Shown here: positions 1 through 64,000 of the stretch, one piece after another | Layout of the letters: each line of letters opens with the position of its first letter | How positions within the stretch are numbered: the first letter of the stretch is position 1 | NCBI RefSeq assembly: GCF_902729405.1 | Contig: NZ_LR746496.1 | Coordinates: 3,782,001-3,846,000 of the forward strand | DNA: 64,000 nucleotides | Reading direction: 5' to 3' | Source of the DNA: Acididesulfobacillus acetoxydans | Lineage (GTDB): Bacteria > Bacillota > Desulfitobacteriia > Desulfitobacteriales > Desulfitobacteriaceae | Program-made: the position numbers and the translations under genes | The notes under the pieces: model-generated | What the model was told of the DNA's origin: nothing | The model's input: only the letters and a program-made list of their open reading frames with translations | The model's database searches: none

Positions 1-114
1 CCAACGGCTGTGCCTTTTCCCCTTGATCCCATTCAGGTGATCCCTCATGTCTTTCCGCTCATTGTCGTAATTGGAGAAAATCGACGTACCGACTGTCGTG
101 ATGATCCTTTTCAT
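1..114 (-). CDS. CARF-domain CRISPR accessory protein, N-terminal 38 codons only
   Basis: Reading leftwards from an ATG at 114, the protein begins MKRIITTVGTSIFSNYDNE and is cut by the window edge after 38 codons. The hydrophobic strand followed by TVGTS-I/L-F-x-N-Y is the hallmark start of CARF domains of the APE2256/Csm6/Csx1 type, which bind cyclic oligoadenylates made by Cas10. The ATG overlaps the cmr3 stop codon in an ATGA arrangement, and GGAGG lies just upstream, so it is translationally coupled to the type III-B operon. The effector domain, if any, is outside the window, so it could be a Csm6/Csx1 ribonuclease, a ring nuclease or another CARF protein. cmr4-cmr6 would be expected further left. 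Confidence 0.7.
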   Translation of the reverse strand, partial: MKRIITTVGTSIFSNYDNERKDMRDHLNGIKGKRHSRW

Positions 115-1196
115 GTGCTCACTCCTCCTACCAAAACCGTACCAAACCCTTCCCGGCTATAGGAATTCTCCTCCATCGGCCTATAGTGAAAAATATCCTG
201 CACCTGTTCCGGATCCCCGTCCAGCAGTTCGAAACAGTAAACACTACCGGCAGGCACCGCCCTTTTCATCGGTTTCGGGCTATTTTCCTTTATGTTAAAG
301 CCGCCTACCGAAACATACTTGTCAATGGCCGCAGTTAATAACCTAAGGGACAAACCCCGGTAGTTCCCAGTTAAATCCTTTTCATTCAGCCATTCCGGCA
401 GCCACCCGTTGGCTAAAACCGCCGGAGTCAGCAAATAGAGCTTAAAGCGTTTCTCCCCGAACGGCGCCGGTTGGGGAAGCCACTTCCGCTCGATCGTCTC
501 GTAGCCAGCCACCTTACCTTCCCCGCCTAGCCTGATAAATCCCTTGTTCGGCAGTTCCAAACCTTCATAGTCCACCAGGAAAGAGGTCTCCTTCGTCGCT
601 AAACCACTACCACGGTCCGGCGCAAGGCGCTTCATCCCTATGCGGTAAAGTTTGTGCCCTTCCGCCCGACGGTACTGACGGTCTAACGTAATTCCTATCT
701 TCGGCTCCTCCGTCACAAACTCCGATATCATGCGGTAAGGGAGCGCCTCCTGTGACCCGGAGAGGTAGTCTATAAATGTCAGGCGTTCGAGCAGTGCTCC
801 GCTCAGCGTCTCGGCTTCCCGACCTTCGGGTACGGTTAAAACCTGCGGTAGAAAATAGTTGGAAGACCTCCCGGCCGGAGACAGTTGCAAGGGATATGCC
901 CTTTGGACCTCCGTCTCTTCTTTGTCCTTCACGACATCCAGCGGGCAAGGGAAGTAAATTGTTTCCCCATTCATGAGAAGGATTGAGCGGATGCGCAAAT
1001 TGAGAGTAGGATCCTTATCCGTAGTCGCATTCGGTAGAAAGGACGGATTTTCGGCAAAAAAAGCCGTGCGCAAAGCCCCATAAAAAACAGAAGGGAACGG
1101 CGGAAAAAACCCTTCCGCCCAAAAATCCTCTCCCATCGTAAAAGGCTTACCGTCACGAAAAAAGAGAGGATCAAGCGCCTTGATTTTTAATAACAC
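111..1196 (-). CDS. cmr3: Type III-B CRISPR RAMP protein Cmr3
   Basis: A 361-residue protein of usual Cmr3 length. It begins MLLKIKALDPLFFRDGKPF, matching the Cmr3 signature (L-F-R-D-G-[KR]-P-F near the N-terminus), and has the following F-x-PFPS-x-x-GALR segment around residues 32-43. Cmr3 is the Cas5-like RAMP subunit that caps the crRNA 5' handle and contacts Cas10 in the Cmr interference complex in the cytoplasm. The gene starts inside the 3' end of cmr2 (26-bp overlap) and ends overlapping the following CARF gene, so it is part of one tightly packed leftward operon. No defects are visible. Confidence 0.9.
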   Translation of the reverse strand: MLLKIKALDPLFFRDGKPFTMGEDFWAEGFFPPFPSVFYGALRTAFFAENPSFLPNATTDKDPTLNLRIRSILLMNGETIYFPCPLDVVKDKEETEVQRAYPLQLSPAGRSSNYFLPQVLTVPEGREAETLSGALLERLTFIDYLSGSQEALPYRMISEFVTEEPKIGITLDRQYRRAEGHKLYRIGMKRLAPDRGSGLATKETSFLVDYEGLELPNKGFIRLGGEGKVAGYETIERKWLPQPAPFGEKRFKLYLLTPAVLANGWLPEWLNEKDLTGNYRGLSLRLLTAAIDKYVSVGGFNIKENSPKPMKRAVPAGSVYCFELLDGDPEQVQDIFHYRPMEENSYSREGFGTVLVGGVST

Positions 1197-2949
1197 GCGG
1201 TACCGCCTCCCTGCTCAAAAAGCGTACGACTTCGAGAAAATCGAGGAAACTATCCAGACGTTTAAGGCGGATATAATCCCGGGAGAGCACGTTCCACAGC
1301 AAATCACTTCGGGTCCTTTTGTCTTGTTCCGCCCCTGAATAGGACCGAAGGAGCAACCGTCTCAGCTCACTCCGAACCATCTCGTCAAGATGTCCCGAAG
1401 TGTTTTTGGGGTCGTCCTGTTCTTGGCTCAGGGGACGAAATTCCCTGCCGAAGATCGTGATAAAAGAGTCCGAAAAATCCTCATCGAGATTTTTCAGGAT
1501 CACTTGAATATCGTCGGTAAGCCAAGTCTCGTCTCCCGAACGCCATGGGCCCACCGTTTTAACTGTTTCACCGGAATGTTTTACAACCGCCAGTCCTAAG
1601 GCGTCCTTCCCGCTCTCAGGCTCCTTCGCTTCTTTTTCCATTCGGCGCGCCCAGTTCAGAGCTATACCCAAAGGGGTCTTATAATGGGCGATTGCCACGC
1701 CGGCTGAAAAAGTTAACTTATCAGGACTGTAAGCGGAAAAATCCAATCGGTCGAATTCGCTTCTTAACGCTTTCAGGATCTCCATTAAAGAGGACAGGTT
1801 GACCAGTCCGAGAAAATCGTCCCCCCCGGCATAAACCGTCACTCCCCGCGAATTGACGAGTATATCTCTCGCGGCTCGGCGAGCGAACTGAGACAGCGCC
1901 AGGCTCAACTCGCGATGAAAATCCCGCAGGGAAACCCCTGGCGTCAGCCTTTGCCCGGACAGCCATTTACCCATGCTATCCCCGTCGAAAACGAGAATGG
2001 CATAGTAGGGGGAAAATCTAATCTCATAACGTTTCAGACCGGTATAGACGCCCCAAGCGGCCGCCCAGTCATTCGCCGCCACCGGGCTCGGCGGAGAGGG
2101 CATTTTTCCCTGTGGATAAGCGCCTATCTCTTTGAAGTAAAAAACCAGCTCGTCATCAAAATCCTTTTCCACTTGCTCTGCCAGCGCAGCATCTTTGTCC
2201 GCTAACCTGGCATACGCGTCACTTAAGGCGATTCGGCAAGTCGAGGGAAAGGAGTTCCCCCGCTCCGCCCCGGAAGCTTGATCCCGCAGGTACAACTCCG
2301 CGCAACGTTTGATAAACCCGACTGCCCCAAGAGCTTCCCCCTCGGCCATGTACTTCGCAGGTACATGCGAAGGCAGCTTCAGTGCAGATTTGGAGAGGTA
2401 CGCCGGAGGTCTCCCCTTACTCCGATAGAACAAAGCGGTTTGCTCTCCGGTCAGCGAACATTTTCGTCCGGGCTCCGACGACGACTGCTTAAAGGGACGG
2501 ACGCTTTTGGCTTGTCCGAGAAGACGCTCAACCGACCGGTACGCTTTTTCATAGCCGCACTCCAGGGAAGAGAAGGCCCAGAAAAAGCGGAAGTAATCTT
2601 CAGTCTGCTGCCGGACACCCCCGGGTTCCGGTAAATTAAGCGTGTCTAGAATAACTTCGGCGATCCGGCGCACCTCCGAGCGCAGGTCTTCTTCCAGCCG
2701 CTCACCGATTTCTCTCATCGATTCATCATCTTCACCCTCAAGCACTGCCAAGAACCGGTTCGGCAAGAACTCCATCTCCGGCAAAGGGAAAACAATCTGT
2801 CCCTGATAGCGCTCTTGAACGGTATGCAGGCACCGGCGGCAAAAGTGAGAGAGGAGGGCGCTGCCGGCGCACAGATCTTGAGTCTTGCGCGCTTGGGCTA
2901 TGAACAATTGCACCGGTGTGACAGTAAACAAAAATAAATACTCTTTCAC
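1171..2949 (-). CDS. cmr2: Type III-B Cas10 subunit Cmr2, lacking the N-terminal HD domain
   Basis: A 592-residue large subunit of the Cmr complex. It begins directly with the first Palm-type segment (LFLFTVTPVQLFIAQARKTQ, residues 5-24), which is typical of HD-less bacterial Cmr2. The catalytic Palm shows FDGDSMGKWL (321-330) and the intact cyclase motif GGDD at 375-378, so synthesis of cyclic oligoadenylate upon target RNA binding is expected. There is no HD nuclease motif, so ssDNA cleavage by Cas10 is not predicted. The zinc-ribbon position near 164 (KCSLTGEQ) keeps only one cysteine. The start overlaps the cmr1 stop by 4 bases. Two CARF proteins in the window are the obvious signalling receivers. 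Confidence 0.92.
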   Translation of the reverse strand: MKEYLFLFTVTPVQLFIAQARKTQDLCAGSALLSHFCRRCLHTVQERYQGQIVFPLPEMEFLPNRFLAVLEGEDDESMREIGERLEEDLRSEVRRIAEVILDTLNLPEPGGVRQQTEDYFRFFWAFSSLECGYEKAYRSVERLLGQAKSVRPFKQSSSEPGRKCSLTGEQTALFYRSKGRPPAYLSKSALKLPSHVPAKYMAEGEALGAVGFIKRCAELYLRDQASGAERGNSFPSTCRIALSDAYARLADKDAALAEQVEKDFDDELVFYFKEIGAYPQGKMPSPPSPVAANDWAAAWGVYTGLKRYEIRFSPYYAILVFDGDSMGKWLSGQRLTPGVSLRDFHRELSLALSQFARRAARDILVNSRGVTVYAGGDDFLGLVNLSSLMEILKALRSEFDRLDFSAYSPDKLTFSAGVAIAHYKTPLGIALNWARRMEKEAKEPESGKDALGLAVVKHSGETVKTVGPWRSGDETWLTDDIQVILKNLDEDFSDSFITIFGREFRPLSQEQDDPKNTSGHLDEMVRSELRRLLLRSYSGAEQDKRTRSDLLWNVLSRDYIRLKRLDSFLDFLEVVRFLSREAVPRVIKNQGA

Positions 2950-3857
2950 GTTTCCCCCGCTCCCCCCAGAATCGCTGCTCGAAATTCCTCTCTTTTATCG
3001 GCCGTTGGCTTTTCTTTTTTCGGATCAAAGACCGGATGAAGTGAAGTAATCACCGGCCAGGTGATAGCGCCCCCCCGCACGATAGAGACATATTCGGGGG
3101 AGGCCAGGCGCCCTCTCGGCCCGCCCATGCCCGTATAACCGCAGTCATTGCCGTGTGAACTGGACCCAACCGTCGTGAGCAGCACATCAAGATTCCTCGT
3201 ACCTTCCCCTATCCTGATTTCCTCAACATAAGGATAATGAGCGGAACACTTTTCCCGCAGTCTGATGATTTGATCACTCTCCCCGTATCTGCCCCCGGAG
3301 AGAAGATTCATTCGGTCTAAAACCGCCTTCCGAAGAGAAACCCGTTCTGCCAAATTCAGAAGCTCGGAAGCCTTTCCATTGCAGGCCATGATTTGGAAAC
3401 ACCCAAAACCCCTCCGACTTCTCTTTCCCACGCCCCCCAGCAAGGCAGAGAGCTCAACCAGTGCCCGCAAGTGATCCGGCGAGAATCCCTGCGGCAGGTC
3501 TCGGTAAGACAGAATGAGTTGAAACGAATGGTTAACAATGGCCTTCACTTTCGGTCGCCTCTGCCCACGATACGTCGGAAGGTCGTGGTGGGGCAGAAGA
3601 GACTTCATCACCGGCCCAAAAGCGCCGCTCTTTATACGGAGAGAAAAGCTGCTCCGGCCTTCCCCAGTACCCGTTCCGCCGAAAATTTCTCCCTCCCTTC
3701 TCCTTAGCTCCTGTATATCGTCCTCCGCCTGCACGGCCCGCCACCAAAACCGTAGCATTCCTTTAAAGGAGGGGGCGCGAAGTTCCGGCAAAGCGGACCC
3801 TGCTCCGTAAAGGAACAAGGGAGACACCGTCCGGTATTGGAAATCAAGAATGGCCAA
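2946..3857 (-). CDS. cmr1: Type III-B CRISPR RAMP protein Cmr1
   Basis: A 303-residue protein beginning MAILDFQYRTVSPLFLYGAG and containing P-S-F-K-G-M-L-R-F-W-W-R (residues 29-40) followed by E-x-E-I-F-G-G-T-G. This set is diagnostic of Cmr1, the Cas7-like RAMP subunit at the end of the Cmr backbone that holds the target RNA near the 3' end of the crRNA. It is the first visible gene of the leftward operon cmr1-cmr2-cmr3-CARF and overlaps cmr2 by four bases. The gap upstream toward the array contains no further cas gene. A second, damaged cmr1-like gene lies at 16531-17259. Confidence 0.9.
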   Translation of the reverse strand: MAILDFQYRTVSPLFLYGAGSALPELRAPSFKGMLRFWWRAVQAEDDIQELRRREGEIFGGTGTGEGRSSFSLRIKSGAFGPVMKSLLPHHDLPTYRGQRRPKVKAIVNHSFQLILSYRDLPQGFSPDHLRALVELSALLGGVGKRSRRGFGCFQIMACNGKASELLNLAERVSLRKAVLDRMNLLSGGRYGESDQIIRLREKCSAHYPYVEEIRIGEGTRNLDVLLTTVGSSSHGNDCGYTGMGGPRGRLASPEYVSIVRGGAITWPVITSLHPVFDPKKEKPTADKREEFRAAILGGAGET

Positions 3858-4059
3858 ATGAACACCTCCTCAATCTGCAGCAGCCCAGATAAAGATAATC
3901 ATAGGCGCATCGTCATCACTTTTGGCTCAGCATAGGTAATTTCTGACCGCATCATTTATTCTTTCTACAATAATTTCATGATTCCTCCATCTCTCCCCGG
4001 AAAATTCGAATGTTTCGGAATTCCCGCACGTAACCCATTACAAACTGTCAGTGCCAACG

Positions 4060-4330
4060 TCCGTTCAAGCACGATCATTAGCACGACTTTTGAGAGGCCC
4101 CTCGGCAGGCATATGCTGGCTGTCGGCCACATCGTCTGGGTGACAACATCAGCGCCGGTAAGTCGAAGTTGGCGGCAATCCGCAAGGCGAACCGCTACCC
4201 GCGCTCTGCTTTGGTTCAAGTGGCCTGGCAGCCGCCCGCCAGAAAAACTAGCTCGTGCGTATCATTTACGCACTTTTTATTCGCCAGCAAATGTTTGATT
4301 TTGCCAAGCTTGTTTCTCCGCCTGTTTCCT
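4060..4330 (+). pseudogene. Decayed IS110-family transposase C-terminal fragment
   Basis: Plus-strand translation around 4145-4250 reads GDNISAGKSKLAAIRKANRY followed by PRSALVQVAW. This resembles the conserved C-terminal region of IS110/IS116/IS902 transposases (G-x-N-x-SAGK-x-K-x-x-x-x-RK-x-x-x-x-x-R-x-ALV-x-AAW). Just upstream, in another frame, FERPLGRH-type residues match the preceding F-x-x-x-RHLASWAG region, so at least one frameshift separates them. A further frame gives KL-x-RIIYAL after another break. It is a relic and cannot encode an active enzyme. IS110 recognition is from memory of the motif, not a search. Confidence 0.45.
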
Positions 4331-4675
4331 CAAACTCAACATCTGCTCCCGAGATACCTCCTCAAGACTTACCTGAGTTGAGTAAGTTATCTTCAACTCT
4401 CGCTCTCCTAGCCAACCTAGGCGAAAACGACAACCTGTCTGAATCCTCCCCTCCAGAGGATACTTCCCCTTCTTCCTCCCAGGCGACTCTCTCCTCTTGC
4501 AGATCCTTCTCCTTCTAAAACCCAAAAGATTCCCGAAACGAATTGTAATAGCTTTAACCTAGTACCGACTCCTAAGAAACGGCGTTCCGCCAAAACCCCA
4601 GAAGAAAAACGCCCCACGACCACGGAGCCAGTCGCTCGCCGCCGTGGACGCCCTCATAAACAGCAAACCGAGACC
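4280..4675 (+). pseudogene. Unrecognised broken reading frame with Ser/Pro-rich middle and RGRP-type basic tail
   Basis: One plus-strand frame runs from about 4290 to 4518 and becomes rich in Ser, Pro and Glu. A second frame, shifted relative to the first, continues from about 4480 to a stop near 4678 and ends in a basic tail with PKKRR and RRRGRPHK, an AT-hook-like sequence. Joined by one frameshift they would form a single C-terminal region. It follows the IS110-like fragment, so it may be further debris of a mobile element, but I do not recognise a family. Confidence 0.25.
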
Positions 4676-4878
4676 TAAGGCCGCGAGCAAGCTTAACGAG
4701 TTCGAAGACTCAATGGGACCCGAAGCCAATCGGGATCCTAGCCTTGCTATGCCTATTTCCGGTTTGCTATTTCTTTAATTCGCCTCCGGTCTCGGTTTTC
4801 CTCCCTGCTTTGGCTCTGCCCTCAGGGAATTTTTACGCGTAACCCCACCCCTTTGTCTCCTAAGAGTATTCTATTTTC

Positions 4879-7800
4879 AAGCCAATTCCTCATAGGCAGG
4901 CTATCGGCCAGTCGCGGTTGTAATTGACCAGGGAGCAGGCGGAGGTTTCAATTCCTCATAGGCAGGCTATCGGCGGAATGACACTGGAACAATTCCGCGC
5001 GTATGAGCGGTTTCAATTCCTCACAGGCAGACTATCGGCAATGGAAGATATTCGGAATGCGTTTGGATCCGAAAGTTTCAATTCCTCATAGGCAGGCTAT
5101 CGGCGATACGCGGGGATGGGTAAGATACACGGGGGTGAGAATGTTTCAATTCCTCATAGGCAGGCTATCGGCCGTCTTCGGCTACACCCCCTTTAAGTGC
5201 TCCCATTTGTTTCAATTCCTCATAGGCAGGCTATCGGCCGCCGGGACGAAGGCGGGATGCGATCTGTCCCACGGTTTCAATTCCTCATAGGCAGGCTATC
5301 GGCATCTATTTCCAAGATGAGGAAGGGACCTTTCTTAAGGTTTCAATTCCTCATAGGCAGGCTATCGGCCCGTAGATGACTCCGCCGACTTCGACGGTTT
5401 CTCCGAGTTTCAATTCCTCATAGGCAGGCTATCGGCGTCACAGGGTATACGAGGTCCGCCAAATGTATGACTGTTTCAATTCCTCATAGGCTCGGCGTTA
5501 TAGTTTCTCCAGGCGCTAATGATGTAACATTAGTTTCAATTCCTCATAGGCAGGCTATCGGCGGAATTTGCCTGAGATTGCCAGTGACTGGATAGGCAGT
5601 TTCAATTCCTCATAGGCAGGCTATCGGCTTCAGGATGCTGTGGAACGTAAGAATGCCAGTTTGGGTTTCAATTCCTCATAGGCAGGCTATCGGCAAATTT
5701 CGATGCTGGAGAAGTGTTTGAAAAGGCATGTTTCAATTCCTCATAGGCAGGCTATCGGCCTTCGGTTGTGAGACGCTGGAAAAGGAGGGTTTTCATGGTT
5801 TCAATTCCTCATAGGCAGGCTATCGGCGATTCAAGAGTGAAGATTGATGAATCGAGGACCACGGTTTCAATTCCTCATAGGCAGGCTATCGGCAAATTCT
5901 CCCGCGCTTCCCTATATCGTGCCAGTTTGTTTCAATTCCTCATAGGCAGGCTATCGGCAGGTCTATGGCCCGGTACAAGCGGCCCGTATGAGAACAGTTT
6001 CAATTCCTCATAGGCAGGCTATCGGCAGTTTTTGTGATTCTTCTGACAGTTCCCGGGCTTTAGTTTCAATTCCTCATAGGCAGGCTATCGGCGGGTTGGA
6101 CCATGACACTGAAATTTTTCGCGAATTGGTTTCAATTCCTCATAGGCAGGCTATCGGCTTGGCCCGTCCTGGCAATCGGCCTGGGTATCATGGGTTTCAA
6201 TTCCTCATAGGCAGGCTATCGGCGACCCCGAAACCGAAGAACTGCTGCTGCCGGTCTTGAGTTTCAATTCCTCATAGGCAGGCTATCGGCGGGGATGAAA
6301 GCGGGACCCCGAGTTGAGAAAGGAATGTTTCAATTCCTCATAGGCAGGCTATCGGCCCATGTGGGAAACGGATGTCAAGGGCGTTCTCGGCGTTTCAATT
6401 CCTCATAGGCAGGCTATCGGCAGAGCCACGGAAACGAGGGAGATGGGTATATTATACGTTTCAATTCCTCATAGGCAGGCTATCGGCTTCTCTTAGTTTA
6501 TCTTGCCGCAACCGGAAGGTTGCGTTTCAATTCCTCATAGGCAGGCTATCGGCGCGGCCCGAAGGTTGACGATGAGCTTTTTGATTTGGTTTCAATTCCT
6601 CATAGGCAGGCTATCGGCCTCCGACAGTGACGGGGTTGGCGTTAGCGTTGGGATTGTTTCAATTCCTCATAGGCAGGCTATCGGCGGCGTGCAGTTTGTC
6701 TGAGCGGCTACGTCCACCATATGTTTCAATTCCTCATAGGCAGGCTATCGGCTTCGGACCCCCTGGGCAGAAAGCTCTTTGAAAACCGCAGTTTCAATTC
6801 CTCATAGGCAGGCTATCGGCCCGCTCTGACGAACCGGGCCTCTTCGATTCGCCCTAGTTTCAATTCCTCATAGGCAGGCTATCGGCGGCGTTACACTCGC
6901 TGATACGGCCTGTTGACTCTCTGAGTTTCAATTCCTCATAGGCAGGCTATCGGCTAGAAATCGTTTGTGTTGCATACTTTCCAAACACCTGTTTCAATTC
7001 CTCATAGGCAGGCTATCGGCGGATTAAAGAGCTCCTCCCAGAAATTTACAAGACCGAGTTTCAATTCCTCATAGGCAGGCTATCGGCGCAGGTCAAACGG
7101 AACTCGAATATCTCACTTATCGGTTTCAATTCCTCATAGGCAGGCTATCGGCTTTAAGAGTATGCTATTATAATGTTAAAGACAAATAGTTTCAATTCCT
7201 CATAGGCAGGCTATCGGCATTAACAAAACATTAAAGTCTAGGCTTAGAGCCTTGGGTTTCAATTCCTCATAGGCAGGCTATCGGCGCATGGAAAAAACTG
7301 TGGCATACTGGATGGACGTCGTTTCAATTCCTCATAGGCAGGCTATCGGCGAAGAAACAAGAACAGACTGCGCAAAGCCTGGCTGAAGTTTCAATTCCTC
7401 ATAGGCAGGCTATCGGCTCCGTAGTTCTCGTTTTCCGGACCGCCGAAGAGGTGTTTCAATTCCTCATAGGCAGGCTATCGGCAGAATTCGCCCTTCTCGT
7501 TTCTCTCGATTGTTCCAGTTTCAATTCCTCATAGGCAGGCTATCGGCCGTACGCAATCCGGTCCGCTTGGCTTGACGTTAGTTGTTTCAATTCCTCATAG
7601 GCAGGCTATCGGCAGGAACGGCGCAGCCGACACCCAGATGATTCTCGCGTTTCAATTCCTCATAGGCAGGCTATCGGCGTCAAAAAATGAAGGGAGGAAG
7701 TCCCCGCTGGACTTGTTTCAATTCCTCATAGGCAGGCTATCGGCATTTTTCCTCCGCCCATGCCGCGCGGAATTGAATATGTTTCAATTCCTCATAGGCA

Positions 7801-10800
7801 GGCTATCGGCCTGGAAGACCGGCGTCAGGTCCTGAATCGTGAGATGGTTTCAATTCCTCATAGGCAGGCTATCGGCATTTCCGGTCTGTATAAGAGAATG
7901 GGAATATGGCTAGTTTCAATTCCTCATAGGCAGGCTATCGGCGGCTTTCTAGCCTTCTTTTTTTTGCCTTCATATGTGAGTTTCAATTCCTCATAGGCAG
8001 GCTATCGGCTGAGGCGGGGAATGTCTACCTTTCTAATGCTTAAAAAGTTTCAATTCCTCATAGGCAGGCTATCGGCTTAGAAATAACAGGAAATCCGCAT
8101 TCTCTGATGACTTGTTTCAATTCCTCATAGGCAGGCTATCGGCCTTATGGAGATCGATGAAATCCTGAAATCGGCTGAAGTTTCAATTCCTCATAGGCAG
8201 GCTATCGGCTCACGGGTACACCGCCAGAAGAACACCCGAACACCGAGTTTCAATTCCTCATAGGCAGGCTATCGGCGAGCACTTACCGGCACTCCCTGGC
8301 CGTACTTTAGGTGTTTCAATTCCTCATAGGCAGGCTATCGGCCAAAGACTTGTCCACCGTAAATATCCAGAAGTTATAGTTTCAATTCCTCATAGGCAGG
8401 CTATCGGCCTGTGTCGTGTTTCACTTGGCCACCTGGCCATGTTCCGGTTTCAATTCCTCATAGGCAGGCTATCGGCAATCCGCATCATGCTCTCGGCTAG
8501 GCAGTCACGGGGTTTCAATTCCTCATAGGCAGGCTATCGGCAGGTTGGACGCCATCTATGCTCAAGCAAGTCTATATAAAGTTTCAATTCCTCATAGGCA
8601 GGCTATCGGCCCAAGGCCGCGGGGAAGGCGCGGTGGGTATTAATGACGTTTCAATTCCTCATAGGCAGGCTATCGGCATAATTCTATGAAAAAAGCAGGC
8701 GGCATTATATCTCGTTTCAATTCCTCATAGGCAGGCTATCGGCGGAGAGTCAGCTCATCCCCTGGGAAGCGGGGAAGCAGTTTCAATTCCTCATAGGCAG
8801 GCTATCGGCAGGGGCGCTACGAGAAAAAGAAAGAGCAGCTATTCGAGTTTCAATTCCTCATAGGCAGGCTATCGGCGGTGCGGCATCAGGAAAGCCTACG
8901 TAGGCATCGGTGGTTTCAATTCCTCATAGGCAGGCTATCGGCCGGTCGTAGGCGCTCCGCTTACCGTAGCTCCGACAGTTTCAATTCCTCATAGGCAGGC
9001 TATCGGCGGCCGGAATTGAGTGGAAGGGACGGTTTTATCCTCCAGTTTCAATTCCTCATAGGCAGGCTATCGGCCACCGGGTTAACCTGAGCCGGGGTCT
9101 CGGTCGCCGGTTTCAATTCCTCATAGGCAGGCTATCGGCCTCGGGTGTCGTGGCCGTCGGTCGATACCTGGGGTAGTTTCAATTCCTCATAGGCAGGCTA
9201 TCGGCGGCTACAAAAAGGTGTACTGGTGCACCAAGATGGAGTTTCAATTCCTCATAGGCAGGCTATCGGCGTCCGACATGAGCTCGCGAAGAAAGGGGCA
9301 CTCGGTGTTTCAATTCCTCATAGGCAGGCTATCGGCGGTGCCACCGTCACGAGATTCCCATCTGTCGTGTTGTGTTTCAATTCCTCATAGGCAGGCTATC
9401 GGCGGAGTCCGTACGGCTGGGCGTTCCGGCTCCGGTACCGTTTCAATTCCTCATAGGCAGGCTATCGGCTTCCAAACAAATCAACTTCCCTTGTTGCCAA
9501 TGCTCGTTTCAATTCCTCATAGGCAGGCTATCGGCAAAATGATGAGATCAACTTAATTGATCTCATTGTGGGTTTCAATTCCTCATAGGCAGGCTATCGG
9601 CCAAACGCGCTTCTGACGCGGGCTGGGGGCTGTTTTAGTTTCAATTCCTCATAGGCAGGCTATCGGCGAGGGAAGTTTTAAACTATTTGGATTAGTGGTT
9701 AACAGGTTTCAATTCCTCATAGGCAGGCTATCGGCGGGCTACTGAAAGCCCAAACCGGTGGCGCGCCGTCTCGTTTCAATTCCTCATAGGCAGGCTATCG
9801 GCTGCGAAGGCCAAAGAACCTTCTGTTGTGTTTTGATGGTTTCAATTCCTCATAGGCAGGCTATCGGCTTCTATGCGTCCTCTAACGGTTATCGGCGCGC
9901 ATACAGTTTCAATTCCTCATAGGCAGGCTATCGGCGAATCGCGTAAGTCTCGCTGTCGTTGAAGCATACAAGTTTCAATTCCTCATAGGCAGGCTATCGG
10001 CGCTTCATTTTAATTTAGTCCCCCTTTGTATTGGGGGAGTTTCAATTCCTCATAGGCAGGCTATCGGCCCCATTTTCAGGTAACGATGACGGATTGTCCT
10101 GCCGGTTTCAATTCCTCATAGGCAGGCTATCGGCACGCAATCTGTACTAGACTTTTTGAGGGAAAAGTGAGTTTCAATTCCTCATAGGCAGGCTATCGGC
10201 CATTAATGCCGCTTTACCTACGCTAATGGGGAATATGTTTCAATTCCTCATAGGCAGGCTATCGGCTGAAACATTGCGGTCCCGCCCGCGCGTGGCAAGA
10301 TTGTTTCAATTCCTCATAGGCAGGCTATCGGCGGATTAGATACAGGGATGTTGTCTTGGGATTCTATTGTTTCAATTCCTCATAGGCAGGCTATCGGCTA
10401 CTGGCTTCAACATCATTTTCGAAATTCATGAAGTGTTTCAATTCCTCATAGGCAGGCTATCGGCTACGGATGATATAGACCTGGTCTATCCTGAATCCGG
10501 TTTCAATTCCTCATAGGCAGGCTATCGGCTTCCTTCCAATTCATAGTCATTTTAAACCAACCTCCGTTTCAATTCCTCATAGGCAGGCTATCGGCTTTTT
10601 TCCTTCTCGAAATATTTCAGAACTGGCACGAGTTTCAATTCCTCATAGGCAGGCTATCGGCGTATCTCAAAATGAGACACCGTGTACATGATACGTAGTT
10701 TCAATTCCTCATAGGCAGGCTATCGGCGACGGAAAACCTTTTCTTGCGGAAATTGACATTCCGGTTTCAATTCCTCATAGGCAGGCTATCGGCGAAGACA

Positions 10801-13800
10801 TATTGACGGTTTTCATCCGCAATGATATTGTTTCAATTCCTCATAGGCAGGCTATCGGCCCTGTTCTGTCTGACCTGCATACCATGCGTGACTACGTTTC
10901 AATTCCTCATAGGCAGGCTATCGGCTTTACCCACTTCCAGAGGCATTCCTCCATAAGATCTTGTTTCAATTCCTCATAGGCAGGCTATCGGCGGGGTTAT
11001 GAATCTGGGGAGGGACTGTTAACATGGGTTTCAATTCCTCATAGGCAGGCTATCGGCAGTATAAACCCTATTGCATTTGTCAGTCATATGCGTTAGTTTC
11101 AATTCCTCATAGGCAGGCTATCGGCAAACATTCTTTTTACGGCTGAATGGTGGTTCGGCTTGTTTCAATTCCTCATAGGCAGGCTATCGGCGGGGCTGGC
11201 CATCCTCAGCCTGGAATCCCGAGGCGCGGTTTCAATTCCTCATAGGCAGGCTATCGGCAAGCTACAGAGTTCACACGCTTTTTCAAGCGTGCAGAGTTTC
11301 AATTCCTCATAGGCAGGCTATCGGCCGGCAAAGGTGTTGACAGGAAGTAAAAGATATGGTAGAAGTTTCAATTCCTCATAGGCAGGCTATCGGCATCTAC
11401 TTCCAGGATGAGGAAGGGACTTTCCTTACTGTTTCAATTCCTCATAGGCAGGCTATCGGCTTTGACATTGTAAATTCTGAGATTGATCGCCTTGTCATGT
11501 TTCAATTCCTCATAGGCAGGCTATCGGCACTTAGGCTCATCAGTTCCTAAAGTTATATCCTTCCAGTTTCAATTCCTCATAGGCAGGCTATCGGCTCTGA
11601 TACAAGTATACATCAACTTATGTGTAAATGGTTTCAATTCCTCATAGGCAGGCTATCGGCTTTCCGGTCTGTATAAGAGAATGGGAATATGGCTAGTTTC
11701 AATTCCTCATAGGCAGGCTATCGGCGATATTCGGAAAAAGGAATAATATTCTAGAGCATTGGGTTTCAATTCCTCATAGGCAGGCTATCGGCTGCTCAAA
11801 ACTGACAGAGAGATGAAAGCGCGGGACTAGTTTCAATTCCTCATAGGCAGGCTATCGGCTCGTGGATCTGCCGGATTGTGTCAGCATTTTCCGAGGTTTC
11901 AATTCCTCATAGGCAGGCTATCGGCTTCCTTCTCGTCTTCGAGGAAATCTTGCATAAGATCAGTTTCAATTCCTCATAGGCAGGCTATCGGCGAAGGCTT
12001 TCTAGCCTTCTTTTTACCCTCATATGTGAGTTTCAATTCCTCATAGGCAGGCTATCGGCCTCATTTTCTTTTCTCCTTCTGGAAGGCGGTTGGCGTTTCA
12101 ATTCCTCATAGGCAGGCTATCGGCCCTTTGAGGCGCTCGTACAGGGCGAGCGCGAACAGTGTTTCAATTCCTCATAGGCAGGCTATCGGCTTTAGCGTAG
12201 AAATTTCTGCGTCCCTCTTCTTCGTGTTTCAATTCCTCATAGGCAGGCTATCGGCTGCTCAAAACTGACAGAGAGATGAAAGCGCGGGACTAGTTTCAAT
12301 TCCTCATAGGCAGGCTATCGGCGTAGCACTCCATCCAGACTGCATGGATGGATGGTGCTCGTTTCAATTCCTCATAGGCAGGCTATCGGCTATTCTGACA
12401 TTTGTCTTCGGGAATTGCCATTCCCGGTTTCAATTCCTCATAGGCAGGCTATCGGCGCGATGCTCTCGACGATTGCCCCGAATGCGACGGTAGTTTCAAT
12501 TCCTCATAGGCAGGCTATCGGCCCCTCTGTGAGTGGGGTCATGTTTCCGTCCCACTCAGGTTTCAATTCCTCATAGGCAGGCTATCGGCGCGGCTACTAT
12601 GAGGTCACGCGGGAAACCGACCGCGGTTTCAATTCCTCATAGGCAGGCTATCGGCTGGGTATCCTTGGGGCTCTTGCTGCTTGGCGGGTTACGGTTTCAA
12701 TTCCTCATAGGCAGGCTATCGGCGGTGAATAGTGGGGAAGAACAATTCAGCGTGATCCGTTTCAATTCCTCATAGGCAGGCTATCGGCTCGCGACGGAGT
12801 GCAGGGCGCGAAATTCAGCCTCACGTTTCAATTCCTCATAGGCAGGCTATCGGCTTGACGAGTATCTTGATATTGACGCACAGTGGATGGTTTCAATTCC
12901 TCATAGGCAGGCTATCGGCAGCGGCTACTATGAGGTCACGCGGGAAACCGACCGCGGTTTCAATTCCTCATAGGCAGGCTATCGGCACGGCCATTCTTGA
13001 TTCCTCCTTTAAATTCGGGTTTCGTTTCAATTCCTCATAGGCAGGCTATCGGCAGGAGTAGATCATTTCCCATGACTTATTTCCCATCTGTTTCAATTCC
13101 TCATAGGCAGGCTATCGGCGGGTCCAGAGAGGGGAGGTGGCTTGCGTGTTTCTCTTGTTTCAATTCCTCATAGGCAGGCTATCGGCTCAAACTTCAATTT
13201 TAACTTTTGCCGTTTGTTTAATTTGTTTCAATTCCTCATAGGCAGGCTATCGGCCGTTCGTCCAAATGCCCTCCCAGTCCTCAGGATGCTGTTTCAATTC
13301 CTCATAGGCAGGCTATCGGCTATTTCTCGGTAACAGACTTTTCTGTGGCCAAGATCGGTTTCAATTCCTCATAGGCAGGCTATCGGCCATTTAAATTTAT
13401 AAGCTTTTCCTCCTTCTTTTTTATAGTTTCAATTCCTCATAGGCAGGCTATCGGCTATCGATAATATTCCAAGGATAATAAGGGGAAGGAGGTTTCAATT
13501 CCTCATAGGCAGGCTATCGGCATTCAATCTGCTGTCGATAATAAAGACGCAAGTTTAGCGTTTCAATTCCTCATAGGCAGGCTATCGGCTCCTCATTTTC
13601 AGGTAACGATGACGGATTGTCCTGCCGGTTTCAATTCCTCATAGGCAGGCTATCGGCCATCTTCGTCCTCCTTTTGTGCTAAATATTCATTGTTGTTTCA
13701 ATTCCTCATAGGCAGGCTATCGGCGGTGAGAAAATGAGACGTGTCTATATTGCCTACGGCAGTTTCAATTCCTCATAGGCAGGCTATCGGCGACGCAGAC

Positions 13801-14390
13801 GCGATTTATGAACGTGCCTGGTCGGAAGTTTCAATTCCTCATAGGCAGGCTATCGGCGTTCCCGGCGTACTTCCCGGGGGCACGCCGTAGTTGGTTTCAA
13901 TTCCTCATAGGCAGGCTATCGGCCAATATCTTTTAAAACCTGTTCCGGCAAATTTTTTGTGTTTCAATTCCTCATAGGCAGGCTATCGGCTTTAGCGCAA
14001 TTTCTTATTTCTTGGTGTTCGGCGCGTGTTTCAATTCCTCATAGGCAGGCTATCGGCGACCACTGAGCCAAACATCCCCTTCTTGGTTGAGTTGTTTCAA
14101 TTCCTCATAGGCAGGCTATCGGCCTGTGCATTTTGTTGATTAGATTTTGTCATATTTGATTGGTTTCAATTCCTCATAGGCAGGCTATCGGCCCTTCTTT
14201 TTTATATAAAGAGAGACCAGAGATGTTTGTTTCAATTCCTCATAGGCAGGCTATCGGCTTGCATTTAAATCAAATGCGTGCTAAAATAAGAGAGGTTTCA
14301 ATTCCTCATAGGCAGGCTATCGGCTCGATAACTGGAATATCCTTTTCGTCTAGAACGGCAGTTTCAATTCCTCATAGGCAGGCTATCGGC
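4879..14390 (-). CRISPR. Very large CRISPR array, 144 repeats / 143 spacers by hand count
   Basis: Repeats of 30 nt read GTTTCAATTCC...GGCTATCGGC on the plus strand, with a unit length of 65-69 nt and spacers of about 34-39 nt. On the minus strand the repeat ends ATTGAAAC, the usual 8-nt 5' handle of type I-B/III crRNAs, so the array is transcribed leftwards. The leftmost unit (4879-4908) is degenerate at its outer end, as expected at the leader-distal end. The rightmost unit (14361-14390) is perfect and abuts the leader. Variants seen: substitutions in the unit at 5010-5039 and a 6-nt internal deletion in the unit at 5473-5496. Several spacers are duplicated or near-duplicated. All short reading frames across this block are translations of the repeat and are not genes. 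Confidence 0.99.
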
Positions 14391-14542
14391 CCATTTTGGT
14401 CGCATGGATAGGGCTCTCCCAAAAAGACCCCTTCGCTGAACTGTGCGCCCGGATTGTAAGAAAGCTGTAGAATATGGGCTTTCGCATGTCGTCGATCACC
14501 AGGACTTTTTACGCTATCAAGTATCGACGACATTTTAGATAC
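14391..14542 (-). promoter_or_regulatory. CRISPR leader
   Basis: The 152 bases between the first perfect repeat and the cas2 stop codon hold no open frame and are the expected position of the leader. Reading on the minus strand it includes a perfect 10-bp inverted repeat (see separate entry) and then a mixed-composition stretch up to the first repeat. New spacers should be added at 14390/14391. Confidence 0.75.
14487..14532 (-). promoter_or_regulatory. 10-bp perfect inverted repeat in the CRISPR leader
   Basis: TGTCGTCGAT at 14487-14496 is matched by ATCGACGACA at 14523-14532, separated by 26 nt. It lies immediately after the cas2 stop, at the predicted start of the pre-crRNA leader. It could be a protein-binding site guiding leader-end integration, an operator, or an RNA hairpin. 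It lacks a clean U-tract, so it is not a standard terminator. Confidence 0.5.
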
Positions 14543-14806
14543 TCAAATTATAAGGTCCTGCCCCCCCTTACGCAACCCCATAATCTCCCTGTCAGTATAC
14601 CTCGTTGTACGTGACGTATAGATAATGACAGAATCCGCGTCCGGGTCGATGATTTCCTCCAATTCCATCTTAAGCTTTTTTAAACCCGCATCTCCTATAT
14701 CACCTTCTAAAACGGAGTTTTGCACCCAGTTAAGGTACTTTCGACAACGTTTCAGAACTCTGGTCACTCTCTTTTCACCTACATCGTAAACGAGGATTAC
14801 ATACAT
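14543..14806 (-). CDS. cas2: CRISPR adaptation protein Cas2
   Basis: An 87-residue protein beginning MYVILVYDVGEKRVTRVLK, with the YD at the end of the first beta strand and the ferredoxin-like pattern of Cas2, plus the conserved second half ending in YTSRTTRYTDRE. Cas2 dimerises and bridges two Cas1 dimers during spacer integration. It is the last gene of the leftward I-B operon, 68 bases after cas1, and its stop is next to the leader. Confidence 0.97.
   Translation of the reverse strand: MYVILVYDVGEKRVTRVLKRCRKYLNWVQNSVLEGDIGDAGLKKLKMELEEIIDPDADSVIIYTSRTTRYTDREIMGLRKGGQDLII
14547..14575 (-). promoter_or_regulatory. Candidate array promoter inside the end of cas2
   Basis: On the minus strand TTGCGT (14575-14570) and TATAAT (14552-14547) are separated by exactly 17 bases, which fits a sigma-70/SigA promoter with a perfect -10 and a half-matching -35. 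The predicted start would be near 14540, giving a leader transcript of about 150 nt before the first repeat. It overlaps the last codons of cas2. Confidence 0.45.
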
Positions 14807-14874
14807 TGGCTACCCACCCCAACTCTCAAAAAACGCCAGCCATAAAATCATAACTTGGATTGCACAAGCTCATT

Positions 14875-15870
14875 TTACCACTGCGTCACGAACGGTTCGT
14901 ACAGCGTTTCTCCCATCAAGTGTTTCTCCAGTTTATAGAGTTCAAGGCGCATTAGGCGCCGGTATGAAACGGGACTACCGATATCCCGATGATTGATCGT
15001 TGCCTTGAGCCGGTTTTCCAGTTCTTCGACAAAGGCGCGCCTGCCGCTCTCCTTTAACAACAGCCCGCCTGCCTCCTTTTTGAAGTCCTTCTTGCTAACC
15101 ATCTTCTTTCCGATCAGGGTGAAAATGGTTCGGTCGATGATGATCGGTTTGAAAATCTCCGCCACATCAAGATTCAGAGTGAAGCGGCGAAAGTTCGTCG
15201 TATGCAAATAGCCTATCCTTGGATCCAGGTGAGTGTGGTAGATCTCGCTGAGAACCGCAGAGTATATTATTCCGTTACCGAAGCTGATCAGTGTATTCAT
15301 TTCGTTTTCTGGAGGTCGCTTCGAACGTCCTTCAAACGCAAAGCCTGGGTTTCCATGGATAGCGTCAAAGGCCCGATAGTATTGGTCCCTGATATTTCCT
15401 TCGATCGCCATAAGCTGTGAAATATCCGCAGTACCCCCTATCCGACCGGACAACTGTTCCACCTCCGCTAACCTTACGGCAACATCTTTCTCCCGATTTA
15501 GATAGTACTTCAATACTTGCCGGATATTGCGTGCCGCACCCTGGATAAATTGTTTAGCCAGGTACAACCGCGCTTCAGCCTTAAGATAGTGTTCAGCTTG
15601 ACGCAAAATCATATAGCCCGAATTATAATGTTCCCCTGGATAAAATGTTCCGGAGTAGTACCCATAATAATTGAAATAGTGGATTAGAATCTCTTTCTGA
15701 GCGCAAAACTCAAGAAATCGTTTGTTAATGTCCACCTCTCCGAGAACCATGAGTTCGGCGGTGTCTTCAACCGGGATGTATTTATGCTCCCCTTCCTCAC
15801 TCTCGAAGTAAATCGTATTGTCCTTACGACGTAACTGTCCATTCGAAAAGATATATAATGTTTTTCTCAC
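14875..15870 (-). CDS. cas1: CRISPR integrase Cas1, type I-B
   Basis: The frame extends to a GTG at 15891, but the start at GTG 15870 (MRKTLYIFSNGQL) is preferred: GGAAGGGG lies about 5 nt upstream and the sequence matches the usual type I-B Cas1 beginning. This gives 331 residues. The C-terminal domain carries the conserved metal-binding region with AIEGNIRDQYY and LGYLHTT-like segments (here IGYLHTTN). It catalyses spacer integration together with Cas2 at the leader end of the array. It follows cas4 with 27 bases between the stop of cas4 and this start. Confidence 0.96.
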   Translation of the reverse strand: MRKTLYIFSNGQLRRKDNTIYFESEEGEHKYIPVEDTAELMVLGEVDINKRFLEFCAQKEILIHYFNYYGYYSGTFYPGEHYNSGYMILRQAEHYLKAEARLYLAKQFIQGAARNIRQVLKYYLNREKDVAVRLAEVEQLSGRIGGTADISQLMAIEGNIRDQYYRAFDAIHGNPGFAFEGRSKRPPENEMNTLISFGNGIIYSAVLSEIYHTHLDPRIGYLHTTNFRRFTLNLDVAEIFKPIIIDRTIFTLIGKKMVSKKDFKKEAGGLLLKESGRRAFVEELENRLKATINHRDIGSPVSYRRLMRLELYKLEKHLMGETLYEPFVTQW

Positions 15871-15897
15871 GTTAGCCCCTTCCGTTAACACCCCAAC

Positions 15898-16419
15898 TCA
15901 AGCCCAACACAACTCCTTGTACGCACAGTTCCTGCACAACGCAATTTTCTTCACTTGTGGAGGCTTGTCCAAGCCTAAAATTCGTTCAATTTGCTTTAGG
16001 GCACAAAATAGCTCCTCTTCCAGCGAGTCCGTTAAGATAACCTCTTCTTTCTTCTTCTCCTTGGGAAACAGCAACTCGCCTCTGGCCACAATCCCTCGCT
16101 GCTTCAGTTCCCATAGGTAAAACGCCAACTGCATCTTAGCGCTTCTTGCATATCTGGAACTCTTTTTCACCTCACCCACCACCAACCCATCTTTATCCTG
16201 CCGGACGATATCTAGCTTGATATTGCCTACCGAGATTTCTTTCTCTTTGTCCCGTACATAAGTGTGTTCGTGAATGAACCTGCCAACATCCATATTGGGA
16301 TCGTCCTCATCCGGATTGATCTGGTGGGCCATGAGCCAAACTTCCCTTGGACAACAGAAATAGTACCAGACAATTGTACCCGTAATATTGAAGCCAGTGG
16401 GGTTCGGGTTCATCTCCAT
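15898..16419 (-). CDS. cas4: CRISPR-associated Cas4 nuclease
   Basis: A 173-residue protein with the four-cysteine iron-sulfur arrangement of Cas4: CCPREVW near residue 23 and CRNCAYKELC close to the C-terminus. Between them are the RecB-like nuclease motifs DIVRQDKDGLVVGEVKKSS and the Q-x-x-x-Y (QLAFYLWEL). Cas4 trims prespacers and selects PAM ends for Cas1-Cas2. It lies directly upstream of cas1. The 111-base gap upstream to the broken cmr1-like gene shows no gene. Confidence 0.96.
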   Translation of the reverse strand: MEMNPNPTGFNITGTIVWYYFCCPREVWLMAHQINPDEDDPNMDVGRFIHEHTYVRDKEKEISVGNIKLDIVRQDKDGLVVGEVKKSSRYARSAKMQLAFYLWELKQRGIVARGELLFPKEKKKEEVILTDSLEEELFCALKQIERILGLDKPPQVKKIALCRNCAYKELCWA

Positions 16420-16530
16420 AAGTAATCACTCCAAAATACGCTAGCGCAGCAGTATATGAATCTGCAAATGACTTCCGTCCCGTCCGCCTAGGGTAGAATC
16501 GCGTTTGGGTACACAGCGGAAAGTTCTCCT

Positions 16531-17259
16531 TTAGCCACCACTCGGCGACCATGCCTTGATCGCCTGAACCTTCTTCACGTTCTTCTGCCCGGTCGGTTTT
16601 TTCCATTGATCTGGCTTGTTCGTCTGGTACCAAACCGCCAAACGCTGGGCAATCATCCTTCGTTCCGCTTCCGGGCGACTGGTGTCTTCTAATCGTGGCA
16701 ACCATTTATTCGTCATCGCTGTCATAAACCGCTCTGGTTGAACGTCAAATCCATCTTCGTCCATTTCCCGTTCCATGGGCGTCATAGCGGCCCTCCGCTC
16801 CCGTCCCAGCTCTGTCACTTTTTCTTCTTCCTGTTTCTTTATCCTAAGGCTCCATTGATTGCGCAGGTCAAAAAGTGCGCCTTCTTTGATAAACTCTTTA
16901 TTTTCCCTGTAACCAACCGGACCATAGCCCATATACAGCAGACCTTGCTGACGAGCATCCGCATCCAATTCGGATGCAATGAGAGGTTCTTTGCTCCGAA
17001 AATCGATCTTCATCAGCAAACGCGCCTGCCCACCCTGGATATTCCCTGGCCCTTGCCCGCTCCTGGCACTGCCAAAAATCTGGCTTTCCTCACGGCTCAC
17101 CGTTTCCACACTTCTTAACCGTCCTAAGGCGACCACGCGATACCAGTAACGCAGCGTCCCTTTCTAGGATGCCGCTTCGAACCTCCGGTCGGTCTTATTG
17201 GCTCCATACATGAAAAGAGGCGATACGACTTTAACTGTCACGCAAAGTTTCTCCATCAT
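16531..17259 (-). pseudogene. Second cmr1-like RAMP gene interrupted by one in-frame amber codon
   Basis: From the ATG at 17259 (preceded by a G-rich ribosome site) translation gives MMEKLCVTVKVVSPLFMYGAN, then F-E-A-A-S, a TAG at 17166-17164, then KGTLRYWYRVVALG and on without interruption to the stop at 16531. The intact cmr1 at 2946-3857 has PSFKGMLRFWWRAV in the same place, so exactly one codon is replaced by the stop. The downstream part keeps an E-S-Q-I-F-G-S-A-R-S-G-Q motif like that of Cmr1. Total length is about 242 codons, shorter than Cmr1, so the C-terminus may also be lost. It sits between the CARF-HEPN gene and cas4 inside the I-B operon. Confidence 0.85.
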
Positions 17260-17324
17260 TCGCCCCCCCTTGTGAGTTCTCTTCCTGTGCCTGTACCGAT
17301 CCATTCACCGCACAGGGTCCTTGT

Positions 17325-19136
17325 TTAGGACAGGTAGAACATCTCCCCCTCAACAAAAGGTACCTGTTTCTGTTCATCCGCAAGGCGCCTATCGGCAAAT
17401 GCCACCTCATGGACTAAGTAATCCCTATCCCTTAGGGAACTTGCCACTTCCTGCACCGCGTATTGCAACGCTGTCGTCCCCCCGGTAATGTTGACAAAGA
17501 TCTCCACATTTGGGAGAGACTCAACCGCTCGTGAAATCTCTGCTTCTATCTGCGGAAGTTCTTGAAAACATGTGAACGGATCTTCTACCACGATTTTCTG
17601 CAGAGTCCCTTGATATTCGGCGTGTTCGGTAATCCGCGGCAAGTCGGCATCCGCTTCTTGGGAGGTAAGGACGAGAACGTGCTCGGGTGCCAATCTTCGC
17701 AACGCACTGAACAATGGTCCCGCAGATAAGCCTAACGGTGATAAGAGCAGGCGCGCAGCCTTCTGCATTTCCCCCGTCGCCCTCATTGGCCATGTTGGAT
17801 CCTTTCCTGCCTGCATCTCGACGATGCGTTCAAATTTGGTCAGTATCGTGCCTAACACAGTTTCGAACTTGTGGGCACGGTGATTCTTACACGTGTATTC
17901 CGCATGGTCCAAGTCGTTACGATAATCCATAATACCATCCAGCAACTTAGCCACCTCGAGTAATTCCAAATCATTACGCATGGCATCCACTATCCACGAT
18001 TGCGATTTTATGGCGTTTTCCCATCGTTCTGCCGCAATGTTCTGAGCCAAAACCTTTGCCGCTTTGGTGATAAGCTCACGTTCCCGGCCACATTCCGCCT
18101 TGAGACCGTGTTCCTCATATCCAACAGCTGAACACAGGAAAGAAATCACGTTCTCCCGCAGAATAGTCCAGGCTTGCTGTATTTTATCGTGGTCGAGACA
18201 CCAGCGCACCAGCGCGTTGGCCTTTTGAATATCTGTACCGGCCAACATATTGGCCATCTTACCCCGAACCACGTCCAGGATAGGCAGCAAGGCTTTAATA
18301 TAAGGCACCGGTTCATCCTTGTTCATCACTGCATTTTGCGATATGCCGGGAAGTGTGTCCCTGAGAATTGTCCGGGTTCGGCACGTAGCGGCTTGCTGAG
18401 AAAATTCATGCAGGTTCTTGAGCAACCGGTTTAGCAGATGAAGGTTCTCATCCGTGGTCTTTAAGCTGGCATTAACTGGAGAAAGCTCGACCCGGGCTAT
18501 GCCATAAAGATCCTTGGTATCCCCAGCCTTAACAAAATGGTCTGCGGCTGCGGACCAGTCCATCAGCCTAACAAACTCTTTCAGATCAATTACGTCCACC
18601 AAACGTTCTCTCAGCGGCATATTCTCCACTTCGTTCCTGCGCCCCAGGGCCTCGAAAGCTCCGTAGACGATTCCCTCGATCTTGATCTTCCGAAAAACAC
18701 GGGCATAGTTTAAAAGCAGTAAGCTCAAAAACGGCAGGCTTCGATAGGAGTGGGTGATATCAAAAATGACCTGATCCCCGACGTTGACATTGCGCTCCAC
18801 TACTTCAAAGATTGACCACATCTGGTCTATCGTGAAACCTTCGCAAACGTCCACTGTGCGCACCCGAATTCCCGAGTACGCCTCCTGTGACAACTGCTCA
18901 GTCAGTTCTTCCTCAAGCGGCCGTTCCCCGTTCGGTCCATTTCTCGACCAGTTTCTCTCTCGCGCTTCTCGTGTAAGAAAAATTATGATCTCCCGTTCTT
19001 GAGTCAGATCCCCTAGGAACAATTCCACTAACGCGGTCTGGATGAAACGCCGTGGAGCAGCCTCTCCGACCTGCGTTCGATAAACACAAGGCAAATAGTT
19101 ATTCGTGCCGAGAAAGCTCATCAGTTTTAAACCCAT
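17325..19136 (-). CDS. CARF-HEPN effector of the TM1812/Csx family with a second C-terminal CARF-like domain
   Basis: 603 residues. The N-terminus (KLMSFLGTNNYLPCVYR, 4-20) and the segment FDITHSYRSLPF (125-136) match the TM1812 (TIGR02221) CARF proteins. The middle is helical, with a HEPN ribonuclease signature R-N-D-L-D-H at 406-411 (R-X4-H). Residues about 485-600 form an alpha/beta segment beginning EHVLVLTSQE and including VNITGGTTAL (548-557), a second CARF-like nucleotide-binding motif. The predicted role is an RNase activated by cyclic oligoadenylate. It is placed between cas3 and the broken cmr1-like gene in the I-B operon. The start is supported by GAGAGGTGG seven bases upstream. 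The role of the second CARF-like domain (binding or self-limiting cleavage) is my inference. Confidence 0.85.
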   Translation of the reverse strand: MGLKLMSFLGTNNYLPCVYRTQVGEAAPRRFIQTALVELFLGDLTQEREIIIFLTREARERNWSRNGPNGERPLEEELTEQLSQEAYSGIRVRTVDVCEGFTIDQMWSIFEVVERNVNVGDQVIFDITHSYRSLPFLSLLLLNYARVFRKIKIEGIVYGAFEALGRRNEVENMPLRERLVDVIDLKEFVRLMDWSAAADHFVKAGDTKDLYGIARVELSPVNASLKTTDENLHLLNRLLKNLHEFSQQAATCRTRTILRDTLPGISQNAVMNKDEPVPYIKALLPILDVVRGKMANMLAGTDIQKANALVRWCLDHDKIQQAWTILRENVISFLCSAVGYEEHGLKAECGRERELITKAAKVLAQNIAAERWENAIKSQSWIVDAMRNDLELLEVAKLLDGIMDYRNDLDHAEYTCKNHRAHKFETVLGTILTKFERIVEMQAGKDPTWPMRATGEMQKAARLLLSPLGLSAGPLFSALRRLAPEHVLVLTSQEADADLPRITEHAEYQGTLQKIVVEDPFTCFQELPQIEAEISRAVESLPNVEIFVNITGGTTALQYAVQEVASSLRDRDYLVHEVAFADRRLADEQKQVPFVEGEMFYLS

Positions 19137-19207
19137 CTATATCCACCTCTCTATGAAAACAACCGGGATCCACCATACAAGACAATGCTTGTCAGCGTCA
19201 AGCCCGC

Positions 19208-21559
19208 TTAGAATATCCTCGTCTCCCCCTCCACTGTCAGCCCGCATCGCCTGGAATAGTATCCGGAGCGAAGGAGCCAGAGGTCGTTGACATACTCGTC
19301 CGCGATCTGGCGGGGATGAAACCCCGGCCTGGCGAGGACATTGATTGAGATCATGGCAATTCTTGAAGCCAAAGCTCTCCAAGCTTCCCTGCGTTCCCAT
19401 CGGTCCGCCACCCGGCGCGCTGCGTCCATCTCCCCTTGCAGGCTTGGATCTTGCTCCAATACCAGAAACGTAAATTGGGCCTTCTCTTTACCTCTCAGAA
19501 GCTCCCGGACAGGAACCCCCTCCTGCCAGCATAAAAAGCGCTGCAGATGCTCTCCTCCACTATTCTTGCGCTTGGACAATTCCAGAAAATAATGCTCGGT
19601 GTATGGCAGCACATCTTCTTCCACCACCGTTTCCAAACCGAGCAGAAGTTCACGGGTGACCTGCAAATGCACAGGATCGTAAATCATGCTCGAATAACGT
19701 TTGTCGTTTTCATTCACAATATCCACAACCCGAACCACACCGCGAGGCTTCAAGCCTTCCCGATTACACCTTCCGGCAACCTGAATCAAGCTGTCCAAAG
19801 GGGCGAAGTCGCGGATCACCATGTCCATGTCAATATCCACCCCCGCCTCAATAGACTGAGTTGAAACCACGATACATGGCTTCCCCTCCTTAATCCGCTC
19901 CACGGTAGCCAATCGGTCTTTCGGAGTCACGTCTGCACTGATGAAAAAGAGCGGCGTCTCTTCTTCCGCCTCTCCCCATCCTTCACAAAGTGCCTGCCAT
20001 ACTTTTCGGGCGCTTGCTCTGGTGTTGAGCGTGATTAAAACCCTTTTTCCCTCCCCCAGCCACCCGGGCAGTTCCTCCTGCATTTGATCGCAGAAAACAT
20101 CCAAACTCAATACCTCCTCCAGATGCAACTGAAGTTCATACCGCGAAAAGGCAGAAAAATAGGAAGCGTAGTCCGTAACCAGCGGAGTCTGCCCTGAGAC
20201 AAAGGCCGGCAACGTTGCCGACATCAGCAACAGCTTGGTACTGCCTAAGCTCACCAAACCTTTCAGTACCCGGTCCAGTGGCTGCCATAGCTGGCAGGGA
20301 AGGGACTGAACCTCGTCCATAACAATAAGTGCATCGCAGAGGTGATGAAAGCGCATTTGATAGCGGGCTTTTGGCTCAAGCAAACTCATGAGAAACTGAT
20401 CGTAAGTGGTAATAATCAGTTCACTCCGCCAAGTATCCACAAAAAACCTTTCTTCTCCGGCTTCCAGACCTTCGGCATAACGCCGGTCGGCTAGCGAATG
20501 ACTGGTCAGGAGCCAATGACCATCCCGCTCAATCCCACCTGCAGACAGAAGCTTGGCATACTCTTTGACCGTTTGGTCAATTACCGACAGCAACGGTAAA
20601 ACAACGATGATTTTAGGGGGATTTTCTCCCATCTTTCGAGCTTGCTCCTGCATACTGAGTGCCCACGTCGCGGCCAACAACGTCTTTCCACATCCTGTCG
20701 GGGCGGTCAAACTAAAGATCCTGTCCCCGGAATGGTGCTCCATGGTCCCCACGGCCTCTTCTCTCATTCTCCGGCGCAACCGGTTCGTCAGGGTATCCTG
20801 CGGTTTCCCCAGGCATCGCTCAACCCACTGCGGCTCCCATCGCCGTGCCTCCCTTTTAAGATAATTTTTGGGTTCTGCCACCGCTAAAAGCGCCTTGTCA
20901 GCCTCCAGAAGCAAGGAAAACAGCAATTGAGTCTTTAGGCGAAACAGTACTGCTTCACCCTCTCCCAGCTTTTGCAAGGCCGCGATCAGAGCGTCGTCGA
21001 GATAACGCCTCATTCTCTGGACAAAACGCCCCGGCTCTTGACGTATGCTCCCCCAATCCAACTCGGTCAGAGGGAGGCCCGTCTCTTTCTCCAGTTCCGG
21101 CACATTCAAAGTGAGCAGCAGCTTCTTCAGTACCCGGGCAGTCTCACCGCCGGCAAAATTGTCCAGATCATGATCGGAGCAGGAAACTGCTCCGATCTTT
21201 CTTTCCGGAAACGTCGGTAAAGAGCCGTGGTGTCCCCGCACCACCGCGGCCAAAGCGAGTGCCTCAAGGGCCTCCCATCTTTCCGCTTCACTCAAGCATA
21301 GGGTCAACAGCAGGGAAAGGGGAGTATGAGCTTTTTCCCTGGGATCACCCTCGAAGTGCAAAGGATCCTGAATGTAGGTCTGAAAGGCCGCAGAGGCTTT
21401 GCCAAGGTCGTGGAAACGCGCCAGTTTCGGCAGCCATCCGGCCACACTGTCCCTCACCGGCTTGGAATGCCACTGTTGCAGCGCATCCAGCCCCTGCTCG
21501 ACCTGCTCAATGTGTTCACGGAGTTCCAAGTGAGGATGTGAGTAAAGCGGCATACTCAT
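19208..21559 (-). CDS. cas3: CRISPR helicase-nuclease Cas3 (type I-B)
   Basis: 783 residues with an N-terminal HD nuclease domain (RFHDLGK, about 48-54; RGHHGS further on), followed by a superfamily 2 helicase: Walker A TAPTGCGKT, Walker B MDEVQSLP, motif III SATLP and motif VI QVAGRCNR. Cas3 is recruited by the DNA-bound Cascade and degrades the target strand. The ATG overlaps the cas5 stop as ATGA. Length and motif set are complete. Confidence 0.97.
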   Translation of the reverse strand: MSMPLYSHPHLELREHIEQVEQGLDALQQWHSKPVRDSVAGWLPKLARFHDLGKASAAFQTYIQDPLHFEGDPREKAHTPLSLLLTLCLSEAERWEALEALALAAVVRGHHGSLPTFPERKIGAVSCSDHDLDNFAGGETARVLKKLLLTLNVPELEKETGLPLTELDWGSIRQEPGRFVQRMRRYLDDALIAALQKLGEGEAVLFRLKTQLLFSLLLEADKALLAVAEPKNYLKREARRWEPQWVERCLGKPQDTLTNRLRRRMREEAVGTMEHHSGDRIFSLTAPTGCGKTLLAATWALSMQEQARKMGENPPKIIVVLPLLSVIDQTVKEYAKLLSAGGIERDGHWLLTSHSLADRRYAEGLEAGEERFFVDTWRSELIITTYDQFLMSLLEPKARYQMRFHHLCDALIVMDEVQSLPCQLWQPLDRVLKGLVSLGSTKLLLMSATLPAFVSGQTPLVTDYASYFSAFSRYELQLHLEEVLSLDVFCDQMQEELPGWLGEGKRVLITLNTRASARKVWQALCEGWGEAEEETPLFFISADVTPKDRLATVERIKEGKPCIVVSTQSIEAGVDIDMDMVIRDFAPLDSLIQVAGRCNREGLKPRGVVRVVDIVNENDKRYSSMIYDPVHLQVTRELLLGLETVVEEDVLPYTEHYFLELSKRKNSGGEHLQRFLCWQEGVPVRELLRGKEKAQFTFLVLEQDPSLQGEMDAARRVADRWERREAWRALASRIAMISINVLARPGFHPRQIADEYVNDLWLLRSGYYSRRCGLTVEGETRIF

Positions 21560-22284
21560 AAGAACATGATCACCTTTCCATCCACTTCATATCCTTCCGA
21601 GGTGCGCGTGGGAATGGGACGCCCATCCTTTTCCAGGACATAACCGTCATGGGTAAATACGCGGTCCGCTGTAACGGAACGGGGCATGCGCAGTAGATGC
21701 AGCGCCAGGTTCTTTGCCAGTACCTGAGGGACCTCAATTTCACCCTCTCCTTGCCGGATGACAGACGTTACGTCATAGAGCCCCGGCGGCAGGGGCTTGG
21801 CCGCAGCCGTACCGAGGTAGGTAATATCCGCCATCATCTCGGAAAGCCCCATACAAGGCTGAAAATACCAGGCCCGTTTCCTTACTCGCCGCTCAAACTC
21901 GGCCTGATGTGGCTGCGGTAAGGATACCCATAGTGTGTAGCTCGGGTTAAACAACCATTCTTGGTCAATTAGAGTCGCTTTTTCCGGTTTGGTCGTCTTC
22001 GTCTCAGTTTGCGACCGCCTGATCGTGTGTGGCAGCAGCTCCGGCGGATCCTTGCGCAGTTTGGCCTTGTGCCAAAACCCTTGGGGAACTTCACCCGTTA
22101 AAGCCACTTGGCAGGGTTCAAGCACAACTTGCGGACTGTCTTTAGCGAGGCCGAGCACGGCTCCGATCAAGCCAAGAATAACGGTTCGCGGCGGAATCGG
22201 ATAACTTAAAGCACTCGCTCCCGCTTCCGCGCGCAGGAAGTGCGCAAAGCGCCCATTCAGTTGGAAAGAAATCAATTCACTCAT
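21556..22284 (-). CDS. cas5b: Cascade subunit Cas5 (type I-B)
   Basis: 242 residues beginning MSELISFQLNGRFAHFLRAE, then YPIPPRTVILGLIGAVLGL, a classic Cas5 N-terminal RAMP pattern. Cas5 binds the crRNA 5' handle in the Cascade surveillance complex. It lies six bases after cas7 and overlaps cas3 by four bases. Confidence 0.95.
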   Translation of the reverse strand: MSELISFQLNGRFAHFLRAEAGASALSYPIPPRTVILGLIGAVLGLAKDSPQVVLEPCQVALTGEVPQGFWHKAKLRKDPPELLPHTIRRSQTETKTTKPEKATLIDQEWLFNPSYTLWVSLPQPHQAEFERRVRKRAWYFQPCMGLSEMMADITYLGTAAAKPLPPGLYDVTSVIRQGEGEIEVPQVLAKNLALHLLRMPRSVTADRVFTHDGYVLEKDGRPIPTRTSEGYEVDGKVIMFL

Positions 22285-22290
22285 CTGGCA

Positions 22291-23277
22291 TCATTTCCCC
22301 TGGGGAAGATCTTCGACAGCGAACTCTTCCCAATACTCCGGCAATGGCTCGGTCAGTGCCATATCTTTCGATAAGGCATAGCGCACATTGGAAATCCGGC
22401 TTCTCTCCCCTTCAATCCGGGTCAGGAGCTTTCCCAGATCGACCCGGTAGTCATCAGGAGAAGCCCACTCTTTCTCCCCTTTTCCCGTGGCAGCCTCGAG
22501 TCTTACATAGTCGTGCAGCCGTCCGAATTGAAATTCCTCCCCCGGTTGATATTCAATGCTGAGAAGCAGACGAGGGATCTGACCCACCTTCGTCCGGGTG
22601 TTGCCCGCACTTCTCACTCCGTGCCAAAGCGAGTGGAGAAAGAGCTCATAATCTTCATCACTTAACCGGGATACCTGTGCCGAATGCTCATTCGCCACCC
22701 CGGAAAAACCGATCAAAGCGTAGCGTAAACCGTAATACGACGTAAACGTGCCCTGACTCTTGGTGTCATCGCTTGCGAAGACAGAAGTTCCGTGAATATC
22801 GACACTCTCCGCCTGATGCAATACTTCGCCCATATTGAGCTGTACGGCACCGGTCAGCGTCTTCGGCTCTGGTTTCGGTTCCCAAGTTTGGTCTTTGCCT
22901 TTTTCGTCTTTCAACTTCTCGGCCTTAAAAGCTAGGGAACTCCCAAACAAGCGGGCATCTATGAAGGCATTAAGGAGAACGTCGACCAATGCCTTTCCAT
23001 CCACTTTTTCTTTGCCGTTGTTGGCGAGGTAATGCACCACCCTTCCGGTCAGGTTTGTGGTGCGGCCCTCGATGCTGTCCACCAGAATCTCGTACTTCCG
23101 GCTCTTCAAGAAATCCCGGCAGAAACGTTTTAAGCGGACATCCGTGACATAATAAGTTCCATCCGGTAATACACGGGGCCGGTTTTCGTCAGGGTCTCCG
23201 TTCGGGTTACCCATCTTAATATCATACAGAAAGAGAAATTCACGCCGTCCACTCAGTGCTTTAATCGACTCGCTCAT
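22291..23277 (-). CDS. cas7: Cascade backbone subunit Cas7 (Csh2-like)
   Basis: 328 residues with FLYDIKMGNPNGDPDENRPR near residues 15-34, the Csh2/Cas7 type I-B signature, followed by VTDVRLKRFCRDFL. Several copies form the helical crRNA-binding backbone of Cascade. The ATG overlaps the cas8b stop as ATGA. No anomalies. Confidence 0.96.
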   Translation of the reverse strand: MSESIKALSGRREFLFLYDIKMGNPNGDPDENRPRVLPDGTYYVTDVRLKRFCRDFLKSRKYEILVDSIEGRTTNLTGRVVHYLANNGKEKVDGKALVDVLLNAFIDARLFGSSLAFKAEKLKDEKGKDQTWEPKPEPKTLTGAVQLNMGEVLHQAESVDIHGTSVFASDDTKSQGTFTSYYGLRYALIGFSGVANEHSAQVSRLSDEDYELFLHSLWHGVRSAGNTRTKVGQIPRLLLSIEYQPGEEFQFGRLHDYVRLEAATGKGEKEWASPDDYRVDLGKLLTRIEGERSRISNVRYALSKDMALTEPLPEYWEEFAVEDLPQGK

Positions 23278-25337
23278 TTTTGTGCCTCCTGTTCTTTTGC
23301 TTTAGACGGTAAAATGTTTTCCGTCATTGATTGTCCTAAAAGTAAGAAATAGTTGGTCTTTACTTCGTCCAGTTGAACGTGATCCCCCAGGCTGATCCCG
23401 AGTTGCCCCAGCTCCTGTATAAGCATGCGAATCTCCGCACTCTTCTCTGCCTCATAAGCTAAAAGTTTTTCCCGTGTCTTGACATACAGTTCGGGAAGAT
23501 CTTTTCCTTTGAGAGTCAGCCTCTTGAGCCATGTCAAAGCATTCGCGCCGACGTTGACTCCTTTCGCCCCCTGAACTTGAAGCAGCTTGCCATAAAGCAC
23601 TCCCAAAAGGAAGGCAAAAGCTTTTTCGGGCGTATCTATCCCGCTTTCCTCGCCGAAATAAGGTTTAAGGCTCTCCATCGCCGGTTGAAATCGCTCTCTC
23701 GTCATTGGAAGCACACCCACTCCTTCACTTGAAAAATACCTGAGATACCAATGAACGTGTTTAACCCAAGCAGCGGCAGAAATCTCTTTTCCGTTTTTAC
23801 TCACAAACTCGTACAGGAGACTGCGATAACCGTCCTTATTCTCCACCGCTTCTGCCAAATAGCAGCGCGCCGTGATTAACACCTCATCCCAAAACCTTTT
23901 TTCCCCTATTGGGGTACCGTGATAAATAGCGGCAGCCAGAAGGCGTTTCAGTTGAGCTAGCCGTTTGCTGCTATTCAAGTCTTTGGTCTTGTTCCCACCG
24001 GGCCGTAAAAACAAGGAATTGAGGGCGGATAAAGCTAACTGCGGTTTAAAATTGAGAGACCCGTTTGCCAGGAACTTGCCGGGGAAAAGTGGACTGGTCC
24101 ATGCTCGCGTCTGCGCGTTGAAAGCGGACAAATAGCGTAACCGACTTGGTAAAATTTGCGTGATTATACCGGACACATTCTCAATGTTCTGCCCCACATC
24201 CGCCCACAGAATGGTCAAATTGAGAATCCCCTGTTCGTCTTTCAGACGGTCGAGTAGGCCTTCCTCCTCCGCCTCCACATCTCCTTTGAACTTCTCGACG
24301 TATTGTTGGACATCATGAATACAACTCAGCCGCATGTCTAAAGGAATTCCCGGGAAAAACTCCGGAATGACCAAGGCGCTGTCGCCGGCCACTCTTGCGC
24401 CGAAGGGCTGCCTTTTCTTGTCGGCCCCCCCCTTCTTCAGGACATGGAATTTAAACACATAAAGCAGGTCGGCACAGGCGGCACATAGAGCATATCCCTT
24501 CCATGCCGCCAGAGGGTCTATTCCTGGGAAAACCCCCGCTCGGTCGGTATTGAGCAGGTTTACCCCTGCCCCTTTAAGCCCGTTGGGGAAAACTGTAACA
24601 TTTTCTTGCCCACAGAGTGGGCAGCGTGCACCTTCTTGGGCCGGTGAGCTTCCGGTCACATAGCGATCTCCCGCCAGCTTTTCTAGCAGAAGGTAGTCCG
24701 TGTAAATCTCTTTTTCTCCGGGGAGTTTTCCCGCCGCGTCCCTTACAGTTAAAAAAACCGTATTTTTCTCCGGCCCGATACGGTCCACGGCGCAAGCGAG
24801 AAGAGAAGAATAGCCCTCCTCTTTCCAGTTGACCAGTGTTCCGTCTGTCAATCTGATCTGCGGCCTTGCCAGAAGATTAAGGATTTCGGCGAAATACGCG
24901 GACCAGGGCTTTTGCGCCTGCGCCACCTCCCGAAAGTACTTCAGAGTGTTATTTAAAACATTTTCCGACGGGCCCCCACCTTTTTCTTTTGCATAGGTCC
25001 TTTTAATAACCGGACCAACCGCCGGACTCATATTTCCTGATGGTTTCATAAAGGGCAATTTGTGACTTGGACATCCCCCTCCGGGCCGCGTTCCTTCCGC
25101 CACTACCTCTTGGACAGATAACCTTACTGTGTCCCCCGATTCCGCCTCCAATATATAAACCTTGTCCACCCTGCCACTGTCTTCAACCAGGTAGGAAAAC
25201 AACTTTCCCGGGGAAGTTGTTCTTATGCTCCTGTACCAAGCCTCGACATCGCTTGCCGAAGCTCCTTCACTTAGGGTTCCGCCACCCAGTTGTTCAATCA
25301 GGTAGTCCAATGCCAAGGCACGCATTGAGGCAATCAT
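23274..25337 (-). CDS. cas8b: Cascade large subunit Cas8b (Csh1-like)
   Basis: 687 residues. The position in a cas6-cas8-cas7-cas5-cas3 operon and a central zinc-ribbon (CPLCG near residue 244 and CAAC about 50 residues later) fit the Csh1/Cas8b family. This subunit recognises the PAM and positions Cas3. The gene begins 116 bases after the cas6 stop. Family assignment rests on context and overall pattern, since Cas8 proteins diverge strongly. Confidence 0.88.
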   Translation of the reverse strand: MIASMRALALDYLIEQLGGGTLSEGASASDVEAWYRSIRTTSPGKLFSYLVEDSGRVDKVYILEAESGDTVRLSVQEVVAEGTRPGGGCPSHKLPFMKPSGNMSPAVGPVIKRTYAKEKGGGPSENVLNNTLKYFREVAQAQKPWSAYFAEILNLLARPQIRLTDGTLVNWKEEGYSSLLACAVDRIGPEKNTVFLTVRDAAGKLPGEKEIYTDYLLLEKLAGDRYVTGSSPAQEGARCPLCGQENVTVFPNGLKGAGVNLLNTDRAGVFPGIDPLAAWKGYALCAACADLLYVFKFHVLKKGGADKKRQPFGARVAGDSALVIPEFFPGIPLDMRLSCIHDVQQYVEKFKGDVEAEEEGLLDRLKDEQGILNLTILWADVGQNIENVSGIITQILPSRLRYLSAFNAQTRAWTSPLFPGKFLANGSLNFKPQLALSALNSLFLRPGGNKTKDLNSSKRLAQLKRLLAAAIYHGTPIGEKRFWDEVLITARCYLAEAVENKDGYRSLLYEFVSKNGKEISAAAWVKHVHWYLRYFSSEGVGVLPMTRERFQPAMESLKPYFGEESGIDTPEKAFAFLLGVLYGKLLQVQGAKGVNVGANALTWLKRLTLKGKDLPELYVKTREKLLAYEAEKSAEIRMLIQELGQLGISLGDHVQLDEVKTNYFLLLGQSMTENILPSKAKEQEAQK

Positions 25338-25453
25338 AGTTTAACCACCTCCTCTTGATGGGACTTTGCGTTTAACAGGACTTCGATCCCCGTTATCCCC
25401 TCCCCATTACCTCCAAACAAGTGAGGAACCTGCTGCGGAAATTCCGGTGGACG

Positions 25454-26509
25454 TTACCCCCTTCCCATCAGTTCCAAACACCCGAAACCCTGGGCATTTT
25501 TACTCCCCAAGCCCGCGTCTACGGCCAGTTGCAGTAAACTCCGGACCCCATACAACTCCAAAGAACCCGAATATCCCTTGATAATCCCTCCCTTATATTC
25601 GATGATGTGCAGGCGCGGTTGGCCAAGTGCCCGAAGGCGCAGCCCTACCGCATTCGAGGTGTTTCCTTTCTTTCCTCCCTTCCCTGCCAACCCTTCTTCA
25701 CTCACATCCTTCCTTTCCCTCCCCTGCACGTTTCCTCTTTCCAATGTGTTTCCTCCTTTCGGCAGGTTCACCCTTCCGCCCCTTCCTTCCTCCCTGTCCA
25801 CTCCGTCCCCCCTTTTCTCTTTTTCACCGGCATCCTCCGCCTGCCTCCCGTACCCTTCTTTTTCACCCTGGCCTTTCTCTCCCATTCTGCCGTGCCGGAC
25901 ATCCCTCACCTCCTTATGCCAGACTGAAGGGTTCAGTTCCTCAAGGCCTGCTGCCTTTCTCTCCAAATTATCCGACACAAGCCGCTGAAATTCAGCCTCA
26001 CCCGGTTGGAAATAAACAGTGTATTTGCTCCCATCCCCTCTAAGCAGCGTGCTGTAAGCGACAATGGGCGACAATGTTCGTACGCGGATCCTTATCGCGG
26101 TTTCCGAATCCTGGGGCTCGTCATTTCCCTGCCAACCCTGCATCACGTTTGGTTTCTCCACCCGGACCTCCTCGACCTCGGCCACCACAGGTCCGACGTT
26201 GATCCGGCCGGCCCTCAGGATTCCGGTTGCCAGTGCTCCCAGAATCTCGTCCACGGGCGACGAGATCACCCATTGGCATCCTTGCGCAAATCGTATCTTG
26301 GAGTGGTCAGGCGTCAGTTCGTAGCGTCCCAGAAGTCGGGAAAAAGTGAAATGGCGAAACACCCGGCCCTCCCCTTCGAAACCAAAGTCGTGGACTCTCA
26401 TCCCAACCTCACCGTTCATCAGGCTGTACGCGAGACTTTGCAGCCAATAATTGTAGTGAATCGGAAGCCAGCCATCCTCTAAAAACCGCAGAAACATCCT
26501 TACCCGCAT
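25454..26509 (-). CDS. cas6: crRNA-processing endoribonuclease Cas6 with a large low-complexity insertion
   Basis: The start is taken at ATG 26509 (MRVRMFLRFLEDGWLPIHYN), preceded by a strong GGAAGGGGGAG ribosome site; a longer frame upstream has no support. The N-terminal RAMP fold has IHYNYWLQSLAYSLM, where His/Tyr residues fit the Cas6 active site. The C-terminus carries the glycine-rich loop GLGSKNAQGFGCLEL. Between residues about 198 and 294 (DNA 25628-25918) lies a Gly/Glu/Lys/Arg-rich stretch absent from typical Cas6 (about 230-250 aa), making this one 351 aa. The insertion falls just before the strand RLHIIEYKGGIIKGYSG. It is the only cas6 visible, so it probably serves both interference systems. 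Confidence 0.93.
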   Translation of the reverse strand: MRVRMFLRFLEDGWLPIHYNYWLQSLAYSLMNGEVGMRVHDFGFEGEGRVFRHFTFSRLLGRYELTPDHSKIRFAQGCQWVISSPVDEILGALATGILRAGRINVGPVVAEVEEVRVEKPNVMQGWQGNDEPQDSETAIRIRVRTLSPIVAYSTLLRGDGSKYTVYFQPGEAEFQRLVSDNLERKAAGLEELNPSVWHKEVRDVRHGRMGEKGQGEKEGYGRQAEDAGEKEKRGDGVDREEGRGGRVNLPKGGNTLERGNVQGRERKDVSEEGLAGKGGKKGNTSNAVGLRLRALGQPRLHIIEYKGGIIKGYSGSLELYGVRSLLQLAVDAGLGSKNAQGFGCLELMGRG

Positions 26510-26590
26510 CCCTTTCTCCCCCTTCCTTTTTTCTCTATCATCCTCTTTTCCGGGCACACCGAGTGCTTCTTGGCGTGGCAAGGCGTGATA

Positions 26591-26608
26591 AATTTACGTG
26601 TAAATTTG
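26591..26608. promoter_or_regulatory. Palindromic site upstream of cas6
   Basis: AAATTTAC and GTAAATTT flank a two-base centre: two perfect 8-bp arms, 82 bases before the cas6 start codon. Position and symmetry fit an operator for a dimeric regulator of the cas operon; no regulator gene is seen nearby. Confidence 0.4.
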
Positions 26609-26958
26609 TAGATATTCGCTTTTCCGCAAGCATGCACTTCTTGGGCCCCGTACTGCGGAGACCACCGTACCCAATAGGCTAAAAGTTCCTCTACTCGCTG
26701 CGCCTTGCCCCCGCGCGAACCGCAATAGGTCCTAGGACCGAACCGCAACACGGCTCGAAACCGACACACGACCCACTATCGACCCGATCTTCATGTATTT
26801 CTCGGTGAAAGAACATTTTTCCTCTAAATGTTCTAAGTGTTCGCCAAAAAAGAGGTACTTTCCTTCAAGATATTGAAATATTCGTGTCCAGTGGGTCTCT
26901 GACCGCGAGCTTGGTCGGGCTTTCCAGGTACCTGCCTCCCGTTGGGTCCTTCTTACAC

Positions 26959-27011
26959 GACAGAGATATCCTCTCTGTGGTATATTCATCCTCTGTGAGG
27001 ACATCTCTGTC
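26959..27011. repeat. 15-bp imperfect stem-loop
   Basis: GACAGAGATATCCTC (26959-26973) pairs with GAGGACATCTCTGTC (26997-27011) with one G:T-type mismatch and a 23-nt loop. It is flanked on both sides by the direct repeat CCTTCTTACACGACAG. No U-tract follows on either strand, so it is not an obvious terminator. Confidence 0.6.
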
Positions 27012-27218
27012 GGCCTTCTTACACGACAGGTGTCTTCCCCATCTCCTTACATTCTAACAAAGCCTGAGGACAAAAATCTGCAACAGGGGCACTCCGTGTA
27101 AAAATTCTATCGGATTTTTGGCCCAGTCTCTTGAGTCCTAGTCTTTTTTTTGTTTCGACCTTGTTTATCCCGGCCTTTCTTGCCCCAGCCACACATAAAA
27201 ACGCCCCCTGCTACGGAC

Positions 27219-27257
27219 AAAAAAATAACCCCGGACCCTACAAAGGCCCAGGGGGTT
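27219..27257 (-). terminator. Rho-independent terminator downstream of metK / candidate RNA
   Basis: On the minus strand AACCCC (27257-27252 side) pairs with GGGGTT (27232-27227 side), with further G-C pairs inside, followed by ATTTTTTT. It ends the leftward transcript of the metK cluster or of the structured RNA just upstream of it. Confidence 0.75.
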
Positions 27258-27502
27258 CTTCCTTAGGTGATCCCATCAGACAATCCCCGTGTCTTTTCCC
27301 CAGACAAGACCTTGACCACTCAAGACTAAGGTCATCCCTGCCAGAACCGTGGGCTATCCATCTAACCACGCCCATCGGAATCTCTTTCGTTTAGGATCAG
27401 GCGCTCGTTCATCTAAGACCTACATTTTTGCATTGGGCCTGGGCGTCTCTCGTTCTTGCGCCTGACTACAAATCCCTGTACCCACAATCTCTGCAAATAT
27501 CC
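27226..27502 (-). ncRNA. Candidate structured RNA between metK and its terminator
   Basis: This 277-base stretch has no gene but folds locally on the minus strand: TCAGGCGC (27465-27458) with GCGCCTGA (27404-27397), a stem around CCGATGGGC...GCCCACGG near 27350, GACCTT...AAGGTC near 27320, and GCCCAGG near 27437 complementary to CCTGGGC near the terminator. It could be a 6S-like or other small RNA, or simply a structured 3' untranslated region of metK. I could not match it to a known family by motif. Confidence 0.35.
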
Positions 27503-28693
27503 CTACAACCCCGCCTGCTCCTTCAGCGCCTCGGCTTTGTCCGTCATCTCCCAGGGCAGGTCCAGATCCGTGCGGCCGAAGTGGCCGTAGGCCGCGGTCT
27601 GGCGGTAGATGGGGCGGCGCAGGTTCAGGCTTTTGATGATTCCGGCCGGGCGCAGATCAAAATTGGTTTTGACCAGCCTCCCGATCTCCTCATCCGGGAT
27701 CCTGCCCGTGCCAAAGGTCTCGACCGAGACCGAGACCGGCTGGGCCACACCGATGGCATAGGCGAGCTGGATCTCGCAGCGTTCCGCCAAGCCGGCCGCC
27801 ACAACATTCTTCGCCACATAGCGGGCGGCGTAAGCGGCCGAACGGTCCACTTTTGTCGGATCTTTACCGGAGAAAGCGCCGCCGCCATGCCGGGCCATGC
27901 CGCCATAGGTATCCACGATGATTTTGCGCCCGGTCAGCCCCGCGTCTCCCTGCGGGCCTCCGATGACAAAGCGGCCGGTGGGGTTGATGAAGTACTTCGT
28001 GTGCTCGTCCAGCAGCTCTGCCGGCACGGTCGGAAAGATCACATGCTCCAAGAGGTCGCGCCGGATCTGCTCTTGGGCAATTTGCGGGTGATGCTGGGTG
28101 GAGATGACGATGGTGTCCACCCGTACCGGTTTGTTATCCTGATACTCGACCGTCACCTGAGTCTTCCCGTCCGGGCGCAGATAATCCAGAAGGTCGGATT
28201 TGCGCACCTCGGACAGGCGGCGGGCTAAGCGATGAGCTAAGTCAATCGGCAGCGGCATATAACTGTCCGTTTCATTCGTGGCATAGCCGAACATCATGCC
28301 CTGATCGCCGGCCCCGATGGCCTCGATCTCGCCGTCTGACATTTCCCCGGTCTTTGCTTCCAGGGCTTTGTCCACACCCAAGGCGATGTCCGCGGATTGT
28401 TCCCCGATGGAAGTCAGAACCGCACAGGTGTCGGCGTCAAAGCCAAACTTAGCCCGGGTGTAGCCGATCTCCCGGATCGTGTCTCTGACGATATGAGGAA
28501 TGTCCACATAACAATGGGTCGTAATCTCCCCGCTCACCAGGACCAGGCCAGTCGTCACCGCGGTCTCGCAGGCCACCCTCGCTTCCGGATCCTTGGCAAA
28601 AATCGCGTCGAGAATCGCGTCCGATATCTGGTCGCAAATTTTGTCCGGATGCCCCTCAGTCACAGACTCCGAAGTAAACAGTCTCTTTACCAT
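27503..28693 (-). CDS. metK: S-adenosylmethionine synthetase
   Basis: 396 residues from ATG 28693 ([20 protein letters not shown]), the standard MetK start; the frame upstream of it lies in coaBC and is ignored. Motifs [16 protein letters not shown] and [20 protein letters not shown]-type segments are intact. It makes SAM from methionine and ATP in the cytoplasm, and SAM supplies the radical-SAM enzymes at 60.7-62.7 kb among others. It lies four bases after coaBC, so it is co-transcribed, and there is no SAM riboswitch directly upstream. Confidence 0.98.
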
Positions 28694-28697
28694 GTCC

Positions 28698-29906
28698 TCA
28701 CTCCTTCGTTTCCAGCCCGAGCAAAGCTTCGATCTCTTGAACGAGTCGGCGCGCAACCTCGAGTTTATTCATTTGAGGCAAATCTTCTCTCCTTCCGTCG
28801 GGAAAGAGAAAACTGACAATATTCGTCGGGCTGCCAAATCCCGCCCCGGGCAAAGTCACATCGTTAGCGACCAGCATGTCCAGGTTTTTGCGCTGAATTT
28901 TTTCCCTGGCAAAGGAAATGAGGTTTTCCGTCTCGGCCGCAAAACCCACTAAGATCCGTTTTTCCTTGTTCCGGGCCAATTCCGCCAAAATATCGGGGTT
29001 GGGCACGAGTTCGAGCTGCCAATTGGCGCCGGTCTTCTTGATCTTCTGCCCGGCTTCCTCAGCCGGCCGGTAGTCCGCGACCGCCGCCGCCATGACCACA
29101 ATGTCAGCCTCCGCGTAACGGTCCAGAACCGCTTCACGCATCTTCAGAGCCGTGGATACCTGAATGGTTTCGACACCCGGCGGCGGGGAGAGCGCCGTAG
29201 GAGCGCTGACCAAAATCGTCTCGGCGCCCGCTTCTTGCAGAGCTTCGGCCACGGCATAGCCCATCCTCCCGGAGCTGCGGTTCGTCAGATAGCGCACCGG
29301 ATCGATGGGTTCCTGCGTCCCGCCGGCTGTGACTATGGCCCTTTTTCCGCGCAAACGGTCCTGCCGGGCGAAAAAGCGTTCCAGGAAACGGACGATCTCC
29401 TCCGGTTCGCTCATCCGCCCGTCTCCCTCGCTGCCGCAAGCCTGAAAACCGCTGGCCGGGCCGATAACCCTCACCCCTCGCTCCTCCAGAAGGCGAAGGT
29501 TGTCCTGGGTGGCCGGGCTGTGGAACATGACGTGATTCATGGCCGGCGCGACAAAGAGCGGCGCCTTGGTCGCCAGAATTACGGTGGAGAGGAAATCGTC
29601 CGCCAAGCCAATCGCCATTTTCGCCAAAAAGTTGGCCGTGGCCGGGGCAATCAAAGCCGCGTCGGCTAATACCGCCAGAGCCACGTGTTCAACCGTTCCC
29701 AGGGCCGGTTCCGCATACAGATCCAGGTGCACTGGATTCCCGGAGAGACTCCGCAGAGTGACCGGAGTAATAAACCGGACCGCGGAATCCGTCATGGCCA
29801 CGTGCACGTCCGCTCCCATCTTTCGCAGCCGACTCACAATTTCGGCGGCTTTATAAGCGGCAATACCACCCGTAATCCCCACCAGAATCTTCTTGCCTTC
29901 AAGCAT
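28698..29906 (-). CDS. coaBC: Bifunctional phosphopantothenoylcysteine decarboxylase / phosphopantothenate-cysteine ligase
   Basis: 402 residues. The N-terminal flavoprotein half begins [18 protein letters not shown] and has [16 protein letters not shown] (the decarboxylase PAMN motif). The ligase half starts around [22 protein letters not shown] and has the NRSSGRMG motif. It carries out two consecutive steps of coenzyme A synthesis. It is downstream of rpoZ as in many clostridia and four bases ahead of metK. Confidence 0.97.
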
Positions 29907-30003
29907 CCTTTAATCCCTTCACAAGCGCTTCCTAAATTATTTTCCCTGCGCAATTTCGTCCCAGGCTAGGCCGAGATTTGATTTGTATCCTTTGGTCGCT
30001 TCC

Positions 30004-30210
30004 TCATTTAGTCCCTTCGCGAGGTTTCTCTAGAATCAGTTTTCCCTCTGCGATTTCCTCCAGAGCCACACTTACCGGTTTGACACCCTTGTCCAATTCC
30101 TCTTGGTCCGGATTCTCCATTAACATACGGGCCCGCTTGGCCGCCGCCACGACCAGGGTATATTTACTGTCCACTTTTTGCATCAAAACATCCAAGGAAG
30201 GTTGTTTCAT
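30004..30210 (-). CDS. rpoZ: RNA polymerase omega subunit
   Basis: 68 residues beginning [20 protein letters not shown], with AAAKRARML and [15 protein letters not shown], matching Rpb6/omega. It assists assembly of RNA polymerase. Its ATG overlaps the gmk stop codon as ATGA, so it is coupled to gmk. Confidence 0.95.
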
Positions 30211-30815
30211 GAAACTGCCCCCTTAAAGAACAACGGTCTCCTCTTCACACGGCATTTTTCCGCGACCAATATGCTGTGCAGTTTTTCTACCGCCGCAGGA
30301 ATTTCATCGTTCTCAACCACATAGTCATACTCAGAAACGTATTCCAACTCGTGTACGGCAGTGTCCAGGCGTTTACGGATAACTTCCTCGGCTTCGGTCC
30401 CGCGCTTGTGAATCCGTTCTGCCAGCACATCCAAAGACGGCGGCACCACGAAAATAAACACTCCTTGGGGAAAGCGCTTTTTGATCTGGAGTGCGCCCTG
30501 AATCTCAATTTCCAAGATCACATCCCGGCCTGCTTGCAAGGACTGCTCAACGGCAAAACGCGGCGTACCGTAATAGTTGCCGCAAAACTCAGCCCACTCC
30601 AGAAGTTCGTCCTGCTCCACCATGGCCCGGAACTCGTCCCTGGAACGGAAAAAATAATGAATCCCTTCAGTTTCCCCGGGGCGCGCTGCCCGGCTGGTGG
30701 CCGAGACCGAATAGACCACATCCGGAACCTGGCGCAGAAGTTCCCGGCAGAGCGTCCCTTTGCCGGCACCGGACGGACCGGAAAGAACGATGAGCAAACC
30801 GTTGCTTTTCTCCAC
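30207..30815 (-). CDS. gmk: Guanylate kinase
   Basis: The start is taken at GTG 30815 ([20 protein letters not shown]), which has AAGGTGA five bases upstream; a longer frame to 30848 would overlap remA. The P-loop GPSGAGKGT and the GMP-binding [11 protein letters not shown] segment are intact. It phosphorylates GMP/dGMP using ATP. Length 202 aa is usual. It is part of the yicC-remA-gmk-rpoZ cluster. Confidence 0.96.
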
Positions 30816-30825
30816 CCCACTCACC

Positions 30826-31101
30826 TTAATCCGCGGGATCTTCCGCATGGACGCCGGAGTCCCTGGCGGACAACCGATGCGCTACTGTTTCGGGCTGAAC
30901 CGCCGAGAGAATGACATGATGGCTGTCGCAAATGATCACAGCACGCGTCCTGCGGCCATAGGTGGCGTCGATCAGCATCCCTTCGTCCCTGGCCTCCTGA
31001 ATGATGCGCTTGATCGGTGCGGATTCCGGGCTGACGATGGTAACAATGCGGTTTGCCGAAACGATGTTGCCGAAGCCGATGTTAATTAACCTTATATCCA
31101 A
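30826..31101 (-). CDS. remA: RemA/DUF370 family regulator
   Basis: 91 residues beginning [20 protein letters not shown], with the [18 protein letters not shown] and [12 protein letters not shown] segments of RemA. In Bacillus RemA is a DNA-binding activator of biofilm matrix genes; in clostridia the role is less defined. It lies between yicC and gmk in the usual order. The last 15 or so residues look like a variable tail. Confidence 0.93.
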
Positions 31102-31123
31102 CCTGAACCCTCCAATATGTATA

Positions 31124-32002
31124 TTATTCGATATTCTGCACTTGTTCCCGGATTTTCTCCAACTCGCTCTTCACCCGGATCACAACTTGAGCGACGGCCA
31201 AATCATTGGCCTTCGAACCGATGGTGTTAATCTCGCGATTCATTTCCTGAAGCAAAAAGTCTAGTTTACGCCCGCTGGGTTCGGCGGCCTGCAAGGCCCC
31301 GCCGCTCTGCAGGATATGACTGTGCAGGCGGACCAGCTCTTCCGTAATGGAAACCTTATCGGCAAAGAAGGCGGCCTCATTGAGCAGACGGGCCTCATCC
31401 ACCACCGTCTCCCCCAACAAGATCTGAATCCTTTCCTTCAGCTTCTCACTGTACTCGGCCGGCAGGATCCCGGCACGTTCCTCAATCAAGCGGAGATCCT
31501 CTCCGATCCCCTCGAACCGCTTTTGCATATCCTGGGCCAGTTTGACGCCCTCCGCGCGCCGCATTTCGTTAAAACGGTCCAAGGCTTGCTCCAGGGCCTT
31601 AGCCCAAACCTCCCAGACCTCCTCCAAATCCACCTCGGCTTCTTCCACTCGCAGGACTTCAGGCAAGACCGCCAAACGGTAGATGTCTGTCTCATAAGAC
31701 GTCTGGAGCGCTGACGCGAGTTCCTTCAGTGTTTTATCATACGACAGCGCTAATTCTTTGTCAACCTTAACCAATCTCTTTCTTTCTTCCGTTTCCACCG
31801 TATTGATATAGACTTCGATCCTCCCGCGCCGGACGCTTTCCTGAATCACCTTCCGCACCCGCTCCTCCAGCCCGGCATACGGCCGGGGCAGCCTGGCCGC
31901 CACCTCCAGGAAACGGTGATTGACGGACTTCAGTTCCACCGTGACCCGATAACCCCCGCCGGCGGCCTCTCCCCGGCCGAACCCCGTCATACTGATTGCC
32001 AT
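31124..32002 (-). CDS. yicC: YicC-family endoribonuclease
   Basis: 292 residues beginning [13 protein letters not shown], with [11 protein letters not shown] and the C-terminal [20 protein letters not shown] conserved in YicC/YloC proteins. Members act as RNA-degrading enzymes or adaptors. It is the first gene of the leftward yicC-remA-gmk-rpoZ-coaBC-metK group, with no intact gene for 500 bases upstream. Confidence 0.95.
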
Positions 32003-32503
32003 CGAATCCTCTCCTTCATCCTTGATCTATGTCTTGCGCAACCGGTTGCCAATCTATGCAAGAACTTTGTCCGCCGGGCACGAAAGAACGGGGAACCTCT
32101 TGTCCCCCGCTGCCCCTGACCGCTTGGCGGCGCCAAAAGCCTTTTTCATCCTCTCGCTCGGCCGCAACTCACGGCAACGTCTCGCGTTCCGATTCTTACG
32201 GGTGAAGACACATCTTAGCCCCGCTTCACCTCTCGGGCAGCGGCCTCTCCCCGTCCCACCCTCACGGGCAGCGGCGTGTTTCTGTCCCGTTTCGCTCCCC
32301 CGCCCGGCGGCTTCTCCCGTTTCACCCTCTCGGGTAACGGTGGGTCTTGGCCCCGCTTGACCCCCCGGACGCCGGCATCTTTCTGTCCCGGCTTTAGCCC
32401 GGTTGGAAAACGTTCAGTGTCCTGTTCTGTTCTGACAGAAACGATACGGATTGATGCTCCGCCCCGGCGTTTCATGGGCATCGGAGCCCGGCTATTTCTG
32501 ACT
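32003..32503. repeat. Repeat-rich gap between yicC and dapF
   Basis: From about 32217 to 32405 the sequence is a degenerate tandem array of units of roughly 30-35 bases (CCCGTTTC...CTCGGGCAGCGGC...). A possible small frame across it only reflects the repeat. The rest of the gap shows no gene; the yicC promoter should be near its left end. Confidence 0.55.
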
Positions 32504-33757
32504 TCAGTCAGGGATAGTTGACTCTCCCCATGTCAAAAGCCCGCTAAAGCCAGGGGCGTGCGGCCAAGCCTCTTGGTCAGGGGTAGTTGACTCTTCCAGC
32601 CATACCCCCCGGAAGGCATACACAGCCGGACCGGTCATATAAACGTGATTATCGCCGGCCCATTCAATCAACAGGTCGCCCCCCGGCAAGTGGACGGTCA
32701 CTTCCCGGTCAATGAGATCATTCAGTACCGCCGCCACAGCCGCGGCCGAAGCTCCGGTACCGCAAGCCAGAGTCGGGCCCGCCCCGCGTTCCCAAACTCT
32801 CATCGTCATTTCCTGCCTGGAGTGCACCGTGATGAATTCCACGTTCGTCTTGCGGGGAAAGAGGGGATGTTTTTCGATTAAAGGCCCGTAACGGTAAAAA
32901 TCCTTCTCAGACAAGTTTTCGCCGAAAATCACGCAGTGCGGGTTACCCATGGACACTGCCGTAAAGCGGAATGCTCTTCCCTCCGCCTCCAGGCTCTCGC
33001 CCAGGGCCCGCTTGCCCGTACAGCGCACCGGTATGGACTCGGGGTCGAGAACCGGTTCACCCATATCCACCCTGACGCTTTCTACTTTATCTTTATCTTT
33101 ATCTTTAGCTTCAGCTTTAGCTTCAGCTTTTGCTTTTGCTTCCCCAACGTTTTCAGCTTTATCTTGATCTTGATTTTTATCTTCCCTGGGACTTTCCGCT
33201 TGATCTTTACCGCTCTGATTAGCTTTACCGTTCCGGTTGTCTTGACCGTTCTGGTTGTCTTCAGCAGTCGGGTTGTCTTTCCCGCTCAGGTTGTCTTGAC
33301 CGCTCAGATTGTTTTGACCGTTCAGATTGTCTTGACCGCCCGGGTTGTCTTTACCGTTTAGACTATTTTCATCACTCAGGTTATCGTTACCGCTCAATCT
33401 ATCTTCACCACTCTGATCAGCTTTCCGAGCCAACCTGAGCCCGATACTGAGAATACCGGCCAGAGTTTCCACCCGAAGCGGATTATGCTGCACATAGCCG
33501 CGCTCATAAGCATAGCGCGCTAAACAACGGATGCCGTTGCCGCACATCTCCGGCTCGGAGCCGTCCGGGTTGAAAATGCGCATGCGCACGTCCGCCTCCC
33601 CCGAAGGCAGAACAACCAGGAGCCCGTCCCCCCCGACACCGAATTGACGATGGCAAAGCTTGCGGGCCAAACCCTCATAATCACTGAAAGGAGCGCTCAG
33701 AAAATGGTCCAAAAGGATAAAATCATTTCCCAGGCCGTGCATTTTGACAAACTCCAT
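32504..33757 (-). CDS. dapF: Diaminopimelate epimerase with a 120-residue low-complexity insertion
   Basis: 417 residues; the family is usually 270-290. The start MEFVKMHGLGNDFILLD and the catalytic cysteines in MCGNGIRC (C72) and ACGTGAS are intact, so the fold and chemistry (LL- to meso-diaminopimelate, for lysine and peptidoglycan) are probably retained. Residues about 109-228 are an insertion made of repeated six-residue units such as SGQDNL and NGKDNP, then Lys/Ala/Glu/Asp runs. It sits where a surface loop joins the first domain to the second. The C-terminus shows a short duplication (ESTTPD ... ESTIPD). Confidence 0.92.
   Translation of the reverse strand: MEFVKMHGLGNDFILLDHFLSAPFSDYEGLARKLCHRQFGVGGDGLLVVLPSGEADVRMRIFNPDGSEPEMCGNGIRCLARYAYERGYVQHNPLRVETLAGILSIGLRLARKADQSGEDRLSGNDNLSDENSLNGKDNPGGQDNLNGQNNLSGQDNLSGKDNPTAEDNQNGQDNRNGKANQSGKDQAESPREDKNQDQDKAENVGEAKAKAEAKAEAKDKDKDKVESVRVDMGEPVLDPESIPVRCTGKRALGESLEAEGRAFRFTAVSMGNPHCVIFGENLSEKDFYRYGPLIEKHPLFPRKTNVEFITVHSRQEMTMRVWERGAGPTLACGTGASAAAVAAVLNDLIDREVTVHLPGGDLLIEWAGDNHVYMTGPAVYAFRGVWLEESTTPDQEAWPHAPGFSGLLTWGESTIPD
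33074..33433 (-). repeat. In-frame tandem repeats inside dapF (18-bp and 6-bp units)
   Basis: About eleven imperfect 18-bp units (each encoding a [S/N]G-x-DN-x type hexapeptide) fill roughly 33215-33425, followed by 6-bp TTTATC/TTTAGC/TTCAGC-type units at about 33080-33145. All units are multiples of three, so the dapF frame is kept. Confidence 0.85.
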
Positions 33758-33782
33758 AAATTAGCACCCCTAACTCTCGCGA

Positions 33783-33922
33783 CATAGGCCCCAGCCTGCT
33801 TGACAGCCCCGACTCAGGACAGAACCCCAGCCTGCTTGACAGCCCCGACTCCGGACATAAGCCCCAGCCTGCTTGACAGCCCCGACTCAGGACATAAGCA
33901 CCAGCCTGCTTGACAGCCCCGG
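33783..33922. repeat. Four tandem copies of a 36-37 bp repeat upstream of dapF
   Basis: Copies containing CCAGCCTGCTTGACAGCCCC begin at 33791, 33827, 33864 and 33901. No reading frame is supported. The array starts only about 30 bases before the dapF start codon, so it lies in or next to its promoter. Confidence 0.85.
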
Positions 33923-34578
33923 GAAACCCCTGCTTTCCTCGCGGGACGAAAGCTCCCCTTATGCCGGATCACTTTTCACCGACGCTCCGGCGGACGCCTT
34001 TCTCCCCGGTTGGCAGACGCCCAGACGGGCGTGCGGGCTTTCCGTTTAAGAATACTACGAAAACACACACGGGGTCAACAGGCGGATTAGCCCGTTAACC
34101 CGAACAACACGGACATTGGGCAGGGGTAACTATTCGGGGGCAGATCCCCGTGCCTCAAAAGTGCCGGCGACAGAGCATAAAACCCGTTGCCAAGCTGCAC
34201 AAGCTGCGCACGCCGGTCCGCACTGCAGACCGGTGCCGCGGATGCCGGATAGGCAATTGCCTGCGGAGCCCGTCCGAGTTGAGGAGCGTCCGCGCCCGCG
34301 GGCGCTGCGGCCTTAAGCCGCGCCACTGGTTGACTGCAGATCGTAGACTGGCAGGGATAGTGCACTCTCCGTCAGTTCACCGGACGGACTTCGGGACGCT
34401 GAACCGGGGGAAACCCCCCTGCCGCCGGCACGTGTGTCTTGCCGGAACATGGCGCGGTTTGTCAGTTCAGCGGATGGGCTTCGAAACATATTGCCGGAAA
34501 AATCCCCCCTGCCGCCGGCACGGCTGACTCCCGGCACTCGGTGCGCCCGAGAGCGACGGGGCCTGCAGCGGGCCGGGC
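33923..34578. other. Non-coding gap between dapF and the P-type ATPase
   Basis: No convincing gene. Two imperfect copies of a 90-base segment are present near 34371-34434 and 34460-34530 (both with CCCCCCTGCCGCCGGCACG), and GC-rich short repeats occur around 34190-34320. Frames crossing it on both strands are repeat-driven. Confidence 0.5.
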
Positions 34579-37314
34579 TCATACTTTCTCCCCCGCTGTT
34601 CTGCCTAACCAGGTGTTTCTGATCAGGCGATAAAACCCGATAAGGACCGAAGGTCCTCCGGCCACCGCCAGGATCAGGCCCCACTGCCATCCGAGCAAAG
34701 CCGCCGTCTTAAAAATGGTCTGCATGGGAGCGAGATAAACAGCGCTGAGCTGCATTAAAGCCGACACGGCCACCGCCCCGACCAAGTAAGGATTCGAGAA
34801 GATTCCCACCTCAAAAATTCCCCTGTCTTCGGATTTGCAGTCAAAAACGTGGAAAAGCTGGGAAAAGACCAGAGTCGAAAAAGCCATCGTTCTGGCCGCC
34901 AACATGTCACTCCCCAGAAAGAGGGCGGCGACGAAGACCGCCAGCGTGCCAAGCCCGATGAGCGTTCCCCGCACCCCTATCTTGCGAGCCAAGCCCCGGG
35001 CGAAGATGTTTTCCCCGGGAGCGCGCGGCAGCCGCTCCATAATGTCAGGATCCGCCCCATCCACACCCAGGGCCATGGCCGGCAGTCCGTCGGTCACCAG
35101 ATTGACCCATAAGATCTGAATCGGCAGCAGGGGCAGGGGCAATCCCACCAGAGTCGCCACAAACATAGTCAGGACTTCCCCCAAATTACAGGCAAGCAGG
35201 TAACGGATGAATTTGCGGATGTTGTCGTAGATGGCTCGCCCTTCTTCCACCGCCGCGACAATCGTGGCGAAGTTATCGTCCCCCAGCACCATAGCCGAAG
35301 CTTCTTTGGTCACATCCGTGCCGGTCTTGCCCATCGATACCCCGATATCCGCTTCTTTCACGGCCGGAGCGTCGTTAACCCCGTCCCCGGTCATGGCTAC
35401 GACCTGGCCGCGTTTTTTCAGAGACCGAACAATGCGCAGTTTGTCCCTCGGCGTCACCCTGGCGTAGACGGCAACATCCATCACCCTGTCGGTCAACTCG
35501 TCATCCGTCAGCGTGTCCATCTGGACCCCGGTTAACACCCCGGCCCGCTTTCCCCGCAAAATCCCCAGTTCCTCAGCCACCGCTTCCGCCGTCAGGCGGT
35601 GGTCCCCCGTGATCATGACCGGCTTAATCCCGGCCCGGCGGCAGACCTGAATCGCTTTGCGGGCGCTGGAGCGGGGCGGATCGATCATGCCCATGAGTCC
35701 GACCAGGGTCAGGTCCTGTTCCAGCGCCTCCGGGGACAGCGATTCCGGCACATCCCTTTCGGCCAGAGCCAGGACCCGTAAGGCCTGGCGGGCCATGCTG
35801 TCGTTGGCTCGCATGATTTCCCGCCGGCGCTCGTCAGTCAGGGCCACCGCTCCCTTGTCGGTCAACTCTCGCCGGCAAAGCCCCAGGATTGTGTCCGGAG
35901 CCCCTTTCACCAGAGCCTTTTTGCCTCTCTTGGTTTGGTAGACCACACTCATGCGTTTGCGTTCGGAGTCAAACGGTATCTCAGCCAAGCGTTCTTCTTT
36001 GCGTTCGAGAACCTCCCGCCAAATTCCCCCTTTGGCTGCCGCCACCAAAAGGGCCCCTTCCGTCGGGTCCCCCTCGATACCCCATGGCGCGTCCTTGGCC
36101 GGCGAGCGAAAGAGTCCGGCCACCTGGACTCCTTTTTTGGTCAGGGTAGCGTTGTTGCAAAGAGCCGAGATTCTCAGGGCCTCCCGCAAGGGTTCGCGTT
36201 CCTGTTCCGGATCCGCCCCCTGAAACTCTCCTTTCGGGTCATAGCCCCGGCCGGAAACCGTAATCATCCGGCCGCCCGCGTAAATCCGCCTCACAGTCAT
36301 CTCGTTTTTGGTCAACGTGCCGGTTTTATCCGAGCAGATGACCGTAGCACAACCCAAAGTTTCCACGGCCGGCAGTTTGCGAATGATCGCCTGGCGTTTC
36401 ACCATCCGCTGCACCCCGATAGCCAGGGCCACAGTCACGATGGCCGGCAGCCCCTCGGGAATGGCCGCCACGGCCAGAGAGACCCCCGCAAAAAACATCT
36501 TGGAGAACCCTTCCCCGCGCATGATCCCCGTGATGACCACGGCCGCGCACACCGCCACACTGATAATCACGAGCCATTTGCCCAGCTGGGCCAGACGTCT
36601 CTGCAGGGGAGTTTCTTCTTCCTCGACACTCTGAATCATTCCGGCAATGACACCCATCTCCGTGTCCATCCCGGTCGACACGACGACCCCGGCCCCCCGG
36701 CCGTTGACGACCGTGGTACCCATATAGCCCATATTTCTCCGGTCGGCCATCGGCGTAAGGTCGTCCTCCAGGGGCGCGATATTTTTTCTCACGGGGTGAG
36801 ATTCCCCGGTCAAGGCCGATTCTTCAATCTCCAGGTTGACCGCTTGGATGAAGCGCAAATCGGCCGGAATCCGGTCCCCGGCCTCGAGAAGCACGATATC
36901 CCCCGGTACCAGATCCGCCGCCGGAATCTTTTGCTCACGTCCCTCCCGCAGAACCCGCGCCTCCGGGGCCGTCAGGGAGCGTAAAGACTCCATCGAGCGT
37001 TCCGCCCGGTATTCCTGGATAAACCCCAGAATGGCATTGATAATGAGAATGGCCATAATCGTGACGGCGTCCGCCAACTCGCCCAAAAGCCCGGAGACGA
37101 CAGTCGCCGCCAAAAGCACCATGACCATAAAGTCTTTGAACTGCCCCAAGAACAGGAAAACCGGGTGCATTCCCTTCTTCTCGCTGAGAACATTCTGCCC
37201 GATTTCCGCCAACCTGCGGTTGACCTCTCTCATGTTCAAGCCTTTGCCCGGATGGACATTGAGAATTTTCGCCACATCCAGCCAAGGTAAAACATGCCAT
37301 GCCTGCTGTTTCAT
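34579..37314 (-). CDS. P2A-type cation-transporting ATPase, probably Ca2+
   Basis: 911 residues from ATG 37314 (MKQQAWHVLPWLDVAKIL), preceded by AAGGGAGGAAA; a longer frame to 37371 is possible. The phosphorylation site CSDKTGTLT, the P-domain TGDGVNDAPA, and the actuator TGES are all present. Membrane motifs PEGLPA (M4) and NLVTDGLPAMALG (M6) match SERCA-like pumps, which export Ca2+ (or Mn2+) across the cytoplasmic membrane. About ten membrane segments are expected and the hydrophobic stretches fit. It is monocistronic, divergent from rqcH. Confidence 0.93.
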   Translation of the reverse strand: MKQQAWHVLPWLDVAKILNVHPGKGLNMREVNRRLAEIGQNVLSEKKGMHPVFLFLGQFKDFMVMVLLAATVVSGLLGELADAVTIMAILIINAILGFIQEYRAERSMESLRSLTAPEARVLREGREQKIPAADLVPGDIVLLEAGDRIPADLRFIQAVNLEIEESALTGESHPVRKNIAPLEDDLTPMADRRNMGYMGTTVVNGRGAGVVVSTGMDTEMGVIAGMIQSVEEEETPLQRRLAQLGKWLVIISVAVCAAVVITGIMRGEGFSKMFFAGVSLAVAAIPEGLPAIVTVALAIGVQRMVKRQAIIRKLPAVETLGCATVICSDKTGTLTKNEMTVRRIYAGGRMITVSGRGYDPKGEFQGADPEQEREPLREALRISALCNNATLTKKGVQVAGLFRSPAKDAPWGIEGDPTEGALLVAAAKGGIWREVLERKEERLAEIPFDSERKRMSVVYQTKRGKKALVKGAPDTILGLCRRELTDKGAVALTDERRREIMRANDSMARQALRVLALAERDVPESLSPEALEQDLTLVGLMGMIDPPRSSARKAIQVCRRAGIKPVMITGDHRLTAEAVAEELGILRGKRAGVLTGVQMDTLTDDELTDRVMDVAVYARVTPRDKLRIVRSLKKRGQVVAMTGDGVNDAPAVKEADIGVSMGKTGTDVTKEASAMVLGDDNFATIVAAVEEGRAIYDNIRKFIRYLLACNLGEVLTMFVATLVGLPLPLLPIQILWVNLVTDGLPAMALGVDGADPDIMERLPRAPGENIFARGLARKIGVRGTLIGLGTLAVFVAALFLGSDMLAARTMAFSTLVFSQLFHVFDCKSEDRGIFEVGIFSNPYLVGAVAVSALMQLSAVYLAPMQTIFKTAALLGWQWGLILAVAGGPSVLIGFYRLIRNTWLGRTAGEKV

Positions 37315-37909
37315 ACCCTCGCTTTCCTCCCTTTTACGTTTCTGATCATCCATATTCGCAAACGTGGACAAAAATACCCCCTGTCCACCTTCTCCGGTTT
37401 TCTTTCTTCGTCGCGCTCACCGGGCTTCGGGACGGTTGTTTGCTTCGCTCACCCTGCCCCGAAAATAGCCGCTTCTGCGGTCGTCCCGCGGATACGGCGC
37501 AGCGTCCCGCGTACCCCAGGCGGGATTCACCTCCTTCGTCTCCCCTGAACCCCAGGTTTGAAACCGGCCCCGTGATACGCTAGAATGAAGCCGGAGCCCA
37601 CGGTTCAACGGGAACCTGTGCATACCCATCATACCGGTGAACCCGTTCAGCTTAAGCTGAACACTCACGATAGTGACCTGTGTGCGTTATCGCCGAACCT
37701 CAAGCTTTCCAAGAATATTTCTACGGTGAGGATGACTTCGGTGGCGATAGTCTCCGGCGGAAACTATCGCCGTAGGCACAGAGCGTGAAATTATGCTTTT
37801 GTGCCGAAGGATGGAGTCTACCCCCACCGAAGCGGGGTACGTGGGACCCACTCCCACTTGTAGAAGCGGCAGTCTTGCGATTGAATAAATAATTAAGGGA
37901 GTTTTAGCT
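37315..37909. other. Intergenic region between the divergent ATPase gene and rqcH
   Basis: About 600 bases without a clear gene, holding promoters for both directions. It contains a perfect 18-bp palindrome GTTCAGCTTAAGCTGAAC (37645-37662), a hairpin GGCGATAGT...ACTATCGCC (37743-37771), and at about 37846-37885 a segment with ACCCACTCCCACTT that recurs upstream of pyrB near 52134. A small plus-strand frame (37585-37788) overlaps these structures and I do not call it a gene. Confidence 0.5.
37645..37662. repeat. Perfect 18-bp palindrome upstream of rqcH
   Basis: GTTCAGCTTAAGCTGAAC is identical to its reverse complement. It lies 248 bases before the rqcH start. It could be an operator or part of a decayed mobile element. 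Confidence 0.6.
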
Positions 37910-39739
37910 ATGGCTTTAGATGGGATTACCCTTTCCTACTTGACAGCGGAACTGGCCCCGCAACTGAGCGGAGCCCGCATCGACAAGATCCTCCAACCGG
38001 AGAAAGATGAGGTCCACCTCGTTCTCCGCCGCCGGGGGACCTCCCTGCGTCTCGTGCTCAACACGGGTTCCACGGGCGCCCGCCTTCACCTGACCGGGTT
38101 GAGCAGGAAAAACCCTGCCAGTCCGCCCATGTTCTGCATGATCCTGCGCAAACATTTGGAAGGCGGCAAGATCCTGGCTCTCCGCCAGTTGGGCTTAGAA
38201 CGCATCGTCACATTGGACATCCAGAATTATAACGAATACAGGGATTTGGCGACCCTGCACCTCACTCTGGAGATCATGGGCAAGCACTCCAACCTTTTGC
38301 TCATCGACCCCGAGACAGGCCTGATTCTTGACGGCATCCGCCGCTATTCCCACGCCCTGAGCCGGCATCGTGAAGTCCTGCCGGGCCGCCCCTACCTCCT
38401 TCCCCCTTCTCAAGGAAAACTCGGCGCGGCCGACGAGGACAGCTTCCGGGAAACGCTCCTGGCCGACGATCTGGAAAGTAAGCTCAGGGACATCCTTCTC
38501 GCCCGTTTTGATGGCCTCGGCCCGGAACTCGCCCTGGAGATCGTGCTCGCCTCCGGGCTGGAGCACGAGACCCGTCTCGGCGACTGCGGAGAGATCGATC
38601 TGGTCCGTCTCTACCAAACTTACACCCGTTTGGGACGAAAGCAGGGGACTCACCCCGATCCCCGGATATATTACCGCTTCCGGGGGGACCACACTCCGGC
38701 GGCTTTTACCTTTGTGCCTTATGAACAGTATGAAGGCCTCCCCTGTACCGTCCATTCCAGTCTGAACGAGACGGTGGCCCGCTTCTTCGAAACCCGTTCG
38801 GGCCGGAACGCCTTGGCCGCCCAGCGTGGCTCCCTGCTTAAACGGGTACGCGAAATCCACTCTCACCTGGGCAAAAAACTGAACATCTATGAAGAGACCC
38901 TGGGTTCGGCCCGTACTTCTTTTAAGTACCGGCTTTGGGGCGAACTGCTCACAGCCAATCTCTACCGCATTCAGCCGGGTATGACCCAGGCGGAAGTGGA
39001 AGATTATCACGAAGAGGGACAACCCCTTGTGCGCATCCCCCTCGATCCCGCCTTAAATGCCATTGACAACGCCCAGCGCTACTACAAACTGTATAACAAG
39101 GCCAAAGCGGCCCTGCAAAAAACCGAACCCCTGCGGCAAGCCGCCCTGGCCGACCTGTCCTATCTTGATTCCGTCCTTCTCAGCCTCGAACAAGCCGAAA
39201 ATCAGGCCGATCTGGAGGAAATCCACAACGAACTCGTCGAGCAAAAATACCTGTCCGGAAAATCCCTCACCCGAGAAGGCAAGAGAAATACCGGCAACAA
39301 AAAAAACGGACCGGAGATAAAGCCCCGCTCCTTTCGCTCCAGCCAAGGCCGCACAATTTTGGTCGGCAAAAACAACCGGCAAAATGACTGGCTGACTCTA
39401 AAAAAGGGCAGACCCGAAGACCTCTGGCTTCATGTCAAAAATATCCCCGGTTCCCACGTCCTCATTCCTCTGGCCGGCGGGGAAGACTTTCCCGACGACT
39501 CTACCTTGGAAGAAGCCGCTGCCTTGGCCGTCTATTTCAGCCAGGCCAGGGGCTCGTCGCTCGTCCCGGTCGACTATACCCATGTGCGCCAAATCAAAAA
39601 GCCCAATTCTGCCAAACCGGGAATGGTTATTTACGAGCAGAATTGGACCTTATTTGTGACACCGCGGCAGGAGGTTCTCGACGCCCTCCTGGCCACGGAA
39701 AACCCCGGCAGCCTTGCAGCCGCCGGAAAAGCCGATTGA
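37910..39739 (+). CDS. rqcH: Ribosome quality control protein RqcH (NFACT family)
   Basis: 609 residues with the NFACT-N start MALDGITLSYLTAEL, the EIMGKHSNLLLID motif (122-134), a long central coiled coil, and the C-terminal NFACT-R domain with RTILVGKNNRQND and DLWLHVKNIPGSHV. RqcH binds stalled 50S subunits and recruits tRNA-Ala to add alanine tails. At the position of the catalytic DR pair (residues 97-98 in Bacillus) this protein reads Glu97-Arg98 (GLERIV). It has AAGGGAG upstream of the ATG and is the only housekeeping gene on the plus strand. Confidence 0.94.
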   Translation: MALDGITLSYLTAELAPQLSGARIDKILQPEKDEVHLVLRRRGTSLRLVLNTGSTGARLHLTGLSRKNPASPPMFCMILRKHLEGGKILALRQLGLERIVTLDIQNYNEYRDLATLHLTLEIMGKHSNLLLIDPETGLILDGIRRYSHALSRHREVLPGRPYLLPPSQGKLGAADEDSFRETLLADDLESKLRDILLARFDGLGPELALEIVLASGLEHETRLGDCGEIDLVRLYQTYTRLGRKQGTHPDPRIYYRFRGDHTPAAFTFVPYEQYEGLPCTVHSSLNETVARFFETRSGRNALAAQRGSLLKRVREIHSHLGKKLNIYEETLGSARTSFKYRLWGELLTANLYRIQPGMTQAEVEDYHEEGQPLVRIPLDPALNAIDNAQRYYKLYNKAKAALQKTEPLRQAALADLSYLDSVLLSLEQAENQADLEEIHNELVEQKYLSGKSLTREGKRNTGNKKNGPEIKPRSFRSSQGRTILVGKNNRQNDWLTLKKGRPEDLWLHVKNIPGSHVLIPLAGGEDFPDDSTLEEAAALAVYFSQARGSSLVPVDYTHVRQIKKPNSAKPGMVIYEQNWTLFVTPRQEVLDALLATENPGSLAAAGKAD

Positions 39740-39853
39740 AAAGCAGCTGGACCTGCGCGCAGCCCGAAAAACAGAGAGACCGCCGGCAGCCTGAAAAACA
39801 GAGAGGAGATCTTGAGCCGCGGACCGGACAGCGGGGAGCCCCCGCCGGGTCTC

Positions 39854-41344
39854 TCAGTTCGTACCGGCAAAACCGAAATGCTTGACAATGAAACCGTATA
39901 AGTCCGTGATCCTGGGGTTTTCCAGGGTCTGCCCCGTCCCCGCGATAATCATGGGCACGATTGAGTCTTCCTGTTCCAATGAGCCGTGACTTCCTCCCCC
40001 GGGATGGATGGGCCCTCCTTCGGCAAAATACTCATAGCCCGAGCGCGCCGAGAGGACGATCCGGCTGCCTTTGCGGGCTTCCAAAGAGGAGGAAAGACGG
40101 CTGAAGGCATCCGGGTATTGCCCGAACGTAAGCACCCCGTCCGGCCCCAGTTGAGCGTCCACCACCTCCAGTTTTCCCTCAAAGCCCCAGGTTTGCCCGT
40201 AAACATCCCGGTAAGGGCCGCCCGGATAGAAATGGAGCCGCTTTTCCGTGCCGCCTTGGAGCACCGCGTACTGTTTGTGCCGGGTTTTCCAGGCAATCTG
40301 GGCATTGCGCGGATCGCGCGCCAGGATCTCCAGCAGTTGGGGTAATACCCGCTTCCTCTGTCCCAGGATATAAATAAAGGCCATTCGTTCGTTGGGACAA
40401 ATGGCTATTTCTTTGGTTTTATCCTCTTCTTTTTCCGTCGCTTTCAGGCGCTTGAAAGGGCGCAGGGCACGGTCAAGGTCAATCAGGTACTCGTTACCCA
40501 AACCCACGGTCGTCTGCGCATGGTCCCCCGTCACGATAATGACATTCTCCTCCAAGGCCTTTTCCCAGGGTCCCAAGGCATTCAAGACAGCCGCCACTTG
40601 CCGGTCGGCGCGCTCGATCGAAGCACCCGTCCGCCACGGACCTTTTTGGTGGGAGTGCTTATCATTGTCCGGAAAATAAACCATCAAGAAATCGGGCTGC
40701 TGTCCCGCTTCGATAATTTGGCTCGCCATCCGTCCCGAATAAATGTCATTGAAACCGAAGCGATGGAAAATTCCGTTGTGCGGGAAAAAAGGGCGCTTAC
40801 CCAGGACCGGATGGGTCAGACTGCCCAGAGTCAGGACCTTGGGGCCGCAAACTTTCTCCTTATAAAGGCGGAAGCCGGTAGCCAAGGACATGAGCAGGGG
40901 AATGCGGGTAATATATTCCTGAACTCCTCTGTGAATAAAAAAGTTAATGTTGCCGGTCGTCAGCCCTTTTTCCTCCAGCTTCTCGTAAAGGGTGGAGATT
41001 TCCGGGCTTAGGTGCTCCTCATTCAGACGTTTGAGCAAATTGCGGATCACCCGGTCGGGCCCCAGTTTGAGCAGGCTTTGCCAAGTCGCTCCGTAATCGA
41101 CGATTTGAGATATTTTTTCGTTATACCAAATAAAGCCCGGAACCTCGTGCTGATCCGGCGGACGCCCCGTGATGATCGAGCTCATCGCGACCGGCGTCAT
41201 GGTGGGAAAACAAGACACCACTTTCTGGAAATACTCACCATTGCGGGCCAGGAATCGCAGCGCCGGCGCGTTGCCCTCCGACAAGGTCCGGCCCAAAATA
41301 ACGGGGTGGAGAGAGTCTATGACGAACAAGATCAACTTCTTCAC
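39854..41344 (-). CDS. Alkaline phosphatase superfamily phosphodiesterase/pyrophosphatase-like protein
   Basis: 496 residues from GTG 41344 (MKKLILFVIDSLHPVILG), with GAGAGAGGGAG upstream. The features are those of type I phosphodiesterase/nucleotide pyrophosphatase-like members of the superfamily: the metal-binding aspartate in FVIDSLHP, the nucleophile region FPTMTPVAMSSIITGRPPDQHEVPGF with Thr as likely nucleophile, and later D-N-D-K-H-S-H and TGDHAQT. No signal peptide, so it is probably cytoplasmic. The substrate is unknown. It follows the pyr operon after a 264-base gap that shows no gene. Confidence 0.85.
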   Translation of the reverse strand: MKKLILFVIDSLHPVILGRTLSEGNAPALRFLARNGEYFQKVVSCFPTMTPVAMSSIITGRPPDQHEVPGFIWYNEKISQIVDYGATWQSLLKLGPDRVIRNLLKRLNEEHLSPEISTLYEKLEEKGLTTGNINFFIHRGVQEYITRIPLLMSLATGFRLYKEKVCGPKVLTLGSLTHPVLGKRPFFPHNGIFHRFGFNDIYSGRMASQIIEAGQQPDFLMVYFPDNDKHSHQKGPWRTGASIERADRQVAAVLNALGPWEKALEENVIIVTGDHAQTTVGLGNEYLIDLDRALRPFKRLKATEKEEDKTKEIAICPNERMAFIYILGQRKRVLPQLLEILARDPRNAQIAWKTRHKQYAVLQGGTEKRLHFYPGGPYRDVYGQTWGFEGKLEVVDAQLGPDGVLTFGQYPDAFSRLSSSLEARKGSRIVLSARSGYEYFAEGGPIHPGGGSHGSLEQEDSIVPMIIAGTGQTLENPRITDLYGFIVKHFGFAGTN

Positions 41345-41608
41345 ATTGCACGACTCCCTCTCTCTAAATCCCCCCAGGCCCAAACCCGCCGCCGAAACCA
41401 TGACCCTCAACTCCGCATTCTCTGTGCTTCAGGCACCCCGCATGACCGGCTTTGAAGCCAAATCCCCAGATTCCAACATGCGAGAGAATTATATCAAAAT
41501 GCTATTCAATTGTCATCTTAAAAATCCGCAACGACTCCCCTTTGGCCTCAGTCCGCAGCGGGGAGCAACGTCCGTGGATGATCATCCGCTGAACCTCCCG
41601 GTCCGGTC

Positions 41609-42193
41609 TCAGCGCGGAGTCCGGCTGCCGGGCTTGACACAGGGCAGTCCCTGGCGGCAGAGGGGACAATCCTCCGCGGGGTAAGTTGCGATTTCCAACT
41701 CTACCGCGGCTGTCAGGGGAAGGCCGAAGTCGACCCTGCCCCCGCTGCGGTCGACTAAAACGCCCACAGCCAACGGCAGGGCGCCGCTTTGCCGCACTTC
41801 TTCGATCACTTCACGCACCGATCCCCCTGTCGTAATCACATCTTCGACCACCAGGACTTTCTCCTGCGGCGTCAGCTTAAAACCGCGCCTTAAGCGCATA
41901 ACCCCGTTTTCCCGTTCCGTAAACAGGGCCCTCACACCCAAAGCCCTGGCCGCTTCGTGAGCCACCAGAATCCCGCCCATGGCCGGTCCGATCACGGTTT
42001 CAATCCCCATGTCCCGGAAAGGCCGCACCAACTCTCCGACTAAACGCGCGGCCAGATGGGGATATTGCAACACTTGGGCACACTGCATATAGCGCCCGCT
42101 GTGACGGCCGGAAGTGAGGAGAAAATGCCCCTCCAAGAGCGCCCCGCTCTCTTTAAAAATGTTTAAAAGCTCTTCTTCCATAGGGTACTCCAC
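41609..42193 (-). CDS. pyrE: Orotate phosphoribosyltransferase
   Basis: 194 residues with LLTSGRHSGRYMQCA and the PRPP-binding loop VLVVEDVITTGGSV. It converts orotate and PRPP to OMP. The C-terminus DCPLCRQGLPCVKPGSRTP carries extra cysteines, common in the clostridial long-form PyrE. It is the last gene of the pyr operon, separated from pyrF by 86 bases of repeats. Confidence 0.96.
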   Translation of the reverse strand: MEYPMEEELLNIFKESGALLEGHFLLTSGRHSGRYMQCAQVLQYPHLAARLVGELVRPFRDMGIETVIGPAMGGILVAHEAARALGVRALFTERENGVMRLRRGFKLTPQEKVLVVEDVITTGGSVREVIEEVRQSGALPLAVGVLVDRSGGRVDFGLPLTAAVELEIATYPAEDCPLCRQGLPCVKPGSRTPR

Positions 42194-42303
42194 CTCTTTC
42201 CCAATCTTTCAAACAGCGGCTCCGCCTCTTCCCGAATTTTTCATAGGGCCGCTCCGCCTCTTGCCGATCTTTCATGGGGTTACTCCGCCTCTTCCCAAAT
42301 CTT
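42186..42303 (-). repeat. Tandem repeat between pyrF and pyrE copying the pyrF 3' end
   Basis: Three to four units of about 32 bases, each with CTCCGCCTCTT(C/G)CC, run from the pyrF terminal codons to the pyrE start. On the minus strand each unit resembles the last codons of pyrF (KIWEEAE). Confidence 0.75.
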
Positions 42304-43005
42304 GGCCAAGGCCTGACGCGGATTTTCCGCCCGGGTGATCGGCCTGCCGATGACCAGGTAAGAACTGCCGGCGGCTAAAGCTTCCCTCGGGGTGAGCACC
42401 CTGGCTTGATCATCCGGGGCACTCCCGGGCGGACGGATACCGGGTGTCACCAGAAGAAAATCCGGCCCCAGGGCCCTGCGCAAAAGGGGTGCTTCCCGCG
42501 CGGAGGCAACCACTCCGTCCAATCCCGCCCGCTGGGCCAGGCGAGCCAGGGCGGCCACCTGTTCTTCCAAGGGAACTTTCACCCCGAGTTCCCGCTGCAG
42601 GGCCTCCTCGCTCATGCTCGTCAACACCGTGATGCCCAAAAGCTTGGGCTTGTATCCTCTCCGCGCGCCCGCCTCATGCAGCGCTTCCGCCGCCCTGGCC
42701 ATCATCTCATAACCCCCGCTGCAGTGGACATCCAACATCTCGGGCTCCCAATTGAGCAAAGCCCGCACCGTGCGCTCCACCGTCGCCGGAATGTCATGCA
42801 GTTTCAAGTCCAAAAACACGGGAAAACCCAGTTCTTTCAGTTCGCCTATCAGCCGGGGGCCCTCGTAAGCGTAAAGTTCAAGGCCCACTTTCGCCCGGCA
42901 GCCGCTCCCCGCCAAAGCCCCGGCCATCTGTAAGGCTTCTTTCCTTCCCGGCAAATCCAAAGCGACAATAATTTTTTCACTCAGCCTGTCGGGCTTGTCA
43001 GCCAA
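42280..43005 (-). CDS. pyrF: Orotidine 5'-phosphate decarboxylase
   Basis: 241 residues beginning with KIIVALDLPGRKEAL; the catalytic D-x-K-x-x-D-I is seen in FLDLKLHDIP, with VTPGIRPPGS later. It decarboxylates OMP to UMP, the last step of the pathway. It lies 37 bases after pyrD. Confidence 0.97.
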   Translation of the reverse strand: MADKPDRLSEKIIVALDLPGRKEALQMAGALAGSGCRAKVGLELYAYEGPRLIGELKELGFPVFLDLKLHDIPATVERTVRALLNWEPEMLDVHCSGGYEMMARAAEALHEAGARRGYKPKLLGITVLTSMSEEALQRELGVKVPLEEQVAALARLAQRAGLDGVVASAREAPLLRRALGPDFLLVTPGIRPPGSAPDDQARVLTPREALAAGSSYLVIGRPITRAENPRQALAKIWEEAE

Positions 43006-43042
43006 GGTCTAACCCCCTCTTCTAATTGATCCGCCGCGGTTT

Positions 43043-44029
43043 TCAGCCTCTGGCGAAGCCCTTATGCGTGCGGCGTGCCAGTTCCGTCTGGGCCAATCCC
43101 GTCAACTCTTGCACGGATGAAAATCCCTGCCGGCGGCAATAGCCCTCCAGTCCCTCTAAGACCTGCAACGGAACCCGCGGGTTCACGAAGTTCCCGCTGC
43201 CGATGCTCACCGCACTGGCCCCCGCCAGTAAAAATTCGACCGCATCCTGCCAGCCCGTGATCCCGCCCATCCCGATGATGGGCAGAGCGACGGCCTGATA
43301 AACCTCCCAGACCATGCGCACCGCCACCGGACGTATGGCCGGTCCGGAAAGCCCGCCGAAAAGATTGCCCAAAACCGGGCGTCTTTGCTCCACATCAATA
43401 CTCATGCCTAAGAGCGTGTTGATTAAGGAGATGATGTCCGCGCCTCCCCGTTCTACGGCCCGGGCCAGCTCCCGGATATCTGTCACATTGGGAGAAAGTT
43501 TGGCGATGACCGGCAGGTCTGTTTCCCGTCTCACCGCCGCCACCACTTCTTGCGCGCTTCGCGCATCCGTTCCGAACTGAAGGCCCCCGTGCCTGACATT
43601 GGGACAGGATATATTGACCTCTAAAGCGGCTATCCCGGCCTCCCGCCCCAGGGAACGGGCCAGGAGGGCATAATCCTCGACTGAGAAACCGGAGATATTG
43701 ACGATGACGGCTGTGGGCAGGTTACGCAGGCGGGGCAGATAGGACTTGAGGAATTCCTCCAAACCGGGGTTTTCCAAACCCACCGCATTGAGAACTCCCG
43801 CCGGGGTTTCCGTCAGCCGCGGCGCCGGGTTGCCCGCACGCGGCTCGGGAGTAATCCCCTTGACCGCGATACCTCCCCAGGTTTCCACCGGGCAGTACTG
43901 TTCATACTCCCGGCCGAAGCCATAAGTGCCGGACGCGGCAATGACGGGGTTTTTCAAGGTCAGACCCCCCAAGCACACCTCCAGCTCAACCCCGGCCCCC
44001 TTGGCTTCCTTCTTCTCATTCGGTAACAT
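43043..44029 (-). CDS. pyrD: Dihydroorotate dehydrogenase, class 1B catalytic subunit
   Basis: 328 residues from ATG 44029 ([20 protein letters not shown]), which overlaps the end of pyrK by 14 bases; the longer frame lies in pyrK. It has [13 protein letters not shown], the class 1 catalytic cysteine in EVNISCPNV, and [15 protein letters not shown] of the FMN site. With PyrK it uses NAD+ to oxidise dihydroorotate. Confidence 0.96.
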
Positions 44030-45032
44030 CCCAGACCACCTCCCGCCCCGGAAAAACCGGTCCGTCCTGACAGACTTTGCGTTTGCTCCGGCGGCCCCGC
44101 TCATCCCGCACAGTGACACAACAGCCGAGGCAAGCCCCCACGCCGCAAGCCATGCGTTCTTCCAAAGAAACTTCCACCCTGAATCCGCGCGCCACCCCTA
44201 ATTCGGCGACAGCCTGCATCATACCCCTCGGCCCGCAGACCGCCCAAGACAAATCCCGCGGGGGTTGTCCGGCCGGACAACCCCCGGCGGAACGCTTCCC
44301 GCCGGCGCTCTCGACCCCTGCAACTTCTGCCTCCAGGGCTTCGACCCCTGCGGCTTCTGCCTCCGTGGCTTCGACCCCCGGCGCTGACCGCCGGCTCCCG
44401 GCTGCCCGGGCCTCTTCCGCAGACCGCCCGCGCCGGGCAGCCTGAGACTCTTTTGCCGGACCTGTCTGATTTAATTTTAAATAACCGCCGAGCGGAACCG
44501 TCACCGCCCCCTTGTCCCCCAGGCTCCCGTCCATGGTACTCAGATGGAGAGGAATGCGGAGATCACTCCACTGACCGAGACCGGCACTTTCCAGGAATCC
44601 CCGGCTTTCCCCGCCCCAGAAGAGGCGAACCTCTAAACCTCTGGCCAAACCGGCTTGAGCCAGGGCGTAGAGCGGAAAAATCCCGATTCCTCCCGCCACC
44701 AGCCATAGTTCGCCCTTTTCGGGCAGGCTGAATCCGTTGCCCAAAGGGCCCAAGACGTCGAGCCTCTCGCCGGGCTGCCTTTGCGCCAGCGCCTCTGTTC
44801 CCCTTCCCCGCACCCGGTAAAGCACTGTGACTTCCTCCCGGGCACGATCGATGGCGGCAATGCTCAAAGGGCGTCTGAGCAGCGGTTCCAGCCGGTCGCT
44901 CACCCGCACGTGCAAAAACTGCCCCGGACGGGCTGTGGCGGCCGCACTGCCGCGCAGGACCAGGCGTCTCAGTCCCTCCGCCGGGTCGCCCAGACTTCCG
45001 TGGCTGACGATTTCCTCATAACAAAGTGGCAT
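44016..45032 (-). CDS. pyrK: Dihydroorotate dehydrogenase electron transfer subunit with a low-complexity insertion
   Basis: 338 residues against a usual 250-260. It has the FAD-binding [10 protein letters not shown] (residues 53-62), NAD-binding [12 protein letters not shown], and the 2Fe-2S cysteines in [15 protein letters not shown] and KVCQDG. Residues about 190-260 (44253-44465) are an Ala/Glu/Gly/Arg-rich insertion just before [12 protein letters not shown], partly made of 30-bp DNA repeats. The cofactor motifs are intact, so function is probably kept. It passes electrons from PyrD to NAD+. Confidence 0.93.
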
Positions 45033-45310
45033 AAGACCCTCTCCTCTCCTTTCCTCACCCGCGTCTTCTCATGCGGCATCCGGCTTCTCCTTTCGCTCCT
45101 CGCTTCAGGGCGAGTGCCGCTGCCGGCATCCGCCTTTAGCCCCCGTTGCCGGCCGAGCCGCCTGCGAGCCCTCTCTGACCCGGACCCTGCATCTCCCCAC
45201 AGCCAAAGCCGGGAGCTTTACGACTAAGCTTTTTCGTCATATACGCCGACCGGCGTACTAGTTGGGGGCAACCGGTAAACGGCTCGCGGCAAATCTTTTC
45301 GGTCACCGGC
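45033..45310 (-). other. Gap of 278 bases between carB and pyrK inside the pyr operon
   Basis: No gene seen. It contains GC-rich stretches and a small inverted repeat TACGCC/GGCGTA near 45244-45259. No clear terminator interrupts the operon. Confidence 0.45.
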
Positions 45311-48300
45311 CTAAGCCAAAGGAAACAGGCTCGGGGAAACGGTCTCCATCACGTGCAGCCAGGCCGCCGCCGTATCCAGACTGGTAAAACAGGGAATGCC
45401 GCACTCCACCGCCGTCCGGCGGATGGCAAAACCGTCGCTGGCCTGAACCCGGCCATGGGTCGTGGTATTGAATACCGTTTGAATCTGCCCCGCCCGAATC
45501 CCGTCCACAATTTCGCTTGAGCCCTGATGCAGCTTGGCTATCCTGTCCACCGTCAAGCCGGTCCTTGCTAAAACCCGGGCCGTCCCTTCCGTGGCCAAGA
45601 TGCGAAAACCAAGTTTGACCAGCCGGCGTACCAGCGCGCTCCCCTCTTCTTTGTCCCGGTCCGCCAGGGTCACCAAAACCGTGCCATGGTCCCGCATGGA
45701 TATGCCCGCCCCCAGCAGCGCCTTATAAAGGGCTTTTTCATACGTCCTGTCCACTCCCATCACTTCCCCGGTGGATTTCATCTCGGGCCCCAGGGAGGGT
45801 TCGACCAGGTGCAGCTTGGAAAACGAGAACACGGGAGCTTTCACCGCCCAGAGGCTGCCTGCCGGATGCAAGCCCTGCGGCCAATCCATCTCCCGCAGAC
45901 GATGCCCGCAAATCACTTGGGTCGCCAAGTCCACCACCGGCACACCCGTGACTTTGCTCAGGAAGGGCACCGTCCGGCTGGAGCGCGGGTTAGCCTCCAA
46001 GACGTAAACCTCCTCCCGGTAGATGACGTACTGAACATTGAGCAGCCCCTTGATGCGCAGAGCCCGGGCCAAAGCCACAGTCAGGTCCGCCACACGTTTT
46101 TGCGTTTCCTCACTGAGCGTCAGCGGCGGACAGACGGCGATGGAATCCCCGGAATGGACCCCGGCCCGTTCCAGATGCTCCATAATTCCCGGAATGCTGA
46201 CCCCGTCACCATCGGAAACGGCATCCACTTCCACCTCTTTCCCCAGCAGATAGTGGTCAAGCCAGACCTCTTGCCCCGGGAAATCCGTCAAGGCCCGCTC
46301 CACCACGGCGCGCAATTCTTCGGGTTCGTAGATGATCTCCATGGCCCGTCCGCCCAAGACATATGAAGGGCGAACGATCAAGGGATACCCGATCTCCGCG
46401 GCAACCCTCTCCGCCTCAGCCGGGTCGGAGACACAGCCCCCCTTTGGCCGCTTGGCTCCCAGAGCCTGCAAGACCCGGTCAAAATGCCCCCGCTCCTCGG
46501 CCCGATCAATGTCCGCCGCCGCCGTCCCCAGGATGGGGTAACCCCGCTTCTCCAGCGCCCCGGCCAAACCGATGGCCGTCTGTCCCCCAAACTGCACAAT
46601 GACTCCCTCCGGTTTTTCCTTGTCCAGCACGGCGGAAACGTCTTCCAGGGTCAGGGGTTCAAAATATAGCCTGTCGGCCGTATCAAAATCCGTGGAAACC
46701 GTCTCCGGATTATTATTAATGATGATGCTCTCGATCCCCAGCCGGCGCAAAGCCAGAACCGCGTGGACGGAACAGTAGTCAAACTCGATCCCCTGCCCGA
46801 TGCGAATCGGGCCGGAACCCAAAACCACGATCTTGCGCCTGGCGGAAGTTTCCCCCTCATCCTCTCCCTCGTAGCCGGAGTAAAAATAGGGAGTCACCGC
46901 TTCGAATTCTCCGGCACAGGTGTCCACCATTTTGAAATCCGGCACTATCCCCTCCCGCCGCCGCAGGCCGTAGACTTCTTCCTCACTCCAACGCCAGAGC
47001 CGGGCGATCTCCCGGTCGGCAAATCCTAACCCTTTAGCCCGGCGCAAAAGCTCGGTGTCCCCCGGTGCCTTGGCCAGCCCCCGCGCCGACTCGACGATAC
47101 GCCGCAGCGCCGTCAGAAAATACGGATTCCAACCGCTGAGAGCGGCGATTTTTTCCACTGTCCAGCCTCGTCTCAAACCCTCGGCAAAACTGAAAAGCAA
47201 GCGGTCATCCGGCCGGCGGCAACGGGCTGCCAGTTCCTCATCCGCTAGCTTCTCCAGCTCCTCCGTCAAAATCCCGTAAGCCCCCGTCTCCAAAGAACGC
47301 ACCGCCTTCTGAAGAGCGGTTTCCAAATTGCGTCCCAACCCCATAACTTCGCCGGTCGCTTTCATTTGCGTGCCCAGTTCCCGGTCCGCGTCCGAGAATT
47401 TGTCGAAAGGCCAGCGCGGAATCTTGATGACGACATAATCCAAAGCCGGTTCAAAACAAGCCGAGGTTTTTCCGGTCACGGCGTTGGTCAGTTCCGGCAG
47501 GGAGTAACCCAGGGCGATCTTGGCCGCCACTTTGGCGATGGGATAACCCGTCGCTTTGGACGCGAGAGCGCTGGAACGGCTGAGGCGCGGGTTCACTTCG
47601 ATCACCATATATTCCGCCCGCTCGGGATGCAGGGCAAACTGTACATTACATCCGCCTTCAATCCCCAAAGCCTCAACAATGCGGCGGGCGGAACTGCGCA
47701 GCATCTGAACCTCCCTATCCGTCAGGGTCTGGCAGGGAGCCACGACGATGCTGTCTCCCGTATGCACCCCGACAGGATCCAGGTTCTCCATGTGGCACAC
47801 GGTAATACAATTACCGCCGCCATCCCGCAGGACCTCGTACTCGATCTCCTTCCAACCCGCCACACTACGCTCAACCAGGATTTGCCCGATCAGACTGGCT
47901 TGGAGTCCGCTCAGCGCATAACGCTCCAACTCCTCTTCCGTCTCGGCAATTCCCCCGCCGGTCCCGCCCAGCGTAAAGGCCGGCCTTACGATCAGGGGGA
48001 AGCCTGTCTTTTTGCCGAAAGCCAAGGCCTCTTCGGCGCTGGTCACGATCGCGCTCGCGGGCACCGGTTCTCCGATGGACTGCATAAGAGTGCGGAAACT
48101 CTGACGATCCTCGGCTTGGCGGATACTCTCCAGAGAAGTCCCGAGCAACGTCACTCCGCAGCGTTGCAGCACTCCGGCTTCGGCCAGCTGAAAAGCCAGA
48201 TTGAGGCCCGTTTGTCCGCCCATCGTGGGAATAAGCCCATCCGGGCGTTCCCGCTCCAGGATCCGCTCTAAAAACCCGACCGTCAGCGGTTCCATGTAGA

Positions 48301-48487
48301 CCCTGTCCGCCACTTCGCGGTCGGTCATAATAGTCGCCGGGTTGGAATTGACCAGGATAACTTCTACCCCTTCCTCCCGCAAAGCCCGGCAGGCCTGAGT
48401 TCCCGCGTAGTCGAACTCCGCCGCTTGTCCGATGACGATAGGGCCGGAGCCGATCACCACTACTTTCTTCCAGTCTTTCTTTGGCAC
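45311..48487 (-). CDS. carB: Carbamoyl-phosphate synthase large subunit
   Basis: 1058 residues, a full-length CarB with two homologous ATP-grasp halves: [23 protein letters not shown] at the start and [20 protein letters not shown] in the middle, followed by the C-terminal MGS-like allosteric domain. It makes carbamoyl phosphate from bicarbonate, ammonia and two ATP. It starts 104 bases after carA. Confidence 0.98.
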
Positions 48488-48591
48488 CGCTTTAAACCTC
48501 CTACCGGGATATTCCTAACCCCAACACAAACAACCGAATATCAGGGATTGACAACCTTTTCTTCCGTACCTGCCCCTGCCCGACAGTGATA

Positions 48592-49770
48592 TTAAGCCAT
48601 CTGCACTGCCGGCAAAGGCGCGTCAGGGGAATGTCCCCGCCCGCTCAAGAGCTCGGCAAAACGCTCAAAGACAGCCTGGTTCTCTTCCGGGCCGGGTGCT
48701 CCTTCCGGATGGTACTGCACGCTGATGATCGGATAGTCCCGGTGTTCCATCCCTTCCACCGTGCCGTCGTTCAGGTTCTTGAGCACCGCCTGAAAACCCG
48801 TACCCTTCAATGAGCCCTCCTCGACCGCGTAGCCGTGATTCTGGGAAGTCATCGTCGTCCTCAGCGTCCGCACATCCTGAACCGGGTGATTGGCTCCCCG
48901 GTGTCCGAAAGGCAATTTGTACGTTGTTCCTCCCGCCGCCAAGGCTAGAAGCTGGTGCCCGAGACAGATACCCAAAATGGGCAAGCGCGGCAGCAGCACC
49001 CGGATGTTCTTGACAATTTCCGGCAGCTCTCCGGGGTCCCCGGGGCCGTTAGTCAGAACCAGTCCCGCCGGGTGGCAATCCAGGATCTCCCCGGCCTCCG
49101 TCCAAGCCGGAAACACTTTAATCCGAAACCCTCTGCGGCTGAGTTCCCTGAGAATATTGCGCTTGGCGCCAAAGTCCAGCACGGCCAGGAGCTCTCCCGG
49201 CCCGGGAATCTCGTAGGCCTCCCGGATGCAGGCCCGGTAAACCCAGTGCCGGCCGGCAGTGCTTTCCCCTTCAAACCGGCCCGAGAAACTCCCGGAATCC
49301 GAGCAGTTTCCACTCTGCCGCCGGCCTGAGAGATTCCCGCCCCAATACTCCAGCCCTTCTTCGGCCCTCATGGCTAAAACCCCCGGAAGAGTGCCGTACC
49401 GGCGGATGTGCCGCGTCAGGGCCCGGGTGTCTGCCCCCTTCAGGCCCCAGATCCCGCGCCGGGAGCAGAAATCGGCCAGGGAACGGTCCGCGTGCAAGCT
49501 CCCTTCACCCCCGCAAAGTTCGCGCACCACCAGACCCCGCAGGAGGATCCTTTCCGCCTCGCTTTCTTCATCATGCCAGCCGTAGTTCCCGATCTGCGGC
49601 TGGGTCAAAACCAATATTTGCCCGGCATAGGATAGATCCGTGACCATCTCCTGATAACCGCTCATCGAAGTATTGAACACGACTTCTCCCGCCCGCACTC
49701 CTTGAGCAGGCCAGGCTCCGAAAGCTTCTCCTTTAAAGACCACGCCGTCCCGCAAAATCAGATATGCCAT
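48592..49770 (-). CDS. carA: Carbamoyl-phosphate synthase small subunit (glutaminase)
   Basis: 392 residues. The N-terminal domain begins AYLILRDGVVFKGEAFGA; the class I glutamine amidotransferase domain has LTNGPGDPGE, the nucleophile in GICLGHQLLALA, and ISVQYHPEGAPGP. It feeds ammonia to CarB. A Gly/Ser-rich linker near residues 148-172 (GNLSGRRQSGNCSDSGS) is somewhat longer than usual. It lies 40 bases after pyrC. Confidence 0.97.
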   Translation of the reverse strand: MAYLILRDGVVFKGEAFGAWPAQGVRAGEVVFNTSMSGYQEMVTDLSYAGQILVLTQPQIGNYGWHDEESEAERILLRGLVVRELCGGEGSLHADRSLADFCSRRGIWGLKGADTRALTRHIRRYGTLPGVLAMRAEEGLEYWGGNLSGRRQSGNCSDSGSFSGRFEGESTAGRHWVYRACIREAYEIPGPGELLAVLDFGAKRNILRELSRRGFRIKVFPAWTEAGEILDCHPAGLVLTNGPGDPGELPEIVKNIRVLLPRLPILGICLGHQLLALAAGGTTYKLPFGHRGANHPVQDVRTLRTTMTSQNHGYAVEEGSLKGTGFQAVLKNLNDGTVEGMEHRDYPIISVQYHPEGAPGPEENQAVFERFAELLSGRGHSPDAPLPAVQMA

Positions 49771-49810
49771 TCCTTAAATCCTCCCGCGTCCTTCTTCCCC
49801 GGCATCCTTC

Positions 49811-51145
49811 TTACCTGTGCCGGACTCCATCCCCGGCCGGGCAAAGCTGCCTCCCCCTGAGCACAGGCTCGCCGCCCACCCAGACCAGCGTGGGGAAACC
49901 CTGAAGTTCCTGCCCCAGGAAAGGCGTGTTTTGGGCTTTGGAGGCCAAGCTGTCTGAAGTAATCCTTTCCCGCCACTCCGGGTCAAAGAGGACCAGGTCA
50001 GCCGGGCTTCCGGGGCGGAGAGTTCCGCCGGGGAGGCCAAACCGCCGGGCTGGGGCCAGACTCCAAACCTCCGCCAATCGTTTAGGGCTTAACTTGCCCG
50101 GCACTACCAGACGCTGCCACACCGCCGCCAGGGCGGTCTCCAGCCCGATGATGCCGAAGGGGGCCTCCGCAAAGGGCCTGGCCTTCTCTTCCCAAACATG
50201 CGGGGCATGGTCGGTAGCCAGCATGTCCAGGGTTCCGTCCAGCAGCCCGGTCAAAAGCGCTTCCTGATCCTCCTCCGAACGCAGGGGGGGATTTACCTTT
50301 AAAGAAGTATTAAATAAGTCCACGTCCCGGTCTGTGAAGAGCAAGTGATGGGGATTAACTTCGGCGCTCACATCCAGGCCGCGCTCTTTGGCTTCCCGGA
50401 TGAGTCGCACACTTTCCCGGCAAGAGATATGGGCCAGGTGGATCTTACCCCCCGTTTCCGCCGCGAGCATTAAATCCCGGGCTACCATGATGCTCTCGGC
50501 AGAGGAGGGAATCCCTTTCAAACCGAGCCGGGCCGCCGCTTTTCCCCGGTGCATCGCCCCCCCGCAAGCCAGATTCTCATCCTCGCTGTGGCTCACAATC
50601 GGCAGGCCCGTGAGTTTGGCATATTCTAAGGCCAAGCGCATCACCTCGGAGTTCTGAAGGTTGTGCCCGTCGTCGGAAAAGCCAACCGCTCCACCCTCTT
50701 TCAGGTCGAGCATTTCCACCAATTCTCTTCCCCGCATCCCTTTGGTCACTGTCCCCAAAGGATAAACCCTCGCCAGACCGGCCCGGGCTCCCTGGGTCCG
50801 GACAAACTCCACCAAGCCCCGGCTGTCCACCGGCGGCTCCGTGTTGGCCATAGCGATAATGGACGTGAAACCGCCCTTCACAGCCGCGGCCGCCCCGCTG
50901 GCAATGTCTTCTTTTGCTTCCTGCCCCGGCTCTCTCAAGTGTGTATGGGCATCGATGAAGCCGGGAAAGAGGTATTTCCCTTCCCCGTTTAAACTTTCAA
51001 CCGGCTCTCCACCGGCCCGTTCAGCCACTTCCTCCGGACTTAAGCGCTCGGCATTTGCTTCTATCTTTCCCTCCCGGATTAAAATGTCGCGTTTGCCGCA
51101 ACTCCCCGACGGGTCAACCGCATAGATATTTTTAAGCCACCACAT
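49811..51145 (-). CDS. pyrC: Dihydroorotase
   Basis: 444 residues, class I dihydroorotase: metal-binding [14 protein letters not shown] near residue 62, [16 protein letters not shown] and ATDHAPH. It cyclises carbamoyl aspartate to dihydroorotate. Its start overlaps the end of pyrB by 14 bases. Confidence 0.97.
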
Positions 51146-52064
51146 TGGTCGTTCCTCCCATCAACAGATAAATGACAGCCATGCGCACCGCAACCCCGTT
51201 GGTCACCTGCTCTTCGACCATTCCCTGGGGACCGTCGGCCAGGTCACTGGCAATCTCCACCCCCCGGTTCATCGGACCCGGATGCAGGATGAGCGTTTCC
51301 TTGCCGGTAGCCCTGAGCCGGGCCCTATCCAGACCGTAGCTCCGGCTGTATTCCCGCAGGCTGGGGAACAAGCCCGCCTGCTGGCGTTCCAGCTGCAGGC
51401 GCAAAGCCATCACCACATCCGCTCCGGGCAGCTCCCGGTCCAGATCATAGCTCAGTTTCACACCCAAAACAGACAGTTCCGGCGGCAGTAATGTCGGGGG
51501 GCCGGCTAAGACGACCTCGGCTCCCAGCTTGGTCAAGCCCCAGACATTGCTTCTGGCCACCCGGGAGTGCAAGACATCCCCCACTATAATCACTTTCTTG
51601 CCGCGCAAATCCCCCAGCTTCTCCTGCATGGTGAACAGATCCAACAAAGCCTGGGTCGGATGCTCATGCTGCCCGTCCCCGGCATTGATCACCCCCGCCT
51701 CCAGGTGCCTGGCCAGGAATCCGGCGGCCCCGGAAGCGGCATGCCGGATGATGATCAAATCCGTCTGCATGGCCTGTAGAGTTTTTGCGGTATCCAGCAA
51801 GCTCTCCCCTTTGTTGACGCTGCTCTGGGACACCCCAATATTCACGGCGTCAGCCCCCAGCACTTTAGCCGCCATCTCAAAAGAAGTCTTCGTCCGGGTG
51901 CTCGCCTCATAGAAAAGGGTGTAGACCGCCTTACCCCTCAGCGTAGGCAGCTTTTTCACCGGACGCAGCAACACCTCTTTCATTGGTTTAGCGGTTTGCA
52001 GAATGTGCCTGATCTCGTCCGGACTCAGGCCCTCCAAACCCAATAGATCCTTAAACATCCGCAT
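51132..52064 (-). CDS. pyrB: Aspartate carbamoyltransferase catalytic subunit
   Basis: 310 residues from ATG 52064 ([20 protein letters not shown]), preceded by GGGGAGGAG; the longer frame upstream lies in the leader. It has the carbamoyl-phosphate site [14 protein letters not shown] and HPTQALLD. It condenses carbamoyl phosphate and aspartate. No pyrI regulatory gene is present. It is controlled by a PyrR attenuator at 52228-52325. Confidence 0.97.
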
Positions 52065-52227
52065 ATGGTCTCCTCCCCTATCAAATTCCTTGCGGGTCCG
52101 CGCCCGTAGGGACCCTCGAACGAGTGAACTTGAAACCCACTCCCACTTATAAAAAGGTGGTCGTACGATTAGCCACATGCCGGAAACCCGGCGTTAAACT
52201 TAGAGTTTCCGAATGACATGAAAAAAT

Positions 52228-52325
52228 CCTCTTGCCCCAAGGCAAGAGGAAAAGACATCTTTACTCTCCTCAACCCTTGGCCGACTCACTGGAAGGCATT
52301 TAAAGGGTGGTTTTCATTAAAAGAT
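52228..52325 (-). promoter_or_regulatory. PyrR-dependent attenuator between pyrR and pyrB
   Basis: On the minus strand the leader has CCTTTAAATGCCTTCCAGTG, then GAG and, after GTCGGCC, AAGG, matching the PyrR-binding anti-antiterminator consensus (UUUAA...UCCAG-GAG...AAGG). This is followed by the terminator CCTCTTGCC-TTGG-GGCAAGAGG and ATTTTTTC (52250-52228 region). UMP-bound PyrR would favour termination before pyrB. Spacing between the two elements is about 20-30 nt, as in Bacillus. Confidence 0.85.
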
Positions 52326-52423
52326 CTTAAGAGTGTACGTGTTCTTTGTAATTTTTGGCGTTTCGGCCGCCGGCTTCGCGTTCAAACCCCGTCTCTCCGC
52401 CCGTGCCTGTTCACTCCTGCTTA

Positions 52424-52472
52424 TCGGTACTCGGCTACTTATCGGTACTCGGCTACTTATCGGCACCCGCCT
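52424..52472. repeat. 18-bp tandem repeat downstream of pyrR
   Basis: The unit TATCGGTACTCGGCTACT is repeated two and a half times just after the pyrR stop codon. No coding potential. Confidence 0.7.
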
Positions 52473-52485
52473 GTTCACTCGATCT

Positions 52486-53085
<600 letters not shown>

Positions 53086-53117
53086 TCAGGATCCGCATTG
53101 CCCGGGTCCAGATAGCC

Positions 53118-53202
53118 AAAAAACTGTCCGGCCTGCGGCAGACAGTTTACTCCCTTTCAATCCGTCTGCCTTCGGCGTCTCTCCGGACTCCCGTTAAAGG
53201 CC
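53118..53202 (-). promoter_or_regulatory. PyrR-dependent attenuator in the pyrR leader
   Basis: On the minus strand GGCCTTTAACGGGAGTCCGG, then AGAGACGCCGAAGG (53200-53169), matches the PyrR-binding loop (UUUAA...GUCC-GAGAG...GAAGG). It is followed by a terminator hairpin AAACTGTC...GACAGTTTTTT (53148-53118). It precedes pyrR by about 70 bases, giving autoregulation of the whole operon. Confidence 0.85.
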
Positions 53203-53315
53203 ACCCTCTCCCTTGCGCCGTCTTCCGCGTTATGCGGCGGTGGCGCTTGGAAACATTTAAGCTCGATGTTGATGTTAAATAATGTTAATGCTGACTTCAG
53301 CTTTCAACCTATTTC

Positions 53316-53344
53316 AGTTTAACCTGCCAAAATACCAAAGTCAA
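53316..53344 (-). promoter_or_regulatory. SigA-type promoter of the pyr operon
   Basis: TTGACT (53344-53339) and TAAACT (53321-53316) on the minus strand are separated by exactly 17 bases. The predicted start near 53308 gives a leader that runs through the attenuator at 53118-53202 into pyrR. Confidence 0.75.
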
Positions 53345-53446
53345 GTAATACTCACTTTACCCGGTCTGGCATCACTTCCAACGCAATGATTTCCCACTCC
53401 TTTTCCTGCGTTCCGATGGTCAACTTTCATTTTAATCATTCACCCA

Positions 53447-53452
53447 TATAAT
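53447..53452 (+). promoter_or_regulatory. Candidate -10 element for the small gene at 53564
   Basis: The sequence CATATAAT contains TATAAT at 53447-53452, 112 bases before the start codon. No good -35 TTGACA is seen at 17 bases, so a sporulation sigma factor (E/K type prefers CATA at -10) is also possible. Confidence 0.3.
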
Positions 53453-53563
53453 GGAAATCAGAACAACAACTCTTCTCACCGGCGGCTTTACAACGGGCAA
53501 GAAGACACTCAGCCCGGAAAACCCGCCGGCAAACCAAATGTCGGAGAAAGGGGTCTTCGGATT

Positions 53564-53887
53564 ATGGCACACCCGTCACCACATCATGGAAAAAGCGGCT
53601 ATGTGAATATTTACAGTCCTTACCCGCCCTATGTCAGGCGCTATCCCCTGACTTCCACCGTCGGCTACGAACCGCCGTCCTGGGAACGCTTTGAAGAACA
53701 GTTTGAACCGGCCTGGTTAGAACAAGCGGAAAAGCGCATGGGCTTTAAACCCGGCCACGAACCCATTTGGTGGGAACTCATGGAAGAACAGTTTGAACCC
53801 CCGTGGCTGCAGCGTCTTGAACGCCTTGTGGGAATCCCTCAGCCCTTTGATCCCCGTTATGATCTTCCCTGGGGTATGCTCTACTAA
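53564..53887 (+). CDS. Small protein of unknown function with an internal duplicated motif
   Basis: 107 residues, with GGAGAAAGGGG upstream of the ATG. It is rich in Pro, Tyr, Trp and Glu. Two copies of about 30 residues follow each other: PSWERFEEQFEPAWLEQAEK and IWWELMEEQFEPPWLQRLER, sharing W-E-x-x-E-E-Q-F-E-P-x-W-L. The N-terminus is Tyr/Pro-rich (YVNIYSPYPPYVRRYPL) and the end is PRYDLPWGMLY. No signal peptide or membrane segment. I do not recognise a family; the composition resembles small spore coat or scaffold proteins, which is only a guess. The gene stands alone between pyrR and the rluD-like gene, opposite to its neighbours. Codon-like third-position GC and the internal repeat argue that it is real. 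Confidence 0.65.
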   Translation: MAHPSPHHGKSGYVNIYSPYPPYVRRYPLTSTVGYEPPSWERFEEQFEPAWLEQAEKRMGFKPGHEPIWWELMEEQFEPPWLQRLERLVGIPQPFDPRYDLPWGMLY

Positions 53888-53938
53888 GCTGCGCAGTCAC
53901 GCCGCACCCCGGGAGCCGCCTGGCCTCCCGAGCCCGCT

Positions 53939-54105
53939 GTTGTCCCGAACCAGGTGAGCTCCGCTGTCGTCCCCAACTCGCTATCGCCCCGAACTCGGCG
54001 GGCTCCGCTATCGTCCCGAACTTGACGGGCTCCGCTATCGTCCCGAACTTGACGGGCTCCGCTATCGTCCCGAACTTGACGGGCTCCGCTATGTCCCGAA
54101 CTCCC
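53939..54105. repeat. 27-bp tandem repeat array
   Basis: Three perfect units (CGTCCCGAACTTGACGGGCT plus CCGCTAT) begin at 54012, 54039 and 54066, with degenerate copies on the left from about 53939 and a partial one on the right. It lies between the small gene and the rluD-like gene stop. No gene is supported across it. Confidence 0.85.
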
Positions 54106-54190
54106 TGTGGGCCGCACCATCGTTCGGCACCCGTGACCTCCGCCGCCGTCCCGCATCCCGGGAAGCGCGCGGCCGTCGCGAGCCGTGGGC

Positions 54191-55420
54191 CTATTCCCCT
54201 TGGCTCAGCCGCGCTCTCACTTCCAGAAAATATTCCGGGAGCGGCGCCTCAAATTCGAGCCAATCTCCGCTGACCGGGTGGCGGAAGCCTAAGAGCCGGG
54301 CGTGGAGCATCTGTCCCGCCAGCCGCATGGGATTGTGTTTGGGGCCGTAGAGCAAATCCCCCAAAACAGGATGCCCGATATAGGCCATGTGCACCCGGAT
54401 CTGGTGTGTTCTGCCGGTTTCCAGACGGGCCTCCACTTCCGTATATTGGCGCCAGCGCCGCAGGACCGCATAGTGAGTCAGGGCCGATTTGGAGTTAGTA
54501 AACCTCACCGCCATCCTCTTGCGCTGCTTCGGGTCCCGGCCGATGGGAGCATCAATCGTCCCTTCCGCCTCGGTGAGCAGGCCGTGGACAATCGCCTGAT
54601 AACGCCTGGTCATGCTATGTTCCTTAATCTGAGCAGCCAATCCCCGGTGCGCCCGGTCTGTTTTGGCTACCACCAGCAAACCCGAGGTATCCTTATCAAT
54701 GCGGTGGACAATACCCGGGCGCAGTACTCCGTTGATCCCGGAAAGATGACGGCAGTGATAGAGGAGAGCATTGACCAATGTTCCGGACCAAGCCCCGGGT
54801 GCAGGGTGAACCACCATGCCCTGGGGTTTATTGACAACCAAGAGCTCCTCATCCTCGTACACGATGTCCAGCCGAATATCTTCCGCCTCCGCCGCCAATT
54901 CTTTCACTTCCGGGATGAAGACGCTGAGGTGATCCCCTTCCCGGATTCTGTAGTTAGCTTTGCGGCTTGTTCCGTTAACCCGGACGAAACCTTGCTCAAT
55001 GAGGGCTTGGACATAGGACCTTGACTTGGCCAAGACACGGGTTGTGCCAACATCAAGGCGTTCCCCTGCGGGAGGGGACTCCACTTCCCGCAGCCAACCA
55101 CCCCGCCGCGAACCATCCTCGCAGCCGCCACCTGCCGACCGGGCGCCATCTTTCCGGCCGCCGTCCGCACCCGCGTCTTTTTCCCAACTGTTCTCCTGCC
55201 GACCCCTATCCGGCCAATCGCCCCGGTCCCGGCCGTCCTCTTGCCGGCCGTCTCCGCCCCGCGCTTTCCCGTCTGCCCCCGCCGACCGGGCCGGTCCCTG
55301 CGCAGCGGCCGCGTGTTCTTTTTCAGATGCCCCCCACTCGTCTGCCTTTGTCAGCCGGCCTTGCAGCTTCACTCTCCGGGCCGCGGCGAGCCGCGCTTTT
55401 CCTCTCTCAGGCATCGTCAT
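54191..55420 (-). CDS. RluD-family 23S rRNA pseudouridine synthase with a long low-complexity N-terminal extension
   Basis: 409 residues; the family is about 300. Residues from about 118 form an S4 RNA-binding domain (RLDVGTTRVLAKSRSYVQALIEQ begins it), followed by the RluA catalytic domain with HRIDKDTSGLLVVAKT (the catalytic Asp) and LETGRTHQIRVHM. The first ~110 residues are Gly/Arg/Asp/Ala-rich and unlike any domain. The upstream lspA stop overlaps the start by four bases, which supports the long start, though a start nearer residue 109 cannot be excluded. It likely modifies 23S rRNA. Confidence 0.92.
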   Translation of the reverse strand: MTMPERGKARLAAARRVKLQGRLTKADEWGASEKEHAAAAQGPARSAGADGKARGGDGRQEDGRDRGDWPDRGRQENSWEKDAGADGGRKDGARSAGGGCEDGSRRGGWLREVESPPAGERLDVGTTRVLAKSRSYVQALIEQGFVRVNGTSRKANYRIREGDHLSVFIPEVKELAAEAEDIRLDIVYEDEELLVVNKPQGMVVHPAPGAWSGTLVNALLYHCRHLSGINGVLRPGIVHRIDKDTSGLLVVAKTDRAHRGLAAQIKEHSMTRRYQAIVHGLLTEAEGTIDAPIGRDPKQRKRMAVRFTNSKSALTHYAVLRRWRQYTEVEARLETGRTHQIRVHMAYIGHPVLGDLLYGPKHNPMRLAGQMLHARLLGFRHPVSGDWLEFEAPLPEYFLEVRARLSQGE

Positions 55421-55866
55421 TCGCCCCCTCTGCGCTCCTTGCGATAAACGGCCAGCAAGAGCAGCCCGACCCCGATAACGATCATGCTGTCGGCAAAATT
55501 AAAAACAAAGGGCCAGATTCTGAAATCCAGATAATCAATCACCAAACCCGAATGAATCCGATCATAGAGGTTTCCCAAAGCCCCACCGGCAATCATTCCC
55601 ATCGCCAGCCGGATCATGACCTCTCCCTTGGGAATCTTTCTTTGTGCAAAGACGATAATGAGAACCACCACCAAAGCCGTCGCAATAAAAATCCAGGTCC
55701 GGCCTGCCATTAAGCCAAAAGCCGCGCCTGGATTCAAAACATAAGTCAGATGCAGGACCTTCGGTATCAACACGAGAGACTGACCGGGAACGAAACGGGT
55801 TTCAATCACTATTTTTAGGGCCCGGTCGATGATCCATACCGCGATCATGGTCGCCCATACCAGCAC
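55417..55866 (-). CDS. lspA: Lipoprotein signal peptidase (signal peptidase II)
   Basis: 149 residues with four hydrophobic membrane segments, the NPGAAFG motif, and the two catalytic aspartates in VIDYLDF and FNFADSMIVIG. It cleaves prolipoproteins at the lipobox cysteine in the cytoplasmic membrane. It overlaps the rluD-like gene, a common lspA-rluD pairing. Upstream (right) is a 600-base gap of repeats. Confidence 0.96.
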   Translation of the reverse strand: MLVWATMIAVWIIDRALKIVIETRFVPGQSLVLIPKVLHLTYVLNPGAAFGLMAGRTWIFIATALVVVLIIVFAQRKIPKGEVMIRLAMGMIAGGALGNLYDRIHSGLVIDYLDFRIWPFVFNFADSMIVIGVGLLLLAVYRKERRGGE

Positions 55867-56461
<595 letters not shown>

Positions 56462-57118
56462 CTATCCGCGGTGTTCCCGGCTGTAATGAATCGTGTTCCC
56501 CGGCCCGGGCTCCCGTTCGGTCGGAATTGTTTCCACTTCCTGAACCGCCCCGACCCATTCGTCCGCGTCTTCGGAGGCGGAGTTGAAATCCTTGACATCC
56601 CTGTTCGTCCCCAAATCCTGCGGGGAATCCGACGTCCCATAACGCGCCACCGCCTGCCAGGAATCCTCACCGTCGAACTCTACGCGGTCTGTCCCGTCGT
56701 TGAAGGTCCGGGCGAACGGCCTGTTGAGAATTTCGTTCTCCACCGGATCGCGCTGAAAAGAGTGTTGTTCCTCCTGCTCTTCCCTGCGGCTGCAGCCGGC
56801 ACAGACTGTCGTGTAGGGCAGGACCCGCAGGCGTTCGGCGGAAATGGGCCTGCCGCAATGCTCGCAGATCCCGTATTCCCCTTTTTCATAACGCTCCAGG
56901 GCCGAATCGATGGCCTCAATTTTATGCCGGATGTTATCGCGAAGGGCGACATCCCGTTCCCGCTGGTAGAGTTCCGTGCCGATGTCGGCCGGATGATTGT
57001 CCAATACGGATAATTCCGAGAGGGAATCCCGCATGTCTCCGCTCAAGAGTTCGCCCGCTATTTCCTGCCATTTCCGCTTATCCTCGCGCAGCTGCCGGAT
57101 TAAGTCTTCATCACTCAT
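56462..57118 (-). CDS. TraR/DksA-type C4 zinc-finger protein, YteA-like
   Basis: 218 residues from ATG 57118 (MSDEDLIRQLREDKRKWQEI), with GGGGAGGAAAA upstream. A coiled-coil N-terminus is followed by a DksA/TraR zinc finger YGICEHCGRPISAERL with CAGC. The C-terminal tail with FDGEDSWQAVARYGTSDSPQD matches the YteA family of sporulating Firmicutes. The role is probably regulation through RNA polymerase; it is unproven. Confidence 0.9.
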   Translation of the reverse strand: MSDEDLIRQLREDKRKWQEIAGELLSGDMRDSLSELSVLDNHPADIGTELYQRERDVALRDNIRHKIEAIDSALERYEKGEYGICEHCGRPISAERLRVLPYTTVCAGCSRREEQEEQHSFQRDPVENEILNRPFARTFNDGTDRVEFDGEDSWQAVARYGTSDSPQDLGTNRDVKDFNSASEDADEWVGAVQEVETIPTEREPGPGNTIHYSREHRG

Positions 57119-57408
57119 ATCTTTTTCCTCCCCGCACATTCCTTTCCGGATCATTCTGCCCCGACCGCGCTCTCTTTACCCTCAAAAACGCTCCCTTTGA
57201 AACCGTTAGCTGAAACAAGCCGCGCCTTGGCGCCGCGAAACGATGAAAATCCCCGTCGGCGAGAAGAGTCCGAAGCGTTTCCAAAAAGCACCGAGACTCC
57301 GGTCCGGCGCGCGAACTGACGCCTATACACCTGCAGGGGTAAAAAAAGCTCGATGGGATTGATGGTTCGCTTTGAGGGAAGGTTCGCGGCTGATACACCT
57401 TCCGGGGC
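57119..57408. other. Gap between the DksA-like gene and the pduL terminator
   Basis: About 290 bases without a supported gene. It must contain the promoter for the DksA-like gene on the minus strand, but no clear boxes are seen. Confidence 0.4.
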
Positions 57409-57437
57409 AAAAAAAGAGCCCGGGATTTCCCGGGCCC
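57409..57437 (-). terminator. Rho-independent terminator after pduL
   Basis: On the minus strand GCCCGGGA-AA-TCCCGGGC (57435-57418) is followed by TCTTTTTTTG. It is placed just past the pduL stop codon. Confidence 0.9.
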
Positions 57438-57442
57438 AACCT

Positions 57443-58048
57443 TCAACCTACGGCTCGTCTCCATTCTTTCCGAGCCGCCGTGACTTCCAGCCTCACGCCG
57501 TTCTTGAGGCCGAACGCATTGCCCTCATCCGTATCCAGATGAAAGTCCAAGGCGTAGTGCGGCCCGACCCTGATCCGGACATTGTCTAAAATCCCGCCCC
57601 GTTCGCCGGGCACCGGAACCTCCACCCGGTCTCCGTCCTTCAGCCCGTAGGCGGCCGCCTCCATGGGGCTCATGTGAATGTGCCGGGCCGCGATGATCAC
57701 CCCTTGAACCAAGCGGACTCTGCCGCTCGTGCCGACCAGTTCGATTCCGGGGGTACCGGCGAGATTGCCGGAGTCACGTACAGGCGGTTTCACGCCCAAT
57801 TTGAAAGTATCGGTGGCTGCCAGTTCTACCTGGGATTCTTTCCGCGCCGGCCCCAAAATGCGGACCCCGCTCAGGGAGCCTTTGGGACCGATGAGAGTCA
57901 CAGTCTCCTCACAAGCAAATTGGCCTGGCTGACTAAGGTCTTTGAGCTTGGTCAAACGGTGCCCCGGGCCGAAAAGCTGTTCAATATGCGCTGTCGTCAA
58001 ATGAACGTGCCGGCTCGAAATCCCAACGGGAACCATTAATTTAGCCAT
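57443..58048 (-). CDS. pduL: Phosphate propanoyltransferase PduL
   Basis: 201 residues from ATG 58048 (MAKLMVPVGISSRHVHLTTA). Zinc-binding histidines are seen in SSRHVHL and AARHIHMSP, with the C-terminal LDFHLDTDEGNAFGL. The enzyme swaps phosphate and CoA on propionyl or acetyl groups. No microcompartment genes are near and there is no N-terminal encapsulation peptide, so it probably acts free in the cytoplasm as the phosphotransacetylase for acetate formation. Confidence 0.94.
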   Translation of the reverse strand: MAKLMVPVGISSRHVHLTTAHIEQLFGPGHRLTKLKDLSQPGQFACEETVTLIGPKGSLSGVRILGPARKESQVELAATDTFKLGVKPPVRDSGNLAGTPGIELVGTSGRVRLVQGVIIAARHIHMSPMEAAAYGLKDGDRVEVPVPGERGGILDNVRIRVGPHYALDFHLDTDEGNAFGLKNGVRLEVTAARKEWRRAVG

Positions 58049-58218
58049 AGCGCTCAACCTCCCTGCCCGGTTAGTATCTCACCAAAGCAGGGAAAAGATT
58101 TGAACCCCGGAGCAAAGTTTGAGGATTATCCTGCCGGAACTATGTTCGATCGTCACTTTACTCCGTTCGGCGAAATGTGGCGTCAGCGGAAATGTCCGGT
58201 TGGAGCTAAGTTCGATTT

Positions 58219-58770
58219 TCACCCGGGTTTGCAAATAATCTCGTGAATCTTCGTGCCGAAAAACTGGTTGGAATGCTCGGGAGTCAGGACAATGGCGCTG
58301 TCCGCCCCCCTGCCGGTTCCGCCGAGCGCCACTACCCGCTGCCCGTGTTTAATCAGCCCCGCGTCCAGCGCCATGACGGAACACTCGATTCCCACTTTGA
58401 CTCCCTGGCCGAACATGCGCAGGGTATGTCCCACGATTTCCCCGGGATAAAGTCCCCCGGCCTGAATACGCAGGGCCCGGTCAATTCCGGCAAAGAGGTG
58501 GGTCGTTGTCAAAATCTTGGCTCCCTTTTCGGTCAGGAAAGCCCGCTTGTCCGGCTCCATTTCATCCACGCCCGGTCCGGCAAAACCCACGTGATGGGTC
58601 ACGCAGACCACCTCGAGCCCGTGCCCCAAACAGCGTTCGCCGGTCTCTCCGGTATTTGTGGCCACGACCAGAGTCAAAATACCCAACTCTTTCGCCCGCC
58701 GAACTGCCAAAGAAACAGCGGTTTCCGTATTTTCACGTCCGGGCCGTTCAAAGATTTCCACGCACCTCAC
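58219..58770 (-). CDS. Pyruvate kinase C-terminal-like protein of unknown function
   Basis: 183 residues if started at GTG 58770 (MRCVEIFERPGRENTETAVS), which has AAAGGA just upstream; an in-frame start at 58818 (199 aa) is possible but has no ribosome site. The motifs EIFERPGRENTE, VVATNTGETG and GGTGRGADSAIVL resemble the stand-alone pyruvate kinase alpha/beta domain family (COG1751). No catalytic pyruvate kinase domain is present. It lies between pduL and comB; the function is unknown. Confidence 0.8.
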   Translation of the reverse strand: MRCVEIFERPGRENTETAVSLAVRRAKELGILTLVVATNTGETGERCLGHGLEVVCVTHHVGFAGPGVDEMEPDKRAFLTEKGAKILTTTHLFAGIDRALRIQAGGLYPGEIVGHTLRMFGQGVKVGIECSVMALDAGLIKHGQRVVALGGTGRGADSAIVLTPEHSNQFFGTKIHEIICKPG

Positions 58771-58979
58771 CGTTCCTTTCTTCGGAAAAAACATTCTCTT
58801 GAGAAAATCCTGCGCCAACGACCCATGAGCGGATCAGGATCGGGTTCTGCCTTACGGCCGCCACTTTAGCGGGGTTGTCTCTGCCCCATCTTTTTAATGT
58901 CTCTTGCCATTACCCTTCTGGCTGCTTACAGCTGCCTCTTTAGCGGGTCCGGTCTCTCCCCGGGTGTTTTAGTCAACCC

Positions 58980-59720
58980 TTATAAATCGGTCAGCCAGAC
59001 AACCTCTCCTTCCACAAACGCCGGGACAATCGGAAGAATGTTGCAGGTCGCACAGTAGATGACATCCTGTTCAAAGCCAAGGCTTACCAATCTGCGGCCG
59101 TGTTCGGACCCGCGGATCGCGTCCGGGAGATGCCCTTCCGCCGCGCCATAGAGGGTCCTGGCCGCCTGCCCCAAGTCGTTAAGCTCTGCCTCACGCCCCA
59201 ATTCCTGAATCAAAAGACCGGCGCAGAAAGTATCCGGGAGATCAAACCTGCCTTCAGTCCCCGCACAAAAAATCACTAGACCCCCCAGGTCCGGTTCTTC
59301 TTCCACCTTATGCCCAACAGCCCGGGCCACGCTCTGGAGGTTGAGGAAAGAAGCCATCCACACATGCTTGGCTCCCGCCGCCGCTCGAATAGCCCTCGTA
59401 CCGTTGGTTGTCGTCATGATCACTCTCTTGCCGCCGACCTTTTCCGGCACGTAGTCGAACGGAGAATTGCCCAGGTCAAACCCCTCCATCCGTAAAGACC
59501 GGCGTTCACCCCCGAGCAGCGACCCCGGCAGGGCCCAGCGCTTCTCCACAGCCTCCTCAGCCGTTAAGACCGGCACTATGGCCTGGCAGCCATTGGCTAA
59601 GGCGGTGACCATCGTGCTCGTGGCGCGCAGAACGTCAATCACAACGACCAGTTTATCATCCAAATAAGGCAAGATGGCCGAACCTGCACTCGGTAAAACT
59701 TCGACTTTTATTATGTTCAC
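58980..59720 (-). CDS. comB: 2-phosphosulfolactate phosphatase family protein
   Basis: 246 residues from GTG 59720. The motifs VVVIDVLRATSTMVTAL, GNSPFDY, MTTTNGTRAI and IFCAGTEGRFDLPDTFCAG are those of ComB. ComB is a Mg2+-dependent phosphatase known from coenzyme M synthesis; in bacteria without coenzyme M the substrate is uncertain. The start is odd: the ribosome site GGGAGGTG contains the GTG itself, and the next codons are AAC ATA ATA, so the real initiation codon is not clear. Confidence 0.88.
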   Translation of the reverse strand: MNIIKVEVLPSAGSAILPYLDDKLVVVIDVLRATSTMVTALANGCQAIVPVLTAEEAVEKRWALPGSLLGGERRSLRMEGFDLGNSPFDYVPEKVGGKRVIMTTTNGTRAIRAAAGAKHVWMASFLNLQSVARAVGHKVEEEPDLGGLVIFCAGTEGRFDLPDTFCAGLLIQELGREAELNDLGQAARTLYGAAEGHLPDAIRGSEHGRRLVSLGFEQDVIYCATCNILPIVPAFVEGEVVWLTDL

Positions 59721-59886
59721 CTCCCGAGCACAACATTCCCGTTTCGCGCAGTGAGCGATATGGCCGGGGCCCGAATTTGAGCCCCTTACTACCATTTATA
59801 ATATCGTGTTTCCGGCAGATTTTTAAGTCCGAAAACCGGTTTTGCTTAAATTCTTTTTTAGGCCGCGTTTAGACCGCGCCGCCGGC

Positions 59887-60693
59887 TCAGCGCCTGCGGG
59901 TCCACGCGTCACCCAGATATTTGCTCCTCAGACTTTCAGCCAGGGCTTGTTCGGCCGCGCTCAGGCCCGGGGTCACGAAGCGCACACCCATAACTTCGGC
60001 AAACCCGTCACATAAGGCTTGTTCCAATTCGGCGCGGGACAAAGGCCGCGGCCAAACCTCGTCCAAAGCACAGGCCTTGCGGCGAAACGCGGCCAGTACC
60101 CTCTGTCTGACCTCCTCACTGGGAAATCTAAGTACTCGGAAAAGAAGGTCCGCATCAAAATGGAGGATGATCGAGCCGTGTTGAAGCAAGATCCCGTCTT
60201 TCCTGACCTGGGCACTGCCCACCAGTTTCCTGCCTCCCACCACCAGTTCGTACCAGGAGGGAGCGTCAAAACAGGCCGCCGAACCCGCGGCGGCCAAATC
60301 CCCGTGAGCCATGTCCGCCGGGATGCCCAGTGTCCGGAAACCTGCCAGCAAGGCCCGGCTGATCTTTAAATAAGATTCCATCACCGTTCCTTGGACGTGC
60401 TCGTCCGCTTCCGGAGCCACCACACTGTAGGTCAGCTCGTATTGATGGAGGACCGCCCGGCCTCCGGTCGGCCTCCTGACGACATCGATCCCCGCTTCCC
60501 GGCAGGCCTCCTCAGCCACCTCTTTAGCATAGCTCTGCGCATAACCCAAAGACAAAGCAGCCGGCTCCCAGCCGTAAAAACGCAAAGTAGGCACCGGCTC
60601 CCGGCTGCGGGTCAGGGTTAACAATATGGCCTCGTCAATAGCCATGTTTTCGGCTCCCGTACGTACTTCAAACGGCAGATAACGCCAATTCAT
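59887..60693 (-). CDS. lipM: Lipoate/octanoate transferase, LipM-like
   Basis: 268 residues from ATG 60693 (MNWRYLPFEVRTGAENMAID). The BPL_LplA_LipB fold is seen in PTLRFYGWEPAALSLGYAQ and RRPTGGRAVLH; ACFDAPSWYELVVGGRKLVG carries the cysteine (C in ACFDAPS) typical of octanoyltransferase LipM, so it would move octanoate from ACP to the H-protein. LplA-type lipoate ligase remains possible. The next gene upstream ends 26 bases before the start; the cluster serves lipoylation. Confidence 0.85.
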   Translation of the reverse strand: MNWRYLPFEVRTGAENMAIDEAILLTLTRSREPVPTLRFYGWEPAALSLGYAQSYAKEVAEEACREAGIDVVRRPTGGRAVLHQYELTYSVVAPEADEHVQGTVMESYLKISRALLAGFRTLGIPADMAHGDLAAAGSAACFDAPSWYELVVGGRKLVGSAQVRKDGILLQHGSIILHFDADLLFRVLRFPSEEVRQRVLAAFRRKACALDEVWPRPLSRAELEQALCDGFAEVMGVRFVTPGLSAAEQALAESLRSKYLGDAWTRRR

Positions 60694-60719
60694 ATCCTGC
60701 CCCCCCTTCTCGCACAAAC

Positions 60720-61832
60720 TTATGGTTTTCCCATCGCTTGAATTCCCTTTACGGGGGGTTCCCAAAGGCGCCGCCAGGCCCCTTCCTTTTCCTTTTCGGT
60801 CAACGGGCGGGGATAATTGTAAAGTTCCCGCCCCGGAACTTCATTATAATAGGGACGGTTGCAGCCCTCGCATCCCGAGGTCCGGAAAGCCTCTCCGTCC
60901 GCGAGGTAAGCCCTGAGTTCGTCCCTGTCCACTCCGAAAGCCTCAATCCTGCCGCCGGCAAAACGAAAGCCGCCGATATCGGCCAAGTGTTCGCGCAATA
61001 GGTAGTTGGCCGCCTGAACGCGGCGGTAGTGCCCGATATCCGGAGCCCCGACACTTTCCAAGCGCGTGCCCCGCACCGGAGTGAAAGCAAACAAAGCCAC
61101 GGTCACGCCCAGTTGATACATCTCCGCCAAGCGCCGGACCATGTCCTCTTCGCTTTCCCCCAGTCCCACGATCAGGTGGGTGGCGATTCGGCCCGGGTAA
61201 CGCCGGGCCGAATCGCGCAGAAGCGCATACCGTTCGGACCAGGATCCGTCCTTCACGCGGGCAAAAACCTCCGCCGTCGCGGCATCCAAGGCAATGCTGA
61301 CATGATCCGCCCCCTGCCGCAAAAGTTCCCCCACTTCCTCCGGGGTGCCTGGGCCGGCGGAAACACAAATGGGAAGGGCAAAGCGTTTCCGGACTTCCCG
61401 CAACCATTTTTTGGCCTCCGCCAGTGCCTCCCTGTCTTGAACCACCTGGAAACAAACCCGGCGCAAAACCGGAGACTGCGCAGCCCCAGCCGCCCCGGGA
61501 GCCGCTGAAACACCCGCGTTTTCTCCGCTGCCTTGGAGAGACGGCGGACCCCCGAACGCCCCGGGAACCTGTGCGTCCTCTCGCGTCCTGTCTTGGTCCG
61601 CCGTTTCCGCAAAGCTTTCCAGCGCCCCCAAGACCTGCGCGTCCTCGTAGGCCGGCCAGCTCACGCGGGAAAGAAGATCGGCCCGGGCCGAACTCTCCCG
61701 CGCTTGCGCACAGAAAGCGCAGTTAAACCGGCAGTGCTCGCCGATCATCAAATAGGCCGTGGTCGGCAGCGCGTCCACCTTGACTCTCTTCAAGCCCAGG
61801 ACCTGCGCCGTTCCTAAAGAGCAGCGAATCAT
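60720..61832 (-). CDS. Radical-SAM protein resembling LipS2 of the two-protein lipoyl synthase, with a low-complexity insertion
   Basis: 370 residues from ATG 61832, which overlaps the previous stop codon as ATGA. The radical-SAM cluster motif is GEHCRFNCAFCAQA (C-x3-C-x2-C); a second cysteine pair, SGCEGCNRPYYNE, is near the C-terminus. This arrangement fits the COG2516 biotin-synthase-related family, one partner of the archaeal-type lipoyl synthase LipS1/LipS2. Residues about 63-123 (61464-61646) are a Gly/Ala/Ser-rich insertion with a duplicated EDAQV-x-GA motif right after the cluster motif. Predicted role: sulfur insertion into octanoyl groups together with the next gene. The assignment as LipS2 rather than LipS1 is uncertain. 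Confidence 0.75.
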   Translation of the reverse strand: MIRCSLGTAQVLGLKRVKVDALPTTAYLMIGEHCRFNCAFCAQARESSARADLLSRVSWPAYEDAQVLGALESFAETADQDRTREDAQVPGAFGGPPSLQGSGENAGVSAAPGAAGAAQSPVLRRVCFQVVQDREALAEAKKWLREVRKRFALPICVSAGPGTPEEVGELLRQGADHVSIALDAATAEVFARVKDGSWSERYALLRDSARRYPGRIATHLIVGLGESEEDMVRRLAEMYQLGVTVALFAFTPVRGTRLESVGAPDIGHYRRVQAANYLLREHLADIGGFRFAGGRIEAFGVDRDELRAYLADGEAFRTSGCEGCNRPYYNEVPGRELYNYPRPLTEKEKEGAWRRLWEPPVKGIQAMGKP

Positions 61833-62722
61833 AAAGCACAACACTCCTCTGTCCGCACCGGCGTCAAGCCCAGTTCGCCGGCCAGTTTTCTCGCCCCCGG
61901 CGTCGGCATGACGATCCGGTTGAGGCCCAGGGCCACTGCCGCTTCGTCCAAAACCCGACGGTATTTCCCTTTGGGGCGCATGCAGCCCAGGGCCAGGGGG
62001 ATATGCGGAAACCTCACCCTGGCTCTGGCCAGGAAAGCGATTACTTCCTCAACCGGGGGCGGCTGCCGATGGGCGTAACGCGTCCCCGGGGTGGGAATGA
62101 AAACCAAGAAAACCAGCCCGTCCAGTCCCAGTTCCTCCAACTTGGCGAGCGCTTTTTCTTCTCCTTGCCACTCTCCGCCTTTTAACCCTAAAGTCAGGTG
62201 GGGTACCACCCGGACCGAACGCCGCAGCTTCCGGTACGCCTCGAAGTAGTCTTCGGGTGAGCGTTCCAGCCCGTATACCTCCCCGATCGTCTCCCCATCC
62301 GCCACGAAATCAAAAGAGACGACATCTGCGAGTTCTCTTAAAACAGGCATTTCGTCTTCCTCGATCAGCCCGACATGGAAATTCAGGCGCACCTGCTCTT
62401 TGAGTTTCCTCAAAAAGTCCTGCTGGGCCAAAAAAGGCACCCGCCCGTCAGCCGTACAACCCCCGCTGATGAGAGCGCTTCGAAAGCCGAATTTTCCCCT
62501 CGTGCTCTTGACTTCATCCACCGAACGCATTCCTTGAAGGTAATGCCCTCCGCAGTGGGCACAGTCAAGCGCGCAGGCCGTCCCGGTCACGCTGATACTT
62601 GCCGTGGCCACCGGAAAATCGCAATAGAGTTCGCGGGGAAAATTCGCCAGGCGAACCGCCCAGCCTTTCTCTATCCACTCCCCTGTTTCCCTGTCAAGCG
62701 TGCCGTCCCAGTCCATTTTCAT
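61829..62722 (-). CDS. Radical-SAM protein resembling LipS1 of the two-protein lipoyl synthase
   Basis: 297 residues starting MKMDWDGTLDRETGEWIEKG after a GGGGGG ribosome site. The iron-sulfur motif is GTACALDCAHCGGHYL (C-x3-C-x2-C). SGGCTADGRVPF and FIPTPGTRY follow; the C-terminus ends EECCAL, giving extra cysteines. It matches the COG1856 family, the other partner of LipS1/LipS2. It overlaps the next radical-SAM gene by four bases. Upstream are repeats and then gcvPB, consistent with lipoylating the glycine-cleavage H-protein. Confidence 0.75.
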   Translation of the reverse strand: MKMDWDGTLDRETGEWIEKGWAVRLANFPRELYCDFPVATASISVTGTACALDCAHCGGHYLQGMRSVDEVKSTRGKFGFRSALISGGCTADGRVPFLAQQDFLRKLKEQVRLNFHVGLIEEDEMPVLRELADVVSFDFVADGETIGEVYGLERSPEDYFEAYRKLRRSVRVVPHLTLGLKGGEWQGEEKALAKLEELGLDGLVFLVFIPTPGTRYAHRQPPPVEEVIAFLARARVRFPHIPLALGCMRPKGKYRRVLDEAAVALGLNRIVMPTPGARKLAGELGLTPVRTEECCAL

Positions 62723-62765
62723 CCCCCCGGTTAATCTTCATCCCCCAGTTAATCTTCATTCCCGC
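62722..62765 (-). repeat. Tandem duplication of the ribosome-binding and start region of the LipS1-like gene
   Basis: On the minus strand the 19-base pattern ATGAAGATTAACYGGGGG occurs twice before the chosen start, which itself reads ATGAAAATGGAC. Each copy supplies a G-rich ribosome site and an ATGAA start. A one-base difference in the last G-run breaks the frame between the copies. Confidence 0.6.
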
Positions 62766-63109
62766 AGCACATTTATTACAGGCCCGGGCGCTTTGCCGGC
62801 CGGGGTGAGATTTCCGTCTCCGCGTTCCGGGCGGGAAGACGAAGGGCCGCCTCCGAGGAGGCGGCCCCGCCAGCGGAACGACTTCGGAACCGGCTATACC
62901 TTGCCCACAGGCCTTCCGCCCATTGCCGCCTTCCTTGTCCCGGCCGTCCGGGAGCGCACCGCTTCAGGGTCGCTTCGGCGGTCATTCTCCGGCGCTTCGG
63001 TTACCCCCCGGCACTTCGGTTATTCTCCGGCGCTTCGGTTACCCCCCGGCACTTCGGTCATTCTCCGGCGCTTCGGTTACTCCCCGGCAGCCCGGTCATT
63101 TCCCGGCGC
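62766..63109. repeat. Gap with tandem repeats between gcvPB and the LipS1-like gene
   Basis: From about 62970 to 63109 there are imperfect units of 18-19 bases (GGCGCTTCGGTTACCCCCC / GGCACTTCGGTCATTCTCC), which reach the gcvPB stop codon. The remainder shows no gene. Confidence 0.75.
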
Positions 63110-64000
63110 TCACTCGCTCTTTTTCCAGCGGATATCCGGCTTGCGCGCGGCCGCCACCTCGTCGAGACGGGAGACCAAGGTCGTATGGGGCGCATTCTTG
63201 ACCAGATCCACATCGGTGCGCACTTCCTCAGCAATTTTGATCATGGTCTCGGCAAAACGCTCCAGGGTCTCCAGACTTTCGGTCTCGGTCGGTTCGATCA
63301 TCATCGCTTCTTCCACGATCAGCGGGAAATAAATCGTCGGCGGATGGTATCCGTAATCGAGCAGCCGTTTGGCTAAGTCCAGGGTATGGACGCCATAGGA
63401 CTTAAGGTTTTTCGGCGTAATGACAAACTCATGTTGGCAAACCCGATCATATGGCAAATGATAGGGCTCCTTGAGCACGCTCATGAGGAAGTTGGCGTTA
63501 AGCACCGCATTTTCCGAAGCCTGTTTCAGCCCTTCTCCCCCCAGGCCGCGGATGTAGGCATAAGCCTTGACCAGCACCGAGAAACTGGCGTAAAAAGCCC
63601 GTACCCTGCCGATAGACAAGGGCCTGTCATAATCCAGGGTGTACTTCCCGTTTTCTTTCCTTTTGACCAGCGGTTTGGGCAAGAACGGCGCCAGAAACTC
63701 TTTAACTCCCACCGGCCCCGCTCCCGGACCCCCACCGCCGTGGGGAGTAGAAAACGTCTTATGCAAGTTGAGATGGACCGCGTCAAAACCCATATCCCCC
63801 GGACGGGCCAAGCCCATGATCGCATTGGCATTGGCCCCGTCGTAATAGACGAGCCCGCCCACCTCATGAATGATGCGAGCGATTTCCGTAATATTTTCAT
63901 CAAAAAGTCCCAAGGTATTGGGATTGGTGAGCATCAGGGCAGCCACTTCCTCATTAGCCGCCTTGCGCAGTTCCTCCAGATCAACCCCGCCCCGTTCATT
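63110..64000 (-). CDS. gcvPB: Glycine dehydrogenase (decarboxylating) subunit 2, C-terminal part
   Basis: The frame is open to the window edge (297 codons present, beginning [20 protein letters not shown]). The PLP lysine is in [17 protein letters not shown], followed by [11 protein letters not shown]. This is the C-terminal subunit of the two-subunit P-protein, which decarboxylates glycine and passes the aminomethyl group to the lipoylated H-protein. The rest of the glycine cleavage genes should lie to the right. Confidence 0.97.

Follow-up and report, generated by a model that had tools for sequence, protein, structure and literature searches.

Two spacers of the CRISPR array of Acididesulfobacillus acetoxydans, spacers 7 and 98, are probably independent captures of a single protospacer from diverged alleles, chosen through an adjacent YTA motif, apparently at the end of a gene, with mostly silent drift between the two captures. 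The array lies in a stretch of 64,000 nucleotides (contig NZ_LR746496.1, positions 3,782,001 to 3,846,000), the whole of which is referred to as the window.

Two spacers with the same boundaries

Spacer 7 is ATCTATTTCCAAGATGAGGAAGGGACCTTTCTTAAG and spacer 98 is ATCTACTTCCAGGATGAGGAAGGGACTTTCCTTACT; both are 36 nt long and are flanked by exact repeats on each side (Table 1). They are identical at 30 of 36 positions and have both boundaries in common. In an all-against-all comparison the pair reached an ungapped score of 26, whereas the top scores in three shuffled spacer sets were 12-13, and the similarity is therefore far above chance. The mismatches are found at positions 6, 12, 27, 30, 35, and 36 of the forward strand, corresponding to crRNA positions 31, 25, 10, 7, 2, and 1, respectively. 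In agreement with the sequence-only reading, which had given these coordinates, equal boundaries and the peptide IYFQDEEGTFL, frame +1 of the two spacers reads IYFQDEEGTFL(K/T). Its claim that the differences are synonymous except in the last codon was likewise borne out, as four of the six are silent and the other two both fall in the last codon.

Table 1. Positions in the window of the array, selected spacers and cas genes.
Feature	Position	Strand	Remarks
CRISPR array	4879..14390	-	143 matches to 30-nt repeat, 142 intervals
Spacer 7 (older)	5304..5339	-	+ strand reads IYFQDEEGTFLK
Spacer 98 (younger)	11395..11430	-	+ strand reads IYFQDEEGTFLT; same site as spacer 7
Spacer 45	7877..7912	-	pairs with spacer 102 (11661-11695), 1 nt shorter at PAM-distal end
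Spacer 46	7943..7979	-	pairs with spacer 107 (11993-12029); diverged, indel in T run; terminator-like
Spacer 78	10069..10104	-	pairs with spacer 131 (13590-13627): one SNP, 2 nt longer at PAM-distal end
Spacer 104	11793..11829	-	identical to spacer 111 (12256-12292)
Spacer 116	12590..12625	-	pairs with spacer 121 (12920-12956), 1 nt longer at PAM-distal end
Spacer 128	13388..13425	-	right end overlaps spacer 140 (14193-14228) by 14 nt
cmr3 (type III-B)	111..1196	-	
cmr2/cas10 (type III-B)	1171..2949	-	
cmr1 (type III-B)	2946..3857	-	
cas2 (Cas2b)	14543..14806	-	
cas1 (type I-B Cas1b)	14875..15891	-	TIGR03641
cas4	15898..16419	-	TIGR00372
Csx1-like CARF-HEPN protein (type III ancillary)	17325..19136	-	
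cas3 (HD and helicase)	19208..21559	-	
cas5b	21556..22284	-	
cas7b (Csh2)	22291..23277	-	
cas8b	23274..25337	-	NCBIfam weak; PADLOC Cas8b clear, 3e-29
cas6	25454..26581	-	

The array and its cas genes

The array has a repeat of 30 nt, GTTTCAATTCCTCATAGGCAGGCTATCGGC on the forward strand, with intervals of mostly 35-39 nt, and is located between a type I-B operon with cas1-cas2-cas4 on its right and a type III-B (cmr) operon on its left. Three features indicate that it runs from right to left with the young end on the right: the repeat read on the reverse strand ends with ATTGAAAC, the left, old edge has degenerate repeats (4879-4908 and 5010-5039), and the adaptation genes cas2, cas1b, and cas4 are situated past the right edge. 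Transcription of the array is hence predicted on the reverse strand; the leader is at the right, which makes spacer 7 older than spacer 98, the latter being younger by 91 positions in array order. In the interval 5437-5532 a truncated 18-nt repeat is present, probably due to a deletion that fused a repeat to the next spacer.

The type I-B effector set is complete (cas8b, cas7b, cas5b, cas3, and cas6), and its adaptation module, cas1b-cas2-cas4, adjoins the array. The type III-B set is also complete (cmr1-cmr6 including cas10), with cmr4-cmr6 following next after cmr3 outside the window (locus L141); the type III-B genes that were examined included none for adaptation. A protein encoded beside cmr4 (L141 18930-19949, reverse strand) shows weak similarity to CRISPR ring nucleases (NF040951, TIGR02619). 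Together with the Csx1-like protein, this ring-nuclease-like protein is consistent with cyclic-oligoadenylate signalling.

Six pairs of spacers from the same sites

The all-against-all spacer comparison revealed six same-site pairs, 7/98, 45/102, 46/107, 78/131, 104/111, and 116/121, and pair 7/98 is better supported as one of six cases than by itself. All six pairs are flush at the right end, i.e. the crRNA 5' (PAM) end, while the length differences and the 46/107 indel are located toward the opposite end. Five of the six pairs are not exact copies (SNP, indel or PAM-distal trimming), so that copying within the array does not explain these five; the sixth, 104/111, could be a copy made inside the array. 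The proposal in the sequence-only reading that one protospacer was acquired twice from diverged alleles is thereby strengthened, with the two acquisitions 91 positions apart and five further pairs, four of them inexact.

Pair 46/107 carries a hairpin (GAAGGCTTTCTAGCCTTC) with a T run after it, resembling an intrinsic terminator, and its two alleles are distinguished by SNPs and by an indel of 3 nt within the T run. This pair looks non-coding, which indicates that re-capture is not tied to conserved proteins. Furthermore, the four widely separated pairs are colinear, spacers 7, 45, 46, and 78 and their partners 98, 102, 107, and 131 following in the same order (5304-13627); the chance of such an order for four pairs is 1 in 24.

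The adjacent motif

Spacers 42 and 16 match a congeneric genome (G398) at 31/36 and 33/38 positions, and both protospacers are preceded by 5'-CTA in crRNA orientation. In a control with reversed spacers over 3.1 Mb, the best match had nine mismatches. In the array itself, spacer 140 runs on with TAA past its AT-rich overlap with spacer 128, implying a 5'-TTA PAM for the latter. Spacer 57 has a weak match elsewhere in the family, likewise with TTA beside it, while a six-mismatch homologue of spacer 19 in G398 is flanked by CGG and not by YTA. The PAM is hence most likely 5'-YTA, on evidence that is thin (good matches of two spacers, a 14-nt AT-rich overlap and a further, weak match), with the CGG case dissenting.

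Spacer 57 shows similarity to the start of a small membrane protein (MKKAGGIISLIAGIFGI) that occurs in two copies on contig L043 (G431:C93), and this protein is possibly a non-viral homologue of the spacer 57 target. Spacer 19 matches two neighbouring repeats in an element of G398 on contig C51 (L053 12268 and 12460, reverse strand), with 6 and 10 mismatches.

Preferred site or chance

The pair number alone does not require that any site was preferred. With 143 spacers, six same-site pairs point to approximately 1700 effective sites; drawing 143 times from a pool of some 1700-2000 PAM sites, roughly as many as one 40-50 kb element has under YTA, is expected to yield this number of pairs. Chance re-capture could thus account for the pairs if a single lineage of elements, poor in PAM sites, was dominant, a reading that we regard as possible but doubtful. 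Random draws are expected to yield 1.0-1.9 overlapping pairs from different sites for every same-site pair, against which the six same-site pairs observed are accompanied by at most one overlapping pair (128/140). Under YTA this difference gives P values of 0.003-0.08, which vary with the cut-off for overlap and with the number of pairs taken as independent (six, five or four); with CTA or TTA as the only motif, the test carries little weight (P 0.03-0.34). Of the sequence-only suggestion of a preferred acquisition site, the excess of same-site over overlapping pairs speaks in its favour while the number of pairs fits chance, and we consider it plausible and modestly supported.

Coding reading of the site

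In simulations of six random substitutions, one or no amino-acid change in frame +1 was obtained in 0.2-0.6% of cases, and in 1.6-3.2% when any open frame was allowed. The silent pattern is thus significant, yet not overwhelming, and its support for a coding site is modest. A frame on the complementary strand, (L/V)RKVPSSSWK-stop, overlooked in the sequence-only reading, is equally silent, since the wobble positions are common to both frames. Together with the value for all open frames, this leaves some room for a site that is not coding in frame +1, its silent pattern arising by chance or from the opposite strand, which we consider unlikely. The opposite frame has a stop inside the spacer, and a YTA motif would put another stop directly before it in spacer 98, leaving about 10 codons and arguing against that frame. 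Coding in frame +1 is likely, if not proven.

Should the YTA PAM be valid, the triplet after IYFQDEEGTFL(K/T) is TAA or TAG, an in-frame stop. The two spacers would then represent the last 12 codons of a gene with its stop codon provided by the PAM, a position that would explain both the common right boundary and the tolerated change in the last residue. The crRNA would in this case be antisense to the mRNA, the orientation needed by a type III effector. As TTA, CTA, and TCA are the reverse complements of the three stop codons, every gene end would offer a PAM-bearing protospacer with an antisense crRNA. That the array, if shared by the I-B and III-B systems, exploits gene ends as dual DNA- and RNA-targeting sites, with 7/98 as an example, nevertheless appears very improbable to us: a crude open-frame count from the PAM end showed no excess of gene-end spacers (87 of 143, versus 85 and 100 in the other two forward frames), which makes gene-end targeting unlikely as a general rule in this array.

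Three of the mismatches, at crRNA positions 1, 2, and 7, are located in the usual seed region. A change in this region would help an invader to escape, and those observed here would aid escape from spacer 7, which with one pair is no more than suggestive.

Search for the source element

No protospacer of spacers 7 and 98 was found in the phage, IMG/VR, GTDB or relatives' sequences, and the source may lie outside these collections. Degenerate searches of IMG/VR for (I)YFQDEEGTFL gave no match, whether a stop was required after the motif or not. The relaxed pattern FQDEEGxF retrieved 39 IMG/VR loci, mostly belonging to one unrelated phage protein family and in none of them C-terminal, and the 33 loci from a GTDB-wide pattern search were ordinary bacterial proteins or chance matches. 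The motif was found in this array only, both among 74 genomes of the order with up to three mismatches and in a 398-genome sample of the phylum. Short tblastn searches of 14 relatives and INPHARED searches with spacers 7 and 98 returned matches at chance level; for all spacers, INPHARED gave one weak match (spacer 38, 88% over 34 nt, E 0.3). Eleven selected spacers had no match among plasmids, and no spacer matched approximately 2.4 Mb of the own genome or the rest of the window at nine or fewer mismatches. An IMG/VR scan for spacer 45/102 was negative, and weak matches of spacers 7, 23, 24, 40, 75, 76, and 95 in G398 were judged to be chance.

The two confident targets, of spacers 42 and 16, are located in integrated or plasmid-like elements of G398. 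One target region (contig C46) encodes a TraG-like coupling protein with phage-like replication genes and the other (C51) a serine recombinase, an actin-like protein and a DnaB_2-type protein; the targets of the array thus include integrated or plasmid-like elements. IMG/VR contained no or only distant relatives of the two regions. Hence, a virus as the source of 7/98, as put forward in the sequence-only reading, is an assumption that the searches did not support, and the conserved viral protein proposed with it rests on 11 codons with no gene found. Its suggestion to search phage genomes and metagenomes and to identify the gene and the PAM led to no gene; for the PAM, YTA is the most likely candidate, on the thin basis given above.

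The two alleles might also derive from a site that is present in a single element as paralogous or repeated copies, captured at any two times. The double match of spacer 19 indicates that repeated protein stretches occur among the targets, and nothing specific argues against such a source, as the gap of 91 positions denotes two capture times and is compatible with alleles or paralogues; we nonetheless deem it quite unlikely. That spacer 98 is an old in-array duplicate of spacer 7, formed by slippage or recombination and later mutated, is hardly credible, although spacers that occur more than once in public arrays most often stem from duplication (695 of 805 candidates; PMC11472070), which may also apply to 104/111. 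The repeats between spacers 7 and 98 are nearly all identical, which makes six mutations confined to one spacer, four of them silent in one frame, implausible, and in four other pairs the differences (length, SNP or indel) are restricted to the PAM-distal side, a pattern that copying does not produce.

Discussion

For the independent capture of one protospacer from diverged alleles, we propose that Cas1-Cas2-Cas4 selected the 7/98 site on both occasions by one and the same PAM, most likely 5'-YTA, and measured off about 36 nt from there. Such PAM-anchored capture with a measured length would explain why the boundaries of 7 and 98 agree and why all six pairs are flush at one end. On the coding strand, the motif would probably be the gene's own stop codon (TAA/TAG), and the spacer would read ...IYFQDEEGTFL(K/T)-stop. 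The antisense crRNA could serve the type I-B effector, and perhaps the type III-B effector as well. Between the captures, the gene would have drifted mostly silently, with the C-terminal residue free to change.

Comparable systems are known. In Parageobacillus thermoglucosidasius a type I-B cas set and a type III-B system likewise occur in one genome, and its III-B arrays have 30-nt repeats and 35-39 nt spacers as found here (PMC10551041). In contrast to that organism, A. acetoxydans has one 142-interval array between both operons. The I-B PAM of P. thermoglucosidasius, with TTA best and CTA working (PMC10551041), was measured; ours, deduced from three to four cases, agrees with it. Arrays that serve both I-B and type III effectors and rely on a single adaptation module have been described and are common (PMC8482600). 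The arrangement resembles the one observed here, with I-B adaptation genes, I-B and III effectors and one repeat type between them; use of this array's crRNAs by Cmr is putative.

In Sulfolobus viruses, protospacers diverge under CRISPR pressure near the PAM and in the seed, as seen when older spacers are compared with later alleles (PMC6452263). The mismatches of 7/98 are similarly placed, but the Sulfolobus viruses were sequenced, whereas both alleles are known here only as spacers of one array. Directed escape is more than the single pair 7/98 can show.

The SpacerPlacer survey counted 8 reacquisitions among 24,090 spacers (PMC11472070), in which, as here, a site captured earlier was captured again. 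Spacers were labelled by identity in that survey, while the copies in our array differ by trimming or sequence, which suggests that diverged or trimmed copies may be missed when re-acquisitions are counted from identical spacers.

Repeated PAM-dependent acquisition from diverged alleles is in itself a known process, and the array is an unusually good natural example of it and not a new system. Its predictions are a YTA PAM and a gene ending in IYFQDEEGTFL(K/T) in a related element. With its time-ordered pairs from the same invader sites, the array would provide a small fossil record of invader drift between attacks.
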